A stretch of 64,000 nt of DNA from Rhizobiales bacterium 2SD (GTDB lineage: Bacteria; Pseudomonadota; Alphaproteobacteria; Rhizobiales; Beijerinckiaceae). Positions 1-64,000 of this stretch are shown in pieces. The stretch spans positions 62,001 to 126,000 of the forward strand of contig SCMY01000015.1 of the NCBI GenBank assembly GCA_005502805.1, in the 5' to 3' direction. A model generated the notes under the pieces. The model saw only the letters and a program-made list of their open reading frames with translations, was not told where the DNA came from and did not search any database. Positions within the stretch are counted from its first letter, which is position 1. Every line of letters starts with the position of its first letter. Made by a program: the position numbers and the translations under genes.

Positions 1-135
1 GCTCCCCATGATCTCGTTGAAGATCGAGACATGGCGCTGCGCCGCCTGGCGCATGATGAAGCCGACCTGCTCGGCGAGATCATAGCTCTCATCGGCAGGC
101 TCGGGCGTCTCGGCCGCAGTGCTCGGTCGCACCAT
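1..135 (-). CDS. MarR family transcriptional regulator, N-terminal part
   Basis: Reading leftwards from an ATG at 135, 45 codons are visible before the window edge. The residues YDLAEQVGF, then IMRQAAQRHVSIF, are the usual first helix of MarR-family winged-helix repressors that respond to small aromatic or carboxylic ligands. Such proteins bind as dimers to palindromes and often repress their own gene. A perfect 18-bp palindrome lies just upstream of the start, which fits autoregulation. The effector cannot be told because the rest of the gene is outside the window. The neighbouring dehydrogenase and sugar transporter are on the same strand but lie upstream of it, so they may or may not belong to its regulon. 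Confidence 0.75.
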   Translation of the reverse strand, partial: MVRPSTAAETPEPADESYDLAEQVGFIMRQAAQRHVSIFNEIMGS

Positions 136-144
136 CGCTGATCC

Positions 145-162
145 TCGTTCGTATACGAACGA
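145..162. promoter_or_regulatory. Perfect 18-bp palindrome, likely MarR operator
   Basis: TCGTTCGTATACGAACGA reads the same on both strands. It sits 9 bp upstream of the MarR-type start codon, the usual place for an autorepression operator. The half-site GTTCGT/ACGAAC recurs at 7360-7377 with wider spacing. Binding is inferred, not shown. Confidence 0.65.
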
Positions 163-247
163 TATTCCTAGCGCGCTTTTCTGGCGACCGGAACCGGCTG
201 GATCGCCGAGAATCACGCTTCGTCCACGACATCAGCGAAGCAGGTCC

Positions 248-1360
248 TCAGACGCTCGTCCAGCGACCCTCGCGGAAGCTCTTGGCGGCCGCCTCGACCG
301 TGCGCTCGATGCGCAAGCCGGCCTCGAAATCGAGGATATGTGCCGGCTCGCCGGCGATGGCCCGCAGCAGTTCGCGGCATTCGATGATCTTGAGCTCGTT
401 GAAGCCGAGGCCATGGCCGGGCGCCGGGATGAAGCGGCCATAGGGCTCGTGCGCCGGGGCGGTCAGGATACGGCGGAAGCCTTGGACGTCAGCGGCGCCC
501 TCGGCGGTGTAGAGCTCGATCTCGTTCATCCGCTCCTGGTCATAGGCGATCGTGCCCTTCGCGCCGAAGACCTGCAGCGCGATCCGGCCCTTGCGGCCCC
601 AGGCCGAGCGGTTGAGGGCAACGAGCCCGGACGCGCCGGACGACAGGCGCAGCAGCAGCGTGGCGATGTCGTGGGTCTCGACCGCGCGGCTGCCGCCAGC
701 CGCAAGTGGACGCTCGGCATAGGGCTTTGCCATGTCGGCCATGACGGCTTCGACCTCGCCGATCAGCACCTTGAGCAGCGAGAAGGCATGGACACCGAAA
801 TCGTCGAGCGCGCCATGGCCCGACGCGGATTCGCTCTTCCAGGAAAAGAGCGCGCCGGCATCGGCCATGAAGTCCTCGTCCATCTCGACGCGGACATGGT
901 TGACCGGCCCGATCGCGCCATCGGCGATCAGGCGCTGCGCCAGCCGGATCGCCGGGTTCTGGATGTAGTTGTAGCCGAGGGCCGCGACCGTACCGGCCGC
1001 CTTGGCCGCCGCCAGCATCGCTTGCGCATCGCCGAGGCTGGTCGCCATCGGCTTCTCGCACCAGACATGCTTGCCGGCTTTCAGCGCCGCGATCGCCATT
1101 TCGGCATGAAAGGCGTTCGGCGTGGTGATCGAGACGACGTCGACATCGGGATGGGCGATGAGCGCCTTCCAGTCGGCGGTCGACTCGGCAAAGCCGAACT
1201 CGCCGGCCCGCTGCGCCGCCAGCACTTCATCGACCTCGCAGAGCATAGCGAGCTTCGGCCGCGGCACATCGCCGAAGACCGGAGCGACCGCGTTCCACGC
1301 CAAGGCATGGCACTTGCCCATATAGCCGGTGCCGATCAGGCCGACGCCGAGCGCGCGCAT
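248..1360 (-). CDS. Gfo/Idh/MocA family NAD(P)-dependent oxidoreductase
   Basis: The product has 370 aa. The N-terminal Rossmann fold carries GTGYMG at residues 10-15, the catalytic-site EKP is at 102-104, and DDFGVH near 186-191 supplies the catalytic histidine of the family. Members oxidise or reduce sugars, inositols and related polyols with a nicotinamide cofactor in the cytoplasm. The start at 1360 has GGAG upstream (GGAGATTGCTC). The gene lies 50 bp after the ATPase gene of a sugar ABC transporter on the same strand, so it probably ends that operon and acts on the imported sugar or polyol. The exact substrate cannot be read from the sequence. Confidence 0.88.
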   Translation of the reverse strand: MRALGVGLIGTGYMGKCHALAWNAVAPVFGDVPRPKLAMLCEVDEVLAAQRAGEFGFAESTADWKALIAHPDVDVVSITTPNAFHAEMAIAALKAGKHVWCEKPMATSLGDAQAMLAAAKAAGTVAALGYNYIQNPAIRLAQRLIADGAIGPVNHVRVEMDEDFMADAGALFSWKSESASGHGALDDFGVHAFSLLKVLIGEVEAVMADMAKPYAERPLAAGGSRAVETHDIATLLLRLSSGASGLVALNRSAWGRKGRIALQVFGAKGTIAYDQERMNEIELYTAEGAADVQGFRRILTAPAHEPYGRFIPAPGHGLGFNELKIIECRELLRAIAGEPAHILDFEAGLRIERTVEAAAKSFREGRWTSV

Positions 1361-1410
1361 GAGCAATCTCCATAGCGAAGAGGTGAAAAGGACCGGATGT
1401 TCGCCGGGCG

Positions 1411-2196
<786 letters not shown>

Positions 2197-2198
2197 GT

Positions 2199-3347
2199 TC
2201 AGCGCTCCCCTGTCGCCTTGCGGCGGATGAAGTTGTTGAACAGCACGGCGAGCAGCAGCATCCCGCCGAGGAAGACCTGGAACCAGTCGCTGTCGAAGCT
2301 GGTGTAGGTCAGGCCGATCGAGACCATGCCGAAGATGATCGCGCCAAAGAAGGCGCCGATCGCCGAGCCATAGCCGCCGGTGAGCAGGCAGCCGCCGATC
2401 ACCGCGGCGATGATGGCCTCGAACTCCTTCTGGAAGCCGCGGCGGGCATCGGTCGAGCCGGCGTCGAGCACGGTCAGGATGGCGACGAGCGTGGCGGCGC
2501 AGGCGGTCAGCACGAACAAAGTCGTCTTGACCATGTTTACGGGAACGCCGGAATTGCGGGCCGCATTGGGATCGCCGCCGGCGGCGAAGATCCAGTTGCC
2601 GAAGCGGGTGCGCAGCAGCACGTAGGTCGCGAGCGCAGCGATGGCGAGGAACCAGAGGACCCCGACGGGAACGCCGGTCACGGTCGGCGTGCCATTCGGG
2701 AACTTGGCGATCCAGTTGGCCTGCGCCAGCCAGGCGAACAGCCCCTCCAGCGCCTGGCCGGAGAAAAGCTCGCGCACCACGCCCTGCCCCGCCTTGTCGC
2801 CGATCCCGCGCAATTGCGTCGAACCGCCGGTCGCCCATTTCAGCCCGACCAGCGAGAGCCCGCGCAGGATGAACAGGAAGGCGAGGGTGACGATGAAGGA
2901 GGGCAGGCGCGTCCTGATGACGATCTGGCCGTTCACCGCGCCCATCAAACCGGCGAAGAGAAAAGTCGCGACGATCGCCGCCAGTAGCGGCAAATCGCCG
3001 ACGACGATCAGCGCGCCGAAGACGAGGCCGGCAAAGGCGATCATCGAGCCGATCGAGAGGTCGAACTCGCCGCCGATCATCAGCAACGCCGCCGCGATGG
3101 CGAGGATACCGAGCTGTGCTGCCGGCGAAAGCACCGTCATGACCCCGGCGAGGGTGAACATCGCCGGGTTGGCGGTGAGGCCGAAGAAGACGGTGACCAG
3201 GACGAGGCCGGCGACCGCCCCCAATTCGGGCCGGCGCATCAGCCGGGCGACCAGCGAGACGCGGCGGAGCCGCTCGTCGCGGGCCTCGGCGGCCGGATCA
3301 GTGGGACGGGACGCACCCGCGGCGAGATCGGCGGTCGACGTCGTCAT
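2199..3347 (-). CDS. Sugar ABC transporter permease, CUT2 (RbsC/FrcC-like)
   Basis: The product has 382 aa with a polar N-terminus of about 35 residues followed by about ten hydrophobic segments. [14 protein letters not shown] and, later, [19 protein letters not shown] are typical of the BPD_transp_2 permeases of ribose, xylose and fructose transporters. It forms the inner-membrane channel. The start at 3347 is preceded by AAGGTG at a suitable distance; longer in-frame readings enter a non-coding region. It sits between the binding-protein gene and the ATPase gene on the same strand. The substrate is unknown. Confidence 0.9.
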
Positions 3348-3417
3348 GGCGCGCACCTTCAGCTTCTGAACCGTCCGGGGAGGGAGCGGCGGCGCTGGGT
3401 GCGCCGCCGCAGATCGC

Positions 3418-4353
3418 TCAGCGGATGCCCTTGGCCGAGAGGTCGACGACCTGGGCCGCCTTCTCCTTGGTGACGAGGTTCGGGCCGGATGGGACATTGC
3501 CGCCGGGAACGAGTCCGTATTCCGCGTTGAGCGCCAGGAAGGCGACCGGCAGATAGCCCTGCAGGAACTGCTGCTGGTCGATGCCAAAGGCCGCTTCGCC
3601 CGCGACGATCGCCTTGAGGAAGTTGGCGGAGAGATCGAAGGTCGCGACGCGGACATTGGCGATCTTGCCGGCCTCCTTGACGCCCGCCAGGGTCGGCTCG
3701 CCGCCGAGCGAAGCGCTCAGCGCCATCACTGTGTCGACGCTGGCGTCGGAGAGCGCCGCCTTGACCTTGGAGCGGATCTCGGACGGGTCGTTCGAGACCG
3801 GCAGGACGGTGACCTTGCCCTTGAAGCCCTCGGCAAAACCCTTGCAGCGCAGGTCGAGCGCGACATTGCCGACCTCGTGGTTGACGCAGACGCCGACCTT
3901 GCCGCCCATGCTGGCGAGCTTCTCGCCGGCGGCCTTGCCGGCGTCGAACTCGTCCTGGCCGACATGCAGGAGGGCACCGAGCTTCTTCGAGACGTCGGAG
4001 CCGGAATTCATCGAGATCACCGGGATGCCGGCGGCGACAGCCTTCTGGATCGACGGGCCGAGCGCCGAGGCATCGGGGATCGAGACGACGAGGCCAGCCG
4101 GCTTCTGGTTCACCGCGGCATCGATCAGCTGGCTCATCGCCACCATGTCGAAGGTCTCAGGGGCACGGTAGTCGACGGAGACCTTGAGGTCGGCCGCCGC
4201 CTTGGCGACGCCGTTCTTGACCACCGACCAGAACGGATCAGCGGCCTGGCCATGGCTGACGACGATGATCCTGGTCTGCTGCGCGACGCTCGGCGTCGCC
4301 CCTGCGACCACGATGGCGGCGGCAGCAATCATCCCTGCGAGAAAACGCTTCAT
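3418..4353 (-). CDS. Sugar ABC transporter periplasmic binding protein (RbsB-like)
   Basis: The product has 311 aa. It begins with a Sec signal peptide (MKRFLAGMIAAAAIVVAGA, then ATPSVAQ), after which comes the Peripla_BP_4 fold with SHGQAADPFWSVVKNG and PVISMNSGSDVS. It captures the ligand in the periplasm for the permease and ATPase encoded next. The start at 4353 has a strong Shine-Dalgarno (GGAGGATGAG). It is the first gene of a four-gene unit, binding protein, permease, ATPase, dehydrogenase. The promoter should lie in 4354-4600, where an inverted repeat is seen at 4551-4570. Confidence 0.9.
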   Translation of the reverse strand: MKRFLAGMIAAAAIVVAGATPSVAQQTRIIVVSHGQAADPFWSVVKNGVAKAAADLKVSVDYRAPETFDMVAMSQLIDAAVNQKPAGLVVSIPDASALGPSIQKAVAAGIPVISMNSGSDVSKKLGALLHVGQDEFDAGKAAGEKLASMGGKVGVCVNHEVGNVALDLRCKGFAEGFKGKVTVLPVSNDPSEIRSKVKAALSDASVDTVMALSASLGGEPTLAGVKEAGKIANVRVATFDLSANFLKAIVAGEAAFGIDQQQFLQGYLPVAFLALNAEYGLVPGGNVPSGPNLVTKEKAAQVVDLSAKGIR

Positions 4354-4550
4354 CTCATCCTCCCTTGCGGGGATGTCCCCCGCTTTCGTTATCGGTCCGA
4401 TCGGGCGCGATCGGCCGGTTTTCGGGCGATTTGGCCGGCCGCAAAGCGTCGCGGACTGCCTGGGATGGCGAAGAAGGGAGGGCACGCCAGGCGCGACCAC
4501 CGACTCTGCGCTTCATTCAAAACGAAACAAAAAAACCGTTTTTAATATTC

Positions 4551-4570
4551 AATGGAACAATCATTCCATT
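4551..4570. promoter_or_regulatory. Inverted repeat AATGGAA-N6-TTCCATT, candidate operator
   Basis: Perfect 7-bp arms are separated by CAATCA in an AT-rich stretch (TTTTTAATATTC just before it). It lies about 200 bp upstream of the sugar-binding-protein start and 390 bp upstream of the amidohydrolase. TGGAA/TTCCA half-sites are common for IclR and RpiR-type sugar regulators. No such regulator is encoded in the window. Confidence 0.5.
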
Positions 4571-4676
4571 GCTCATGCACAGCTGTCAAGCGCCTTCTGC
4601 GCCGCTGACATACCGGAGCGTGTGCCGGCTCAGTACTTCCGAGATGGTTTCCTCGGCGAGCGGTGGATCGCCCGAA

Positions 4677-4850
4677 CTCCTCCCTTCCCCCTTGCGGGGA
4701 AGGGTTGGGGATGGGGGGCGAACGACCGGGTACAAGGCTGCTTCCGGGTACAAGGTCGCTTGTAGAAGCGGATCGGCCAGATTCCTGGCGAACTCGCTCC
4801 GACTTTGCGCCCCCCACCCCTTCCCCTCCCCGCAAGGGGGAGGGGTTTCC
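4677..4850. repeat. Pair of inverted REP-like hairpins flanking an 18-bp tandem repeat
   Basis: Hairpin one is CCCTTCCCC (4682-4690), loop, GGGGAAGGG (4696-4704). Hairpin two is CCCCTCCCC (4823-4831), loop, GGGGAGGGG (4837-4845). The extended 40-bp sequences are inverted copies of each other (shared core CCCCTTGCGGGGA). Between them, CCGGGTACAAGG occurs at 4726-4737 and 4744-4755 inside two 18-bp units that differ at two positions. The layout resembles a bacterial interspersed mosaic element. Confidence 0.7.
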
Positions 4851-4962
4851 GCAGCGCAGACCGGAGAAACCCATCACCAATATCGATTTGCCAGGAGCTG
4901 GCCGCGGCCCCGATTGTCGTTCTCGAAGTGGCGCTCTCAGCGCCCGGAAACAGGGGAATTTC

Positions 4963-6207
4963 ATGGGCCTGCCAGCGACCGCGCGCATCGATATCGGGCG
5001 CTTCTGGACGACGATCGAGCGTTCCGCCGAGATCGGGGTCGGCAGACCGGGCGGCCTGTCGCGGCTGGCGCTCGGCGACGCTGACCGGGAGGTCCGCGAC
5101 ATCTTCATCGACTGGTGCCGGCAAGCGGGCCTCGCCATCCGCATCGACGGCATAGGCAACATCTTCGCACGCCGGGCCGGGCTGGACGACAGCCTGCCGC
5201 CGGTGGTGATGGGCAGCCATCTCGACACGCAGGTGAATGGCGGGCGCTTCGACGGCATCGCCGGCGTACTCGGCGGGCTTGAGGTCTGCCGCACGCTCGA
5301 CCAGCTCGGCCACCGCACCAGGCGGCCGATCGAGGTGGTCAACTGGACCAATGAGGAGGGCGGGCGCTTCTCGCCGCCGATGGTCGGCTCGGGCTGTTTC
5401 ACCGGCGCCTATACGCTCGACTGGGCACTGGGCCGGCGCGACGATCACGGCAAAACGATCGGCGAGGAGCTCGACCGGATCGGCTATCGCGGCGAGATGG
5501 AGGCGGCGCCGCATCCCTTCGACGCCTATGTCGAGTTCCATATCGAGCAGGGGCCGATCCTCGATCGCGAGGGCATGCAGGTCGGCGTCGTCACCGGCGG
5601 CTATGCCAGCACCGGCATGCTGGTCGAATTCAAGGGCGAGACCGCCCATACCGGCCCCTGGCCGATGGAGCGGCGCAAGAACGCGCTGATCGCTGGCGCG
5701 CGCCTGCTGGTCGCGGTCGACGATCTCGGCTGGGAGCATGCCGGCAGCGGCGGCAAGGCGACGGCCTCGCGGCTGGTGGCCTGGCCGAACAAGCCGGGCA
5801 TCCTCTCCGACTGGGCGCAGGCGACCTGCGATGTCCGCCATGCCGACCCGGAAACGGCCGCAGTGATGGCCGAGCGCGTGCGCCGCGCCGTGCACGAGGC
5901 GGCGGCGCGGGCCGATTGCGCCGCCGAGATCCTCGATGTCTGGAACTGGGGCGGCAAGGTCTTCGCCGACGAGCTGATCGCGCAGGTCCGCTCGACCTCG
6001 CTCGGCCTCGGCTACCGCACGCGCGATATCCTGAGCCAGGCCGGGCACGACGCCTATTTCGTCGCCCGCCACGCCCCGACGACGATGATCTTTTCGCCCT
6101 GCAAGGGCGGGATCACCCACAACAACCAGGAACTCTGCACACCGGACGATCTCGAACCCGGTCTCAACGTGCTCCTGCACACGGTTGTGGCGCGGGCGGA
6201 TCGCTAA
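4963..6207 (+). CDS. Zn-dependent M20-type amidohydrolase (N-carbamoyl amino acid hydrolase / allantoate amidohydrolase family)
   Basis: The product has 414 aa. Metal-binding and catalytic motifs are GSHLDT at 84-89, NEEGGRF at 130-136 and EFHIEQG at 191-197, with HTGPWPMERRKNA of the dimerisation/lid domain and a C-terminal SQAGHDAYF and GITHN. The family hydrolyses N-carbamoyl amino acids, ureidoglycolate-like compounds or allantoate in the cytoplasm, releasing ammonia and carbon dioxide or an amine. The start at 4963 has GGGGAA 5 bp upstream. It converges on ridA with a 3-bp gap. The substrate cannot be chosen between carbamoyl amino acids and allantoate from motifs alone. Confidence 0.85.
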   Translation: MGLPATARIDIGRFWTTIERSAEIGVGRPGGLSRLALGDADREVRDIFIDWCRQAGLAIRIDGIGNIFARRAGLDDSLPPVVMGSHLDTQVNGGRFDGIAGVLGGLEVCRTLDQLGHRTRRPIEVVNWTNEEGGRFSPPMVGSGCFTGAYTLDWALGRRDDHGKTIGEELDRIGYRGEMEAAPHPFDAYVEFHIEQGPILDREGMQVGVVTGGYASTGMLVEFKGETAHTGPWPMERRKNALIAGARLLVAVDDLGWEHAGSGGKATASRLVAWPNKPGILSDWAQATCDVRHADPETAAVMAERVRRAVHEAAARADCAAEILDVWNWGGKVFADELIAQVRSTSLGLGYRTRDILSQAGHDAYFVARHAPTTMIFSPCKGGITHNNQELCTPDDLEPGLNVLLHTVVARADR

Positions 6208-6210
6208 CGG

Positions 6211-6609
6211 TTACTCGATCACGGCGACGCATTCGATCTCGATGTCGAAGGGCAACGGCCAGGGCCGGATCGCGGCGCTGGTCCGCGCCGGGAAGCCTTG
6301 CGTGAAATACGTGCGATAGACCGCGTTGACGCCAGCCATCAGCGCGGGATCGGTGACGAAGATCGTCGCCTTGATGACGGCGTCGAGCGAGGAGCCGCCA
6401 TGGCGCAAGGTCACGGCGAGCGCGTCCATGGCGGCGCGGGTCTGCGTCTCGATAGCACCGCTGACGATCTCGCCGGTCACAACATCGATCGGCGGCATGC
6501 CGCAGGTGAAGAGCAGGTCGCCGGCGCGCGCCAGCGCCGAGGTCGGCGCGCCGAGCCGGCGGATCGCCTCGGAGATGACGGGGACTTCGATGATCTCGCG
6601 GCGCATCAT
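6211..6609 (-). CDS. RidA family protein (enamine/imine deaminase-like)
   Basis: The product has 132 aa, the usual RidA/YjgF length. GDLLFTCGMPP and the C-terminal RTSAAIRPWPLPFDIEIECVAV match the family; the arginine of the RTS segment is the position that contacts the carboxylate in active RidA proteins. RidA proteins hydrolyse reactive 2-aminoacrylate-type enamines. Catabolic-cluster members often act on pathway imines. The start at 6609 (tandem ATGs 6609 and 6606) has GGGG upstream. It follows the TetR gene by 39 bp and is likely co-transcribed with it. Confidence 0.85.
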   Translation of the reverse strand: MMRREIIEVPVISEAIRRLGAPTSALARAGDLLFTCGMPPIDVVTGEIVSGAIETQTRAAMDALAVTLRHGGSSLDAVIKATIFVTDPALMAGVNAVYRTYFTQGFPARTSAAIRPWPLPFDIEIECVAVIE

Positions 6610-6648
6610 GTTCCCCGCTTCCCCTTGCTTGCAGACTGACAAACCGGC

Positions 6649-7293
6649 TTAGCGGCCCCGCAGCAGGCCGTCGATGCCGGCGGCGCAGAAGCTGGTCAGG
6701 CGCTGCAACAACTGCTCGGCATTCTCCGCGACCGGCACAGCCTCGCGCGGCTGGTCGAGCCGCATGGCGCGGTCGCCGGCGGCCATGGTCGTGACGAGAG
6801 CCCCGACCATGAAGAGATAAGCGTCGACCAGCGCGCCCTCCGGCGCCTGCGGATAGACCTTGCCCAGCGCAGCGACGAACTGTCGTGCGGTGGGATCGAA
6901 ATGCTCAGCGACGACGCCACGTGCCGCCTCGCGCGGGTCGACCGCCTCGCGGGCGGTCATCATGGCGAAGGCCGCGCCCTGCACCCCTTCGCTGAAGCGC
7001 TGACGGACCGAGGGACCGATCAGGGCGGCGACGATCTCGCCGACATCGAGCGCCGGCCGAGCCATCGCCTCGCCCAGCGCCTGCGCGCGCGCTAGCGCCA
7101 GGGCATGCGCCCTTCGGGCGAAGACGGCGCGGTAGAGCGCCTCCTTTGAGCCGAAATGATAGCTGAGCTGCGAGAGCCGCACGCCGGCTGCAGCCGCAAG
7201 GTCACGCATCGAGGCGCCGTCGGCGCCGCCGCGCTCGGCGAAGAGCCGCTCGGCAGCGTCGAGAATGCGGTCGCGCGTCGGCATCGCGGACAT
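6649..7293 (-). CDS. TetR/AcrR family transcriptional regulator
   Basis: The product has 214 aa. The N-terminal helix-turn-helix is clear: RDRILDAAERLFAERG, then SMRDLAAAAGVRLSQLSYHFGSKEALYRAVF (residues about 6-54). A CerR-like ligand-binding domain fills the rest. The start at 7293 has GGAGGGG. It is transcribed divergently from the cyclase-BKACE-SMP30 operon, with a shared control region at 7294-7412, so it most likely represses that operon in the absence of a pathway metabolite. The ligand is unknown. Confidence 0.88.
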   Translation of the reverse strand: MSAMPTRDRILDAAERLFAERGGADGASMRDLAAAAGVRLSQLSYHFGSKEALYRAVFARRAHALALARAQALGEAMARPALDVGEIVAALIGPSVRQRFSEGVQGAAFAMMTAREAVDPREAARGVVAEHFDPTARQFVAALGKVYPQAPEGALVDAYLFMVGALVTTMAAGDRAMRLDQPREAVPVAENAEQLLQRLTSFCAAGIDGLLRGR

Positions 7294-7359
7294 CAGGCCC
7301 CTCCAGAATCCAGCGATTCCCCTCTTACCAGAAAGCGACGCGCCTGCTATAGGTCGGAC

Positions 7360-7377
7360 GTTCGTCCAAATACGAAC
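7360..7377. promoter_or_regulatory. Inverted repeat GTTCG-N8-CGAAC in the tetR/cyclase control region
   Basis: GTTCGTCCAAATACGAAC has 5-bp perfect arms and lies between the divergent tetR gene and the cyclase operon, 36 bp upstream of the cyclase start. The arm sequences match the half-sites of the palindrome at 145-162. Likely the operator of the TetR protein, or a shared site for the MarR protein. Confidence 0.5.
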
Positions 7378-7412
7378 CGCGGAGAACACGCCTCCAGGGA
7401 GGACATACCGGC

Positions 7413-8192
7413 ATGCTGCCAGGCCGCCTCGTCGATCTGTCGATTCCGCTCGAGAACGACGTTCCTGCCGATCCGCCCTTCCAGAAGGTCAGAATCGACT
7501 ATCGCACGCATCAGGCGACGGCGAAGGACATCGCCGCGGCCTTTCCGGGTCTCAGGCCCGAGCAGCTCCCGGACGGCATGGGCTGGGCGGTCGAGCTCGC
7601 GACGATCTCGACCCATAACGGCACCCATGTCGATGCGCCTTGGCATTATCACCCAACGCAGGATGGCGGCGCGCCGGCGCTCAAGATCGACGAATGCCCG
7701 CTCGACTGGTTCCTGCAACCGGGTGTGAAGCTGGATTTCCGCCATCTGCCGGATGGCCATGTCGTCACCCCCGCCGAGATCGACGCCGAGCTCGCGCGGA
7801 TCGGCCACACCTTGAGCCCGCTGGAGATCGTCGTCGCCAATACGCGGGCCGGCGCCCGCTATGGTCAGGCCGATTATGTCGATTCCGGCTGCGGCTTCGG
7901 CCGCGAGGCGACGCTGCATCTGGTCCGGCAGGGCATCAAGGTCGTCGGCACCGATGGCTGGAGCTGGGACGCGCCGTTCAGCCACACCGCCCGACGCTTC
8001 GCCGAAACCGGTGACGCCTCGCTGATCTGGGAGGGCCACAAGGCCGGGCGCGAGGCCGGCTACTGCCAGATCGAGAAGCTGCACAATCTCGAAGCGCTGC
8101 CGGCGACCGGCTTCACCATCAGCTGCCTGCCGGTGAAGGTCCGCAACGGCTCGGCCGGCTGGACGCGCGCCGTGGCGATCCTGCCGGCCTGA
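7413..8192 (+). CDS. Cyclase family protein (kynurenine formamidase / isatin hydrolase-like metal hydrolase)
   Basis: The product has 259 aa. The family's metal-binding signature [11 protein letters not shown] is at 68-78, preceded by [16 protein letters not shown]. These enzymes use a divalent metal to hydrolyse amide or lactam bonds of small cyclic or formylated compounds (kynurenine formamidase, isatin hydrolase). The ATG at 7413 has GGGAGG 13 bp upstream. It opens an operon with a beta-keto acid cleavage enzyme and a lactonase, so it probably opens a ring or deacylates an intermediate of that pathway. Confidence 0.85.
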
Positions 8193-8215
8193 TCGGAACG
8201 ACGAAGGAGAATGCG

Positions 8216-9142
8216 ATGAGCAAGGTCATCATCACCTGCGCCGTCACCGGCGGCATCCATACGCCGACCATGTCGGACCATCTGCCGATCACGCCGGACG
8301 AGATCGCCAGCCAGGCGATCGCAGCAGCGGAAGCGGGCGCAGCGATCCTGCATCTGCACGCTCGCGATCCGAAGGACGGCCGCCCGACGCCGGACCCGGC
8401 CGTGTTCATGGAGTTCCTGCCGCGGATCAAGCAGGCGACCGACGCTGTCGTGAACATCACCACCGGCGGCGGCCTGACCATGACGGTCGAGGAGCGCCTC
8501 GCCGCGCCGCTCAAGGCCGCGCCGGAGATGTGCTCGCTCAACATGGGCTCGATGAATTTCGCGCTGCATCCGCTGGCGGAGAAGTACAGCAACTGGAAGC
8601 ACCCCTGGGAACAGCCTTACCTCGCCAACACCAAGGACTTCATCTTCCGCAACACTTTTGGCGACATCGAGCGCATCTACAAGCTGCTCGGCGAGGGGCA
8701 CGGCACCAAGTTCGAGCATGAATGCTATGATGTGGGCCACCTCTACAATCTCGCCCATTGCCTCGATCGCGGCTGGTTCCGGCCGCCGGTCTTCCTGCAA
8801 TTGATCTTCGGGATTCTGGGTGGCATCGGCGCCGATCTCGACAATCTGATGTTCATGAAGCGCACCGCCGACAAGCTCTTCGGCAAGGACTATCACTGGT
8901 CCGTGCTCGCCGCCGGACGCCATCAGATGGCGTTCTGTACCCAGGCGGCGATGCTGGGTGGCAATGTCCGCGTCGGCCTCGAGGACAGCCTGTTCATCGG
9001 CAGGGGCAAGCTCGCCACGTCCAATGCCGAGCAGGTCGCCAAGATCCGCCGCATCGTCGAGGAACTCGGCTACGAGATCGCCACCCCTGACGAGGCCCGC
9101 GCCACGCTTGGCCTCAAGGGCGGCGACCGCGTGAACTTCTGA
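8216..9142 (+). CDS. Beta-keto acid cleavage enzyme (BKACE, DUF849)
   Basis: The product has 308 aa. HLHARDP places His46 and His48 at the zinc-binding positions known from the 3-keto-5-aminohexanoate cleavage enzyme Kce. TTGGG near 82-86 and GLEDS near 254-258 supply substrate and metal contacts. BKACE enzymes react a beta-keto acid with acetyl-CoA to give acetoacetate and an acyl-CoA. Family members act on lysine, carnitine and other breakdown products, and specificity cannot be read from the core motifs. The start has GAAGGAG upstream. It is 23 bp after the cyclase gene, and its stop overlaps the next start. Confidence 0.9.
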   Translation: MSKVIITCAVTGGIHTPTMSDHLPITPDEIASQAIAAAEAGAAILHLHARDPKDGRPTPDPAVFMEFLPRIKQATDAVVNITTGGGLTMTVEERLAAPLKAAPEMCSLNMGSMNFALHPLAEKYSNWKHPWEQPYLANTKDFIFRNTFGDIERIYKLLGEGHGTKFEHECYDVGHLYNLAHCLDRGWFRPPVFLQLIFGILGGIGADLDNLMFMKRTADKLFGKDYHWSVLAAGRHQMAFCTQAAMLGGNVRVGLEDSLFIGRGKLATSNAEQVAKIRRIVEELGYEIATPDEARATLGLKGGDRVNF

Positions 9143-10170
9143 TGTCGCCTCGTCCCAACCCGCTCGACGGATTCACCATCGATCCCGCCGCGATCACCTA
9201 TGTCGGTGCGGGCCTGCAGCGGCCGGAGTGTATCCTCGCCGAGCGCGACGGCTCGCTCTGGAGCGCCGATGCCCGCGGTGGCGTCGTCCATATCAGGCCG
9301 GATGGTTCACAGGAGCTGATCACGCAGACCGCGAGCCGCGGCTTCGCCGAGGCCGCCGACGAGGAGGCGCGCTTTGTCTCCGGCACCCTGCCGAACGGCC
9401 TCGCCTTCGCCCGCAATGGCGACGTCCTCATCTCGAATTTCGGCACCGACCGGCTGGAGGTGATGACGCGCACGGGCGAGACGCGCGTGCTGGTCGACAG
9501 CATCGACGGGCAGGCGATCGGCAAGGTCAATTTCGTGCTGCGCGACAGCAGGGACCGGATCTGGCTGACGATTTCGACGCGCACCAAGAACTGGATGCGG
9601 GCGATGAGCCCCAGTGTCCGCGACGGCTATGTCGCGCTCTATGATGGCGGGCACCTGCGCATCGTCGCCGACGGATTCGCCTTCACCAACGAGATCCGGC
9701 TCGATGCCAAGGAGGAATGGCTCTATGTCGCCGAGACCTGCGCCTGCCGGGTGACACGTTTGCGCGTCGGGCCAGATGGCAGCCTCACCGATCGCGAGAT
9801 TTTTGGCCCGAACGACCATGGCGCCTTCATCGACGGCATCGCCTTCGACGCCCATGGCAATCTCTGGGGCACGCATGTGATGCTCGACCGGGTCTTTGCC
9901 ATCACGCCTGAGGGAGATCTTCGCATCCTGCTCGACGACGACCGCGGCAGCGAAGCCGGCAAGGCACTGATGGCGGCCTTCGCCCGCGACGAGGCGACGC
10001 CGGAGCTGATGCTCGCCTGCGGCGGCACGATCGCGCCCTGGTTCGCCAGCATCACCTTCGGCGGCGCCGATCTGCGCACCGCCCATATCGGCAGCCTGCG
10101 CGGCAGCCGCATCCCCTCATTCCGATCACCGGTCGCCGGCCTGCCGATGGCGCACTGGCACGACCGCTAG
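9142..10170 (+). CDS. SMP-30/gluconolactonase/LRE family protein
   Basis: The product has 342 aa forming a predicted six-bladed beta-propeller. ECILAERDGSLWSADARGG, NGLAFARNGDVLISNFGTDRLE and FTNEIRLDAKEEWLYVAE are blade repeats that carry the metal-binding Glu and Asn residues of the family. Members hydrolyse lactones with a divalent metal. The start overlaps the BKACE stop (TGATG), so translation is coupled. It probably opens a lactone upstream of the beta-keto acid step, though this order is inferred. Confidence 0.85.
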   Translation: MSPRPNPLDGFTIDPAAITYVGAGLQRPECILAERDGSLWSADARGGVVHIRPDGSQELITQTASRGFAEAADEEARFVSGTLPNGLAFARNGDVLISNFGTDRLEVMTRTGETRVLVDSIDGQAIGKVNFVLRDSRDRIWLTISTRTKNWMRAMSPSVRDGYVALYDGGHLRIVADGFAFTNEIRLDAKEEWLYVAETCACRVTRLRVGPDGSLTDREIFGPNDHGAFIDGIAFDAHGNLWGTHVMLDRVFAITPEGDLRILLDDDRGSEAGKALMAAFARDEATPELMLACGGTIAPWFASITFGGADLRTAHIGSLRGSRIPSFRSPVAGLPMAHWHDR

Positions 10171-10202
10171 CAACGACGAATAACACCATGGGAGGAATTC
10201 AC

Positions 10203-11411
10203 ATGAAGGGTCTGGCCTCGGCGCTCGCTCTTACCACCGCATTGCTCGGCGCCCTGCCCGCCGCAGCCGAAATCTCGGACGGCGCCGTCAAGATCGGCGT
10301 GCTGACCGACATGTCCGGCGTCTATTCCGACATCACCGGCAAGGGCTCGATCACCGCCGCCCGCATGGCGGTCGAGGACTGCCTCAAGGCCGAATGCCAG
10401 AGCATGAAGATCGAGGTCGTCTCGGCCGACCACCAGAACAAGGCCGATGTCGGCTCGGCGATCACCCGCGAATGGATCGACCGGCAGGGCGTCGATGTGC
10501 TCGCCGACATGTCGAACGCCTCGCTGCAGCTCGCGATCCCGCCGCTGCTGAAGGACAAGAACCGCGTCGGCCTCTTCCCCGGCGGCACGGCGCGCCTGAC
10601 CGGCGACGCCTGCCAGCCTGATCATGTCGTCCAGTGGATGTGGGACACCTATGTCCAGGTCGCCGGCATCGCCAACCACCTGACCAAGCCCGGCACCAAA
10701 TGGTATCTGGTCACCGCCGACTACGCCCTCGGCCATCAGCTCGAAGCCGACGCCAAGACGCTCGTCACCGCCAAGGGCGGCACCTATGTCGGCTCGATCC
10801 GGCACGCCTTCCCGGCGGTCGATCTTTCCTCGCAGCTCCTGACCGCGCAGGGCTCGGGCGCTGATCTGATCGCGCTCGCCAACGCCGGCGGCGACACCGT
10901 CGCCGGGATCAAGACGGCGCGCGATTTCGGCATCGGCCAGGACAAGCAGAAGCTGGTCGCCTTCTTCCTGACCGCGATGGACGTGAAGAGCGTCGGTCTC
11001 GCCTCGGCGCAAGGCACGATCCTGACCGAGGGCTTCTACTGGGATATCGACGAGCGCACCCGCGCCTTCTCCGAGCGCTTCAAGACGGCGCATGGCGCGG
11101 TGCCCTCGGCGATCCAGGCCGGCGTCTATTCCTCGGTCCGGCACTATCTCAAGGCGGTCGTCGCGGCGAAGTCTGACGAGGCCAAGACCGTGATCGCCAA
11201 GATGCGCGAATTGCCGATCGAGGACGAAGTCGTGCGCAACGCCAGGCTGCGCGAGGACGGGCGCATGGTCCACGACTTCTACGTCTTCCAGGTCAAGAAG
11301 CCGGCGGAATCGAAGGGCGAGTGGGACCTCTACGACCTCGTCGCCACCATCCCCGGCGACCAGGCTTTCCGCCCGCTCGCCCAGAGCGCCTGCCCGGCGT
11401 TCAAGAAGTAG
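10203..11411 (+). CDS. Periplasmic binding protein, branched-chain amino acid type (Peripla_BP_6), no adjacent permease
   Basis: The product has 402 aa. A signal peptide (MKGLASALALTTALLGALPA, cut after AAAE) is followed by VKIGVLTDMSGVYSDITGKG, the standard start of LivJ-type receptors. A strong Shine-Dalgarno (GGGAGGAATT) fixes the start at 10203. It captures a ligand in the periplasm, presumably the substrate of the cyclase/BKACE/SMP-30 enzymes encoded upstream in the same direction. No LivH, LivM, LivG or LivF gene is nearby; the next genes run the other way and encode a different ABC class. It must use a transporter encoded elsewhere. Confidence 0.88.
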   Translation: MKGLASALALTTALLGALPAAAEISDGAVKIGVLTDMSGVYSDITGKGSITAARMAVEDCLKAECQSMKIEVVSADHQNKADVGSAITREWIDRQGVDVLADMSNASLQLAIPPLLKDKNRVGLFPGGTARLTGDACQPDHVVQWMWDTYVQVAGIANHLTKPGTKWYLVTADYALGHQLEADAKTLVTAKGGTYVGSIRHAFPAVDLSSQLLTAQGSGADLIALANAGGDTVAGIKTARDFGIGQDKQKLVAFFLTAMDVKSVGLASAQGTILTEGFYWDIDERTRAFSERFKTAHGAVPSAIQAGVYSSVRHYLKAVVAAKSDEAKTVIAKMRELPIEDEVVRNARLREDGRMVHDFYVFQVKKPAESKGEWDLYDLVATIPGDQAFRPLAQSACPAFKK

Positions 11412-11420
11412 CCGCGCGCT

Positions 11421-12125
11421 TCAGGCGACGCGGCGCAGCTCCTCCTGGGTCACGCCGAGGCTGGTCAGCAATTCGTTGCGCACCTCGGCGAAGCGGCGCT
11501 GCCGCGGCCCCGTCTCGGAAGGCAGATCGACCTTGAGGTCGACGACGAAGCGGCCCTGATCGAGCACCAGCACCCGCTGGGCGAGATGGATCGCTTCGTC
11601 GACGTCATGGGTGACGAGCAGTACCGCCGGGCGATGGCGGGCGCAGAGATCGAGCAGCAGCGCCTGCATGCGCAGCCGGGTCAGCGCATCGAGCGCGCCG
11701 AAGGGCTCGTCGAGGAGCAGCAGCTGGGGCTCGCGCACCAGCGAGCGGGCCAGCGCCGCGCGCTGCTGCTCGCCGCCGGAGAGCTGCATCGGCCAGGCCC
11801 GCGCTCGCGCCGTCAGCTCGACCTCGGCAAGCGCATGCAGGGCACGCTCGCGCGGCGTCTGCCCGGTCAGCCCAAGCGAGACATTGTCGACGACCGTCTT
11901 CCACGGCAGCAGCCGCGCATCCTGGAAGACGACCGAGACCGCGTCGGGCGTGCCGAGCTGGCCGGAGCCAGGGACGCCATGGTCGAGCCCGGCCAGCGCC
12001 CGCAGGAAGGTGCTCTTGCCGGAACCGGAGCGGCCGAGCAAAGCGACGAACTCGCCGCGGCCGATGTCGAGATCGACGCCGTCGATGATGGTGCGCTCGC
12101 CATAGCGGCGGGTGAGGCCGCGCAC
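11421..12125 (-). CDS. Sulfonate/nitrate-type ABC transporter ATP-binding protein (SsuB-like)
   Basis: The product has 234 aa from the GTG at 12125. Walker A is GRSGSGKST, the signature is LSGGEQQRAALARSL, and Walker B is LLLLDEPFGALDALTR. It powers uptake of alkane sulfonates or related sulfur compounds. The GTG start removes the first beta strand. An in-frame CTG at 12149 would give TQPPVVAVRGLTRRYG, closer to the family, and it would overlap the expected permease stop in the usual way. No ATG is available. The gene converges on the preceding binding-protein gene with a 9-bp gap. Confidence 0.87.
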   Translation of the reverse strand: MRGLTRRYGERTIIDGVDLDIGRGEFVALLGRSGSGKSTFLRALAGLDHGVPGSGQLGTPDAVSVVFQDARLLPWKTVVDNVSLGLTGQTPRERALHALAEVELTARARAWPMQLSGGEQQRAALARSLVREPQLLLLDEPFGALDALTRLRMQALLLDLCARHRPAVLLVTHDVDEAIHLAQRVLVLDQGRFVVDLKVDLPSETGPRQRRFAEVRNELLTSLGVTQEELRRVA

Positions 12126-12145
12126 CGCGACGACGGGCGGCTGGG

Positions 12146-13023
12146 TCAGTCGGCCAGAATCTTGCGCCTGGCAGAGCCTTTCGGGTGATGAAGCGGACGA
12201 GCCAGTCCGAGCTCAGGCCGAGCGCGGCATAGACGGCGAGGCACAGGATGATGACCTCGGTCTGGCCATAGGTGCGGGCGAGGTTGATCATGTAGCCGAG
12301 GCCGGAGGTGGCGTTGACCTGCTCGACCACGACGAGGGCGAGCCAGGAGTAGGTGACGCCGAAGCGCAGCCCGAGCAGGAAGCCGGGTAGCGCCGCCGGC
12401 AGCACGACATGGCGCAGGAACTGGCCATTGGAGAGGTCGAGCGTCTCGGCCAGCTCGATGAAGCGGGCATCGGTCGAGCGCAGGCCGTCATGGGTCTGGA
12501 TATAGATCGGCGCGAAGGTGATCAGCGCGATGGTCAGGACCTTCATGCCCTCGCCGATGCCGAACCAGAGCATCAGCAGCGGGATCAGCGCCAGCGCCGG
12601 AATGGCGCGCTTGATCTGGATGGGACCGTCGACGAGGTATTCGCCGATGCGGCTCAGGCCCGCGATGACGCCGAGCGAGGCGCCGGCGACGATGCCCCAG
12701 AACAGGCCCCAGAAGGAGCGCTGGAACGAGGTCCAGAGGTTCTCCTGCAGGCGCCCGTCCTGGATCAGCTCCCAGCCGGTGGTCGCCACCGTCCAGGGCG
12801 CCGAGAGGATGCGGTCGTCGATGACGCCGGTCGCCGAGCCGATGCTCCAGAGGATCAGCAGCAAGGCGGGCCCGAGCGCGGCGCCATAGGGGATCGGCCG
12901 GCCGGGGCCGAGCTTGCGCCGGCGGCGCGGCTTGTCTGCTGTGGCGGCAGGCTGGCTGCGGGCGAGCTTGAGCCAGCTCGGGTCGAGGGCGCCCTGCCCG
13001 CCGGTGAGCGAGAGATCGGCCAT
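12146..13023 (-). CDS. Sulfonate-type ABC transporter permease (SsuC-like), apparently frameshifted near its end
   Basis: About 290 aa of an SsuC/TauC permease are clear: a polar N-terminus, six hydrophobic segments and the EAA-like loop ETLDLSNGQFLRHVVLPAALPG. After WLVRFITRK (about 12183) the frame runs on without a stop through the whole ATPase gene to 11605, which is not credible. In the -1 frame the sequence continues RKGSARRKILAD and stops at 12146, directly at the ATPase start. One base therefore seems to be missing near 12180-12190, as a real mutation or a sequencing error. The start at 13023 has GGGAG at good spacing. Confidence 0.8.
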
Positions 13024-13025
13024 CC

Positions 13026-14036
13026 TCATTCTCCCTGATAGGCCGCGCCGGCGACCTGCTCGAAGCGCCGGTCGAACAGAGACGCGGCTTTCAGCACCGG
13101 CTTCTTCAGCTCGGCAGCGAGGAGGTCGATCGTCTCCTGCTGGCGCTCGATCGCGCCGTTCCAGTCGAGCGGTACGTCGGGATCGCCGTTGGATTCGACG
13201 AGGAAGCGACCGGAATCGGCTTTCAGACCCTGATCCTTGACGTAGTAGCCCTTGATCCACTCCTCGGGATGGGTCTCGATCCATTTCGCGGCACGGCCCC
13301 AGGCCTGGACATAGGCGCGGATCGCCGCGGCCTTGCCGGGGTCCTCCAGCGAGGTCTTGACCACATAGAGATAGGCGGGATCGTCGCGCAGCCCGTGCGG
13401 CAGCGCCTTGGCGCCGTCGCGCTCATAGTTCTGGACGAAGCGCTGCTTGTTCGCCTCGGCGATCGGCGCGGCATCGACAAGCTTGCTGGCGAGCGCGTTG
13501 ACATAGGCATCGCCGACGCTCGGCAGTTCAACGAGCTGGACCTCGTCATGCCGAAGATTCAGCTTCTTCAGCACGCGCAGCACCAGCGCGCCCTGGGCTT
13601 GGCCAGGGCTGAAGGCGATCTTGCGGCCCTTGATGTCCTCAAGCTTGGTGATGCCGGAGCCGGGCGCCGTCGCGACCACGTAGATCGGATGGCCAATGGG
13701 ATCGCGCCGGAACTTGGCGGCGACGATCCTGACCTCGAGCCCGGTCCATTGCGCATGGATCGGCGGGATGTCGGCGACGGCGCCGATGTCGAGCGCCTTG
13801 GCTCGGAAGGCCTCGATCGTCTGCGGGCCGCCGGAGATATTGGCCCATTCGACCTTGAAGGGCAGCTTGGCGAGCTCTCCCGACAAAGTGAGCGCGACCC
13901 TGGTCTGCGGATCACCGATCACCAGGGTCGTGCCCGGTGGGACGCGCTCGGGGATCGGCGCGGTTTCCGGCAAGGGCTGGGCGACGGCCGGGCCGGCCAG
14001 CAGGGCGGCAAAGGGCAGGAGATAGGTCAGCTTCAT
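13026..14036 (-). CDS. Aliphatic sulfonate-type ABC transporter binding protein (SsuA-like)
   Basis: The product has 336 aa. The signal peptide is MKLTYLLPFAALLAGPAVAQ, followed by the NMT1/OpuAC-like fold with VEWANISGGPQTIEAFRAKALDIG and EDIKGRKIAFSPGQAQG, typical of SsuA/TauA receptors. It delivers an organosulfur compound to the permease and ATPase genes that follow, with its stop overlapping the region of the permease start. It lies 92 bp after the flavin monooxygenase gene on the same strand, so uptake and oxidation are probably co-expressed. Confidence 0.88.
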   Translation of the reverse strand: MKLTYLLPFAALLAGPAVAQPLPETAPIPERVPPGTTLVIGDPQTRVALTLSGELAKLPFKVEWANISGGPQTIEAFRAKALDIGAVADIPPIHAQWTGLEVRIVAAKFRRDPIGHPIYVVATAPGSGITKLEDIKGRKIAFSPGQAQGALVLRVLKKLNLRHDEVQLVELPSVGDAYVNALASKLVDAAPIAEANKQRFVQNYERDGAKALPHGLRDDPAYLYVVKTSLEDPGKAAAIRAYVQAWGRAAKWIETHPEEWIKGYYVKDQGLKADSGRFLVESNGDPDVPLDWNGAIERQQETIDLLAAELKKPVLKAASLFDRRFEQVAGAAYQGE

Positions 14037-14128
14037 CGGATGTCCTCAGGAGGGCATGCGTCATCGCCCGGCGGACGAAGCCCGCACTGCATCACGCATG
14101 GGGAAGGTTGGTACGAAGCCCGTGCGCC

Positions 14129-15475
14129 TCAGGCGCTCTTGCGCTGCTCCGTGGCGAAGAGGCTGTCCGGCCGCGGCAGGCCATAATGTTCCCGCAGTGT
14201 CGAGCCGGAATAGTCCTGCCGGAACAGGCCGCGCATGCGCAGGATCGGCACGACCTCGGCGACGAAGTTGTCGAAGCCGCCGGTGAGATAAGGCGGCATG
14301 ACGTTGAAGCCGTCGGCCGCGCCCTGCTCGAACCAGCTCTGGATTTCGTTCGCGATATGCTCGGGCGTGCCGACGACGACGCGGTGACCGCGCGCTCCGG
14401 CGAGGCGCCGGATCAGCTGACGGATGGTCGGGTTCTCGCGGTCGACGATGTCCACGACGAGCTGGAAGCGGCTCGCCAGCCCCTTCGGCCCGTTGGTGTC
14501 GATGATATGGCGCGGCACTGGCCCGTCGAGATCGTGGCCGCTGAGATCGACGCCGATCATGCGCTTGAGCTGGTCGAGCGAGGCGGCCGGCTGGATCAGA
14601 TCGTCGATCTCCTCTTCCAGCCGTTTCGCCTCGGCCTCCGTCGAGCCGAGGAAAGGGCTGATTCCCGGCAGGATACGAAGGTGGTTCGGCCGACGACCGA
14701 GGGCCGCGGCGCGGGTCTTGATGTCGGAATAGAACTCCTGCGCGCTGGCCAGCGTCTGGTGCGCGGTGAAGATTGCCTCGGCGAACTGGGCGGCGAAGGA
14801 GCGGCCATCCTCGGAGGAGCCCGCCTGGACATAGACCGGCCGCCCCTGCGGCGAGCGCGAGACGTTGAGCGGCCCGCGCACCCGGTAATGCTTGCCGACG
14901 TGGTCGATGCGATGGACTTTGTCGGCATCGGCGAAGACGCCGCTCCGGGGGTCGGCGACGAGGGCGTCGTCCTCCCAGCTGTCCCAGAGCCTGGTGACGA
15001 CATCGAGGAATTCGCGGGCCTTCTCGTAGCGCTCTCCATGCGGCGGGTGCTCCGGCAGCCCGAAATTATGGGCGGCTCCGGCATCGCTGGTCGTGACGAT
15101 GTTCCAGCCGGCCCGGCCGCCGCTGATATGATCGAGCGAAGCGAAGAGGCGGGCGAGGTTGTAGGGCTCGTTATAGGTGGTCGAGGCCGTGCCGATCAGG
15201 CCGATCTTCTGCGTGGCGGCGGCGAGCGCGGTCAGCCAGGTCACCGGCTCGAAGCGGACGCGCGAGGAGTAGCGCACATTTTCCGCCAGAGACGGCCCGT
15301 CGGCGAGGAAGACCGCATCGAACTTCGCGGCCTCGGCCTTCCGCGCCAGCTCCTGATAGTAGCGGATGTCGAGCACCCGCTCCGGTTCCGAATCCCTGTA
15401 GCGCCAGGCCGCCTCATGATGGCCGCCGGGATAGATGAACAGGTTGAGCGTGAGCTGGCGGCCGGCATTGGACAT
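14129..15475 (-). CDS. LLM-class flavin-dependent monooxygenase (NtaA/SnaA/DszA type)
   Basis: The product has 448 aa. LTLNLFIYPGGHHEAAWR at the N-terminus, LIGTASTTYNEPYNLARLFASLDHISGGRAGWNIVTT, and RGPLNVSRSPQGRPVYVQAGSS are hallmarks of the two-component FMNH2-dependent monooxygenases that attack nitrilotriacetate, sulfones or sulfonates. It needs a separate flavin reductase, which is not encoded next to it; a FMN reductase-like gene lies at 56319-56879. The start at 15475 has GAGGTG 5 bp upstream. As first gene of a sulfonate-type uptake operon, it likely releases sulfite from the imported compound. Confidence 0.88.
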   Translation of the reverse strand: MSNAGRQLTLNLFIYPGGHHEAAWRYRDSEPERVLDIRYYQELARKAEAAKFDAVFLADGPSLAENVRYSSRVRFEPVTWLTALAAATQKIGLIGTASTTYNEPYNLARLFASLDHISGGRAGWNIVTTSDAGAAHNFGLPEHPPHGERYEKAREFLDVVTRLWDSWEDDALVADPRSGVFADADKVHRIDHVGKHYRVRGPLNVSRSPQGRPVYVQAGSSEDGRSFAAQFAEAIFTAHQTLASAQEFYSDIKTRAAALGRRPNHLRILPGISPFLGSTEAEAKRLEEEIDDLIQPAASLDQLKRMIGVDLSGHDLDGPVPRHIIDTNGPKGLASRFQLVVDIVDRENPTIRQLIRRLAGARGHRVVVGTPEHIANEIQSWFEQGAADGFNVMPPYLTGGFDNFVAEVVPILRMRGLFRQDYSGSTLREHYGLPRPDSLFATEQRKSA

Positions 15476-15931
15476 CGCGCACCTCGCATGAAGCGAATGA
15501 TTTGATAGGAAGCGAACCTCTCGCTCTCTGTCTTTCACGATGACGACCAGCATAGGCGGCGGTCAAGAGAAGCTTTTTTTAAAAAGAACGGCACGACCAG
15601 AAGTTTATTATGTCAATCCTCTCAGATTATGCTGATGATCACCCGGTTCATATTTGGAACTTATCACTGAATATCACGCATTCTATGGGTTCATTATCTC
15701 AAAGCATTCTGCTTTGCGAAAATAACCTTCCCATTTTCGGTGCCCACGCGCCTTGAATGCAGATCGCAACCGGCAGCCCGGATTCGCTGCCACTGTTGTC
15801 AGGCTCCTGGCCGGAGGGCCAGTTTCCGTTTTTCTGCCGCCACCGATCGGCTAACATCGAGGCAGGAAAGACAGTCGGCGACGGCGCTCCAGCCGTCGTC
15901 ACGGGCTTGGGACGCATCGGCCGTGAGGCGA
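15476..15931. other. Intergenic region with an AT-rich core
   Basis: No gene is supported. Positions 15565-15740 are strikingly AT-rich compared with the rest of the window (CTTTTTTTAAAAAG at 15571-15584, TTTATTATG, TTCATATTTGG). The left part should hold the promoter of the flavin monooxygenase operon. The right part holds the leader of the LuxR gene and a motif shared with its paralogue. Confidence 0.6.
15844..15864 (+). promoter_or_regulatory. Upstream element shared by the two LuxR paralogues (copy 1)
   Basis: CGATCGGCTAACATCGAGGC and its next base match 17 of 21 positions of 41581-41601 (CAATCGACTAACCTAGAGGC). The copies lie 67 and 54 bp upstream of the two start codons, where the surrounding leaders have diverged. 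Probably a promoter or autoregulatory site. Confidence 0.45.
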
Positions 15932-17086
15932 ATGCCGCTAGACGTCTATGAAGAGGACCGCCTCTCGGTCATCAGCCAGAACGTGGCTGCTGCCATCGAT
16001 GCCGCGACCTTCGGCGAGGGCTCCTGGGACCGGGTGCCGGCGATCCTGAGTGACGCCTTCCCAGGCTCCTGGGGAGGGCTCGCCAACATGAATTTCCCCG
16101 AGAACCGCCTCAACTTCCTATCGCTCCAGAACATGGAGCCGGCGTTCGTGACCGCCTATGCGGAGCATTTCGCCCACATCAATCCCTGGAACGCCTATTG
16201 GCGGAGCCTGAAGGGAACCACGATCGGCGCCTCGGAAGAAGTCGCCCCGGCGAGGAGCTTCATCAATACGGAATTCTACAATGACTGGCTGTTGCCCCAG
16301 GGGCGTACCATAGCCGCCGCCGGCATGAAGATCGTCGGCGAGGGTGACGAGGTCGCGAATCTGCTCATGCACTATCCGCTCTCGAAGTCGGGTGTCTACG
16401 ACAGGGCGGCCGTGGAGATTCTGGCGCGTGTCCGCGGCAATTTCGAGCGCTCGATCAATCTCGCCCGCCTCCTGCGCTCCGATGTCGAAACGGCGGTCGT
16501 CAAAGCCGCCTTGGTGGAACGCAGCCGGTGCGCCGCCTTCGTCGTCACCGGCGACCGGCGCATACGTGACGCCAATTCCCTGGCGGAACACCTCTTCGTC
16601 GCAGGACAATGCGTGACCAACCGGCATGGCCGCTGCCATCTTGCCGACGCGACTGTCGATGCCCGCTTCGCAGCAGCGCTTTCCCTGCTGTCCCAGGGCA
16701 AGCCGACACCCGTCTCGCGCCTCGGCTTCCGCACGGCCGCCGGCGCATGGCAAGTGTCGCTCGCCGCCCTTCCGACAAGCCCGCTGCCGGTCGGGAGCCG
16801 CCTCATCCTGCTTCCACCGGAGCGATTGATCCTGGTGCAGATCCTGGAGCTCGGCTCGAAGCGCGTGAATGCGGGCGATCTCGCGTCCCTCGCTCCTGCC
16901 TTTGGCCTGACGCCGTCGGAGATCGCTCTCTGCCGGCGCCTGCTTCTGGGGGAGTCGGTGACCGACGCCGCCGAGCGGCTCGGCATCACCCAGGAAACCG
17001 CCAGGACGAGGCTGAAAACGATCTTCCAGAAGACGGGGACGTCGCGGCAGGCCGAGCTGATGCTGCTCCTGGTCGGCGCGAGCTAG
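15932..17086 (+). CDS. LuxR-family transcriptional regulator, paralogue 1
   Basis: The product has 384 aa. A C-terminal LuxR-type helix-turn-helix is clear: LTPSEIALCRRLLLGES, then AAERLGITQETARTRLKTIFQKTGTSRQAEL (about residues 325-380). The long N-terminal region (YEEDRLSVISQNVAAAIDAATFGEGSWD...) matches no sensor domain I can name but is strongly shared with the gene at 41656-42819. The start at 15932 has GTGAGGCG. It is monocistronic and orphan, without an autoinducer synthase. A role in sensing a small molecule or stress is inferred only. Confidence 0.85.
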   Translation: MPLDVYEEDRLSVISQNVAAAIDAATFGEGSWDRVPAILSDAFPGSWGGLANMNFPENRLNFLSLQNMEPAFVTAYAEHFAHINPWNAYWRSLKGTTIGASEEVAPARSFINTEFYNDWLLPQGRTIAAAGMKIVGEGDEVANLLMHYPLSKSGVYDRAAVEILARVRGNFERSINLARLLRSDVETAVVKAALVERSRCAAFVVTGDRRIRDANSLAEHLFVAGQCVTNRHGRCHLADATVDARFAAALSLLSQGKPTPVSRLGFRTAAGAWQVSLAALPTSPLPVGSRLILLPPERLILVQILELGSKRVNAGDLASLAPAFGLTPSEIALCRRLLLGESVTDAAERLGITQETARTRLKTIFQKTGTSRQAELMLLLVGAS

Positions 17087-17178
17087 TTCGGCAATGACTT
17101 CGCGCGAGGCGAGTGCTGGAGCAACGCCGCAGCGCCGAGGCCGGATGTCGGAAGTGCCAGCGATATACGAGGGAGATT

Positions 17179-17254
<76 letters not shown>

Positions 17255-17443
17255 ACTTGGCCGACCTTCTTGGGGAAAGGCCGGGAAATCGTCGCGGTCC
17301 GAAGGTTCTTTCGAGCCGGTCCGCGCCCGTCGCCGCAGCGACGAAGCGCTCTATAGGCAAGCTTGCGCCAAGACACAAGCACTGATGTCACGTTCTTGTC
17401 GCGCTTTTTTTAGGAGCGCGACTTCACGCGATTTTGGTGCCGC

Positions 17444-17845
17444 TCAGGCGTCCTCGTCGCCCTCGATGTCGCCATCGATCAGGTCGGAGACGTCGTCGTC
17501 GCCTTCCTCGTCCTCTTCCAGGAAGGTGTCGTCGTCATCGCCGGCAACGCCGTCATCCTCGATCTCGATGTCGTCGTCGCTGGTGACCACAGGCTCCTTC
17601 TCGGCAGCCTCGGCATCGGCATCGTCGAGCGAGACGAGCTCGACCGCGCCGTCGGCGGCCTCCGTCTCATCCTCGTCATCCGCCGGCTTGGGCGCCGGGG
17701 CCGCGGCCTTGGCCTGCGGCTCGAACAGCGAGCGCGGATAGGACTGGCCGGTATAGGGCGAGACGATCGGATCCTTGTCGAGATCGTAGAATTTGCGGCC
17801 CGTGACCGGGCAAACGCGCTTGGTACCAAGTTCCGGTTTCGCCAC
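17444..17845 (-). CDS. TIGR02300 (FYDLN acid) family protein
   Basis: The product has 133 aa. The conserved N-terminus KPELGTKRVCPVTGRKFYDL, then NKDPIVSPYTG-like residues (DKDPIVSPYTGQSYP), gives the family its name. The C-terminal 70 residues are extremely acidic, with runs such as DDDDTFLEEDEEGDDD. It is found throughout alphaproteobacteria and its function is not established. Two cysteine/proline-rich turns resemble a small metal-binding knuckle, but only one cysteine is visible. It is transcribed away from cmk. A hairpin at about 17398-17422 lies just downstream. Confidence 0.92.
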   Translation of the reverse strand: MAKPELGTKRVCPVTGRKFYDLDKDPIVSPYTGQSYPRSLFEPQAKAAAPAPKPADDEDETEAADGAVELVSLDDADAEAAEKEPVVTSDDDIEIEDDGVAGDDDDTFLEEDEEGDDDVSDLIDGDIEGDEDA

Positions 17846-18038
17846 GACGTCGGACCTTCAAGTTCGGACAGGGTTCGTAAAAAGCAGGGGCGTCCGTTAG
17901 TCGGGCGAAGCGTCGCTGTCAAATCCTGATTTGGCGGCGGAGCGGGCCAATGGCGCCCGGCGCAAAACCGCTTCGCATCGGAGCGCCCGGTGCTTTAGAA
18001 GTTTGTCTCGACTTAAGCACTGACGAAAGACGAGAATC

Positions 18039-18713
18039 GTGCCCGCAGCCCAGCCGACAGCCTCCCCCAGACAGAGGACCGACCGGCTGGTCATCGCCGT
18101 CGACGGGCCGGCGGCTTCCGGCAAGGGCACATTGGCGCGCCGGCTCGCGGCCCATTACGGCCTGCCCTACCTGGACACCGGCCTGCTCTACCGCATGGTC
18201 GCCCGGACCATGCTCGATGCCGGCGAGCCACTCGACGACGCCGAGGCTGCTGCGGCGAGCGCAGCGGGCTTCGACGATACGGCTATCGATGAATCACGGC
18301 TACGCGGCCGCGAGATCGGCGAGGCCGCCTCGGTGGTGGCGGCGATTCCCGCGGTCAGGCGCGCCCTGATCGACCGGCAGCGCCGCTTCGCTGCGGCAAG
18401 CGCCGGAGCCGTGCTGGACGGCCGCGACATCGGCACCGTGATCTGCCCCGACGCCACGGTGAAGCTCTTCGTCACAGCGACTCCGGAAGTGCGCGCCGCA
18501 CGCAGGCACAAGGAACTGGCGGGGCGGGGCGAGGCCGCGACACTCGATGGCATCCTGGCCGATATCCGCCGTCGCGACGCCAGGGATTCCGGCCGCGGCG
18601 ATGCGCCGCTGAAAGCGGCCGAGGATGCGGTGCAGCTCGACACCTCGGCGCTCGGCGTCGAGGAGGCCTTCCAGGCGGCGCTCGCCATCGTCGAGACCCG
18701 CAGACGCGGATAG
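18039..18713 (+). CDS. cmk: Cytidylate kinase
   Basis: The product has 224 aa from a GTG start. The P-loop is [16 protein letters not shown] (about 21-36), followed by [25 protein letters not shown] and [10 protein letters not shown], all conserved in CMP/dCMP kinases. It makes CDP and dCDP from CMP and dCMP with ATP. In many alphaproteobacteria cmk follows aroA and precedes rpsA. Here it stands alone, between the divergent FYDLN gene and the DUF1194 gene. A GACGAG sequence upstream of the GTG is a weak ribosome site. Confidence 0.95.
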
Positions 18714-18896
18714 CCCCTGAGGGGTAGCGGTTTGCACGGATCGATGCCCATTTTTCCGGCTGATACTCGCGCTTTCGTGCTTTGCGCGAATCGAAACCGG
18801 GAGCAGACTTCGACGACATTCGTTTGAAGCCTGCCTTCGTCCGAAACCTGTCCTCCTTTCGGCGTCACGCTTCGACGACAGATGACGGAGGTTTCG

Positions 18897-19712
18897 ATGC
18901 GGCGCTGGCTGTTCGGTCTCTTTTGTCTCGCAGCAGCCGGGGCATGGCCCGCCTCGGCGCCCGATGCCCAGCAAGCGACCGCCCCGCCCGAGGAAGTCGA
19001 CGTCGCCTTGGTGCTGGCAGTCGATGTCTCGTATTCGATGGACCTCGACGAACTCGCTCTGCAGCGCAACGGCTATATCGAGGCGTTCCGCTCGAAGCAG
19101 CTGCACGACGCCATCGCCAAGGGCGCGATCGGCAAGATCGCCGTCACCTATTTCGAATGGGCGGGCGGGGACTTCCAGCACATCGTCAGGCCCTGGACGG
19201 TGATAGAGACGCCGCAATCGGCGATCGCCTTCGCCGAGGAACTGGGCGAGGCCCCGACCCGACGCGGGCGACGCACCTCGATCTCCGGCGCGATCGACCT
19301 CGCCGTCTCGCTGCTCGAGGCGAGCAACGTCACGCCGATGCGCCGCGTCATCGACATCTCCGGCGACGGCGCCAACAATGACGGGCGCCCAGTGACCGCT
19401 GCCCGCGATGCCGCTCGCGACAAGGGCATCTCCATCAACGGCCTGCCGGTGATGCTGAAGCAGGCGAGTTATTTCGACATCGACAATCTCGACGTCTACT
19501 ACGAGGACTGCGTCGTCACCGGCATCGGCGCCTTCGTGATCCCGATCCGCGAGCGCCACCAGTTCGTCGATGCGACACGGACCAAGCTGGTGCGCGAGAT
19601 CGCCGAGATGCCGGCAGGAGCTGAGGCCCTGATCCAGAAAGCGCAGGCCAAGGCGCCACGCGTCTCCTGCATGCAGGGTGAGCGGCAATGGCGCGACCGG
19701 ATGGGGAACTGA
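18897..19712 (+). CDS. DUF1194 family protein with von Willebrand A-like fold
   Basis: The product has 271 aa. A signal peptide (MRRWLFGLFCLAAAGAWPAS) is followed by VDVALVLAVDVSYSMDLDE, which holds a MIDAS-type DxSxS metal site, and by RVIDISGDGANNDG. The family is annotated as a vWA-like secreted protein of unknown role in Rhizobiales. The start at 18897 is chosen for GGAGG 5 bp upstream. It converges on the exporter gene with a 9-bp gap. Nothing nearby suggests a partner. Confidence 0.88.
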   Translation: MRRWLFGLFCLAAAGAWPASAPDAQQATAPPEEVDVALVLAVDVSYSMDLDELALQRNGYIEAFRSKQLHDAIAKGAIGKIAVTYFEWAGGDFQHIVRPWTVIETPQSAIAFAEELGEAPTRRGRRTSISGAIDLAVSLLEASNVTPMRRVIDISGDGANNDGRPVTAARDAARDKGISINGLPVMLKQASYFDIDNLDVYYEDCVVTGIGAFVIPIRERHQFVDATRTKLVREIAEMPAGAEALIQKAQAKAPRVSCMQGERQWRDRMGN

Positions 19713-19721
19713 CGAGTCTCG

Positions 19722-20918
19722 TCACGCCCTGCCGGCGCGGACCGCGGCGCTGGCGTGGAAGAGGATGAGCGTCGCTATGCCGATCACCGACATCACGATC
19801 GGCAAGGGCAATGCGGTGCCCTTGAGCAGATGTCCGACGAGCAAGCCGACGCAGGCTGCGAACAGCATCTGGCACAGGCCGGTCAGGGACGATGCCGCCC
19901 CTGCCCGCTCCGGAAATGGCATCATGGCGGCGGCCTGGGCCTGCGGCATGGTCAGGCCGATGCCGCAGGCATAGAGCGCCATCGGCACGATGACGCCGAA
20001 CGGCCCGCCGAAGCCGGTCGCGACGCAAAGCAGCATGGCGAGCCCGCCAGCCGCGAGGCAGGCGACGCCGAGCCCGATCACGCCATCGAGGCCGCGCCGT
20101 CCGACCAGGCGCTGTGCGATGATCGTGCCGAAGATGAAGCCGAGCACGGCGCAGCCGAAGGACAGGCCATAGGCCGGCGCCGACAGGCCATAGACCCCCA
20201 TCAGCACGAAGGACGAGCCGGAGATGAAGGCGAAGAGACCGGCATAGGCGAGCGAGGTCAGCGCGACATAAACGCGGTAGGCGCGGTTGCGAAGCAGCAA
20301 CCGGTAACCGCGCAGGATCGCGGGAAGCGACAGGCCGTCCGGCGAGCGCTGGCGTAGCGTCTCCGGCAGAATCGTCACGATGATGGCGAGCATCGCGAGC
20401 GCGAAGATCAGCGAGGCCAGGAAGGTCGAGCGCCAGCCGAAGGTATTCTGCAGCACGCCGCCGATCACCGGCGCGATCGCCGGGACGAGGCCCATGATCA
20501 TACCCATGCGGGCGAGCTCGCGGCCGGCGCGCGGCCCCTCGTAGAGATCGCGCACCATGGCACGGCCGAGCACGATCGGCCCGGAGGCGCCGACCGCCTG
20601 GGCGAAACGGGCGCCGATCAGCGCCTCGATCGAGGGCGCGAAGGCGCAGGCGAGCGTCATCACGATGAACAGGCCGAGGCCGATCATCAGCACCGGCCTG
20701 CGGCCGAGTCGGTCCGAGAGCGGCCCCCAGATGATCTGGCCGGCGGCATAGCCGAACAGGAAGGCCGATAGCGTCGCCTGCGCGCCGGCGAAATCGGTAC
20801 CCATCACCCGCGCGATCTCAGGGAGCGAGGGCAGATAGAAATCGGTCGAGAGCGGGCCGAGCGCCGTCAGCATGGCGAGGACGGCGGTCATCGCCAGCGT
20901 GTCGGGGCGCAAGGGCAT
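19722..20918 (-). CDS. Bcr/CflA family multidrug efflux MFS transporter
   Basis: The product has 398 aa with 12 predicted membrane helices. STDFYLPSLPEIARVMG in the first loop and WGPLSDRLGRRPVL in the loop between helices 2 and 3 identify the drug:proton antiporter group of Bcr/CflA. It is predicted to export drugs or metabolites such as bicyclomycin-like compounds or sulfonamides; the real substrate is unknown. The start codon ATG is at 20918. A transposon-like repeat lies in its upstream region. Confidence 0.92.
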   Translation of the reverse strand: MPLRPDTLAMTAVLAMLTALGPLSTDFYLPSLPEIARVMGTDFAGAQATLSAFLFGYAAGQIIWGPLSDRLGRRPVLMIGLGLFIVMTLACAFAPSIEALIGARFAQAVGASGPIVLGRAMVRDLYEGPRAGRELARMGMIMGLVPAIAPVIGGVLQNTFGWRSTFLASLIFALAMLAIIVTILPETLRQRSPDGLSLPAILRGYRLLLRNRAYRVYVALTSLAYAGLFAFISGSSFVLMGVYGLSAPAYGLSFGCAVLGFIFGTIIAQRLVGRRGLDGVIGLGVACLAAGGLAMLLCVATGFGGPFGVIVPMALYACGIGLTMPQAQAAAMMPFPERAGAASSLTGLCQMLFAACVGLLVGHLLKGTALPLPIVMSVIGIATLILFHASAAVRAGRA

Positions 20919-20975
20919 CAGGACTTCCTTCGGATGCCGCGTTTAGACCAAGTCGAAGCACGGCGAAACCGCGCC

Positions 20976-21098
20976 GTCATTGCGCGAAGCGCAGCGACGA
21001 AGCGATCCCGCGGGAAGCCGGGCTCCGCCGCCCCTCAATTGCTTCGCGGAGCCTGCCCTCGGGCTTGCCGAGGGCAGGCTCCGGGAGCTCGCAATGAC
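20976..21098. repeat. MITE/REP-like intergenic element with GTCATTGCG ends and an inner 15-bp hairpin
   Basis: The element starts GTCATTGCG and ends CGCAATGAC, perfect 9-bp terminal inverted repeats. Inside, GGAGCCTGCCCTCGG (21048-21062) and CCGAGGGCAGGCTCC (21068-21082) form a perfect 15-bp stem with a 5-nt loop. The GAAGCGnAGCGACGAAGCGATC block near the left end is typical of dispersed repeats in Rhizobiales. It lies 10 bp beyond the antiporter stop and may end that transcript. Confidence 0.8.
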
Positions 21099-21108
21099 AG
21101 GCGAATGC

Positions 21109-22518
21109 TCAGCGGAAGAAGATCAGCGTCTGCAGCAGGAACAGCGGCACGAGGATGGCGCCCGACCAGAGCATGTAGCCGAAGAAGCTCGGCATCGCGA
21201 CCTTCCGATCCTTGGCGATGGCATAGACCATGAAATTCGGGGCGTTGCCGATATAGGAGTTGGCGCCCATGAAGACCGCGCCGGCCGAGATCGCGGTCAG
21301 CGTCAGCGCGCCAGTCGTCATCAGCATCTTGGGGTCGCCGCCGGCGAGCTCGAAGAAGACGAGATAGGTCGGGGCGTTGTCGAGGAAGGAGGAGAGCGCG
21401 CCGGTCAGCCAGAAATAGGCGACATTGTTCGCGCTGCCATCGGCATTGCTGACGAGCGCGACGAGCGGCGCGAAGGCGCCGTTGCGGCCGGCCTGGAGCA
21501 TGGCCAGCACCGGAATGATGCAGGCGAAGATGCCGGCGAAGAGCTTGGCGACCTCCTTGATCGGCCCCCAGCTGAACTCATTGCCGGCGCGCACCGGCTT
21601 CGGCGTCAGCGCGAGCGAGAGACCGGCCAGCGCCAGCAGGACGAGATCGCGCACGACGTTCTGCAATTCGACATGCACGCCATGGATGTTGAAGACGACT
21701 CCCGGCTTCCAGTTGGCCGACATCAGGATGGCGAGGATGACGCCGCCGAGCAGGAGAATATTGACCTTGCCGAAGAGCTTGATGGCGCGGTCCGGCGTCG
21801 GGTCGCGCAGGGGCGGATAGTTCTCCTCCTTGCGGAAGAACCAGCTGTCGAGCGCGTAGAACAAAGCAAGCAGGACGGCGACGGCGAACAATGTCTCCGG
21901 CAGCAGGTGCGTCGTCGTCCAGAAGAAGGAGACGCCGCGCAGGAAGCCGAGGAAGAGCGGCGGGTCGCCGAGCGGCGTCAACGATCCCCCGATATTCGAG
22001 ACCAGGAAGATGAAGAAGACGACGACATGGACGTTGAAGCGCCGGTCGTCATTCGCGCGCAGCACCGGACGGATCATGATGATCGAGGCGCCGGTGGTGC
22101 CGACGAAGCTCGCCATCAGTGTACCGATCGCGAGCAGCACCGTATTGGTCGCCGGGGTGCCGTGCAGGTTGCCGGTGATCAGGATGCCGCCAGCGATGGT
22201 GAACAGCGCGAAGAGCAGGATGATGAAGGGGATGTATTCGAGCAGCGCGGTATGCAGCAGCGCGCCGAGCGCCGGATCAAAGCCGCGGAACAGGACGAGC
22301 GGCACCACCACCAGCACAGCCCAGAAGGCGGCGAACTTGCCGTAGTTCAGCTCCCAGAAATGCGGGAACAACACCGGTCCGAGCGCGATCGAAAGCAGCA
22401 TGCCGGCGAAGGGCAGGGCCCAGGCGACACCCATGGTCGCACCGCCGATGTCGCCGGCAGCGAAGGCCGCCTCAGGAAGCAGGGCAAATAGAAGCGCCGC
22501 ACCGGTGAGCTTCAGCAT
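21109..22518 (-). CDS. Na+/H+ antiporter, NhaD/ArsB-like family
   Basis: The product has 469 aa with about 12 hydrophobic segments. GNLHGTPATNTVLLAIGT, NIGGSLTPLGDPPLFLGFLRGV and SSFLDNAPTYLVFFELAGG are the conserved inverted-repeat motifs of the NhaD group in the ion transporter superfamily. It should exchange cytoplasmic sodium for external protons at the inner membrane. The ATG at 22518 begins a hydrophobic leader. It is monocistronic; the exporter gene downstream is separated by a repeat element. Confidence 0.88.
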   Translation of the reverse strand: MLKLTGAALLFALLPEAAFAAGDIGGATMGVAWALPFAGMLLSIALGPVLFPHFWELNYGKFAAFWAVLVVVPLVLFRGFDPALGALLHTALLEYIPFIILLFALFTIAGGILITGNLHGTPATNTVLLAIGTLMASFVGTTGASIIMIRPVLRANDDRRFNVHVVVFFIFLVSNIGGSLTPLGDPPLFLGFLRGVSFFWTTTHLLPETLFAVAVLLALFYALDSWFFRKEENYPPLRDPTPDRAIKLFGKVNILLLGGVILAILMSANWKPGVVFNIHGVHVELQNVVRDLVLLALAGLSLALTPKPVRAGNEFSWGPIKEVAKLFAGIFACIIPVLAMLQAGRNGAFAPLVALVSNADGSANNVAYFWLTGALSSFLDNAPTYLVFFELAGGDPKMLMTTGALTLTAISAGAVFMGANSYIGNAPNFMVYAIAKDRKVAMPSFFGYMLWSGAILVPLFLLQTLIFFR

Positions 22519-22668
22519 CGGTTCCAGATTCCCCCGAAGCGCGCTTGGCGCGTGCTTTTCATCGTGATTTCTTCGGGCTGGTTATAGCAAGGCCATGTCG
22601 CGGGCAATCGCGCCTCTCCGCGAGGACCCGCCGAGTGCCGCAGCTTGCGGCAATCCAAGGGGATGTCG

Positions 22669-23121
22669 ATGCGCCTGCTCTTGTTGGTGGCTGGAGTGGC
22701 GGCCTTGTTTGGACCGTCCGGATCAGCTCGAGCTCAGATCGTGATCGAAGAGATCCGTGCCCAGCTTTTCCTCGAGCATTCGGGCCGTCTCTCCGAGAAT
22801 ATCATCGGAACGGACAGGGGCTTTTTCAACGTCGTGATCGGTGGCAGCATCGACGAGCCGGCCAGCAGCGTGCTGGTGACGCTGGCCTTCATCGCTCCGC
22901 GCAAGGACAGCTCTCCGGCCAGGGTCACCGTCAGGCAGAAAACGAAGACCGGCGAGCGGCTCCTGTTCCGGCGCGACTATGCCGGTTTCCTCTTCGGCGA
23001 GGATGGCCGCGCCTACAAGAGCTTCCTCCTCGAGAACGCCACCTGCCTTCCGCTCGTCATCGCTGTCCAGGCCGGCCGGTCCAGCAAGACCGCGACACTC
23101 AATTTCCGATGCGGGGAGTAG
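22669..23121 (+). CDS. Secreted hypothetical protein, 150 aa
   Basis: I do not recognise this family. MRLLLLVAGVAALFGPSGSARA is a clear signal peptide. The mature part has one cysteine pair (NATCLP and NFRCGE) that could form a disulfide, and an alternating pattern (VLVTLAFIAP, ARVTVRQKT) suggesting a beta-sandwich. The start at 22669 is chosen because AAGGGG lies 6 bp upstream; an ATG two codons earlier is too close to it. It is a single gene between a divergent antiporter and an amidotransferase. The periplasm is the likely location. Confidence 0.75.
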   Translation: MRLLLLVAGVAALFGPSGSARAQIVIEEIRAQLFLEHSGRLSENIIGTDRGFFNVVIGGSIDEPASSVLVTLAFIAPRKDSSPARVTVRQKTKTGERLLFRRDYAGFLFGEDGRAYKSFLLENATCLPLVIAVQAGRSSKTATLNFRCGE

Positions 23122-23249
23122 ATAGCGCACCAGCCTTCAGGCAAGCGCGCGCTTCGACCGAGGGCGGAGACGAATCATTATGCCGACATTCATTCTCATG
23201 GAATAATCTTCTCCTGCGGCGTCCCGCCCGCAGCTGATTCGGGACCACC

Positions 23250-24038
23250 ATGTGCCGTTTCCTCGCCTATGCCGGCGCCCCGGTCTTCCTCGAGGACTTC
23301 ATCGCCTCGCCCTGCCATTCGCTGATCCACCAGTCGCTCCATGCCGAGGAGGCCAAGACTGGCACCAATGGCGACGGCTTCGGCGTCGGCTGGTATGGCG
23401 AGCGGGCCGAGCCCGGCCAGTATCGCGAGATCAGGCCGGCCTGGTCGGATGAGAACCTGCTCTCGATCGCGCGCCTGGTGCGCTCGCATCTCTTCTTTGC
23501 GCATGTGCGCGCCGCGACCGGCACCGCCTCGACGCGGGCGAACTGCCATCCCTTCGTCCATGGCCAGCATCTGTTCATGCATAACGGCCAGATCGGCGGC
23601 TATGCCGTGATCAAGCGCCGGCTCGAAAGCCTGATCCCCGATGCGCTCTATGACGCCCGTGTCGGCACCACCGATTCGGAAGCCTTGTTCCTGCTGGCGC
23701 TGGCTCGCATCGCTGAGGGCGCAGCGCCCGGCGATGCCCTGGCGGGAGCGCTCGGCGATGCGCTCGCGCTGATGCAGGAAGCGGGCGTCAAGGAGCCGCT
23801 GCGCTGCGCCGCCGCGCTCGCCGACGGCGAGACGATCCATGCCGTGCGCTGGTCGTCCGATCCGAAGCCGCCGACGCTCTATGTCTGCAATCGCGGCGAT
23901 GCGGTGGTGATCGCCTCCGAGCCGGTCGATGCCGCTCGGGACTGCTGGCAGGCCCTGCCCTGCAACACATTGGTCTCGGTGAAAGCTGGCACGGTCAGCA
24001 TGACGCCGTTCGAGGTCGGACTGCGGCAGGCGGCCTGA
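23250..24038 (+). CDS. Class II glutamine amidotransferase (YafJ-like)
   Basis: The product has 262 aa. Cys2 after the start methionine is the N-terminal nucleophile (MCRFLAYAG). NGDGFGVGWYG, FAHVRAATG, NCHPFV and FMHNGQIGG are the glutaminase-site motifs. It should release ammonia from glutamine for an unknown acceptor; no synthetase domain is attached and none is encoded beside it. YafJ and EgtC belong to this group, and the lack of ergothioneine genes here argues for YafJ-like. It is followed 43 bp later by hrpB on the same strand. Confidence 0.9.
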   Translation: MCRFLAYAGAPVFLEDFIASPCHSLIHQSLHAEEAKTGTNGDGFGVGWYGERAEPGQYREIRPAWSDENLLSIARLVRSHLFFAHVRAATGTASTRANCHPFVHGQHLFMHNGQIGGYAVIKRRLESLIPDALYDARVGTTDSEALFLLALARIAEGAAPGDALAGALGDALALMQEAGVKEPLRCAAALADGETIHAVRWSSDPKPPTLYVCNRGDAVVIASEPVDAARDCWQALPCNTLVSVKAGTVSMTPFEVGLRQAA

Positions 24039-24081
24039 GCCGACTTGCACCACGCCGCCGCCTGCGCCACATCGCAGGCAC

Positions 24082-26580
24082 ATGCGCGCCTTCGACACAG
24101 CCCTCCCGATCGACGCGGCTCTCGACGCTCTCGCCAGTTCGCTGCGCGAGAAGCAGAATGCCGTGCTCGTCGCCCCGCCCGGCGCCGGCAAGACGACGCG
24201 CGTGCCGCTCGCGCTGCTCGACGAGCCCTGGACCAAGGGCGGCAAGCTGATCGTGCTGGAGCCGCGGCGGCTCGCGGCCCGCGGCGCGGCCAATCGCATG
24301 GCGCAGACATTGGGCGAGCGTGTCGGCGAGACGGTCGGCCTGCGCGTCAGGCTCGGCTCCAAGATCGGGCTGAAGACGCGGATCGAGGTCGTCACCGAAG
24401 GCGTCTTCGCAAGGATGATTCTCGACGATCCCACGCTCGACGGCGTCGCCGCCGTGCTGTTCGACGAATTCCACGAGCGCTCGCTCGATGCCGATTTCGG
24501 GCTGGCGCTGGCGCTCGATGCCCAGGCCGGCCTGCGCGAGGACCTGCGCATCCTGGTGATGTCAGCGACACTGGACGGCGCACGCGTCGCGAAGCTGCTC
24601 GGCGACGCCGAAGTGATCGAGAGCGACGGCCGCGCCTACCCGGTCGAGACACGCTATCTCGGCCGTGACCCGCTGAAGCGGATCGAGGATCAGGTCACAG
24701 AGGCCGTGCTGCAGGCGTTGAACGAGCAGGCCGGCTCGCTGCTGGTCTTCCTGCCCGGGCAAGGCGAGATCCGCCGTGTCGAGGAGCGCCTGCGCGAGAA
24801 GATCCGCGATCCCGCCATCGAGATCGCACCGCTCTATGGCGCGCTCGACCAGGCCGAGCAGGACCGCGCCGTGCTGCCGGCACCCAGGGCTAAGCGCAAG
24901 GTCGTGCTGGCGACCTCGATCGCCGAGACCTCTCTGACGATCGAGGGCGTGCGCGTCGTGATCGATTCAGGCCTTGCCCGCGTGCCGCTCTACGAGCCCG
25001 ATATCGGCGTCACCCGCCTCGTCACCCAGCGCGCCAGCCGGGCGGCCGCCGACCAGCGCCGCGGCCGCGCCGGCCGCACCGAGCCCGGTATCTGCTACCG
25101 GCTCTGGGAGGAGGCGGCGAATGGCGCGCTCGAGGCCTTCGCTCGCCCCGAAATCCTCTCGGCCGACCTCGCGCCGCTTCTGCTCGACTGCGCCGCCTGG
25201 GGCGTCTCCGATCCGACCACGCTGTCCTTCCTCGATCCACCGCCTGCGCCGGCGCTGAAGGAGGCGCGGACGCTACTGGGCGATCTCGATGCGCTCGACC
25301 AGGACGGGCGCATCACCGATGACGGCAAGGCGTTGCAAGGTCTGCCGCTGCCGCCGCGATTGGCGCATATGGTCGTCGGCGCAGCGCATCATCGCCAAAG
25401 CGAGCCGGCCGCCCTGCTGGCGGCTCTTCTGGTCGAGCGCGGGCTCGGCGGCGATGCGATCGATCTTTCCGAACGTCTGGAGCGCTTCGGCCGCGAGCGC
25501 GGCGGCCGTGCCTCCGACATGCGCCGCCTCGCCGAGGGTTGGGCCAGGCAAGCGGCGAGCAGGATCAAGGCCGGCGCGGAGCAACCGCACTCGCCTGGGT
25601 TCCTGCTGGGCCTCGCCTTTCCCGACCGCGTCGCCAAGGCGCGCCAGCCCGGCTCCGGCCAGTATCTGCTCGCCAATGGCCGTGGCGCGACGCTCGAACC
25701 CGGCCAGAGGCTGGCGCGCGAGCCCTATCTCGTCGTCGGCGAGATGACCGGTAGCGCCCAGCAGGCTCGCATCCTCAGCGCCGTCGCGATCAGCGAGACC
25801 GAGATCGCCGCGCTCGCCGCCTCCGGCCTGATCCGGATCGGCCTGTCCGAACGCAACGAGACCGTGTTCGACCGGCAGGCGCGGGCGCTCCGGACCCGCG
25901 CTGCCCGCAAATACGGCTCGCTGGTGCTGGCCGAGCGCCCCTTGCCGGTCGAGGCCTCCCCAGAGAATGCGGAAGTTCTGGCGAAGGGCGTCGCGGCGCT
26001 CGGCATCGAGATGCTGCCCTGGAGCAAGGGGCAGACGCAGTTGCGCGAGCGCGTCGCCTTCCTGCGCGCGGCCGAAGGCGAGGATGCCGGCTGGCTCGAT
26101 CTCTCGGATGGCGGCCTGGCCGAGAACGTCTCGGACTGGCTCGCACCGCATATCGTTGGTCGCAACTCGCTGGCAGCAATCACGGCGGGCGATCTCGACG
26201 CGGCGCTCGCAACCCTGTTGCCCTGGGAGCTGAAGCGGCGGCTCGACGCGGAGGCGCCAACTCATTTTACGGCGCCGACCGGCTCGCAGCTCGCGGTCGA
26301 TTACGGCGCCGAGGCCGGGCCGACGATCTCGGTCCGGGTGCAGGAGCTCTACGGGCTGGCGCAGCACCCCGCGCTCGCCGGCGGGCGGGTGCCACTCGTA
26401 CTGGAGCTGCTCTCGCCGGCGCACCGGCCGATCCAGGTGACACGCGACCTGCCGGGCTTCTGGCGCGGCTCCTGGGCTGCGGTGAAGAGCGAGATGAAGG
26501 GACGCTATCCACGTCATCCCTGGCCGGACGATCCCGCCGCGGCAACAGCAACGACCCGCGCCAAGCCGCGCGGGACATAA
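24082..26580 (+). CDS. hrpB: ATP-dependent helicase HrpB
   Basis: The product has 832 aa, the expected length. DEAH/RHA-type motifs are PPGAGKTTRVPLALL (I), FDEFHERSLDADFGLAL (II), MSATLDG (III), and QRRGRAGRTEPGICYRLW (VI), with a C-terminal HrpB domain ending near ITRDLPGFWRGSW. HrpB is a predicted RNA helicase whose physiological role is poorly defined. It is co-directional with the amidotransferase and converges on the PBP1A gene with a 4-bp gap. Confidence 0.95.
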   Translation: MRAFDTALPIDAALDALASSLREKQNAVLVAPPGAGKTTRVPLALLDEPWTKGGKLIVLEPRRLAARGAANRMAQTLGERVGETVGLRVRLGSKIGLKTRIEVVTEGVFARMILDDPTLDGVAAVLFDEFHERSLDADFGLALALDAQAGLREDLRILVMSATLDGARVAKLLGDAEVIESDGRAYPVETRYLGRDPLKRIEDQVTEAVLQALNEQAGSLLVFLPGQGEIRRVEERLREKIRDPAIEIAPLYGALDQAEQDRAVLPAPRAKRKVVLATSIAETSLTIEGVRVVIDSGLARVPLYEPDIGVTRLVTQRASRAAADQRRGRAGRTEPGICYRLWEEAANGALEAFARPEILSADLAPLLLDCAAWGVSDPTTLSFLDPPPAPALKEARTLLGDLDALDQDGRITDDGKALQGLPLPPRLAHMVVGAAHHRQSEPAALLAALLVERGLGGDAIDLSERLERFGRERGGRASDMRRLAEGWARQAASRIKAGAEQPHSPGFLLGLAFPDRVAKARQPGSGQYLLANGRGATLEPGQRLAREPYLVVGEMTGSAQQARILSAVAISETEIAALAASGLIRIGLSERNETVFDRQARALRTRAARKYGSLVLAERPLPVEASPENAEVLAKGVAALGIEMLPWSKGQTQLRERVAFLRAAEGEDAGWLDLSDGGLAENVSDWLAPHIVGRNSLAAITAGDLDAALATLLPWELKRRLDAEAPTHFTAPTGSQLAVDYGAEAGPTISVRVQELYGLAQHPALAGGRVPLVLELLSPAHRPIQVTRDLPGFWRGSWAAVKSEMKGRYPRHPWPDDPAAATATTRAKPRGT

Positions 26581-26584
26581 GGCG

Positions 26585-28732
26585 TCAGCCGCCGAACAGG
26601 CGCTCGAAGAAGTTCTTCTCCTGCGGAGCCGGCGGAATCCAGGCGCGATCGCCGGAGGCAGCAGGCTGGGTCCGCGGCGAAGGCGCGACTCCGGCGACTG
26701 GCTCGCCGCCATCGAAGATCGACTTCGGCGCCGACTGCCAGAGCCCGCCGGGCAGCTGGATCGGCTGCTGGCCGGCATGGGCCGCCTTCATGTACTTGCC
26801 CCAGATCTCGGCCGGGAGTCCGGCGCCGGTGACGCGCTTCATCGTCGAATTGTCGTCATTGCCGACCCAGACCGCCGTGACGAGGCGCCCGGTGAAGCCA
26901 ACGAACCAGGCGTCGCGATAGTCCTGCGTCGTCCCCGACTTGCCGCCGACCTCCCAGCCGGGGATGTTGACCTTGCTGCCGGTGCCGCCGGTCATCACCG
27001 CATGGAACATCGAGTTCATCATCGACAGCGTCTGCGGCTGGATCACGGGGCCGAAATTATTGGCCTTGCGGGCATAGACCAGCTTGCCGTTGGTCGATTT
27101 CACCTCGCGGATGACATAGGGCAACACCGACTGCCCACCATTGGCGAAGGTCGCATACGCCGCTGTCATCTCCAGCGGCGTCACCTCCGAGGTGCCGAGC
27201 GACAGCGACGGATTGGCCTGCAGAGACGAGTTGATGCCGAGGCGCTGGGCCGTGCGCACCACCTCTCGCGGCGTCACCTCCTGGATCAGGCGCGCCACCA
27301 CCGTGTTGAGCGAATGGGCGAAGGCGGTCTGCAGCGTCACCGGCCCGCGGAAGGTGCGGGAGAAGTTCTCCGGCTCCCAGCCCTTGATCGAGACCGGGGA
27401 ATCGTCGCGGATCGTATCCGGCGTCAGGCCCTTCTCGATCGCGGTGAGATAGACGAAGGGCTTGAACGACGAGCCCGGCTGCCGGCGCGCGGCCGTGGCG
27501 CGGTTGAACTGGCTCTTGGTGTAGTCGCGCCCACCGATCAAAGCGCGGATCGCTCCGTCCGGCGCCAGCGAGACCACCGCGCCCTGTGAAGCGTTGAGCT
27601 TGGCGCCCTGCGCCGAGAGCGCATCGACCAGGATCGTTTCGGCACTCGTCTGCAGTCTGGTATCGATCGTCGTCAGCACAGTGACGTCGCCCTCGATCGC
27701 GCCGATGAAGTCGTCGAGCACGTCCATGACATAGTCGGCGGCGTAGTTGACCGAGCCGGCGCCGACGCGCTCGGGCACCTCGGCCGGCGCGCCGAGCGCG
27801 GTCTTGGCCGAGGCCGGCGAGATCAGGCCTTGATCGGCCATCGCCGCGATCACCAGCTGGGCGCGCTTCTCGGCGGCTTCCGGGTTCCGGTTCGGCGCGA
27901 GGCGCGAGGGCGCCTGGACGAGGCCCGCAAGCATCGCCGCCTCGGCGACAGAGACCGAGCGTGCCGACTTGTTGAAGTAGCGCTGCGCCGCCGCCTCGAC
28001 GCCATAGGCGCCCGAGCCGAAATAGACGCGGTTGAGGTAGAGTTCGAGGATCTGATCCTTGGTGTAGGTGCGCTCCAGCCAAAGCGAGAGGATCGCCTCC
28101 TGGATCTTGCGGGCGGCGGTGCGCTCCTGCGTCAGGAACAGGTTCTTGGCGAGTTGCTGGGTCAGGGTCGAGCCGCCCTGGACGCCGCCGCGCTTGGTCA
28201 GATTGTTGACGACAGCGCGGGTCAGGCCGATCGGGTCGATGCCGAAATGCTCGTAGAAGCGCTTGTCCTCGATCGCGACAAAGGCTTTCGGCAGATAGGG
28301 CGGCACCTCGCCGATGGTGATGGTGCGTCCGCCAGTCTCGCCGCGATTGGCGAGCAGCGAGCCATCGGCCGCAAGGATCGCGATGTTCGGCGGCCGCTTG
28401 GGCACGGTGAGCTGGTCGATCGGCGGCAATTGCGCGGCGTGGTAGGCGACGAGGCCGCCGACGGCGAGCACCGCCCACAGCCCCATGACGACGCCCCAGT
28501 AGAAGATGCGGCCAAGGAAGGAGCCGCGCCTGCGGCGCTGCTTGCGGCCCTTGCCACGCTCATTCTGCTGGCGGCGTGGTTGCTGGCGCGGTGCCACCCG
28601 GTTTGCTCCTCCGCGATAGGGGCGGTCCTCGGCCGACAGGCGCAGATCACCGTCGTCGCGCTCGTAATCGTCGCGCGCACGCTCGAATGACGGCTCCCGC
28701 CGCTCGCCACCTCGTCTCGACCGGTCGTTCAT
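26585..28732 (-). CDS. Penicillin-binding protein 1A family bifunctional transglycosylase/transpeptidase
   Basis: The product has 715 aa. A basic, arginine-rich cytoplasmic tail of about 65 residues precedes one membrane helix (IFYWGVVMGLWAVLAVGGLV). The GT51 domain has EDKRFYEHFGIDPIGLTRA and GGSTLTQQLAKNLFL. The transpeptidase has SSFK (catalytic serine), SLN and KSGTTQDYRDAWFVG. It polymerises and cross-links peptidoglycan at the inner membrane. The start at 28732 removes an upstream extension without coding character. No OB-fold insert typical of E. coli PBP1A was obvious. It is transcribed alone. Confidence 0.92.
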   Translation of the reverse strand: MNDRSRRGGERREPSFERARDDYERDDGDLRLSAEDRPYRGGANRVAPRQQPRRQQNERGKGRKQRRRRGSFLGRIFYWGVVMGLWAVLAVGGLVAYHAAQLPPIDQLTVPKRPPNIAILAADGSLLANRGETGGRTITIGEVPPYLPKAFVAIEDKRFYEHFGIDPIGLTRAVVNNLTKRGGVQGGSTLTQQLAKNLFLTQERTAARKIQEAILSLWLERTYTKDQILELYLNRVYFGSGAYGVEAAAQRYFNKSARSVSVAEAAMLAGLVQAPSRLAPNRNPEAAEKRAQLVIAAMADQGLISPASAKTALGAPAEVPERVGAGSVNYAADYVMDVLDDFIGAIEGDVTVLTTIDTRLQTSAETILVDALSAQGAKLNASQGAVVSLAPDGAIRALIGGRDYTKSQFNRATAARRQPGSSFKPFVYLTAIEKGLTPDTIRDDSPVSIKGWEPENFSRTFRGPVTLQTAFAHSLNTVVARLIQEVTPREVVRTAQRLGINSSLQANPSLSLGTSEVTPLEMTAAYATFANGGQSVLPYVIREVKSTNGKLVYARKANNFGPVIQPQTLSMMNSMFHAVMTGGTGSKVNIPGWEVGGKSGTTQDYRDAWFVGFTGRLVTAVWVGNDDNSTMKRVTGAGLPAEIWGKYMKAAHAGQQPIQLPGGLWQSAPKSIFDGGEPVAGVAPSPRTQPAASGDRAWIPPAPQEKNFFERLFGG

Positions 28733-29040
28733 CCCGCCCCGTTCAGGCCCGCCGCCGCGCTGCGATACGCAGCCCGGCGTTTTCCAGACAGGATTCAAAC
28801 ATGGCGCTTTTAAGGGGTGGTTAAGCGCGATTCCGGCGAATTTTCCGCAATGGTGAACGAGGTCACCGCTGTTGCGGATTTGCCGCTCGGCGATTTTGCT
28901 GCACTGCAAACGAAAACGTGACTTGATCGATCTTGTTTGCATGGGGACAAGCGCGAGGTGGTGAAGGCGACTTCTTCGCCAGCAAACCCAATCACTTAGC
29001 AAATTAGTCCAATTCGAACCGGACGGAAGGCAACCCGCCC
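28733..29040. other. Intergenic region between divergent pbp and doxX
   Basis: No gene or strong signal was found. It must contain the promoters of both genes. An AT-richer patch runs from 28890 to 29010, and a short inverted TTGATCGATC stretch lies near 28922. Nothing here matches the stress-promoter consensus. Confidence 0.5.
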
Positions 29041-29436
29041 ATGCAGGCTCTCAACTCCTTGAATCGCTATGCGCCCCATGCGCTCGCGCTGCTGCGCATC
29101 GTCACGGCGCTGACCTTCCTGACGCACGGCACCCAGAAGCTGTTCGGCTTTCCGCAGCCGCCGTCCTGGGGCATGCCGGCCGCCTTCGCACTGACCTGGT
29201 ATGCCGCCATCCTTGAAATCGTCGGCGGCGCCCTGCTCGCCATCGGCTTCTTGACGCGGCCGGTCGCGTTCATCCTCTCGGGTCTGATGGCCTTCGCCTA
29301 TTGGATCGGGCACGCGCCCAAGGGCTTCTATCCGCTCCTGAACGGCGGCGAGCCTGCGCTGCTGTTCTGCTTTATCTTCTTCTATGTGTTCTTCGCCGGC
29401 CCGGGCTCCTTCGCACTCGACAACCGCTCGAAGTGA
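29041..29436 (+). CDS. DoxX family membrane protein
   Basis: The product has 131 aa with four hydrophobic segments. ALLRIVTALTFLTHGTQKLFG and LEIVGGALLAIGFLTRPVAFIL are the DoxX signatures. DoxX proteins are small inner-membrane proteins linked in various bacteria to redox protection or sulfur oxidation, with no settled biochemical role. It stands alone and ends 22 bp before a rho-independent terminator shared with the convergent trxA. Confidence 0.88.
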   Translation: MQALNSLNRYAPHALALLRIVTALTFLTHGTQKLFGFPQPPSWGMPAAFALTWYAAILEIVGGALLAIGFLTRPVAFILSGLMAFAYWIGHAPKGFYPLLNGGEPALLFCFIFFYVFFAGPGSFALDNRSK

Positions 29437-29458
29437 CTCGGCAGACAGCCTGAAAACG

Positions 29459-29493
29459 AAGAAGGCCCGCCCTCGTCGAGAGCGGGCCTTCTT
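29459..29493. terminator. Bidirectional rho-independent terminator between doxX and trxA
   Basis: AAGAAGGCCCGC (29459-29470) pairs perfectly with GCGGGCCTTCTT (29482-29493) around an 11-nt loop. A T-rich tail (TTTATTCT) follows on the plus strand, and A-rich sequence precedes it (GAAAACG), so it can end both convergent transcripts. Confidence 0.9.
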
Positions 29494-29515
29494 TTATTCT
29501 GCAGAGCTTTCCGGA

Positions 29516-29836
29516 TCAGACCGCGGCCGAGATCCAGCGCGACAGATCGCTCTTGGGAGCGGCGCCGACCTTCTGCGAAGCCAGCTTGCCATCCTTGAAC
29601 AGCATCAGGGTCGGGATCGAGCGGATGCCGAACTGGGCCGGGATCTGCTGGTTCTCGTCGACGTTCATCTTGACGATCTTGACCTTGCCGTCGAGCTCGC
29701 CTGCAATCTCCTCGAGGGCCGGGCCGATCATCCGGCAGGGGCCGCACCACTCGGCCCAGAAATCCACCACCACCGGCTCGCTCGACTTCAGTACGTCGGC
29801 CTCGAAGCTCGCATCGGTCACTTTGGTCGTCGCCAT
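29516..29836 (-). CDS. trxA: Thioredoxin 1
   Basis: The product has 106 aa. The redox active site WCGPC is within [19 protein letters not shown], and the cis-proline loop is [14 protein letters not shown]. It reduces protein disulfides in the cytoplasm with thioredoxin reductase. The start at 29836 has AAAGGCGGAA upstream; longer readings are out of family. It follows addA by 88 bp on the same strand, an arrangement seen across Rhizobiales. Confidence 0.96.
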
Positions 29837-29924
29837 GGCGTTCCGCCTTTCGATTCGCATGCGGCAACAACGCCGCCATTCACCGCTGAAGCTATGAACG
29901 GGCGGGCACAGGGTCAAGGCTGGC

Positions 29925-32900
29925 TCACCGTCCGGTGATGCGGAGCTGATCCACCGTCCTTGCGAGGGCAGCGTCGAGCAGCTCGGGGGACGGCTCCAGC
30001 GGCTTCAGGCTCGCCGTGTAGATCGCGACCGCCCGGACCCGCCGGCCGGGATAGATCTCACTGATCAGCCGGCGATAGACCGCGAGCTGCGCCAGCGTCG
30101 AGACCGGGAGCGTGGCCGCATCCTGCGGCGGGCGGGCCGCGGTCTTGAAATCGGCGATCAGGACATCGTTCTCGCCGACTGCGAGCCGGTCGATCCGGCC
30201 CTGCACCGGCCGCTTGCTGCCATCGGCGAGCGTGATCTCGCCGGCGAGCGGCACTTCGGCGAGGCTGCCCGGCCCGAACAGTCTTCCGAACTCCGGCGCG
30301 GCGATGAGCGCGAGCGCATCGTCGGCGATCTTGGTGCGACGCTCCTCCGGCAACGAACCGCCACGCGCCTCGGCCAGCGCGCGGGCAGTACCAACGCGTC
30401 GTTCCGGCGGCACCTCCGGCAGGACTTGCAGCAACAGGTGCGCGAGCCGGCCGGCCGCGGCAGCGTTGGCGAGGAAAGGCCCGTCATGCGGGCGCTCCTG
30501 TGCGTCGGCAGCGGACAACGCGCTCGACGGCCGCAAAGGCGGCGCCGGCTCGGCCTCCTCAGGCGCGGAGCGCGTCAGCCAATCCGGGAGCGACGTTGAG
30601 ACCGGCGCGGCAGCGCTCTCCTCGGCGGCTTCATCTCCCGGCTGCGAGACCATGAAGCGGCGGACCTCGCCGTCGCCATCAGGCGCCGGAACATCGCGCA
30701 GCCAGGGCTCGGAGCCGGCAAGGCCGAGCTCCGCTATGGCGTACCAGGAGCCCTCAGGCGCCTCGCCCTTGGCCTGCACGCCGCAGAGGATCAACCGCTC
30801 CTCAGCCCGCGTCAGCGCGACATAGAGCAGGCGGTGATGCTCCTCGACCATCTGGGCGACGATCGCGTCCTTGGCGCGCCGCATCGCAGCGGGGTCGTCG
30901 GCACGCTTGCTCGGCCAGACCGGCACCTGCGCGCCGCGCGGCGGTTCGACCGCCATCAGCTTCGGCAAGCGGCGCTCGCCAGGCGCGATGCCGAGATCGG
31001 CGAGGATGACGACCGGCGCCTCCAGGCCCTTCGAACCGTGCACGGTCATCACCCGGACCTCGCCGGCGCTGGCCGAGAGATCGCGCTTCACCTGCGTCGC
31101 CACCGCGCCGATATGGTGCAGGAAGCCGGCGAGCGAGGGGCCGTAGCGCCGCTCATGATCGAGGGCAGCGCTGAGGAAGGCGTCGAGCGCATCGCCCGCT
31201 TCCGGGCCGAGTCGGGCCAGCGCAAGGTTGCGGCCGCCGCCCGGGCCGAGCAAACCGGCGAAGAAGCGGAACGGGCCGCAGCGACAGGCCTCCTCGGCCA
31301 GCTCGGTCAAGCGCGCCTCGATCGCGGCATAGCGCAGCTCGGTCTGCGCCGCCTGGCGGAAAGCCTCGCGCAAAGAACCCTTCCGCTCCGGCGCCAGGCG
31401 CATCAGGTCGTCATCGTCGAGACCGAAGAGCGGCGTCTTCAGCGTGATCGCCAGCGAAAGATCGTCCTGCGGCAGCAGAATAGCGCGCCCGAGCGCGACG
31501 AGATCCTCGACCGCCGGATGGTCGGCCAGCGTCAGGCGGTCGCGACCGGCGACGGGAACACCGCGATCCTTCAGCGCCTTGACGATCGCCTCGAACAGCG
31601 CGCCGCGCTGGCGCAGCAGGATCATCACGTCGCCCGGCTTGAACGGGCGGCCGATATCGTCGCGGCCGGCCTCGCTCCAGCGCTTCAGCACATCAGCGAT
31701 GCGGGCGGCGAGCTTGACCAGACCCGAGCGCCGCTCAGGCGCATCGACCGGTGCGGTCCAGGCATCGGGCTTCTCGCCGGCATCGTCGGCAGAGACTGGC
31801 CAGAGATCGACCGCGCCGATCGAGGCGCGCCTGACCGTATCGTGGCGCTCGGGCCCAGCCCCGCCGTCGAAGACGAGGCCGCGCCAGTGCTCCTTCGGCG
31901 CAAACACCGCATCGACCGCCCGCATGATGTCGGGCGCCGAGCGGAAGGAGGTGGTGAGGCTGATCGGTTCGAAGCGCTGGCCGGCCTCCTGTAGGCGCCG
32001 ACCGAGCAGCCGCCTTTCCTCGCTGAAATGCGAGGGCGCGGCGCCCTGGAAACCGTAGATCGACTGCTTCTCGTCGCCGACGACGAAGACGGTGCGTGGC
32101 CGGACCAGTTCGCGCGCACCCTCGCCGGCCGAGAACTCCTCGGCGAGGCGGCGCAGGATCGCCCATTGCGCCTCGCTGGTATCCTGAGCTTCGTCGAGCA
32201 GGATGTGGTCGATGCCGGCGTCGAGCTTGTAGAGCGCCCAGGCCGGATCGACCCGGTCGAGCAGCGAGCGCGTCTTGGCGATCAGGTCGTCATAGTCGAG
32301 CAGCGAGCGCTGCGCCTTCAGCTTGCGATAGGCGGCGAGGATATGCGTCACCAGCACGGCGAGCGCCGCGCTGCGCTCGCGCACGGCGATAGCGTTGAGC
32401 TGATCGATCGCTCCGGTCAGGCAGTCGGCGAGCGCATCGAGCGCTGCGTCGAGATCGGCCGGCAGGGCGCTGTTGCCCTTGCCGCGGACATGCTGGGCGA
32501 CGTTGCCCTCGGCGGTGAGCAGGCCGGCGCGGCAGGCCGCGACCGGATCGATGCCCGGCGCATCCGAGAGGGCGAGGCGGATCGCGGCGGCGGCCTTGGC
32601 GCGAGTTGCGCTCCCGGCTTCGAAGGCAGCGATCAGCCGCTCGAGATCGGGCACGCCTTCCAGCTCGCGTTGGAAGCGCTCGCGCACCGTCTCGGCCGTC
32701 AGTTCCGGCGCGATGCCGAGGAAGGCGCTGAGTCCGGCGACGATCTCCTCGGGCCGGCGCGCCCGCCCTTCCGCATCGCTGAACACGGCGCGCTGGTGCA
32801 GCGCTTCGCGCATGATCTGGTCGAAAGTGTCCTGCGCCGCATGCTCGGCCATGAAGCGCAGCGCCCTGGCCTGCGGCCCGTCCGGATCGGCCTCGGCAGC

Positions 32901-33410
32901 GGCAAGCAGATCGCGCCTAGCATCGCGCATCAATTCGTCCTGGGCGAGATCGTCGGCAACCTCGAAGCGCGGCGGGACATTGGCCTCGAAGGGGGCGCTC
33001 TGCAGCACGCGGGTGCAGAAGGCGTGGATCGTCTCGATCTTGAGGCCGCCCGGCGTCTCCAGCGCCTGCGCGAACAGCCGCCGCGCCCGGCTGATGTCGC
33101 TCGCCGCCGGCAGGCGGCCCGTCAGCGCCGACAGGGCTGCCCAGAGCACAGAATCGGACGCCACCGCCCAGACCGAGAGCGCCCGGAACACCCGGTTCGA
33201 CATGTTGGCGGCGGCAGCCTTGGTATAGGTGATGCAGAGCATCCGGCCGGGCGCGACACCATCGAGCAGCAGGCGCAGCACCCGGTTGACCAGCACATGG
33301 GTCTTGCCAGAGCCGGCATTCGCCGAGACCCAGGCGCTGAGATCGGGTTCGGCCGCCAGCGCCTGGTTGCGCCGCGTCTGCTCGGGGATGGTCCAGCCGG
33401 CCGGCGTCAT
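29925..33410 (-). CDS. addA: Double-strand break repair helicase-nuclease AddA
   Basis: The product has 1161 aa. The UvrD-like helicase begins [20 protein letters not shown] (motif I), with [13 protein letters not shown] (II), [15 protein letters not shown] (III) and [17 protein letters not shown] near motif V. The C-terminal PDDEXK nuclease shows [10 protein letters not shown]. With AddB it resects DNA ends to start RecA-dependent recombination. The start at 33410 overlaps the addB stop (ATGA), giving coupled translation. Confidence 0.95.
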
Positions 33411-36400
33411 GCCTCGTCTCCGGCATCGCCGCCGAGATCGGGCGCCGCCGACCATTCCTTGACCCGGGCGAGCTGGTCATAGGGGCTGGCGTATTTGATA
33501 TAGGCCGGCGCGCGGCGCGACAGCCAGGGCTCGCGGCCGGCGCGCAATACGGCGAGATGGTCGAGCAATTGCGCGAGATGGCGGGCGGTGACGGCGGCCT
33601 GCGCCTCGTCCTTGAACGACAGCTTCTTGTCCTTCTCCCAGCTCTTGGGGTCGTGGTTGAGTCTGAGATAGAGCAGCGCCTCGACCGGGCCGGGCAGGAT
33701 GCCCGGCGAAAAGCCGTGGCGCTGGGCGAGCTCGGCCTCCAGCGTCAATTGCGGGGCGAAGCCGAGGCGAACCTGCTCCTCGCTCGGCGGCGCACCGGTC
33801 TTGAAATCGATGATGCGCAACGCGCCCTCGCGCGTGACCTCGACACGGTCGGCCCGGCCGGTCAGCAGGATCGAGGAGCCGTCCACCAGAGTGAACTCCC
33901 CTTGCGTGTCGCGCTCGACGGCGACGCGGGCGAGCCCCGGCCGCCGCCTGTCCTCCCAGCCGATGAAATTCTGCGCGATCAGCAGGAAGCGCGGCCACCA
34001 GAAGGCGCGGACCTCCGGCGTCTCGTCATAGGCGCGGAAGAGCCGCTCGCCGATCTCGATCAGGCTGCCATAAGCGCCGGCCGGCACGTTCTCGGGATAG
34101 GTTTCGGCGAAGGTTCCAACGATGTCGTGCAGCAGCGAGCCGCGATCGGTCGCGCCGGGGTCCTCGACCAGCTCCGGCAGGGCGTCGAGCCTGAGGATCT
34201 TGCGGGCGTAGACGGCGTAGGGGTCGCGATAGAGCGTCTCGACCTCGGTGACGCTGAGCCGCTTCGGCTGCAGATGCGCCGCCGGATAGGGCTTTGGCCG
34301 CGTCACCGGCAGGAGATCGGCCGGCTTGCCGAGCAGCGCGGCCCAGGCGGTCAGTTCGCGCCCGCGCGCCTCGGCCGCCGCCCATGACTCGGGCGGCGCC
34401 ACCGCTTTGAGCCGCTGCCAGAAGCGCGAGGGAATCGTCTCGGCCTCGCCGGCCTTGCGGGCGCGGGTCAGCGTCACCTTGCCGGCGAGGGCCGCCGCGA
34501 CGAAGTCATGTGCGGTCTGGCCGATGCGCCGTTCCGGCGGCGAGAGGCCGAGTTCCGCCCGCATCGGCCGGTTGATGAAGGAATCGGTTTCGGTCGCCGG
34601 CGGCCAGACGCTCTCGATCAGGCCGCCGAGCACGATGTGCTCGGCCTCCAGCAAGCGGGCTTCGAGCAGGCCCCAGATCTTGACGCGGGGATGGCCGGGA
34701 TCGCGGCGCTGCACAACGCGCTCGCCGATCAGGCCTTCGAGGATCGCAATCCAGTCGCGGGCACGGCCTTCGCCGAGCGCTTCCGGTAGCGCCGCGTCGA
34801 GATCGTCGAAGAGTGCAGCAAGCGATTCGCCGTCCGGACCGCGCCAGGCGAGGACGGCGCCGGCCTCGTCGCCGCTCAGCTTTTCGACCGCGCGGCGGGC
34901 CTGCGCCGCGATCTCGCGCAATTCCGGTGCTGGAGCTGCCAGAGCCGCCACGAGCGGTGCCAGTGCGTCCTCTAGCCCGGCGAGCACCTCTTCGGCCGCG
35001 CCGACATCCTCGTCTGTCAGCTTGCGACGCGGACGCGGTGCGTAGGTCGCCTCTCGCAGTTCCGGCATCGCCTCGAAGGCACGGCGCAGGCCGGGGAAAC
35101 CAGGGCCGACCGGCTCGCCGCGCCAGCAGCCGATCTCCAGCGCCGCCGCGCCTTGCCGCAGGCGCGGCTCGGCCAACCCGAGGCGGCAGAGCGGATGCGC
35201 CAGCAGCGCGACGAGGCTTGCCGCGGAGAGTTCTCCCTCGACCGCATCGAGCGCCAGCCGAAGCAAGGCGCCGGCCGGCCAGCGGCCAAGCGGCAGGCCG
35301 GCGGAATCATCGGCCTGGATGCCCCAGCGCCGGAGCTCGACCGCGACGCGCTCGGCGAGGCCGCGATCGGGCGTGATCAGTGCGGCGCGAGCGCCGGGCT
35401 CTTCCAGAGCCTCGCGCAGGGCCAAGGCTGCGACCAGCGCCTCCTCGCGCTCGTCGGCTGCTTCGACGATGCGCAAGCCGTCAAGCGCCCCGGCGGCGAG
35501 CGGCGCAGCGCCAGCCCAGTCATCGGTCACCGAGGCCGGCAGCAAAGCGCGGCGCAGCAGGTCGCGGCGCGCTTCCAGCCCGGACGACGGCTCGGCAAGG
35601 GTGATGACCTCGTCGCGGCTCGCGCCGATTTCGTCGAGCAGGCGATGCAGCGCTGCTTGTGGATGCGAGGGCGCCGGCTCCTGCACGATGGCGCGCCAGC
35701 CCTGCTCGGACAGCGCCTCGTCGAGATCGGGCAGCACGACGGCGCCGTTCGGGGCGCGGGCGAGCGCGGCGAGCAGGCGGGCCGTCGCCGGCACCGTGCC
35801 GGTCGAGCCCGCCGCGATCACCGGCCCGTGGAAATCGCCGGCGAGCAGGCGCTCGCGCTCGGCCGCCAGCATGCGGTTGCGGAACTCGGCCGGGTCGCAC
35901 TCGCTGCGTTGTTCGAGGATCGCCGGCCAGGCCTCGGCGATGATGTCGAGGAAGCGGGCGTTGAACTGCCAGATCTCGTCGAAGCGGGCGGCGTCGAGCC
36001 CCTTCAACCGCGCCGGCGAGACGCCCTCGGTCTGCAACTGGTCGAGCAGGTGGGCGAGGTCACCGGCGAGCCCCCAGGCCTCGGCCAGGGTCGCCGGCAT
36101 CAGCGAGGGCTCGGCCGGATCGAGCTTGAGGTGCTGGCGGTTGGCGGTGCGGCCCCAGGCCGAGATCAGCGTCGTCAGGATGAAGCGACGGCGTAAGGGA
36201 TCGATAGGCGCCACACGCTGCAGCGCCAGGGCATCGCCCGCGCCGGCGATCAGCGCCGTCTCGGCTTCATCGACATCGCCGAGCGGGACGATGCGCGGCA
36301 GGAGCAGCGGCCGGCCACCGAGCTTTTCCGACAGGATCGTGCCGAAGGCCCGCGCCGCGCGCTGCGTCGGCAGGTAGAGCGTGGTGCGCGAGAGGGCGGC

Positions 36401-36511
36401 GGGATCGCCGGGGTCGAAAGCACGGCCGAAGCGGCCGGCGATCAGCGCTTCGGCGAGCACGGAAAGGAAGGGCGCGCCGGCCGGGATGCTGAACAGGTTG
36501 AGCCCGGCCAT
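33407..36511 (-). CDS. addB: Double-strand break repair protein AddB
   Basis: The product has 1034 aa. It shows the inactivated helicase-like body of alphaproteobacterial AddB (VYLPTQRAARAF-like TLYLPTQRAARAFGTIL near residue 50) and a C-terminal PDDEXK nuclease (ALRIIDFKTGAPPSEEQV). It partners AddA in end resection. It starts at 36511, 4 bp after the nucleotidyltransferase stop, and overlaps addA. All four genes, murU-like, addB, addA, trxA, run in the same direction. Confidence 0.94.
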   Translation of the reverse strand: MAGLNLFSIPAGAPFLSVLAEALIAGRFGRAFDPGDPAALSRTTLYLPTQRAARAFGTILSEKLGGRPLLLPRIVPLGDVDEAETALIAGAGDALALQRVAPIDPLRRRFILTTLISAWGRTANRQHLKLDPAEPSLMPATLAEAWGLAGDLAHLLDQLQTEGVSPARLKGLDAARFDEIWQFNARFLDIIAEAWPAILEQRSECDPAEFRNRMLAAERERLLAGDFHGPVIAAGSTGTVPATARLLAALARAPNGAVVLPDLDEALSEQGWRAIVQEPAPSHPQAALHRLLDEIGASRDEVITLAEPSSGLEARRDLLRRALLPASVTDDWAGAAPLAAGALDGLRIVEAADEREEALVAALALREALEEPGARAALITPDRGLAERVAVELRRWGIQADDSAGLPLGRWPAGALLRLALDAVEGELSAASLVALLAHPLCRLGLAEPRLRQGAAALEIGCWRGEPVGPGFPGLRRAFEAMPELREATYAPRPRRKLTDEDVGAAEEVLAGLEDALAPLVAALAAPAPELREIAAQARRAVEKLSGDEAGAVLAWRGPDGESLAALFDDLDAALPEALGEGRARDWIAILEGLIGERVVQRRDPGHPRVKIWGLLEARLLEAEHIVLGGLIESVWPPATETDSFINRPMRAELGLSPPERRIGQTAHDFVAAALAGKVTLTRARKAGEAETIPSRFWQRLKAVAPPESWAAAEARGRELTAWAALLGKPADLLPVTRPKPYPAAHLQPKRLSVTEVETLYRDPYAVYARKILRLDALPELVEDPGATDRGSLLHDIVGTFAETYPENVPAGAYGSLIEIGERLFRAYDETPEVRAFWWPRFLLIAQNFIGWEDRRRPGLARVAVERDTQGEFTLVDGSSILLTGRADRVEVTREGALRIIDFKTGAPPSEEQVRLGFAPQLTLEAELAQRHGFSPGILPGPVEALLYLRLNHDPKSWEKDKKLSFKDEAQAAVTARHLAQLLDHLAVLRAGREPWLSRRAPAYIKYASPYDQLARVKEWSAAPDLGGDAGDEA

Positions 36512-36515
36512 GTGG

Positions 36516-37256
36516 TCAGCTGCCCTGATGGTCGGCGTAGGCCTGCTCCGCCAGCGGAATGGCCTCGGGCGTGCCGACATGCAGCCAGCGCCCGTCGAGC
36601 AGATGGCCGAACAGGGTTCCTGCGGCAATGCAGCGATCGAACAGCAGGTTCAGCGAGAACGGACCCTCCGGCGTCTCGGCGAAGAGCTCCGGCTTGATGA
36701 TCGCGACGCCGGCATAGACGTAAGGCGCGCTCGCGGCCTGCCCACGCCGCGCCAGCCGGCCGGCCTCGTCACGGAAGAAATCGCCGGCGCCGTCGAAGCC
36801 GACGCTGCTCTGCCGCTCCGCGAGCAGGAGCAGCATGTCCATGCGCCCGGCATCCCAGGCAGAGGCCATGGCGGAAATGTTCGATGCTCCCCGCTCGCTC
36901 CAGAGCGAATCGGAATTGATGTGGAAGAACGGCTCGGCGCCGAGCAGCGGCAGCGCCTTCTTCACCCCGCCGCCGGTTTCGAGCAGGACGTCGCGCTCGT
37001 CGGAGATGGTGATGCGCGGGCTGGAGCGGCCGGCGACGCGCGCCTCGATCTGCTCGGCGAGGTAGTGGACATTGACCACGGCGTCTTCGACACCGGCTTC
37101 GGCCAGGCGATCGAGCGCATGGTCGAGCATGGTCTTGCCGGCGATCGCGACCAGCGGCTTCGGCATGGTGTCCGTGATCGGGCGCATGCGCTTGCCGAGC
37201 CCGGCAGCGAGCACCATGGCCCGGCGGATCGGCGACGAACCGGTCTGCATGATCAA
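36516..37256 (-). CDS. Sugar-phosphate nucleotidyltransferase, MurU-like
   Basis: The product has 246 aa. AMVLAAGLGKRMRPITDTMPKPLV is the nucleotide-binding signature, and FHINSDSLW is the metal site. Close relatives (MurU) make UDP-MurNAc from MurNAc-1-phosphate in peptidoglycan recycling, with AmgK supplying the substrate. In related genomes amgK and tsaE sit just before this gene; here they are absent and a nitroreductase gene ends 70 bp upstream. A TTG at 37256 has GGAG at ideal spacing, while the ATG at 37250 is 12 bp from it, so TTG is chosen. Confidence 0.83.
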   Translation of the reverse strand: MIMQTGSSPIRRAMVLAAGLGKRMRPITDTMPKPLVAIAGKTMLDHALDRLAEAGVEDAVVNVHYLAEQIEARVAGRSSPRITISDERDVLLETGGGVKKALPLLGAEPFFHINSDSLWSERGASNISAMASAWDAGRMDMLLLLAERQSSVGFDGAGDFFRDEAGRLARRGQAASAPYVYAGVAIIKPELFAETPEGPFSLNLLFDRCIAAGTLFGHLLDGRWLHVGTPEAIPLAEQAYADHQGS

Positions 37257-37325
37257 GCGAATCTCCTGCCGGCCATAGCGGCCTATCAGCCATGGCCGGC
37301 GCGATTGCTCAAGTGCGACTGCAGT

Positions 37326-37991
37326 TCACAGGAAGCTGGCGATCTCCTCCAGCGGCTTCTTGCCGATGGCAGGCACGACGCAGCCCTCGGCGGGATAGCC
37401 GACCACCAGCAGGATCAGCGCCTTCTCATTGTCCGGCCGGCCGCAGAGTTCGTTGAGGAAGTTCATCGGCGCCGGCGTATGCGTCAGCGTCGCGAGGCCC
37501 GCCTGATGCAGCGAGGCGATCAGGAAGCCGGCGGCGATGCCGACTGATTCAGGCACGTAATAGTGCTTCACCTTGCGGCCATCAGCATCATAGCCCCAGC
37601 GCTGGGCGAAGATCGCGATCAGCCAGGGGGCGGTGTCGAGAAAAGGCTTGTGCTCGTCGGTGCCGAGATGGGCGAGCGCACCCAGCCATTCCTCGCCGGC
37701 GCGGCCGGCATAGAATTCGCGCTCTTCCTCCTCCGCGCCTTCGCGGATCTTCTTCTTCAGCTCGGGATCGGAGATGCAGACGAAGGTCCAGGGCTGCTGG
37801 TTGGCGCCGGAGGGCGCTGTGCCAGCCGTCGCGACCGCCGCCTCGATGACCTCGCGCGGCACCGGCTTGTCGGAATAATCGCGCACCGTGCGGCGCTTCC
37901 TCATCGTCTCCAGGAACTTGAGCGCCTGCGCCTTCATCTCCTCCTCGGGCAGGCCCTCGAAGGCGAGCGGCATGGTGACATAGGCGTTCAT
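37326..37991 (-). CDS. Nitroreductase family protein
   Basis: The product has 221 aa. [23 protein letters not shown] and [17 protein letters not shown] are FMN-binding motifs of the NfsA/FRP-type and BluB-like nitroreductases. The substrate is unknown. The start at 37991 has an excellent GGAGGAAAT. An open frame continues far upstream across polA, but that part is antisense shadow. Single gene, divergent from polA across an 81-bp gap. Confidence 0.9.
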
Positions 37992-38072
37992 CGATTTCCT
38001 CCTGACAGCTTCTTGCGGGCACTGCTGCTTGCACAATAGACCATCCCGGCGCGCAGCCCTATGGTCCCGGCC

Positions 38073-41000
38073 ATGACGAACGACAGCTCCCAGCTCAAGC
38101 CCGGCGACCACCTCTTCCTGGTCGATGGCTCGAACTTCATCTTCCGCGCCTATTTCCAGTCGATCAACCAGGACCGGAAATACAATGCCCGCTCCGACGG
38201 GCTGCCCTCCGGCGCGGTCCGGCTGTTCGCGACAAAACTGTTCCAGTTCGTGCGCGAGGGCGTGCTGGGCGTGAAGCCGACCCATCTCGCCATCGTCTTC
38301 GACAAGAGCGAGAACTCGTTCCGCAAGGAAATCTATCCGGCCTACAAGGGCAACCGCTCCGACCCGCCGCCGGATCTGATCCCGCAATTCCCGCTGATGC
38401 GCGACGCAGTGCGCGCCTTCGGCTTGATCCCGGTCGAGCAGGATGTCTACGAGGCCGACGACCTGATCGCGACCTATGCCAAGCAGGCGAGCGAGGCCGG
38501 AGCCGACGTGCTGATCGTCTCGGCCGACAAGGACCTGATGCAGCTCGTGCGCCCGGGCGTCGCCATGTACGACCCGGCCTCCGGCGACGCCAAGAAAGGC
38601 GCGGGCTTCAGGCCGGAGCGGCGCATCGGCGAGCCCGAGGTGGTCGAGTATTTCGGCGTCACGCCGGACAAGGTCACCGACGTTCAGGCGCTCGCCGGCG
38701 ATTCGACCGACAATGTCCCGGGCGCGCCCGGCATCGGCATCAAGACCGCGGCCCAGCTGATCGGCGAATACGGCGATCTCGACACGCTGCTGGCCCGGGC
38801 CGGCGAGATCAAGCAGCCCAAGCGCCGGGAGACGCTGACCAATCCCGAGGTGGTCGAGAAGGTCCGCATCTCGCACAAGCTGGTGACGCTGGTCGACGAT
38901 GTGAAGGTCGAGACGCCACTCGGCGAGCTCACCCTGAACCAGCCTGATCCGGCAAAGCTCATCGCCTTCCTCAAGGCGATGGAGTTCACCACCATCACCA
39001 AACGCGCCGCCGAGGCCTATGAGGCCGATGTCGGCGCGATCGATGCCGATCCCGACCTCGCTCCGGGCGGCGCCCGCGCCGCCGCGCTCAAGGCGCTCTA
39101 TGCCGAGACCGACCTGCCGCCGGCCGGGGCGGCCATCGCGACCGACGACGCTGCGACAACCGCCACGCCGGCTGAGGGCAAGCCCGCGCCCGCGGCCGAT
39201 GGCTGGCTGCGGCCGTCCGAACTCGCCGCCGCGCGCAAGGACGCGGCGATCGCGGCCAAGATCGACCATTCCGCTTACGAATGCGTCCGTACGGTCGCCG
39301 ACCTCTCGCGCTGGATCGGTTGGGCCTACGAGGCCGGCCAGGTCGCGCTCGACACCGAGACCAATTCGCTCGACGTGATGCAGGCCGATTTGATCGGCAT
39401 TTCGCTCGCGGTCGCGCCGGGCAAGGCCTGCTACATCCCCCTGCAGCACCGCGCCGGCGACGGGCTGTTCGATTCCGGCCTGCTCGAAGGCCAGATCCCG
39501 CTCGACCAGGCGCTGGCGGAGCTGAAGCCGCTGCTCGCCGATCCCGGCGTGCTCAAGATCGGCCAGAACCTCAAATACGATATCGCCGTGTTCAACCGGC
39601 ATGGCGTCGAGGTCGGCCCGATCGACGACACCATGCTGATCTCCTATGCGCTCGATGCCGGCAATGGCGGGCAGGGCATGGACCGGCTTTCGGAGGTTCA
39701 TCTCGGCCACAAGCCGATCGCCTATTCGGAGGTCGCCGGCACCGGCAAGAGCCAGGTCACCTTCGACAAGGTGCCGCTCGACAAGGCGACCGCCTATGCC
39801 GCCGAGGATGCCGACGTCACCTTGCGGCTCTGGCTGGCGCTGAAGCCGCGGCTGGTGCCCGAGCACAAGACCACCGTCTACGAGACGATGGAGCGCCCGC
39901 TTGTGCCGGTGCTGGTCAGGATGGAGCGCCGCGGCATCGCGATCGACCGGCAGATCCTGTCGCGTCTCTCGGGCGAATTCGCCCAGTCGCTGGCGCGGCT
40001 GGAGGATGAGATCCACACGCTCGCCGGCGAGAAGTTCACCATCGGCAGCCCCAAGCAGCTCGGCGACATCCTGTTCGGCAAGATGGGCCTGCCCGGCGCC
40101 AAGAAGACCGCGACCGGGCAATGGGCGACCGGCGCCGGCGTGCTCGAGGACCTTGCCGAGCAGGGCAACGAGCTGCCCGCCCGCATCCTCGACTGGCGCC
40201 AGCTCGCCAAGCTGAAATCGACCTATACCGACTCGCTGCCCACTTACGTGAACCCGCAGACCCACCGGGTCCACACCTCCTACGCCCTGGCCGCGACCAC
40301 CACCGGCCGGCTCTCCTCCTCCGAGCCGAACCTGCAGAACATCCCGATCCGCACCGAGGCCGGCCGCAAGATCAGGACCGCCTTCGTCGCCGAGAAGGGC
40401 AACAAGCTGGTCTCGGCCGACTACAGCCAGATCGAGCTGCGCATCCTCGCCCATATCGCCGATATCCCGCAGCTCAGGCAGGCCTTCGCCGATGGCGTCG
40501 ACATCCATGCGATGACGGCGTCGGAAATGTTCGGCGTGCCGGTCGAGGGTATGCCGAGCGAGGTGCGCCGGCGCGCCAAGGCGATCAATTTCGGCATCAT
40601 CTACGGCATCTCGGCCTTCGGCCTCGCCAACCAACTCGGCATCTCGCGCGAAGAGGCCAGCGCCTATATCCGCAAATATTTCGAGCGCTTCCCCGGCATC
40701 CGCGACTATATGGACCAGGCCCGCACCACCGTGCGCGCCAAGGGCGCGGTCGAGACGATCTTCGGCCGCGTCTGCCATTTCCCGGCCGTCGCCTCGAAGA
40801 ATCCCTCCGAGCGCGCCTTCGTCGAGCGCCAGGCGATCAACGCGCCGATCCAGGGCTCGGCCTCCGACATCATCCGCCGCGCCATGATCCGGATGGAGGA
40901 CGCGCTCGCCGCCGCCAGGCTCGATGCGCGCATGCTGCTGCAGGTGCATGACGAACTCGTCTTCGAAGTCCCGGAGGCGCAGGTCGAGGCGGCCTTGCCG

Positions 41001-41105
41001 GTGATCCGCAAGGTCATGGTCGAGGCGCCGCAGCCGGCGGTGCAGCTCAAGGTGCCGCTGGTGGTCGACGCGCGCGCCGCCGACAACTGGGACGAGGCGC
41101 ACTAG
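38073..41105 (+). CDS. polA: DNA polymerase I
   Basis: The product has 1010 aa. The 5'-3' exonuclease domain opens with [15 protein letters not shown]; the 3'-5' exonuclease keeps its catalytic residues ([13 protein letters not shown]); the polymerase has motif [16 protein letters not shown], the O-helix [16 protein letters not shown] and motif [14 protein letters not shown]. It fills gaps and removes RNA primers. A start at 38061 would add four residues. Neither has a good ribosome site, and 38073 is chosen by family similarity. It runs alone. Confidence 0.96.
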
Positions 41106-41655
41106 GTTTCGAACTTGTAGGGTGCCTAAAGGAAGGTCCTCGGCCTGCATGGCAACAAAGGCTTCGCGATTGAGCCTGCGGCTCCGTGTGCCGCAACACG
41201 AGCGATCGACCTCGGCCTGCCCTACATTGGTCGTCGCTTGCAGAACGGAAGCCAGGGTTCCAATGAGGCCGACGACGCCCGCGGGACGGGCTGCTGCGAT
41301 TCGATAGCTGCCGGTCTCCAGTGTGCTGCTGGACCACCACGGCTATCGCGTTCCGAAATGCATTTCCACGACATGGCCGGGCCGCCCTTCTCAGCGCCGA
41401 CCCGCCGCCCAGGAACTGCAGAAAGCATCCGCCAGAGTTGGGCTTTGTGCTGCCCAACCAGCAAGGCTACGGCAAAAGCAGATCCGATTTGCTGGTTCCC
41501 TCCTGCAGCCGTCTTCCTCGAAGCTGCCATTTGGTAGTTGCCACTCAAAGAGGCGAGCGGCTTCTCTTCTCACGCGCCTCCAATCGACTAACCTAGAGGC
41601 AAGTCGAACCGAACGGCGATGGAGAGGCAACCATCGCCGCAGGAGCGAAGCGGGA
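41106..41655. other. 550-bp region without a recognisable gene
   Basis: Several short frames are open on both strands but none has a ribosome site, domain or usual codon pattern. Base composition is lower in GC than the neighbours, especially 41440-41600. The last 75 bp form the LuxR leader with the element at 41581-41601. With the transposase remnant on the other side of the LuxR gene, it may be decayed mobile or duplicated DNA. Confidence 0.5.
41581..41601 (+). promoter_or_regulatory. Upstream element shared by the two LuxR paralogues (copy 2)
   Basis: CAATCGACTAACCTAGAGGC and its next base match 17 of 21 positions of the element at 15844-15864, also upstream of a luxR gene. Conservation exceeds that of the flanking leader, so it is likely a promoter or operator. 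Confidence 0.45.
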
Positions 41656-42819
41656 ATGGGGCGGGGATTGGCGGACGTCTATGACGAAGACCGGCTGTCG
41701 GTCATCAGCCAGAACCTGGCCGCGGCCGTTGATGCCGCGACCTTCGGCGAAGGCTCATGGGACCGGGTGCCGGCGATCCTGTGCGACGCCTTTCCCGGTT
41801 CGATCGGGTCGTTCCTCAACATGAATTTCTCGGAAAGCCGAGTGAACTATTACGCGTCGCAGAACATCGCCCCGGCTTTCATCACGTCCTACGCGGAACA
41901 TTTCGCCGCCATCAATCCCTGGGCCACCTATTGGGGACCCATCAATCGAACGACGATCGCCGCTTCAGAGGATGTCTACCCGGCCCGGAGCTTTGCCGAC
42001 TCCGAATTCTACAATGACTGGCTGCTTCCTCAGGGGCGCGCGGAGGCGGCCGTCGGCATGAAGCTCGTCGGAGGTCACGACGAGGCCGTGTATTTTACGC
42101 TGAACTATCCGCTCGTACGGTCCGGCACCTACGACCGCGCCGCGCTGAAGGTCCTGAACAACATCCGGGGCAGTCTGGAGCGCTCGGTCAATCTTGCTCG
42201 CCTCCTGCGTTCGGACGTTGAAACGATGGTCGCCAAGACCGCCCTGGTGGAGCGCAGCCGCTACGCGGCCTTCGTGGTCGACAGCGATCGACATCTTCGG
42301 GACGCGAACCCGCTCGCCGAACAGCTCTTCGTTTCCGGAAGCGGCGTTGCCGTTCGGTTCGGCCGCTGCCATCTGGCCGATGCTGACGCGGATGCACGCT
42401 TCGCGGCGGCGCTGGACAGCTTGTCCCAAGGAAAGCCGACTCCCGTCTCTCGCATCGGGTTTCGGACTGCGACCGGGGCATGGCAGGTGTCACTTGCCGC
42501 ACTTCCGGTCGTTCAGCCTCCCGGTGGAGCTCGTCTCGTCCTGCTTCCGCCTCAACGCATGATTCTGGTGTTGATCGCCGATCTCGATTCGAAGGGAGTG
42601 CGTACGGGCAGCCTTGAGTCTTTCGCCAAGGTTTTCGGCCTGACGCAGTCGGAAATCGCCTTCTGCAACCGCTTGCTGCTGGGCGAATCAATCGTCGAGG
42701 CAGCAGACCGGCTCGGTATCACTCAGGGGACCGCTCGGACGCGACTGAAGCTGATCTTCCAGAAGACAGGCACGTCCCGGCAAGCGGAGCTGATGCTGCT
42801 TCTGGTCAAAGCCAGTTAG
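41656..42819 (+). CDS. LuxR-family transcriptional regulator, paralogue 2
   Basis: The product has 387 aa, collinear with the protein of 15932-17086 over its whole length (shared DRLSVISQN, AATFGEGSWDRVPAIL, EFYNDWLLPQGR, LARLLRSDVET). The C-terminal helix-turn-helix is LTQSEIAFCNRLLLGES, then AADRLGITQGTARTRLKLIFQKTG. The start at 41656 has GCAGGAG 13 bp upstream. The codon choice is less GC-biased than in neighbours. An IS5-type remnant follows directly. Both genes probably arose by duplication. Their signal and targets are unknown. Confidence 0.85.
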   Translation: MGRGLADVYDEDRLSVISQNLAAAVDAATFGEGSWDRVPAILCDAFPGSIGSFLNMNFSESRVNYYASQNIAPAFITSYAEHFAAINPWATYWGPINRTTIAASEDVYPARSFADSEFYNDWLLPQGRAEAAVGMKLVGGHDEAVYFTLNYPLVRSGTYDRAALKVLNNIRGSLERSVNLARLLRSDVETMVAKTALVERSRYAAFVVDSDRHLRDANPLAEQLFVSGSGVAVRFGRCHLADADADARFAAALDSLSQGKPTPVSRIGFRTATGAWQVSLAALPVVQPPGGARLVLLPPQRMILVLIADLDSKGVRTGSLESFAKVFGLTQSEIAFCNRLLLGESIVEAADRLGITQGTARTRLKLIFQKTGTSRQAELMLLLVKAS

Positions 42820-42940
42820 GTTCAGAACCTCATCGAGCACATGTTCTGCAGGCTCAAGCTACGACAATTGCGCAGACATCTTCCCCTCAGCCGTCCGTAT
42901 CGCTATCGCAGCCATCTGGCAGGCCAATTGGATCCCAACC
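42820..42940 (+). pseudogene. Remnant of an IS5-family transposase C-terminus
   Basis: The frame from 42820 gives VQNLIEHMFCRLK, and a +1 shift at 42859 gives YDNCADIFPSAVRIAIAAIW. These match the usual IS5/IS427-type ending (N-x-IERMFCRLK, RRIATRYDRCA, FxSAIxIAA) with the RRIATR residues deleted. No start, no rest of the gene and no terminal inverted repeats were found. It begins immediately after the LuxR stop codon. Confidence 0.7.
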
Positions 42941-42956
42941 AGAGGCCTTCGCTGCG

Positions 42957-42981
42957 GGAACCCGCTCATTGCTGAGGCGTT
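42957..42981 (+). promoter_or_regulatory. EcfG-type promoter upstream of the DUF883 gene
   Basis: GGAAC (42957-42961), 16 bp, CGTT (42978-42981) is an exact match to the alphaproteobacterial general stress response promoter. The DUF883 start lies 60 bp downstream with a strong ribosome site, so stress induction of the two-gene unit is expected. Confidence 0.8.
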
Positions 42982-43041
42982 GAGCTTTGCGCCATGCCTT
43001 CCGCATGGCATCGTTCATTGCCGGCACCAAGGAGGCGTTTG

Positions 43042-43404
43042 ATGGCCGCAACCAGCTCTACTGCCAAGCGACAGGCCGCGGCCTCGGTCAAGCGCGCCAA
43101 GGACGAGGTGGCGGACGCCGCCTCGGACACGGCCGAGCGCGCCCGCCGCGCCGGCCGCCGCGTCAAGGACGAGGCTGACGAGATCGAAGCCAGCCTGGCG
43201 CGCGGCGCCGAGGACCTTGCCGCGACGGTCAGCGAGAAGCTCAAATCGGTCGGTGTCGACACCGACCGCATGGCCGCCGTGGCGCGCGAACAGGCCAGCG
43301 ATCTGGAAGAGCTGATCATCCGCGAGATCCGCGAGCGGCCCCTGCGGGCCCTTGGCCTTGCGGCCGCGGTCGGGCTGTTCGTCGGCTTCCTCTCGGCGCG
43401 CTGA
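43042..43404 (+). CDS. DUF883 (ElaB/YqjD-like) membrane-anchored protein
   Basis: The product has 120 aa. A long charged helical part (KRAKDEVADAASDTAERARR..., coiled-coil-like) is followed by one C-terminal hydrophobic helix, RALGLAAAVGLFVGFLSAR. ElaB and YqjD anchor to the inner membrane and bind ribosomes in stationary-phase E. coli; this role may not carry over. AAGGAGG precedes the start at 43042. The next gene begins 2 bp after its stop. An exact EcfG promoter lies upstream, so it is a likely stress effector. Confidence 0.85.
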   Translation: MAATSSTAKRQAAASVKRAKDEVADAASDTAERARRAGRRVKDEADEIEASLARGAEDLAATVSEKLKSVGVDTDRMAAVAREQASDLEELIIREIRERPLRALGLAAAVGLFVGFLSAR

Positions 43405-43406
43405 CC

Positions 43407-43826
43407 ATGCTTGGGGGGCTGACCGGTCTGGTCACGCGCGAGGTCGGCGGCGTCGTGCGCCGCAACGTCACGGTCGTCGTGCTCTACCTGCTTGCGGGCG
43501 TGCTGGCGGCCGGTGCGGTGGGATACGCGCTCAACGCGCTGCATACGGTGCTGACGCTGCATTACGGGGCGATCACCGCCAGCCTGTCGGTCGCCGGTGG
43601 GCTGCTTGCTGCTGCGCTGCTCATGCTCGGCATCGCGCTCTATGTGAAGAGCCGGCCGCGCCCGGACCGGCGGCTGGCGGCCGCGGTCGCCGCCGCGCCG
43701 ATCGCAGCCTCGCTAGTCGGCAACCGCAAGCTCGGCTGGCGCGCCGGGCTCGTCGGCGGCGTCGTGCTGCTCGGGCTCATTCTCGGGCGGCAGTTCGCGC
43801 AAGGCGACGACGACGCTGAGGAATAA
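43407..43826 (+). CDS. Small integral membrane protein (YqjE/holin-like)
   Basis: The product has 139 aa with three hydrophobic segments (VVVLYLLAGVLAAGAVGYAL, SLSVAGGLLAAALLMLGIAL and AGLVGGVVLLGLILG) and an acidic tail (DDDAEE). It resembles the putative Actinobacteriophage holin/YqjE proteins that accompany YqjD-like genes. It is translated directly after the DUF883 gene and shares its promoter. A function in envelope stress is inferred from context only. Confidence 0.78.
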   Translation: MLGGLTGLVTREVGGVVRRNVTVVVLYLLAGVLAAGAVGYALNALHTVLTLHYGAITASLSVAGGLLAAALLMLGIALYVKSRPRPDRRLAAAVAAAPIAASLVGNRKLGWRAGLVGGVVLLGLILGRQFAQGDDDAEE

Positions 43827-43926
43827 GGCGCATTCGCCCTGAAGCGGCTGCTTTTCCGTGGCCGGTTCAGGGCGGTATGTCTTTTTACCTTGGGCTATCG
43901 GGGTTCAGCGTCTATTCAAGGCAGCG

Positions 43927-45315
43927 ATGAATGCCCAGCTGAAGCTCCGTCCACGCTGGCTGTCGCCGGGACTGCCCTTGCTCGGTACGCGCCTCTACAC
44001 CGCCTCCTCGGCGGCGATCGCGATCGTCGTGGTCGCTGCCGCCGTGCTGATCGCCGGCTGGATCAACATCCAGGCCGACGAGGCTTCCCGGCTCGTTTCA
44101 CGCTCGATCGACATCCGCGAACGCAGCGAGCGCTTCCTCGGCAACCTGCTCGACGCCGAGACCGGCCAGCGCGGCTTCCTGCTCACCGGCGACGAGGCCT
44201 ATCTCGAACCCTATAACGACAAACAAGCGGAGCTGCTCCCGAGTCTCGACCAGATCGAGCAGCTCGCCGCCTACAGCCCGACGCAGCTGGAACGCATTCA
44301 AAGCGCCCGTGCCATCACGAACCGCAAACTCGGAGAGATGGCCGAGACGATCGCGCTGATGCGCCGCGGCCAGCGCGGCGAGGCCGTCGCGCTGGTCACT
44401 CAAGGCACTGGAAACCGGCTGACCCAGGGATTGCGCGACGTCATCAGCGCAATCCAGCTGGAGGAGAACCTTCGGCTTACCGCCAGCACCCGCCGCGAGG
44501 CGCGCCGGCGCGTCCTGGCCAGCGCCGGCATTCTGTTCGCACTCGCCGGCCTGTGCTTTGCCGCCTGGCTGCAATTGCGGGGGCGGCACCGTCGCACGGT
44601 CTCGCTGACCAGCTCCAATGCCGAGCTGGAGCGGAAAGTGGCCGAGCGTACGCGCCAGCTCGAGAATGAGCGCCTGCGCATCGAGGCGCTGCTGCGCGAT
44701 GTCAATCATCGCGTCGGCAACAATCTGGCGATGGTCTCCGCTTTGCTCAACGTCCAGAGCCGGCAGACGCGCGAGCCGGCGGTCAAGCAGGCGCTCGCCC
44801 AGGCGCAATCGCGCATCCAGGCGATCGCCGCCGGCCAGCGCCGCCTCAGGCTCGACATCGAAGCCGACGAGATCGAGGCCCGGCCCTATCTTGAGGACCT
44901 GCTGGCCGAGATCGGCAAGGCGGCGGAGGGCCGGCCGATCGAGATCGCGCTGGCGATGGATGCGATCCGCCTGCCCGGGCGCGACGCCGTCTCCTTCGTC
45001 GTGGTCATCAACGAGCTGGTGACCAACGCGATCAAGCACGCCTTTCCCGATGGCGCCGCCGGCCGGATCACGATCCGCCTCGACCGCACGCCCGAGGACA
45101 ATCTCGTCCTCTGCGTCGAGGATGACGGCGTCGGCATGCCTGAGGAGCAGCAGACGGCGGGGCTTGGAAAATCCGTGATCAACGCGCTGCTCCGCAGCAT
45201 GCGGGCCGAGATGAAGATCGCCCCACTATCGCCGGACGCCAAGCGACCCGGCACCCGCGTCGCCGTCACCTTCCCGAAACGGGAGCAGCCGGTGGAACAG
45301 GAAGCGGCGGAATAG
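43927..45315 (+). CDS. CHASE3-domain sensor histidine kinase, HisKA_2 (HWE-like) type
   Basis: The product has 462 aa. Helix 1 (about 28-46) and helix 2 (about 198-218) enclose a periplasmic CHASE3 domain (LLDAETGQRGFLLTGDEAYLEPY). The kinase part has the phospho-accepting His261 in RDVNHRVGNNLAMV, the N-box NELVTNAIKHAF, and the G-box EDDGVGMPE, so it should be active. HisKA_2/HWE kinases are the usual activators of PhyR. It converges on a single-domain response regulator gene with an 8-bp gap and lies 2.4 kb from phyR. Candidate PhyR kinase, inferred from type and place. The start has AAGG upstream. Confidence 0.87.
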   Translation: MNAQLKLRPRWLSPGLPLLGTRLYTASSAAIAIVVVAAAVLIAGWINIQADEASRLVSRSIDIRERSERFLGNLLDAETGQRGFLLTGDEAYLEPYNDKQAELLPSLDQIEQLAAYSPTQLERIQSARAITNRKLGEMAETIALMRRGQRGEAVALVTQGTGNRLTQGLRDVISAIQLEENLRLTASTRREARRRVLASAGILFALAGLCFAAWLQLRGRHRRTVSLTSSNAELERKVAERTRQLENERLRIEALLRDVNHRVGNNLAMVSALLNVQSRQTREPAVKQALAQAQSRIQAIAAGQRRLRLDIEADEIEARPYLEDLLAEIGKAAEGRPIEIALAMDAIRLPGRDAVSFVVVINELVTNAIKHAFPDGAAGRITIRLDRTPEDNLVLCVEDDGVGMPEEQQTAGLGKSVINALLRSMRAEMKIAPLSPDAKRPGTRVAVTFPKREQPVEQEAAE

Positions 45316-45323
45316 GCCGCTCC

Positions 45324-45683
45324 TCACCCCTTGTTCAGGACCTTTGAGACGAAACGGCCGAGCTCGTCGGCCGAGAAGGGCTTGCGCACGAAGCGCACGT
45401 CACGCAGCTCGGGCGGCACCTCGCTCGGCGCGGACCCCGAGACGAACACCAGCGGCGTCCCCTTGGCGCGCAGGCTCGCAGCGACTCCGAAGGTCTTGCC
45501 GCCGACGACATCGATGTCGAGCAAGGCGCAGGATATCGGCTGATCGGCGGCGCGGCGTGCCTGCGAGACCGATTCGACCACGATCAACTCGGCGTCGTCG
45601 CCGAGCTCTTCGCTCACGGCGCTCTCGATATCCATCGCGATAAAGGGGTCGTCCTCGACGATGAGGACCCGAATACCGGCCAT
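45324..45683 (-). CDS. Single-domain response regulator
   Basis: The product has 119 aa, a receiver domain only. The acidic pocket is VEDDPF, the phospho-acceptor is the aspartate of CALLDIDVVG, and the conserved lysine is in VRKPFSADEL. VFVSGSAP replaces the FATGUY-type loop of related stress regulators. An upstream GTG at 45710 is a possible alternative start. A perfect EcfG promoter sits at 45750-45775. The kinase gene ends 8 bp away on the opposite strand. It may shuttle phosphate within the stress network, as MrrA/SdrG-type proteins do. Confidence 0.87.
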   Translation of the reverse strand: MAGIRVLIVEDDPFIAMDIESAVSEELGDDAELIVVESVSQARRAADQPISCALLDIDVVGGKTFGVAASLRAKGTPLVFVSGSAPSEVPPELRDVRFVRKPFSADELGRFVSKVLNKG

Positions 45684-45749
45684 GAGCCCCAGATCACCTT
45701 CCAACTTCACGACTAAACCCCAAGCTGCTTCCTGCTTGTGAGCTTCATG

Positions 45750-45775
45750 AACGCCTGCTTGGTCGGCCTTGTTCC
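45750..45775 (-). promoter_or_regulatory. EcfG-type promoter upstream of the response regulator gene
   Basis: On the minus strand GGAAC (45775-45771), 17 bp, CGTT (45753-45750) is exact. The start codon of the regulator is 40-67 bp downstream. Orientation and distance both fit. Confidence 0.78.
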
Positions 45776-45860
45776 GTTCTGAGCCGGATTGTCCGCCTCG
45801 AACCCTTCAAATTCAACTCAAATTGGCTGGATATGGTTAGGAAAGCGTAAGTATCGCCGC

Positions 45861-46325
45861 TCAGCGTTTACGCGGCGCGCGGACCAGGTTGAGTTCGAAG
45901 GCGGTGACGCCGAGCGCGACATTGGCGCCGCGCTGGATGGGCAGGGCCCGCGGCACCAGCCGGACATCGCCATCGACGCTGCCGGTCAGCGCAACCTCAC
46001 CCTGCTTGCGGGCATAGGGGCCATTCAGAACGCCAAGCGGCGCACGGGCATAGGGGCCGTAGACCCGCCAGGCGAGCAAGCTACGCCCGACTGTCCTGGC
46101 GTCGAGAGCGAAGCCCCGGATCACCCCGCTATAAGTCTGCAGCGGGCCGCGCCGTGGCCGGAAGCGGCAGTCGAGCGACTTCTGCGTCGCGACTGCCTGG
46201 GCAAGACCCGCACCGATCGTGCAGGTCAGACGGCCGGCCGGCGCACCGCTCTGCGCCCAGGTTGGAGCGGCCGCGAGAAGGCTGGGTCCAGCCGCCAGGA
46301 CGATCGTTGCGAGCAGACGTCTCAT
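45861..46325 (-). CDS. DUF992 family secreted protein
   Basis: The product has 154 aa. The signal peptide is MRRLLATIVLAAGPSLLAAA, cut near PTWAQ. GRLTCTIGAGL, LDCRFRPRRGPLQTYSG and GVIRGFALD follow the DUF992 pattern, with two cysteines that could pair. The family is common in Rhizobiales and its function is unknown. A promoter-like GGAAC-N17-GGTT lies 78 bp upstream, one base off the EcfG consensus in the -10. It is divergent from the 76-aa gene. Confidence 0.82.
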   Translation of the reverse strand: MRRLLATIVLAAGPSLLAAAPTWAQSGAPAGRLTCTIGAGLAQAVATQKSLDCRFRPRRGPLQTYSGVIRGFALDARTVGRSLLAWRVYGPYARAPLGVLNGPYARKQGEVALTGSVDGDVRLVPRALPIQRGANVALGVTAFELNLVRAPRKR

Positions 46326-46402
46326 TCACCCTCTCCTACGCCTTGCCGCGCATGCATATGCGCCACCGGTAGATCATCCCAATGCGCTTCGAAACCGCAC
46401 CA

Positions 46403-46428
46403 AACCGCCGCAATCACTCCATAGTTCC
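46403..46428 (-). promoter_or_regulatory. Near-consensus EcfG promoter (GGTT variant) for the DUF992 gene
   Basis: On the minus strand GGAAC (46428-46424), 17 bp, GGTT (46406-46403). The -35 is perfect and the -10 has G in place of C. It is back to back with an exact EcfG promoter at 46439-46463. Confidence 0.5.
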
Positions 46429-46438
46429 CAAATAATCC

Positions 46439-46463
46439 GGAACCTCAATCCGGTGCTTGCGTT
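46439..46463 (+). promoter_or_regulatory. EcfG-type promoter upstream of the 76-aa gene
   Basis: GGAAC (46439-46443), 16 bp, CGTT (46460-46463) is exact. The ATG at 46491 lies about 20 nt after the predicted transcript start, giving a very short leader. Confidence 0.78.
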
Positions 46464-46490
46464 GACGGGAACAGACCAGTGGACGCGCAA

Positions 46491-46721
46491 ATGCCAAAGC
46501 AAGGACGAATCGACCCGGTGTGGATGTTTCCTACCCCCAAGCTGGCGCGCGATCTTCCGCCATTCTGGGAGCTCGAACAACTTCTGCGCGAGGGTTTCGA
46601 CCATGATTCCGCGCTGGCCGAGCTCGCTCGCCGGCGGGAGAGCTGGTCGGCAGGCGGCCGTCCGTCGCCGATCGCCGCGCAGTCCGGCAACCCAGACAAC
46701 ATCTTCACGATCGTGTCATAG
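46491..46721 (+). CDS. Small hypothetical protein, 76 aa, predicted stress-induced
   Basis: No family is recognised. The protein (MPKQGRIDPVWMFPTPKLAR...) is soluble, with the middle WELEQLLREGFDHDSALAELARR predicted helical. A GTG at 46479 would add four residues. The ribosome site is weak. It is supported mainly by an exact EcfG promoter just upstream and by normal codon use. Its end lies 26 bp from the convergent extensin-like gene. An alternative view is that the transcript acts as a small RNA. Confidence 0.6.
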   Translation: MPKQGRIDPVWMFPTPKLARDLPPFWELEQLLREGFDHDSALAELARRRESWSAGGRPSPIAAQSGNPDNIFTIVS

Positions 46722-46746
46722 AGCGACGCTGGGATCGGCTTCGGCA

Positions 46747-47529
46747 TCATTGACAGAACCTGCTCGACGCCGCGCGTCGCTGCTGGATGTCGACATGAAG
46801 ATGGTTGGCATGCGCAGCATCCGAGCCGGGACCCAGGACCGTCATGAAGGCGCCGCAGGCGGATTGGCGCACTGCATCGAGAAAGCGCGTCTGCTCCAGC
46901 CCGCTCGGCCGCTCGACTGAGACCGCCTTTCCACCCAGTTTCTCATTCCCGATTTCGAAGGCGAAGATGTCGAGCGCTCGTCCGGTGGCGTGCTCGCTGA
47001 GCTGCCCTTGCATCTGCCGGTTACGCCGACGGCATTCATGCCCGCCGCCGACGCGAAGCGCCGTCAGTTCGCCACCAAACGCCCCGCGAGTCAGTGGCTG
47101 CAGGCTCGTGTCGAGCCACCGCGAAACCGCTTGCGCCAGCTCGCAGCTGACCGTGGGCGGTGGCACCAGCCTGACTTGGCCAGGCCCCGAAGACATTCGA
47201 ACCGCCAGAGCCTCGACCACGACCGGATCGACCACCCGGCACTCCTCGGAATCGGGCTTCGCCGCAGGCCCGGCAGCGCGAATCTGGTTTCCCGCTACGG
47301 CCGTCAGATTCCGGACGCAGGCGCTGCCTTCGGACTTGGCAGGGGGCTCGGCCGCGACCGACGCTGCCGGCGGCAGCGGCGCGGGAGCTGACAGCGAGGC
47401 CGGACGCGGTGGGGGCAGAGGTATCGTCACCGGCTGCACTTCCCGGCTCCATGCCTGACCGACGCCAGCAAAGCTCGTCGCGACGGCGGCCGCCCGGAAA
47501 CTCCGCCGGAGAAGAGAGCGCTGCCACAT
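46747..47529 (-). CDS. Extensin-like C-terminal domain protein (secreted)
   Basis: The product has 260 aa. A twin-arginine-poor signal sequence (RRSFRAAAVATSFAGVGQAWS) and a proline-rich linker (PLPPPRPASLSAPAPLPP) lead to the extensin-like_C domain: CELAQAVSRWL, SEHATGRALDIFAFEIG and HANHLHVDI. The histidine/aspartate pattern is like that of D-Ala-D-Ala carboxypeptidases of the VanY/MepA fold, so a cell-wall role is likely. It is preceded by a 23-codon membrane ORF in the same transcript, with an exact EcfG promoter before that. GGGGTGAG precedes the start. Confidence 0.83.
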   Translation of the reverse strand: MWQRSLLRRSFRAAAVATSFAGVGQAWSREVQPVTIPLPPPRPASLSAPAPLPPAASVAAEPPAKSEGSACVRNLTAVAGNQIRAAGPAAKPDSEECRVVDPVVVEALAVRMSSGPGQVRLVPPPTVSCELAQAVSRWLDTSLQPLTRGAFGGELTALRVGGGHECRRRNRQMQGQLSEHATGRALDIFAFEIGNEKLGGKAVSVERPSGLEQTRFLDAVRQSACGAFMTVLGPGSDAAHANHLHVDIQQRRAASSRFCQ

Positions 47530-47533
47530 GCTC

Positions 47534-47605
47534 TCACCCCACGGTCGTGAACAGGACCATGAACGAGGCTGCGACGATCAGCGCCGCCAGCAGAACCATG
47601 GACAT
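47534..47605 (-). CDS. Unannotated 23-aa hydrophobic small ORF in the extensin-like transcript
   Basis: An ATG at 47605 with an excellent AAGGAGATCGGTC before it opens 23 codons: MSMVLLAALIVAASFMVL, then a short FTTVG end, and TGA at 47534. The peptide is one membrane helix. It starts about 27 nt after the predicted transcript start of the EcfG promoter at 47639-47664 and ends 4 bp before the extensin-like start codon, so the two are coupled. It is too short for routine gene finders. Translation is inferred from the ribosome site. Confidence 0.6.
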   Translation of the reverse strand: MSMVLLAALIVAASFMVLFTTVG

Positions 47606-47638
47606 GACCGATCTCCTTCGCATCGCCCGGGCCGGGGC

Positions 47639-47664
47639 AACGCGAGGAATGGCCGACTTGTTCC
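47639..47664 (-). promoter_or_regulatory. EcfG-type promoter for the 23-aa ORF and extensin-like gene
   Basis: On the minus strand GGAAC (47664-47660), 17 bp, CGTT (47642-47639), an exact match. It lies just beyond the phyR stop codon and points into the small ORF, so the transcript is separate from phyR. Confidence 0.8.
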
Positions 47665-47683
47665 CAGTCACCTCGAAACGGCG

Positions 47684-48478
47684 TCAGGCCGCCTTGCGGC
47701 CAGCGCGCCGGTCGAAGAACAGCGCCTGGCTGATCGCGGCCTTCACCGCCTCCGGCTGGAACGGCTTGGTAATCAGGAAGGCGGGCTCCGGCCGATCGCC
47801 GGTGAGCAGCCGCTCCGGATAGGCGGTGATGAAGATCACCGGGACCTCGATCGCTTCGAGGATCTCATTGACCGCCTCGAGGCCGGAGCTGCCATCGGCG
47901 AGCTGGATGTCGGCGAGGACGAGTCCAGGACGCTTCTTGGCGGCCAGCGCGATCGCCTCGCGATGCGTCCTGGCGACGCCGGTAACCTTGTGGCCGAGCT
48001 CCTCGACCATGGTCTCGATGTCGAGGGCGATGATCGGCTCGTCCTCGATGATCAGCACGTCGGTGGCGACCTGCTCGGCGATTTCCTGACCAGCGGTCTG
48101 CACGAGGCCGGCTGCGTCGCTGCTGGAGATGTTCATGATCTGCGCGACCTCCTCGATGGAGAACCCCTCGACTGTCCGCAACAGGAAGGCCTGGCGCGAG
48201 CGCGGTGTAAGGGCGTCGAGATTGCGTTCGGCGGCGGAGCGTTCGGCTTCGGGCGCCGAAGCCTGGGTGTTGAGCCCCACCGACGACCACATCTGCAGGA
48301 AGAGCCGGTAGAGACCGACCCGCGGCCCCAGCTCGCGCGGGAAGGTGCCGGGGTCGGCAATCAGCGCTTCCAGCGTTGCGACGACATAGGCGTCGCCGCC
48401 AGCTTGGGTGCCGCTCAGCGCCCGGGCAAACCGGCGCAGATACGGCAAATGCGGCGCGATTTCGGTGGCGATCGACAT
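47684..48478 (-). CDS. phyR: General stress response regulator PhyR
   Basis: The product has 264 aa. Residues 1-125 form a sigma-like domain (LTPRSRQAFLLRTVEGFSIEEVAQIM) that mimics EcfG. Residues 138-264 are a receiver (VLIIEDEPIIALDIE, phospho-acceptor Asp190 in LVLADIQLADG, FITAYPE, ITKPFQ). When phosphorylated, PhyR binds the anti-sigma factor NepR and frees EcfG. It is divergent from nepR-ecfG, the standard arrangement. GGGGGAT precedes the start at 48478. A hairpin in its leader is noted separately. Confidence 0.96.
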   Translation of the reverse strand: MSIATEIAPHLPYLRRFARALSGTQAGGDAYVVATLEALIADPGTFPRELGPRVGLYRLFLQMWSSVGLNTQASAPEAERSAAERNLDALTPRSRQAFLLRTVEGFSIEEVAQIMNISSSDAAGLVQTAGQEIAEQVATDVLIIEDEPIIALDIETMVEELGHKVTGVARTHREAIALAAKKRPGLVLADIQLADGSSGLEAVNEILEAIEVPVIFITAYPERLLTGDRPEPAFLITKPFQPEAVKAAISQALFFDRRAGRKAA

Positions 48479-48501
48479 GATGCTATCCCCCACGAGTCAG
48501 G

Positions 48502-48532
48502 CCCGATCGGCTTTCAGCGCAAGCTGATCGGG
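48502..48532 (-). promoter_or_regulatory. Stem-loop in the phyR leader
   Basis: CCCGATCGGCTT (48502-48513) pairs with AAGCTGATCGGG (48521-48532), 12 bp with one G-T wobble and a 7-nt loop. It lies 24 nt upstream of the phyR start codon on the phyR transcript. No U-tract follows, so a terminator is unlikely; an effect on translation or stability is possible. Confidence 0.4.
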
Positions 48533-48647
48533 TCGGGCTCTATCCAGAATTGAGAGGCGGACCGACGAGGTCCGGCTCTGTCCAAAGTTGCCGGAGAAGA
48601 GCACTCAAGTCCCTGTTATGACAAGAAGAATATTTTTTGTTCCCGTC

Positions 48648-48672
48648 GGAACCTTTTGCCTTCGGCCTCGTT
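48648..48672 (+). promoter_or_regulatory. EcfG-type promoter of nepR-ecfG (autoregulation)
   Basis: GGAAC (48648-48652), 16 bp, CGTT (48669-48672) is exact and 115 bp upstream of nepR. A second GGAAC on the minus strand (48643-48639) faces phyR only 4 bp away, but its -10 (GTCA at 16 bp) departs from consensus. Confidence 0.85.
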
Positions 48673-48787
48673 ATTGGGCCGAATGAAGGTGCGTTTCGGG
48701 CAGTCGCGCGTGAGCGTCTCGGCGAGCGTGCGACACGTGGTTTGGTGTGACCGGCGAAACAGCGGCGCGCCGATGGAGCGAGGGATC

Positions 48788-49012
48788 ATGAATCTGATGA
48801 ATGCCGATCCGCCCGAAGCGGCCCGAGCCGAACCGGACGACGAAATGGCGCTCGACCCGCGTGTGCAGGAGTCGATCGGCCGGTCGCTGAAGGCGCATTA
48901 CGACGAGCTCGTCAACGCTCCGGTCCCCGATCGCTTCCTGGTGCTGCTGGCCCAGCTCGAAGATACCGAACGGCGCTTGAAAGCCGAGGGCGGTGCCGAT
49001 GAGCGCGGCTGA
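48788..49012 (+). CDS. nepR: Anti-sigma factor NepR
   Basis: The product has 74 aa, the normal NepR size. The conserved core is IGRSLKAHYDELVNAPVPDRFLVLLAQLE, flanked by disordered acidic and basic ends. NepR holds EcfG inactive until phosphorylated PhyR competes for it. The start at 48788 has GAGGGATC upstream; an in-frame ATG at 48773 would add five residues. It overlaps ecfG by 14 bp, so both are translated from one message. Confidence 0.94.
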   Translation: MNLMNADPPEAARAEPDDEMALDPRVQESIGRSLKAHYDELVNAPVPDRFLVLLAQLEDTERRLKAEGGADERG

Positions 49013-49559
49013 TTTCAAGGACGGGCTGATCGCGGAAATCCCGAACCTGCGCGCCTTCGCGGCGTCGCTGTCGGGCTCGATGCAGCTTGCCGACGATCTG
49101 GTTCAGGACACGCTGCTCAAAGCCTGGGGCAATGCCGAGAAATTCCAGCCCGGAACCAGTCTGCGGGCCTGGCTCTTCACCATCCTGCGCAATACCTATT
49201 ATTCGCTCTACCGCAAACGCGGGCGCGAAGTGCAGGACAGCGAAGGCACCTATGCCGACCGGCTCGCCACCCATGGCAACCAGGAAAGCCATCTCGACCT
49301 CGCCGATTTCCGCAAGGCGCTGGCAAAACTGCCGGAAGAACAGCGCGAAGTGCTGATCATGGTCGGCGCCACCGGGCTGTCCTACGAGGAGACCGCCGAA
49401 ATCTGCGGCGTCGCCATCGGCACGATCAAGAGCCGGGTCAACCGGGCACGCGCCAAGCTGGCGGAACTGCTGTCCATCGGCGGCGTCGACGATCTCGGTC
49501 CCGATCACCGGATCACCGCAGCCGTCCAGCGCGCCGGGCCTGAAACCGTCGGCAGCTGA
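48999..49559 (+). CDS. ecfG: General stress response sigma factor EcfG
   Basis: The product has 186 aa. Sigma region 2 is LADDLVQDTLLKAWGNAEKF with TSLRAWLFTILRNTYYS, and region 4 is LPEEQREVLIMVGATGLSYEETAEICGV, then GTIKSRVNRARAKL. These place it in ECF15. It directs RNA polymerase to GGAAC-N16/17-CGTT promoters. It overlaps nepR by 14 bp and its TGA overlaps the start of the kinase-like gene (TGATG). Several exact target sites lie within 6 kb. Confidence 0.96.
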   Translation: MSAADFKDGLIAEIPNLRAFAASLSGSMQLADDLVQDTLLKAWGNAEKFQPGTSLRAWLFTILRNTYYSLYRKRGREVQDSEGTYADRLATHGNQESHLDLADFRKALAKLPEEQREVLIMVGATGLSYEETAEICGVAIGTIKSRVNRARAKLAELLSIGGVDDLGPDHRITAAVQRAGPETVGS

Positions 49560-51289
49560 TGGCCCTCTCGCTGTTCAGGACGGTCCGCGGACGCCTGCTG
49601 GCACTGATGGTCGCGATCGTCCTGCCGATCGCCTGCCTGACGGCTGCGGCGGCGGTCGCGACCTATCGCACCGTCTTCGAGGCGATCGAGACCGCGCAGA
49701 TGCGCGCGGCGGACGACTTCGCCGTGCGCGCCCGCGTCTGGTATCGCGGCGCGCTGCGCTCGCTCGTCGCCAGCGCCGCGACGATCCGGGCGGTGTCGCC
49801 GCCTTCCGACACATGCGAGCGCATCGCCGAAAAGGCGCTCGCCGCGGTCTCCGGCTACGAGGCGTTGCTGTTGCGGGTCGCCGGCAAGCCGGACTGCATC
49901 GGTGGGCTCGACGGCAGCATCCCCCGCAGTGAAATCACGACCGTGGCCAACCAGCTCGCATCGCGCCCGCCGATCACGCTCTGGGGCGGCACCGAGTTCA
50001 CCAAGGCTCGCTATGATCAGGTCACCATCGCGGGCCGCTCCTATCTCGCCGTCTACAGCGAGTTCGACGAGGGCGACGCACTCCTGCTCACCAAGCCGGA
50101 CCCGCTCGACGACACCTTCGACCTCGGCAGCAGCGACAAGGGCATGATGGCGGCGCTGCTGCGGCGCGGCGGCGACGTCGTGGTTGCGCGCGGCGGTGCG
50201 CAGGCCGACGCCTCGTGGCTCCCCAGGATGGAGAGGGTGCCCGAGCAGACGGCGCACTGGACCGCGCCAAGCCGGGCCGGGCCGGGCCGGACCTATGCCG
50301 CGCGCATGGTGGCGGAGCCCGACCTCTACGTCGTGGTGAGCTTCGACGGAACGGCCGAACAGGCCGCGAAGACGCAGTTCTACACCTTGCTGCTGGCGCC
50401 GCTGCTGACGCTGTTCCTGCTCGGTCTGGTCTACATGAAGGCGATCGACCAGCACTGCGTGCGCTGGCTGCGCGGCATCGAGGCGACGGCCCGGGCCCGT
50501 TCCAGCTCAGCCAGCGCCCTTGTCCCGCTCTCGGACGAGATGCCGCGCGACATCCGCAGCGTCGCCGAGGCCTTCAATGCGATGGTCGACGAGCAGGAGG
50601 TGCGCCAGAGCAAGCTGCGGCTCGCACTCGACGACAATCGCTTCCTGGTCCGCGAGCTGCATCACCGAGTCAAGAACAGCCTCCAGGTGGTGCAGAGCTA
50701 TATCGGCCTCACCAAGCGCAACCATCAGGGCGAGGCGCGGCTGGCGCTGTCCGATGCGGAATGCCGCGTCCATGTGCTCTCGGCCGCCTATCGCTTCACC
50801 CTCGCCGATGGTGAGATGCAGCCGGTACGCATCGACCTCTTCCTCGACGATGTCGTCGCGATGATCTCCAGCCTGATCCTCGCCCGCGGCCAGCGGCTCG
50901 GAAGCCGTATCGAAACGCAGGCCACCCTGCCGATCGACCGGATCATCCCGCTCGGCTTCCTGATCGTCGACGTGATCAGCCGGGCGCTGCGCGGATCTCC
51001 GGGCATCGGCATCGAGCTCGCCGTGACGAACACCGGCGACGACATCATCGACGTCGCCATCTCCACGGATCGCGACACCAGCCAGATCGCACCGCCACGG
51101 CTGTTCGCCGGGCTGCTGATGCAGATCGAAGCGGTCGAGATCAGCCCGCCACAGGGCCGCAGCCTCGGCGTCTGGCGCCTCAGCCACGGCGCTCCGCGCA
51201 AGGGCATCGGCGTTCAGTCCAGCCCTTCGGCGGGGGTGATCTCGACGCCGACGCCGAGCCCGACGAAAGCGCCGGCCGGCCCGACATAA
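49559..51289 (+). CDS. HWE/HisKA_2-like sensor with degenerate ATPase domain (PhyP-like)
   Basis: The product has 576 aa. It has a helix at about 12-35, a large periplasmic domain, a second helix at about 275-295, a HAMP-like part, and a phospho-acceptor box VRELHHRVKNSLQVVQS (His near 369). The ATPase part lacks the N-box asparagine (LIVDVISRALRGSPG where NELVTNAxKH is expected) and the DxGxG and GLG motifs, so it should not autophosphorylate. In Sphingomonas, PhyP in this genomic place is a negative regulator of PhyR. A phosphatase role is inferred here. The last 76 bp overlap the convergent transglutaminase gene. Confidence 0.85.
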   Translation: MALSLFRTVRGRLLALMVAIVLPIACLTAAAAVATYRTVFEAIETAQMRAADDFAVRARVWYRGALRSLVASAATIRAVSPPSDTCERIAEKALAAVSGYEALLLRVAGKPDCIGGLDGSIPRSEITTVANQLASRPPITLWGGTEFTKARYDQVTIAGRSYLAVYSEFDEGDALLLTKPDPLDDTFDLGSSDKGMMAALLRRGGDVVVARGGAQADASWLPRMERVPEQTAHWTAPSRAGPGRTYAARMVAEPDLYVVVSFDGTAEQAAKTQFYTLLLAPLLTLFLLGLVYMKAIDQHCVRWLRGIEATARARSSSASALVPLSDEMPRDIRSVAEAFNAMVDEQEVRQSKLRLALDDNRFLVRELHHRVKNSLQVVQSYIGLTKRNHQGEARLALSDAECRVHVLSAAYRFTLADGEMQPVRIDLFLDDVVAMISSLILARGQRLGSRIETQATLPIDRIIPLGFLIVDVISRALRGSPGIGIELAVTNTGDDIIDVAISTDRDTSQIAPPRLFAGLLMQIEAVEISPPQGRSLGVWRLSHGAPRKGIGVQSSPSAGVISTPTPSPTKAPAGPT

Positions 51290-52086
51290 CTGCCCGAAAT
51301 CGGCGAGGCGTCTTCCGGCACCCGGGCCACCGCGACACGCAGCAATTGCCGGTCGGCGACGAGGTTGTTGGTCGGATCGAACTCGACCCAACCGTCGTTG
51401 GGGATGAAAACCTCGGCCCAGGCATGGGTCAGCCCGACCACGGAGGCCATCATACCACCCTCCGGCGAGCGGTCGTGGATATAGCCGGTGACGAAGCGCG
51501 CGGCGAAGCCGAGCCGGCGCGCCAGCTCGATGAACAGCCAAGCGTAGTCGCGGCAGGAGCCCGTTCCCATCTGCAGCGTGTCGAGCGGATGCTGGGTGCC
51601 CTCGTCATAGCGGACCGCGTAGGTCAGGCCGGTGCTGATCTCGCGCGCCAGCGCTCGCAACAAATGGCCGCCATTCAGACGGGCCCTGAAATCCTGAAGC
51701 CAGGTGTCGAGAGCTCCATCGGGGTCCGCGGAAGCCAGATCGAGATAGGGCTGCAGCACGGCGCGCTCCGCCAGCGTATAGCTGATCTCGGAGCTTTCGA
51801 TGTCGGGCTCCACCTTCGAGCGCGGCAAGGCCGAGCCAAAGCGTTGGACGACCAGTTCGCTGACAATGTCGAGCGTGTCCGAAAGGCCGGTAAACGTCGC
51901 CATGCCGACCGAGTTGCCATAGGCGTCGTGCATCCAGCGCAGGTTGGCCTGCGGCGCGATCGCAATCGCCGTGTCGATCACGCGCAGGTCGAAGGAATCG
52001 CGCGGGCGCAGCATCAGCCGGTGCGGACCGAACTGCACCGGTTGGGCGTAGCGATAGGTCGTCGCGTGTCGGATACGCAGATACAT
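51214..52086 (-). CDS. Transglutaminase-like cysteine protease family protein
   Basis: The product has 290 aa. The N-terminal domain YLRIRHATTYRYAQPVQFGPHRLMLRPRDSFDL is the bacterial transglutaminase-like N-domain. The catalytic triad is Cys in GSCRDYAWLFIELARRLG, His in LTHAWAEVFIP, and Asp in WVEFDPTNN. Such proteins are thought to be peptidases or amide ligases; the substrate is unknown. The start at 52086 is chosen because GGGG lies 6 bp upstream. It overlaps the convergent kinase-like gene by 76 bp. An imperfect EcfG site (GGAAC-N16-CGTA) is at 52166-52190. Confidence 0.87.
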   Translation of the reverse strand: MYLRIRHATTYRYAQPVQFGPHRLMLRPRDSFDLRVIDTAIAIAPQANLRWMHDAYGNSVGMATFTGLSDTLDIVSELVVQRFGSALPRSKVEPDIESSEISYTLAERAVLQPYLDLASADPDGALDTWLQDFRARLNGGHLLRALAREISTGLTYAVRYDEGTQHPLDTLQMGTGSCRDYAWLFIELARRLGFAARFVTGYIHDRSPEGGMMASVVGLTHAWAEVFIPNDGWVEFDPTNNLVADRQLLRVAVARVPEDASPISGSYVGPAGAFVGLGVGVEITPAEGLD

Positions 52087-52246
52087 CGTCATCCCCAGCC
52101 GGCCTCGTCGTGCCATCACGGCAAAAAGCCGCCTCACGGCGGCCTTGCTGATCAGACAGATCTATTACGCGCGAGCGACGGTCCGGTTCCGCCGCCGCTG
52201 GCTCGACTCAGCGCAGGACGGTGTTGCCCTTGAGGCTGGCCTCGCG

Positions 52247-52483
52247 CTACGAGGTCGGCACGACGCGGTGAGCGAGATCGCGGCGCATCTCGGCCGGGTT
52301 GACCGCGGCGAACTGGACATCGGCCGGAGCGCCGCGCTGGAGCTTGGCCTGCGCTACGGCTTCCGAGCTCTCGCCGAAACCGTTCTGGAACGAGGCGCCC
52401 ATGGTCAATGCAGTCACGACCAGCGCCATGCCGCCGAAGAAGGTGGCGGCGCGCTTGAGGGGGGCAAGACTGGCAGTCGTCAT
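52247..52483 (-). CDS. Small secreted or membrane-anchored hypothetical protein, 78 aa
   Basis: No family is recognised. MTTASLAPLKRAATFFGGMA, then LVVTALTMGASFQ, forms a signal anchor. The short remainder (LQRGAPADVQFAAVNPAEMR) is polar. GGGAGAG precedes the start at 52483. A GGAAC-N16-GGTT site lies 52 bp upstream and may make it stress-induced. It lies between the transglutaminase and ABC transporter genes on the same strand, with gaps of 160 and 112 bp. Confidence 0.7.
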   Translation of the reverse strand: MTTASLAPLKRAATFFGGMALVVTALTMGASFQNGFGESSEAVAQAKLQRGAPADVQFAAVNPAEMRRDLAHRVVPTS

Positions 52484-52534
52484 CGTCGCTCTCCCGGTTC
52501 GTGTGACCGCTCTTGAAAGGCGGAACGGCATCTC

Positions 52535-52559
52535 AACCCGTCTGGCGGGGAATTGTTCC
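52535..52559 (-). promoter_or_regulatory. Near-consensus EcfG promoter (GGTT variant) for the 78-aa gene
   Basis: On the minus strand GGAAC (52559-52555), 16 bp, GGTT (52538-52535). The same -10 variant occurs at 46403-46428. Confidence 0.45.
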
Positions 52560-52595
52560 GGTTTGCGCGGAAATCGCAGCGATCCCGATTCTTTT

Positions 52596-54407
52596 TCAGG
52601 CCGTTGAACGGTCGTTGGCGGCCTCGCGCCGGCGGAACAACCGCCAAAGCGACTTGGTCAGGCGCCTCGAGGTCAAATGCGCGCCGGCCTCGCGCTTCTC
52701 CAATGTGATCTTGCGCTCGTGGAAATCCTCGAGACCCGGCCGGTGGCCGACGCTGATCACGGTGGCATAGGCAAGCTCGCTTTCGATCAACCCGAGCAGC
52801 CAATCCTGGCTGTCCTCGTCAAGCGCCGAGGTCGCCTCGTCCATGATGATGATATCGGGCTTCTGGATCAGCAGGCGCGCAAAGGCGACGCGCTGGCGCT
52901 CGCCGCCGGAGAGGATCTGGTCCCAACGCTCCTCCTCGTCGAGGCGGCGGCCGAGATAGGCCAGGCCGCAACGCTCCAACGCCGCCCGCACCGTCTCATC
53001 GTCGACGCGGCTCTCGGCCTCCGGATAGAGCAGCGCATCGCGCAGCGTGCCGAGCGGCAGATAGGGCTTTTGCGGCACGAAGGCGACGCGCTTGCCGCGC
53101 GGCAGCCTGATCGAGCCGGACCCCCAGGGCCAGAGGCCGGCGAGCGCGCGGATCAGCGTGCTCTTGCCCGTCCCGCTCTCACCGGCGATCAGCACCTTCT
53201 CGCCTGATGCGATCTCAACGGAAGCGTCGGCGATGACGATGCGGCCGTTGCTGTGCGCGACCGACAGATCGGCGATGTGGATCGCCCCGTTCTCGCTCTC
53301 GCCGAGCTCGATCTGCGTCTCGCCTTCCATGATCGTGCCGACGTCGAGCGCCTCCAATGCTTCGGCCAGCTCGTCGACGCGCGTCACCGAGGCGAACCAT
53401 TCGGCCAGCCTGACGAAATTGTCGACGAACCAGATCAGGGCGGCCTGCACGGCGCTGAAGGCGGCGACGACCTGCATGACGGCCCCCAGCGTGATCTCGC
53501 CGGACAGGTATTTCGGCGCGATCAGCAGCAGCGGCACGATCGGGAACAGCGCGCCGTTGGTGTTGAGCACGATCGCGATGACGCCCTGCTGACGGATCAC
53601 CTTCAGCCAGGCGGCGACGACGCGGCCATAGTTCTCGACGACCGAATCGCGCTCATCGGCATCGCCCTTGATCAGGGCGATGCTCTCGGCGTTCTCGCGC
53701 AGCCGCGTCATCTCGGCGCGGAACTGCGCCTCGGCCTCGTTCTTGGCGGCGATGCGCGGCACCAGCGGCCGGCCGGCGAGATAGGCAGCGAGCGAGGCGA
53801 TGACCGCATAGACGATCGCGGCGAGCGCCATATAGCTGGGGATTACGATCTCGCTTCCGCCGAGCGTGAAATGTGCTGCTCCTGCGACCTGCCAGAGGAT
53901 CGCCGCGAAGGTCACCGCCGTGACGAAGGCGCTGAGCAGGCCGATCGCGAACTCGACCAGGGGCTCGATGGCGAGACGGACATCGTCAGCGATTCGATAT
54001 TCCGGTGCGCTCTGATCGGGCACGACGAACTGCATCCGGTAATAGCGTTGGTCGGCGATCCACCAGCCTGCGAGGCGGTGCGTCAGCCATTCGCGCCAGC
54101 GCATCTGCAGCAGCATCCGGCTGATCACGAGACAGGAGAGCGACAAGGCCGAGGCCAAGACGATCAACGGCAGCCAGCCGACCGCAATCCAGACCTTGTC
54201 CAGGTCGCGCTTCTCCAGCGCGTCGAAGAAGAGTCTATTCCAGCTGTTGACGCCCACCGCGGCGCCGAGCTGAGCCGCAACGAACAGCAGGACGGCGAGA
54301 GTCAAGCCCCAGGCGCGCAGGCGACTCTCGCCCCGCCAGAAGCGCAAGGCCACGCGAAAGAATTGGCGCAGGCGCGAACGCCGCAGCCCGGAGGCGTGTG
54401 ATTTCAT
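52596..54407 (-). CDS. SbmA/YddA-type ABC transporter, fused membrane and ATPase domains
   Basis: The product has 603 aa. The membrane domain is of the ABC_membrane_2 type (NSWNRLFFDALEKRDLDKVW, then LTHRLAGWWIADQRYYRMQ), as in YddA, BacA-linked and ABCD-type transporters. The C-terminal ATPase has [23 protein letters not shown] and IIMDEATSALDEDS. It probably moves peptides or lipid-like compounds across the inner membrane as a homodimer; direction is uncertain. The start has GGAGG 7 bp upstream. An exact EcfG promoter is 78 bp upstream, so it is likely a stress-induced transporter. Confidence 0.9.
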   Translation of the reverse strand: MKSHASGLRRSRLRQFFRVALRFWRGESRLRAWGLTLAVLLFVAAQLGAAVGVNSWNRLFFDALEKRDLDKVWIAVGWLPLIVLASALSLSCLVISRMLLQMRWREWLTHRLAGWWIADQRYYRMQFVVPDQSAPEYRIADDVRLAIEPLVEFAIGLLSAFVTAVTFAAILWQVAGAAHFTLGGSEIVIPSYMALAAIVYAVIASLAAYLAGRPLVPRIAAKNEAEAQFRAEMTRLRENAESIALIKGDADERDSVVENYGRVVAAWLKVIRQQGVIAIVLNTNGALFPIVPLLLIAPKYLSGEITLGAVMQVVAAFSAVQAALIWFVDNFVRLAEWFASVTRVDELAEALEALDVGTIMEGETQIELGESENGAIHIADLSVAHSNGRIVIADASVEIASGEKVLIAGESGTGKSTLIRALAGLWPWGSGSIRLPRGKRVAFVPQKPYLPLGTLRDALLYPEAESRVDDETVRAALERCGLAYLGRRLDEEERWDQILSGGERQRVAFARLLIQKPDIIIMDEATSALDEDSQDWLLGLIESELAYATVISVGHRPGLEDFHERKITLEKREAGAHLTSRRLTKSLWRLFRRREAANDRSTA

Positions 54408-54484
54408 GCGGCGGCCTCCAAAGCCGATCTGCTATGCCGAGACAGAGCGCGATTGCTAAGCTGCAGCTTTCGCGCCAGACAGAA

Positions 54485-54509
54485 AACGCAAGCATTCGCC
54501 GCGAGTTCC
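54485..54509 (-). promoter_or_regulatory. EcfG-type promoter upstream of the SbmA/YddA-type ABC gene
   Basis: On the minus strand GGAAC (54509-54505), 16 bp, CGTT (54488-54485) is exact, with the start codon 78 bp downstream. It lies in the leader of the divergent crp/fnr gene. Confidence 0.78.
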
Positions 54510-54529
54510 GGCGGATGAAGGAGTCGGGC

Positions 54530-55291
54530 GTGATCGTTTCATCGAGCAATCATCGCAGTCACCGCAGCCCGTCCTGCCTCGCCTGCCCGTTGCGGCTGAA
54601 ACCCGCCTTCAAGGACAAGTCCGATGAGGAGATCCGCTTCATCCAGGCGATGAAGCTCGATCACCGGCAGTTGCCGGCCGGGAGTGACATCATCCATCCC
54701 GGCCAGGAGGATGCCGAGCTCTACACGCTCTTCTCCGGCTGGGCCTTCCGCTATAAATCGCTGCCGGACGGACGCCGGCAGATCCTCAACTTTCTTTTGC
54801 CCGGCGATCTCGTCGGCCTGCAGGCCTCGCTGCTCAGCGCCGCCCAGCACGGCATCGAAGCCCTGACAGAGGTCGAGCTCTGCGTCTTCCCGCGCCGGCG
54901 GACCTATGAAATGTTCGGGCGGATGCCGGCGCTGGCCTATGAGCTCGCCTGGCTCGGCTCGCGCGAGGAGTGCCTGATCGACGAGAATCTGACCTCGGTC
55001 GGCCAGCGCAACGCGCAGGAGCGGATCGCGGCGCTGGTGATCTCGCTCTATCGCAGAGCCGAGGCGCTCGGCCTCGTTGCCGAAAACAGTTTCGCCTTCC
55101 CGCTGACGCAGCAGCAGCTCGCCGACGCGCTCGGCCTGTCTCTGGTCCACACCAGCAAGACCTGGGCCCGTCTGCGAAAGGCCGGGATGTTCACGCTCGA
55201 GCGCGGCCGCCTCACCATCCACAATCCGCGCCTGACCGAGCGCATGGCGCTGCTGTTCGAGAGCGAATTGCAGCCACGCCCGCTGATCTGA
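54530..55291 (+). CDS. Crp/Fnr family transcriptional regulator
   Basis: The product has 253 aa from a GTG. The cyclic-nucleotide-binding-like domain spans about 30-150 (LPAGSDIIHPGQEDAELYTLFSGWAFRYKSLPDGRRQIL), and the helix-turn-helix is PLTQQQLADALGLSLVHTSKTWARLRKAG. CLACPLRLKP has two cysteines near the N-terminus but not the full Fnr cluster set, so oxygen sensing is uncertain. An ATG at 54515 is in frame, but AAGGAG is ideally placed for the GTG at 54530. It is divergent from the ABC gene. Confidence 0.86.
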   Translation: MIVSSSNHRSHRSPSCLACPLRLKPAFKDKSDEEIRFIQAMKLDHRQLPAGSDIIHPGQEDAELYTLFSGWAFRYKSLPDGRRQILNFLLPGDLVGLQASLLSAAQHGIEALTEVELCVFPRRRTYEMFGRMPALAYELAWLGSREECLIDENLTSVGQRNAQERIAALVISLYRRAEALGLVAENSFAFPLTQQQLADALGLSLVHTSKTWARLRKAGMFTLERGRLTIHNPRLTERMALLFESELQPRPLI

Positions 55292-55428
55292 TCACGGAGC
55301 TTCCGGCGACCGGCCAAGAAATCGCTGGATTCGGTCCGCTCTTGACCCCATATGACAGCGGCGTAACGTCACGGCATTGTCATGTCGCTTCGGTTGGGGC
55401 CATCGCCTTCGCCGCATCGAGGTTCTGA

Positions 55429-56229
55429 ATGGCCCATCCCGCTTCCGGTCAGCGCCTGCGCGCCATCCGCTTCGGACGTTCGTCCGTCGCAGCCCGACTG
55501 GAGCATGAGGTGCGCCTGACTGCGGCAGATTTCGCCGACAGCGTCGCCGAAGCGCGGCTCAGGGTTGCTGCCGCGCGCTACAAGGTCGAGGACGAGGTCC
55601 GGAACACCGCCGGCAAGCTGAAATCCCATGTGCGCAAGGCGGCCGACGAGGCCAAGGCCCGCTTCGGCGACGATGCCCGCTTCCTCAAATCCTGGATCGA
55701 TTCGCCCGGAAGGACCGGCGCGGTCGCGCCCTCGAGCCCGTTCCTGGCACGACGCATGGCGTCCTATGTCGATCCGCAGGCCGAAGGGCCGGTGGTCGAG
55801 ATCGGCCCCGGCACCGGCCCGGTCACCGAGGCGCTGATCGAGCGCGGCATCGACGAGGCCCGATTGATCCTGGTCGAGTACAGCCCGGAATTCTGCGAAT
55901 TGCTGCGCCGCCGCTTCCCGCAAGCCACGGTCATCGAGGGTGATGCCTATGCGCTCTCGACCACCCTCGCCGGGCATCTGACGGAGAAGGCCAGCGCGGT
56001 CGTCTCCTCGTTGCCGCTGTTCAACAAGCCTCCGGCCGAGCGGATCGAGCTGGTGCAGGACGCCTTCGCCAAGGTGCTCAAGCCCGGCGCGCCCTTCATC
56101 CAGTTCACCTATGCGGTGATCTCGCCGGTGCCGCGCAAGGGCTCCGGCCTCAAGGCGCAGGTCTCCGACTGGGTGCTGCGCAACATCCCGCCGGCGCGCG
56201 TCTGGGTCTATCGCCGCGCCAAGCCGTGA
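55429..56229 (+). CDS. Class I SAM-dependent methyltransferase, PmtA-like phospholipid N-methyltransferase
   Basis: The product has 266 aa. A charged helical N-terminal extension of about 80 residues precedes GRTGAVAPSSPFLARRMA, the lead-in typical of rhizobial PmtA. The SAM-binding motif is VVEIGPGTGPVTEALIERG and the post-motif is SSLPLFNKPP. PmtA methylates phosphatidylethanolamine towards phosphatidylcholine at the membrane. The N-terminal extension resembles the amphipathic DUF883-like helices and is longer than in typical PmtA (about 200 aa). A general KsgA-like methyltransferase is the alternative. Confidence 0.8.
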   Translation: MAHPASGQRLRAIRFGRSSVAARLEHEVRLTAADFADSVAEARLRVAAARYKVEDEVRNTAGKLKSHVRKAADEAKARFGDDARFLKSWIDSPGRTGAVAPSSPFLARRMASYVDPQAEGPVVEIGPGTGPVTEALIERGIDEARLILVEYSPEFCELLRRRFPQATVIEGDAYALSTTLAGHLTEKASAVVSSLPLFNKPPAERIELVQDAFAKVLKPGAPFIQFTYAVISPVPRKGSGLKAQVSDWVLRNIPPARVWVYRRAKP

Positions 56230-56318
56230 CGGCCCGGGCTTGACGCCGGCCCCGCATCCCTCCGACATCGCAGCATGAGAAAGCCGGGCCGTTCGCTCGG
56301 TTGCCTGTCGGAGTGACC

Positions 56319-56879
56319 ATGCCAAAGATCCTCGTCTTCGCCGGTTCCTGGCGTCCGGGTTCGATGAACACCCGGCTCGCGACTCTGATCACAGGGAATC
56401 TCCGGGATGCAGGCGCCGAGGTGACGCAGATCTCGCTCGGCGACTATCCGCTGCCGCTGATCGACGCCCGCGCCTTTCATGACGAGCAGCCGCAGGAGGC
56501 GAAGGCGCTGGCGGCGCTGGTCGACGCCCATGACGGGCTGTTCATCGCCAGCCCCGAATATAATTCCGGCTACCCGCCGGCGCTGAAGAACGCGCTCGAC
56601 TGGATCAGCATCGTCCGCTCAGGCGGTCCCGGCCTGCGCGAGAAGGTGGTCGCGATCGGCGGCGCCTCGGCCGGCAATCTCGGCACCTATCGCTGCCTGA
56701 CCCAATTGCGGACCGTGCTTGAGCTCGGCTTCGGCGCGTTGCTGGTGCCGGAGATGCTGGCGGTCAGCGGCGCCGACAAGGCCTATGGCGAAGACGGCGA
56801 CTTCACCGACAAGCGCCTCAAGGGCATGCGGGACAAGATGGTGGCGCGGCTGGTGAAGGTTTCGGCGCTCCACCCCTAG
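56319..56879 (+). CDS. NADPH-dependent FMN reductase family protein
   Basis: The product has 186 aa with a flavodoxin-like fold. FAGSWRPGSMNTRLATL binds the FMN phosphate, and SPEYNSGYPPALKNALDWIS is the family signature. It reduces FMN, quinones or azo compounds with NAD(P)H. The start at 56319 has GGAG 5 bp upstream. It could serve as the flavin reductase for the monooxygenase at 14129-15475, but the distance makes this speculative. It converges on the next gene with a 3-bp gap. Confidence 0.9.
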   Translation: MPKILVFAGSWRPGSMNTRLATLITGNLRDAGAEVTQISLGDYPLPLIDARAFHDEQPQEAKALAALVDAHDGLFIASPEYNSGYPPALKNALDWISIVRSGGPGLREKVVAIGGASAGNLGTYRCLTQLRTVLELGFGALLVPEMLAVSGADKAYGEDGDFTDKRLKGMRDKMVARLVKVSALHP

Positions 56880-56882
56880 CGG

Positions 56883-57401
56883 CTATTCCATTCCGCACGA
56901 ACCGCTCGCCGGCGACAGGCGCCAGAGCCCGTCATCCGGCTTCGCGGGAATGCGAACGGCGCCGTCGGCGATCTCCTCGGCATCGTAGGGGTTCGGATTG
57001 GCGATGATGCCGCCATTCCGGATGTCGAGCGCGCCGTTCGGGCCACGTTCGATCCGCCAGTTGCCGGCCTCCCATTCCGGCAGGCAGCGCAGACCCTGCC
57101 CGGACGCCTTGCAGATGCCGCCGAGCTGATAGTCGAAGCTCTGATCGACCTTCACCCGCTGGCGCAGATTGACATAGAGCGCGACGTAAAAGCCGCTTTG
57201 CCCCGCCTCGGGCCAGTTCTGCGGCAGATGGACCAGGCGGATCCGCGCGACCTTCTGCTGCGGGTGGCTGGCGAGATGGGCGGCATCGTAGACCCGTTCC
57301 CAGCACGCGGCTCGCGCCGGCGGCAGTTCGCGCTCGAGCGGCCGGGCCTGAGCGAAGGCGGCAAGGCAGCAGATCGCGGCAGTCAGGGGCAGGCGCATCA
57401 T
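56883..57401 (-). CDS. Secreted hypothetical protein, 172 aa
   Basis: No family is recognised. MMRLPLTAAICCLAAFAQA is a signal peptide. The mature protein has four cysteines (AACWERV, GGICKASG, LRCLPEW and SGSCGME), which may form two disulfides. IRLVHLPQNWPEAG and GFYVALYVNLRQRVKV suggest beta structure. GGAG lies 4 bp upstream of the start. The periplasm is the likely location. It is a single gene divergent from recQ. Confidence 0.75.
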   Translation of the reverse strand: MMRLPLTAAICCLAAFAQARPLERELPPARAACWERVYDAAHLASHPQQKVARIRLVHLPQNWPEAGQSGFYVALYVNLRQRVKVDQSFDYQLGGICKASGQGLRCLPEWEAGNWRIERGPNGALDIRNGGIIANPNPYDAEEIADGAVRIPAKPDDGLWRLSPASGSCGME

Positions 57402-57527
57402 GGCTCTCCTTGCCGGGTTGCCGCAGCGTGAGGCACGGGCCGCGGCCGATCAACCCAGCTTGCGCGAACCGGGGATGGAATCGCGCAATGGCTGGCAATC
57501 GCGCCGCGAATCCGGCACATCCCACGC

Positions 57528-59366
57528 ATGCCGTCGCCCCGAGACTCAGAAGCCCGCGCGATCCTCAAGTCGGTCTTCGGCTATGACGATTTCCGCCCCG
57601 GGCAATGGGAGGTGATCGAGGCCGCGCTGGCTGGCCGCGACGTCTTCGCGGTGATGCCGACCGGCTCGGGCAAGTCGATGTGCTACCAGCTGCCGGCCCT
57701 CGTCGCCGGCGGGTTGACGCTTGTCGTCTCGCCCCTGATCGCCCTGATGCGCGACCAGGTCGGCCAATTGGTCCGCGCCGGCGTCTCCGCCGCCTCGCTC
57801 AACTCGATGAACAGCGAAGCCGAGGCGGCAGCAGCCTGGGACAAGCTCAATTCCGGCGAGTTGCGGCTGCTCTTCGTCTCGCCGGAGCGATTGGCAGGCG
57901 AAGGCCTCGTCGCGCGTCTGCGCCGGCTCGGCGTGACCCGCCTCGCCATCGACGAGGCGCATTGCGTCTCGCAATGGGGCCATGACTTCCGCCCGGAATA
58001 CCGCCTGCTCTCGAAGGTGCGCGAGGCGCTCGGCGATGTCCCGGTCACGGCGCTGACCGCCACCGCCGACCGCCAGACGCAAGACGACATCGCCCAGCAG
58101 CTCTTCCCGCAGCCGCCGAAGCTGGTGATCCACTCCTTCGACCGGCCGAACCTGAAGCTTTCCTTCGCGCCGAAGGAACAGCCGCGCCGGCAGATCGACG
58201 ATTTCCTCAAGGTTCACCGCGGCGGCTCGGGGATCGTCTACTGCTCGTCGCGCGGCCGCACCGAGCGGCTGGCGCAGGGCCTCAGCGAAAAGGGCTGGAA
58301 GGCCTATCCCTACCATGCCGGGCTGGAGCAGACGGAACGGAACCGCAACCAGGACATCTTCCTGCAGGAGGACGGCGTCGTCGTCTGCGCCACCATCGCC
58401 TTCGGCATGGGCATCAACAAGCCCGATGTCCGCTTCGTCGTCCATGCCGACATGCCCGGCTCGATCGAGGGCTACTACCAGGAGATCGGCCGCGCCGGGC
58501 GCGACGGCCTGCCGGCTGATACGCTGACCCTTTACGGCATCGACGACATGGCGCTGCGTCGGCGCCAGATCGACGAGAAGCCGATCGACGACGAGCGCCG
58601 TAGGATCGAACACAAGCGCCTCAACGCGATGATCGACCTGTGCGAATCGGCGCTGTGCCGACGCTCGGCGCTGCTCTCCTATTTCGGCGAACAAGTCTCG
58701 CCCTGCCGCCATGGTGAGGCGCAATTCCGCTGCGACCTCTGCGGTCCCGCCGCGCCCGAACTCTCGGACGCCACGCTCGACGCGCGCAAACTGCTCTCGG
58801 CGGTGATCCGCTCCGGCCAGCGCTATGGCGCCGGCCACCTTGCCGACATTCTGACCGGCACCACGACTGAAGCGATCCGGCGCCAGAACCATGACGGGCT
58901 GAAGACCTTCGGCGTCGGCAACGACAAGCCGAAGGGCGCCTGGATGGCGATGGCGCGCAAGCTCTTCGCCGCCGGCGCGCTGGCCGAGGCCAGCGTCGAG
59001 CATGGCGGTTTCTGCCTGACGGAAAAGGGCGAGGACATCCTGTTCGGCCGTGAGCCGATCGCGCTGCGGGTCGACCCGCTGGCCGAGCGGCGCTCGCGCC
59101 GCGGCCAGCGCGAGGCGGCACGCGCCGACGGGCTCGACGGCGACACCGCAGCGCTGTTCGAGCATCTACGCCAGCTGAGGCTGACGATCGCCCGCGAGGA
59201 AGGCGTCGCCGCCTACATCATCTTCACCGACCGGACGCTGATCGCCATGGCGCGCGAGCGGCCGCTCGGCCTCGAGCAGATGCGCGCAATCGAAGGCGTC
59301 GGCGAGCGCAAGCTGGCGCAATACGGCGAGGTTTTCCTCGATGCGATCGCGACATTCTCTGGCTAA
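57528..59366 (+). CDS. recQ: ATP-dependent DNA helicase RecQ
   Basis: The product has 612 aa. Helicase motifs are FRPGQWEVIEAALAGRD, TGSGKSMCYQLPAL (I), AIDEAHCVSQWGHDFRPEY (II) and QEIGRAGRDGLPA (VI). The zinc-binding region has CESALCRR and CRHGEAQFRCDLC. An HRDC domain ends the protein (IFTDRTLIAMARERP, then IEGVGERKLAQYG). It unwinds DNA in recombination and fork repair. It is followed 121 bp later by gyrB on the same strand. Confidence 0.96.
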   Translation: MPSPRDSEARAILKSVFGYDDFRPGQWEVIEAALAGRDVFAVMPTGSGKSMCYQLPALVAGGLTLVVSPLIALMRDQVGQLVRAGVSAASLNSMNSEAEAAAAWDKLNSGELRLLFVSPERLAGEGLVARLRRLGVTRLAIDEAHCVSQWGHDFRPEYRLLSKVREALGDVPVTALTATADRQTQDDIAQQLFPQPPKLVIHSFDRPNLKLSFAPKEQPRRQIDDFLKVHRGGSGIVYCSSRGRTERLAQGLSEKGWKAYPYHAGLEQTERNRNQDIFLQEDGVVVCATIAFGMGINKPDVRFVVHADMPGSIEGYYQEIGRAGRDGLPADTLTLYGIDDMALRRRQIDEKPIDDERRRIEHKRLNAMIDLCESALCRRSALLSYFGEQVSPCRHGEAQFRCDLCGPAAPELSDATLDARKLLSAVIRSGQRYGAGHLADILTGTTTEAIRRQNHDGLKTFGVGNDKPKGAWMAMARKLFAAGALAEASVEHGGFCLTEKGEDILFGREPIALRVDPLAERRSRRGQREAARADGLDGDTAALFEHLRQLRLTIAREEGVAAYIIFTDRTLIAMARERPLGLEQMRAIEGVGERKLAQYGEVFLDAIATFSG

Positions 59367-59448
59367 ATCCGCCTCTCTCGCGTACGCGTGCGCACGCACG
59401 TGAAAAAGCCATCCTGAGCGCTTATATTCGTAAGCCGAATCAAGTTGA

Positions 59449-61920
<2,472 letters not shown>

Positions 61921-61934
61921 GTCGCGGCCCTATG

Positions 61935-61975
61935 GCATCGGACTGAAACGTGGAATCCGCCTTTCGGTCCGATGC
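61935..61975. repeat. 41-bp palindromic repeat element after gyrB
   Basis: GCATCGGACTGAAA (61935-61948) pairs with TTTCGGTCCGATGC (61962-61975), 14 bp with one wobble and a 13-nt loop. The sequence resembles a palindrome that recurs between genes in Rhizobiales genomes. No U-tract follows, so it may shield the 3' end of gyrB mRNA instead of acting as an intrinsic terminator. Confidence 0.7.
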
Positions 61976-62079
61976 GATGACAATATGCGAGATCATCGCG
62001 ACCGCATCCATTCGGGCCTGCGGTGATCCAGCAGCACACAGGGCGGCAAGAGCTGCAGGGTCAGCAGCATGACCCGCGC

Positions 62080-62117
62080 TTGCCATTTGGCAAAGTAATT
62101 ACTATTTTTGCCAAAAT
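62080..62117. promoter_or_regulatory. Clustered TTGCCA/TGGCAA half-sites, likely toxin-antitoxin operator
   Basis: TTGCCATTTGGCAA (62080-62093) is an inverted repeat with a 2-bp spacer. TTTGCCAAAAT (62107-62117) repeats the arm in inverse orientation to ATTTGGCAAA (62085-62094). The palindromic core GTAATTAC lies between them. It ends 12 bp before the antitoxin start and covers the expected promoter, so the antitoxin probably represses here. Confidence 0.65.
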
Positions 62118-62129
62118 GGGAGCGAGTCC

Positions 62130-62540
62130 ATGCTTGTTGAGATTCCTCGTACCGCAGCGAGACCGGACGTCCCTCAGATCACCGCCGAAGAGGCGTCGGC
62201 TGCTGCACGAGCCGTGATAAAACTCTTCGAGAAATGGAATCTGACCGACGCGGTCGCCCGTGAGATACTGGGCGGCATCGCCGCCCGGACCTATGCCCGC
62301 TGGAAGACCGGCGATCACGGCCGGATCGACCGGGATCTGGCCACGCGCTTGTCGCTACTCATGGGCATTCACAAGGGTCTGCGGATCGTTTTCACGGATC
62401 CCGAGCGCGGCTATGCCTGGATCGGCAAACCCAACCAGGCCTTTGGCGGGAGTTCGCCGGCCGAGATCATGGCTCAAGGCGACATCTTCTCGCTCGCCCG
62501 CGTTCGGTCCTATCTCGACGCAGAGCGCGGCGGCTGGTGA
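62130..62540 (+). CDS. Antitoxin of the ParS/MbcA/Xre family (DUF2384)
   Basis: The product has 136 aa. The N-terminal Xre-like helix-turn-helix is AVAREILGGIAARTYARWKTGD, and the C-terminal DUF2384 domain is LATRLSLLMGIHKGLRIVFTDPERGYAWIGKPNQAF with SLARVRSYLDAERGGW at the end. The tail of such antitoxins plugs the active site of the partner RES-domain toxin. Its stop overlaps the toxin start by 4 bp (GTGA). The upstream half-site cluster fits autorepression. Confidence 0.92.
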   Translation: MLVEIPRTAARPDVPQITAEEASAAARAVIKLFEKWNLTDAVAREILGGIAARTYARWKTGDHGRIDRDLATRLSLLMGIHKGLRIVFTDPERGYAWIGKPNQAFGGSSPAEIMAQGDIFSLARVRSYLDAERGGW

Positions 62541-63229
62541 GCGTCGCGGCGCCCGTAACCCATGTTCGCTGGCAGAAGGCCTACCGGATCATCAGATCGA
62601 TCTATCCGCCGGTCGATCTGTTCGAGGACATCGCCGATCCCAGCGACTGGGAGGCTCTCGCCTCAATCGAATCCAAGTCAAATCCACGGGTCTGGGAGCA
62701 GATCGGCCGGCTTGACCTCTTGCCGCCGGCGAGGCGTGTTTCGGGTCCCGGCGCCAGTTATCTGATCGCGCCCTTTGTCCACATCAGCACCGACCGACCG
62801 GGGCGGTTCACGGACGGCTCCTGGGGCGTCTATTCCGCGGGTCAGTCGGAAGAGGTCGCGATCCGTGAAGTTGCGCATCACCACGGCCGAGCGATGCTGG
62901 CGAGCAATGAGGTCCGCGGCTGGACCTCGCAGTTTCGCACCTTGGTCAACAGAATCGATCTCGACCTCCACGACGTGAGGGACCGGGTCGAATTCCATGC
63001 CGCCGACAGCTATGCCGCCCCGCAAATGTTTGCGAGAGAAATGCGTGCTTCGGGGTCCAATGGGTTGCTGTATCGTAGCGTTCGCAGTCCGGGCGGAGAG
63101 TGCGTGGCCATCTTCTGGCCTGACCTGATCCCGATCCCAGTCCAAGCGGATCACTTCGATTTTCACTGGGACGGCGCGCGCGTCGACAGGGTCCGCAACT
63201 GCCGGACCGGAGCTATCCTCGCACTGTAG
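62537..63229 (+). CDS. RES-domain toxin (ParT/MbcT-like, NAD+-targeting)
   Basis: The product has 230 aa from a GTG that overlaps the antitoxin stop. The RES signature residues are the arginine in YRIIRSIYPP, the glutamate in YSAGQSEEVAIREVAHHH, and the serine in GLLYRSVRSPGGECVAIFW. Family members phosphorolyse NAD+ (MbcT) or ADP-ribosylate a target (ParT) when free of antitoxin, stopping growth. The two activities cannot be separated by sequence alone. At 230 aa it is somewhat larger than MbcT. A terminator-like hairpin follows 65 bp later on the opposite strand. Confidence 0.91.
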   Translation: MSVAAPVTHVRWQKAYRIIRSIYPPVDLFEDIADPSDWEALASIESKSNPRVWEQIGRLDLLPPARRVSGPGASYLIAPFVHISTDRPGRFTDGSWGVYSAGQSEEVAIREVAHHHGRAMLASNEVRGWTSQFRTLVNRIDLDLHDVRDRVEFHAADSYAAPQMFAREMRASGSNGLLYRSVRSPGGECVAIFWPDLIPIPVQADHFDFHWDGARVDRVRNCRTGAILAL

Positions 63230-63293
63230 CCGCCAGGCCTGACCTGTCGAGACAGCACGAAGCCCCGGCCTCGCAGGCCAGGTAACCCGTTAG

Positions 63294-63322
63294 AACAAAA
63301 GAACCGGCCGTCCAAAGGCCGG
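63294..63322 (-). terminator. Rho-independent terminator of the lipoprotein gene
   Basis: On the minus strand CCGGCC (63322-63317), a 7-nt loop, GGCCGG (63309-63304), then TTCTTTTGTT. It lies 22 bp beyond the lipoprotein stop codon. The T-tract is only on this strand, so it serves the lipoprotein gene. Confidence 0.8.
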
Positions 63323-63344
63323 CATTCCCGTTCCGAAGCTTGGC

Positions 63345-63614
63345 TCAGAAGCCAGGCGGCAGCGTACCGCCGCCATAGAGTTCGCCTTGCCGAGGCGAGC
63401 TGCCGACGCCAGAGCGGACATAGGCGGGCCCGCCCTCCCGGGCCGGCGGCAGGCCAAGGTCGAGATCGCCGCGATCCGGCGGCGGCGCGCTCCGCACCAC
63501 GCGGGTTCGCATCATCGGAGCAGGCTCGGAGGTCGCGATCGGCTCCTCGCGAGAGACGCAGCCGCCCAGCAGGACGACGAGGACAGCGGCGGCGCCGCGG
63601 CGATAATGGGTCAT
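63345..63614 (-). CDS. Small putative lipoprotein, 89 aa
   Basis: The family is not recognised. MTHYRRGAAAVLVVLLGGC is a lipoprotein signal peptide with the lipobox LGGC; the mature chain starts at Cys19. The rest is proline-, glycine- and charge-rich (SEPAPMMRTRVVRSAPPPD) and probably unstructured. GAGG precedes the start at 63614. It is likely anchored in the envelope. A terminator follows. Confidence 0.75.
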   Translation of the reverse strand: MTHYRRGAAAVLVVLLGGCVSREEPIATSEPAPMMRTRVVRSAPPPDRGDLDLGLPPAREGGPAYVRSGVGSSPRQGELYGGGTLPPGF

Positions 63615-63711
63615 GGTTGCCTCAGTGCGGCGCACAGGCCGCGGCGATCGGGACGAATCCGCCGCAACCTGCATGACCCATGCGGCCCGCGCAAGCCGGT
63701 CGGTACGCGCT

Positions 63712-64000
63712 CTAGCGGTGCGTCAGACGCCGGTCGAAACGCATCATCAGCGCGTTGCAGGTGACCGCGAAGACAGTCAGCAACAGGGCGATCGCCATGA
63801 TCGTGTCGATCTGGCCGATATTGATCGCGCTGGTCAGCAGGAAGCCGAGGCCGCGCTGCGAGGCGAACATTTCGCCGATCAGTACGCCGAGCAACGTCAA
63901 CGAGAAGCCGAGCCGAACGCCCGAGATGATCTCGGGCAGGATCGCCGGCATGATCACGGTGAAGGCGCTCTGCGAGGGCGAGAGGCGCATCACCTGCGAA
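63712..64000 (-). CDS. ABC transporter permease, C-terminal part
   Basis: The last 95 codons of a gene that runs off the window are visible. MRLSPSQSAFTVIMPAILPEIISGVRLGFS is the EAA loop of binding-protein-dependent permeases of the SsuC/TauC/NrtB class (compare LPAALPGFLLGLRFG in the permease at 12146-13023). Two membrane helices follow (SLTLLGVLIGEMFA and TIMAIALLLTVFAVTCNAL). It belongs to a transporter for a small anion or sulfonate-like compound encoded mainly outside the window. Confidence 0.85.
   Translation of the reverse strand, partial: SQVMRLSPSQSAFTVIMPAILPEIISGVRLGFSLTLLGVLIGEMFASQRGLGFLLTSAINIGQIDTIMAIALLLTVFAVTCNALMMRFDRRLTHR

Follow-up and report, generated by a model that had tools for sequence, protein, structure and literature searches.

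The phyR-nepR-ecfG locus is known from alphaproteobacteria beyond the two with which it is compared here, Sphingopyxis and Rhizobium etli. As far as the accessible parts of the sources go, the EcfG motif reads GGAAC-N16-CGTT (PMC7083833, PMC3892343); it was found in R. etli (PMC3892343), and an EcfG-type promoter precedes nepR in Sphingopyxis (PMC7083833). Two relays that deliver phosphate to PhyR are also relevant. One is the Pak-SdrG-PhyT-PhyR relay of Sphingomonas melonis Fr1; according to the available text, Sphingomonas PhyT combines an HRxxN motif with a degenerate ATPase domain and is encoded at the phyR locus, and phyP (phyT) could be knocked out in Sphingomonas only where the response of the strain was impaired (PMC5898713). 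In the other, the MrrA-PhyK-PhyR relay of Caulobacter, a single-domain response regulator sends phosphate via a histidine phosphotransferase to PhyR (PMC5964349, available portion).

We analysed a 64-kb stretch of DNA (the window) from the genome of a soil bacterium that belongs to Bosea; among the best 80 of 192 confirmed loci, the nearest relatives of its EcfG are Bosea proteins, 97-99% identical. The region listed in Table 1 is very probably the master locus of the general stress response (GSR) of Bosea, enlarged into an autoregulated island with a PhyT-like relay and about nine EcfG promoters. With the locus of Sphingopyxis and R. etli, as described in the text at hand, it shares phyR divergent from nepR-ecfG, the EcfG-type promoter before nepR and an adjoining sensor kinase gene. 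It differs in that roughly twelve genes are added, several of which have an EcfG-type site of their own, and is an enlarged form of the known locus. While the EcfG switch itself is well known, the notable part is the dense wiring around ecfG: judged from sequence, nearly every gene block of the island (master switch and about a dozen neighbours) seems to have a promoter of the type that the switch itself recognises.

Table 1. Features of the ecfG island, with positions in the window. Promoters are predicted; strict means GGAAC-N16/17-CGTT.
Feature	Positions	Strand	Evidence
EcfG-type promoter (strict, N16), predicted, for DUF883 gene, membrane gene and HK1	42957..42981	+	motif scan; strict at orthologue in 26/26 loci tested; identity over 26 loci 100% in boxes, 36% in rest
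DUF883-family protein (glycine-zipper membrane protein)	43042..43404	+	PF19029, 30.3 bits (cut-off 27)
139-aa protein, membrane by eye, no family match	43407..43826	+	Pfam/NCBIfam search; in 30/36 Bosea-group loci with full flanks
HK1, CHASE3-HisKA_2-HATPase histidine kinase	43858..45315	+	CHASE3, HisKA_2 and HATPase_c above cut-off; in 30/36 loci
Single-domain response regulator, FATGUY-like	45324..45710	-	PF00072, 20.8 bits (below cut-off 30.2); response-regulator and PhyR models also below cut-off; alignment
EcfG-type promoter (strict, N17), predicted, for single-domain response regulator	45750..45775	-	motif scan; strict in 38/40 loci
DUF992 protein	45861..46325	-	PF06186
Near-consensus EcfG-type promoter (8 of 9), predicted, for DUF992 gene	46403..46428	-	strict at orthologue in 30/41 loci
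EcfG-type promoter (strict, N16), predicted, for 76-aa protein	46439..46463	+	motif scan; strict in 34/35 loci
76-aa protein, no family match	46491..46721	+	in 31/36 Bosea-group loci with full flanks
Extensin-like C-terminal domain protein	46747..47529	-	PF06904
23-aa hydrophobic ORF with ribosome-binding-site-like sequence	47534..47605	-	23-25 aa in 10/10 loci of the window's clade; position taken by a 54-aa ORF in 25/32 other loci
EcfG-type promoter (strict, N17), predicted, for 23-aa ORF and extensin-like gene	47639..47664	-	strict in 14/17 loci with testable extensin orthologue
phyR, anti-anti-sigma response regulator	47684..48493	-	PF22029, PF22233, PF00072; NF006623, 380.5 bits (cut-off 240)
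EcfG-type promoter (strict, N16), predicted, for nepR-ecfG-HK2	48648..48672	+	strict in 18/42 loci, one mismatch in 24 (that of L054 at another place)
nepR, anti-sigma factor	48773..49012	+	PF18557, 52.2 bits (cut-off 25.7)
ecfG, general stress sigma factor	48993..49559	+	Sigma-70 regions 2 and 4; NF009199, 249.9 bits (cut-off 219); adjoins nepR and phyR
HK2, PhyT-like protein, HisKA_2 with HRVKN motif, without recognisable ATPase domain	49559..51289	+	overlaps ecfG stop
Transglutaminase-like protein	51214..52137	-	PF08379, PF01841
Near-consensus EcfG-type promoter (8 of 9, CGTA), predicted, for transglutaminase-like gene	52166..52190	-	strict in 15/34 loci, one mismatch in 15
94-aa protein, no family match	52247..52531	-	family-model searches
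Near-consensus EcfG-type promoter (8 of 9, GGTT), predicted, for 94-aa gene	52535..52559	-	strict in 24/41 loci, one mismatch in 9
ABC transporter, ABC_membrane_2 / SbmA-BacA-like membrane part with ATPase	52596..54407	-	in 23/36 loci with full flanks
EcfG-type promoter (strict, N16), predicted, for ABC transporter	54485..54509	-	motif scan; strict in 26/27 loci

The earlier note had named phyR, nepR and ecfG, and all three were confirmed by family models (for EcfG NF009199, which we take to cover this protein). PhyR combines sigma-like and receiver domains, nepR lies beside the sigma gene, and a strict site precedes nepR-ecfG. A search of the genome for a second NepR or a second close EcfG found neither; besides the single match of each there are five other ECF-like matches, the closest being 34% identical to EcfG. 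When an EcfG-type promoter was sought within 300 bp upstream of phyR, none was found in any of 42 loci, the best match agreeing in 6-7 of 9 positions. Among the neighbours, assignment of a DUF883 protein proved correct, the PF19029 score exceeding its cut-off, and the label "YqjE-like" given to the product of 43407-43826 found no match in Pfam or NCBIfam.

The six GGAAC-N16/17-CGTT sites reported earlier have correct coordinates and represent all strict matches in the window. Dinucleotide shuffles of the window gave a mean of 0.55, in agreement with the expectation of less than one match in 64 kb, and none out of 100 shuffles reached at least six. As claimed, each site points at a nearby gene, with 28-110 bp between the end of the site and the next gene on the same strand in our gene set; with later gene starts placed by a codon-score caller, this distance becomes 131 bp for the ABC gene and 115 bp for nepR. 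Intergenic location, asserted for all six, is plain for five of them. The site at 54485 lies within the longest frame of a divergent Crp-like gene (54398-55291); for it to be intergenic, this gene must have a later start (at 54590 in one gene set). The anticipated further sites do exist: those at 46403, 52166 and 52535, all on the minus strand, are each one base off, and their positions are occupied by strict sites in many other Bosea. The earlier inventory of the island thus stands with respect to its six sites; it omitted these three, the PhyT-like protein and two other clusters outside the window.

Matches to so short a pattern might arise by chance or as a by-product of GC-rich composition. 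No genome-wide excess of the strict pattern over its reversed control was found (100 matches in 6,265,038 bases, that is one per 63 kb on average over the whole genome, versus 119), so that an isolated strict match has little meaning. Moreover, 33 of the 100 matches fall within coding frames as drawn by the codon-score caller, which misses short genes and places the island sites 46439 and 47639 in its "other" class. What speaks against chance is clustering and conservation. When 100 sites were placed uniformly at random 20,000 times, six came to lie within 11.5 kb just twice.

For comparison, the best 80 of 192 confirmed ecfG loci were kept. The Bosea group comprises 41 of them (L031-L069, L071 and L079; ecfG 87-99% identical, some with other titles), five of which are truncated at the end of a contig (L043, L044, L050, L066, L069). 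The other 38 are L072-L110 minus L079, including one record titled Bosea sp. 117, and L070 (ecfG 82%) was counted in neither set. Site counts at orthologues omit loci with no orthologue, with identity below 38% or with uncertain start, and therefore n differs by gene. Within the 41 Bosea-group loci (801,137 bp) drawn from these best 80 of 192, the motif occurs 303 times, at least six times in 38 of them, which is about 18-fold the frequency of 51 permuted motifs (mean 16.6, maximum 68). In five of six upstream regions, identity across Bosea is 0.92-1.00 in the boxes as against 0.40-0.53 in the spacer and 0.36-0.47 in the rest; masks slid along the alignment never equalled the boxes in four regions, and did so in 2 of 255 cases in the nepR region. 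The extensin region is less distinct (boxes 0.62, rest 0.54; 30 of 114 slid masks reach the boxes). Within the close clade of the window alone, contrast is weak in four of six regions (slid masks: 8/125 for the 76-aa gene, 4/255 for nepR, 4/95 for ABC, 17/114 for extensin). After shuffles, permuted motifs, slid masks and random placement, chance origin of the sites was rejected, and we consider it practically negligible.

In relatives, whose synteny had been proposed as a check, the motif recurs at orthologous genes of Bosea-group ecfG loci. Together with the published motif and the boxes conserved in five of six regions, this recurrence favours the local EcfG regulon that the earlier note had postulated. 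The sites could still be genuine ECF promoters used, in whole or in part, by a different ECF sigma factor whose -35 box is similar. The genome offers five ECF-like proteins besides EcfG, and AAC in the -35 box is near-invariant among ECF promoters (PMC7083833, accessible part). Paired with CGTT, on the contrary, it makes up the EcfG motif known from the literature; sites of this kind lie around ecfG both in Bosea and in other alphaproteobacteria, and one of them precedes nepR-ecfG itself. Service by another sigma factor is therefore improbable, and we infer that EcfG uses these promoters. Counting against this main reading, the nepR site is strict in fewer than half of the loci (Table 1), and phyR lacks a site altogether.

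The island further encodes a predicted phosphorelay made up of a CHASE3 kinase, a single-domain response regulator and a PhyT-like protein. The last of these, HK2, apparently belongs to the nepR-ecfG operon. Its domain matches are confined to HisKA_2 and HWE; a HATPase domain gave no match at E 0.001, and the usual Asn box is absent by eye in the alignment, where hydrophobic stretches can also be seen. HRVKN, an HRxxN motif, is present in all 15 aligned sequences. HK2 matches the NCBIfam PhyK model (NF051872) weakly, over positions 1-463 of 537, and both HK2 (117.7 bits) and HK1 (104.8 bits) stay below its curated cut-off of 750 bits. HK1 is a candidate stress-sensing kinase, and its gene probably forms one operon with the DUF883 and 139-aa genes, judging by their spacing. 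FATGUY single-domain response regulators are characterised by the motif letters FATG. Since FVSGS stands in place of FATG in the aligned Bosea-group rows (FVSGA in L067), we call the regulator of the island only FATGUY-like.

Common to this arrangement and to the S. melonis relay, as far as the latter is covered by the available text, are a degenerate phosphotransferase with HRxxN encoded at the phyR locus, a single-domain response regulator and HWE/HisKA_2 kinases; sdrG and pak genes are scattered in S. melonis (PMC5898713), whereas in Bosea the island contains both a kinase and a single-domain regulator, and a predicted EcfG-type promoter precedes each. The order of transfer in Caulobacter, regulator to histidine phosphotransferase to PhyR, is likewise predicted in Bosea, differences being FVSGS instead of FATG and the weak PhyK match of HK2 (PMC5964349, same portion). 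The route that we infer is as follows. HK2 would hand phosphate to PhyR, and PhyR~P would remove NepR from EcfG. EcfG-RNA polymerase would then fire about nine island promoters (six strict, three one base off), and levels of EcfG, NepR, HK2, HK1 and the response regulator would rise, along with those of a set of mostly envelope-related proteins. As the predicted relay (kinase, single-domain regulator, PhyT-like protein, PhyR, NepR, EcfG) lies within 7.5 kb, the phosphate route can be tested with genes from one place. Response regulator, PhyR, NepR, EcfG and HK2 are present in all 36 Bosea-group loci with full flanks. The HK1-DUF883 operon is absent from six of the 36, so HK1 is not indispensable to the relay across the genus.

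Density of sites sets the Bosea group apart from the class. Bosea-group loci hold 7.4 strict sites per locus (at most 20 kb), compared with 2.5 in 32 class-wide loci. These remained from 35 fetched after L134, L139 and L153 (1, 1 and 3 sites), with no ecfG match within 3.5 kb, were dropped; L154-L156 were kept though their NepR matches are below the Pfam cut-off, and in several loci the ecfG match lies more than 1 kb from nepR. It may be that the promoters are genuine but that their clustering as such is without function, GSR genes having simply piled up beside an old locus. Sites and genes do turn over between Bosea clades. There is also a weaker class-wide halo: at a distance of 2-7 kb from nepR, the 32 loci together have 25 sites (control mean 5.2, maximum 16 of 100). 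On the other hand, all 36 full-flank loci retain the genes for the response regulator, DUF992 protein, HK2 and 94-aa protein. Clustering devoid of function is a real possibility, though one that we doubt.

Outside the window, the genome contains two more motif clusters, adjoining phage lysis genes. Their density equals or nearly equals that of the ecfG island, which is thus not unique in this respect. In a prophage set of 30 distinct loci (two duplicates dropped), an outward-pointing motif was found at most 1 kb downstream of the lysis module in 11 loci, 14 sites in all; permuted motifs gave a mean of 0.21 and a maximum of 3. A search for ecfG itself in viral contigs returned one weak relative, 28% identical, and the YflT-like protein had no match in an annotated phage collection. 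We tentatively suggest, short of holding it probable, that the Bosea stress regulon is built in clusters: an old ecfG hub, plus accessory clusters arriving pre-wired on temperate phages, one family of prophages maintaining a post-lysis cargo slot of stress genes (PRC-barrel, PepSY-like, YflT-like, DUF892) under the host EcfG promoter. With such a promoter, the host stress signal would switch on phage cargo.

The words EcfG and NepR are absent from the accessible part of a Bosea stress-genomics paper (PMC11804256). With the island, a concrete list of genes and predicted promoters is at hand for the Bosea general stress response. Should the prophage lead be confirmed, it would reveal how ready-wired members come to join a global stress regulon.

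A scan of the window for GGAAC-N16/17-CGTT, the EcfG-type promoter motif, returned six strict matches in 64 kb, with exactly the count and coordinates given in the earlier note. Shuffled windows contained 0.55 strict matches on average, and six were reached in none of 100 shuffles. In the whole genome (6.27 Mb; the window comes from contig 6), the strict pattern has 100 matches and the reversed pattern 119, so a single match carries little weight. According to our own gene caller, 43 of the 100 lie ahead of a same-strand gene, 33 are within genes and the remaining 24 are in non-coding DNA elsewhere. When 100 sites were placed at random 20,000 times, six fell inside 11.5 kb in 2 of the trials.

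PhyR, NepR and EcfG are identified at this locus with certainty. Their genes are accompanied by those for a DUF883 protein, a 139-aa protein without family, a CHASE3-HisKA_2 kinase (HK1), a single-domain response regulator, a DUF992 protein, a 76-aa protein without family and a 23-aa hydrophobic ORF, as well as extensin-like, transglutaminase-like and 94-aa proteins and an ABC transporter with SbmA/BacA-like membrane part. Since ecfG is overlapped by nepR at its 5' side and by the gene of a second signalling protein, HK2, at its 3' side, nepR-ecfG-HK2 very probably constitute one operon. Among the best 80 of 192 ecfG loci, the closest relatives of this ecfG are from Bosea (97-99% identity). 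Gene content of the island varies between loci of this Bosea group. Response regulator, DUF992, phyR, nepR, ecfG, HK2 and the 94-aa gene are present in all 36 loci with full flanks; DUF883, the 139-aa gene, HK1 and transglutaminase occur in 30 each, the 76-aa gene in 31, extensin in 32, a Crp-like gene in 33 and the ABC transporter in 23. Outside the window's clade, 25 of 32 Bosea-group loci have a 54-aa ORF at the position of the 23-aa ORF, so the latter may be a shortened form of a small membrane protein.

Coordinates of individual features and of motif clusters outside the window
Feature	Location	Strand	Remark
23-aa hydrophobic ORF	47534-47605	-	23-25 aa throughout the window's clade
LuxR-like gene (by eye)	41668-42819	+	without family hits
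Crp-like gene	54539-55291	+	no strict EcfG-type site ahead in the window
Second cluster (L112)	G000:C5:46001-62000; sites C5:49295-55602		strict EcfG-type sites
Third cluster (L113-L114)	G000:C27:112000-150000; sites C27:119024-142794		eight strict sites

We wondered if the sites are conserved together with their genes. The 41 Bosea-group loci (801,137 bp) contain 303 strict sites, as against a mean of 16.6 and a maximum of 68 for 51 permuted motifs. With the window counted in, a strict site was found within 300 bp upstream of the orthologue for DUF883 (26/26), response regulator (38/40), 76-aa (34/35), ABC (26/27), extensin (14/17), DUF992 (30/41), 94-aa (24/41), transglutaminase (15/34) and Crp (12/38). 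For nepR it is strict in 18 of 42 and has one mismatch in 24 more, one of these at a different place; phyR has no strict site within 300 bp upstream in any of 42. As background, 2000 segments of 300 bp were drawn at random from these loci without removing the true sites; 115 of them matched all nine fixed bases and 82 matched eight of nine. MAFFT alignments across Bosea show box positions 92-100% identical in five of six upstream regions, against 40-53% in the spacer and 36-47% in the rest; the extensin region displays no clear box conservation (0.62 in boxes, 0.54 in the rest). When the comparison is restricted to the close clade of the window, in which conservation extends to most positions, only DUF883 and the response regulator show a clear contrast. 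Sites of DUF992, transglutaminase and the 94-aa gene have one mismatch each in the window and are strict in many other Bosea, which would bring the candidate EcfG-type promoters of the island to about nine.

Some sites were seen at further genes. A strict site precedes the Crp-like gene in 10 of 11 full-flank Bosea-group loci that keep this gene and lack the ABC transporter (L052, L054, L055, L057, L058, L061-L065; the exception is L060); L048 and L051 keep the transporter and have the site too. At the place of the LuxR-like gene, seven of seven relatives picked for having a site there (L031, L034, L041, L048, L054, L063, L067) carry an AI-2E/PerM-like gene (by eye) of about 376-398 aa with its own strict site. 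Many other alphaproteobacterial loci, not matched gene by gene, have a site on the minus strand, some 300-450 bp ahead of ecfG (Bosea comparison region: window 48478-48773), which may serve phyR.

A study on Sphingomonas melonis (PMC5898713) describes SdrG as phosphorylated by Pak kinases, PhyT then passing phosphate to PhyR; PhyT, encoded at the phyR locus, has an HRxxN motif and a degenerate ATPase domain. HK2 has HRVKN in 15 aligned sequences. Family-model search found no ATPase domain match in it, the usual Asn box is absent by eye, and it matches the PhyK model across positions 1-463 of 537 with a score far under the cut-off. On these grounds we term HK2 PhyT-like. The response regulator is FATGUY-like, at most a candidate member of FATGUY. 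Phosphate would pass from HK1 to the response regulator, HK2 and PhyR. With HK1 missing from 6 of the 36 loci, the relay must also be open to input from other kinases. Through the loop, levels of the sigma factor, the anti-sigma factor and the relay proteins would rise but not those of PhyR, since phyR lacks an EcfG-type promoter in Bosea-group loci; the loop might damp or sharpen the response.

Is such an arrangement found across the class? NepR was matched in 36 of 193 genomes, including the window's own; one locus was fetched from each of the other 35, and the 32 with an ecfG match nearby were counted. Their 593,900 bp contain 79 strict sites (100 controls: mean 11.05, maximum 39): 49 within 2 kb of nepR, 25 at 2-7 kb (controls 5.2, maximum 16) and five beyond 7 kb (controls 3.2). 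The 38 loci of other relatives, drawn from the best 80 of 192, have 184 (60 controls: mean 13.95, maximum 52). At least six strict sites occur in 38 of 41 Bosea-group, 16 of these 38 and 3 of 32 class-wide loci. A halo of EcfG-type promoters therefore tends to occur throughout the class, and it is strong in Bosea and some other relatives. We found no description of it in literature listings and parts of regulon papers, subscription papers lying mostly outside this search.

Two further clusters were detected in the genome, with five sites on contig 5 (49.3-55.6 kb) and eight on contig 27 (119.0-142.8 kb). In the former, DUF892, YflT-like and PepSY-like genes directly follow a prophage lysis module (Pam3-type holin, endolysin), with baseplate genes further on. 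The latter contains paralogues of this cassette together with PRC-barrel genes. Genes resembling those for catalase, Ku (two), CsbD and exonuclease III were recognised there by eye, and what is left of the same lysis genes lies on the flanks. Two IMG/VR contigs likewise carry the YflT/PepSY pair with a strict site. In thirty distinct loci around this lysis module (from L234-L263, L112 and L114), the strict motif was counted alongside 359 permuted motifs. Up to 1 kb downstream and on the strand of the module, 14 strict sites lie in 11 loci (controls: mean 0.21, maximum 3), or 12 in 9 of 28 loci when the window genome's two, from which the idea originated, are excluded. The other 19 have none there; in seven, the available sequence ends within about 1.2 kb of the lysis genes. 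Counts were 11 at 1-6 kb downstream (controls 1.13, maximum 7), one in the 6 kb upstream (1.70) and three downstream on the opposite strand (1.42). A stress-type gene or cassette was recognised immediately behind the site in five of the 11 loci (L251, L243, L244, L112, L114), the pattern being best visible in the first three. This slot could possibly be a phage cargo position under host stress control. Of four papers found to mention both EcfG and prophage, none deals with such sites, judged by title and opening of the abstract.

The earlier reading of the region as an EcfG stress island, with neighbours as a putative local regulon, holds: PhyR, NepR and EcfG are confirmed, boxes are conserved in five of six upstream regions and sites recur at orthologues. 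The island represents a known type of locus in enlarged form, useful and well supported, and does not constitute a novel class of system. As a lead, the prophage pattern is more unexpected.
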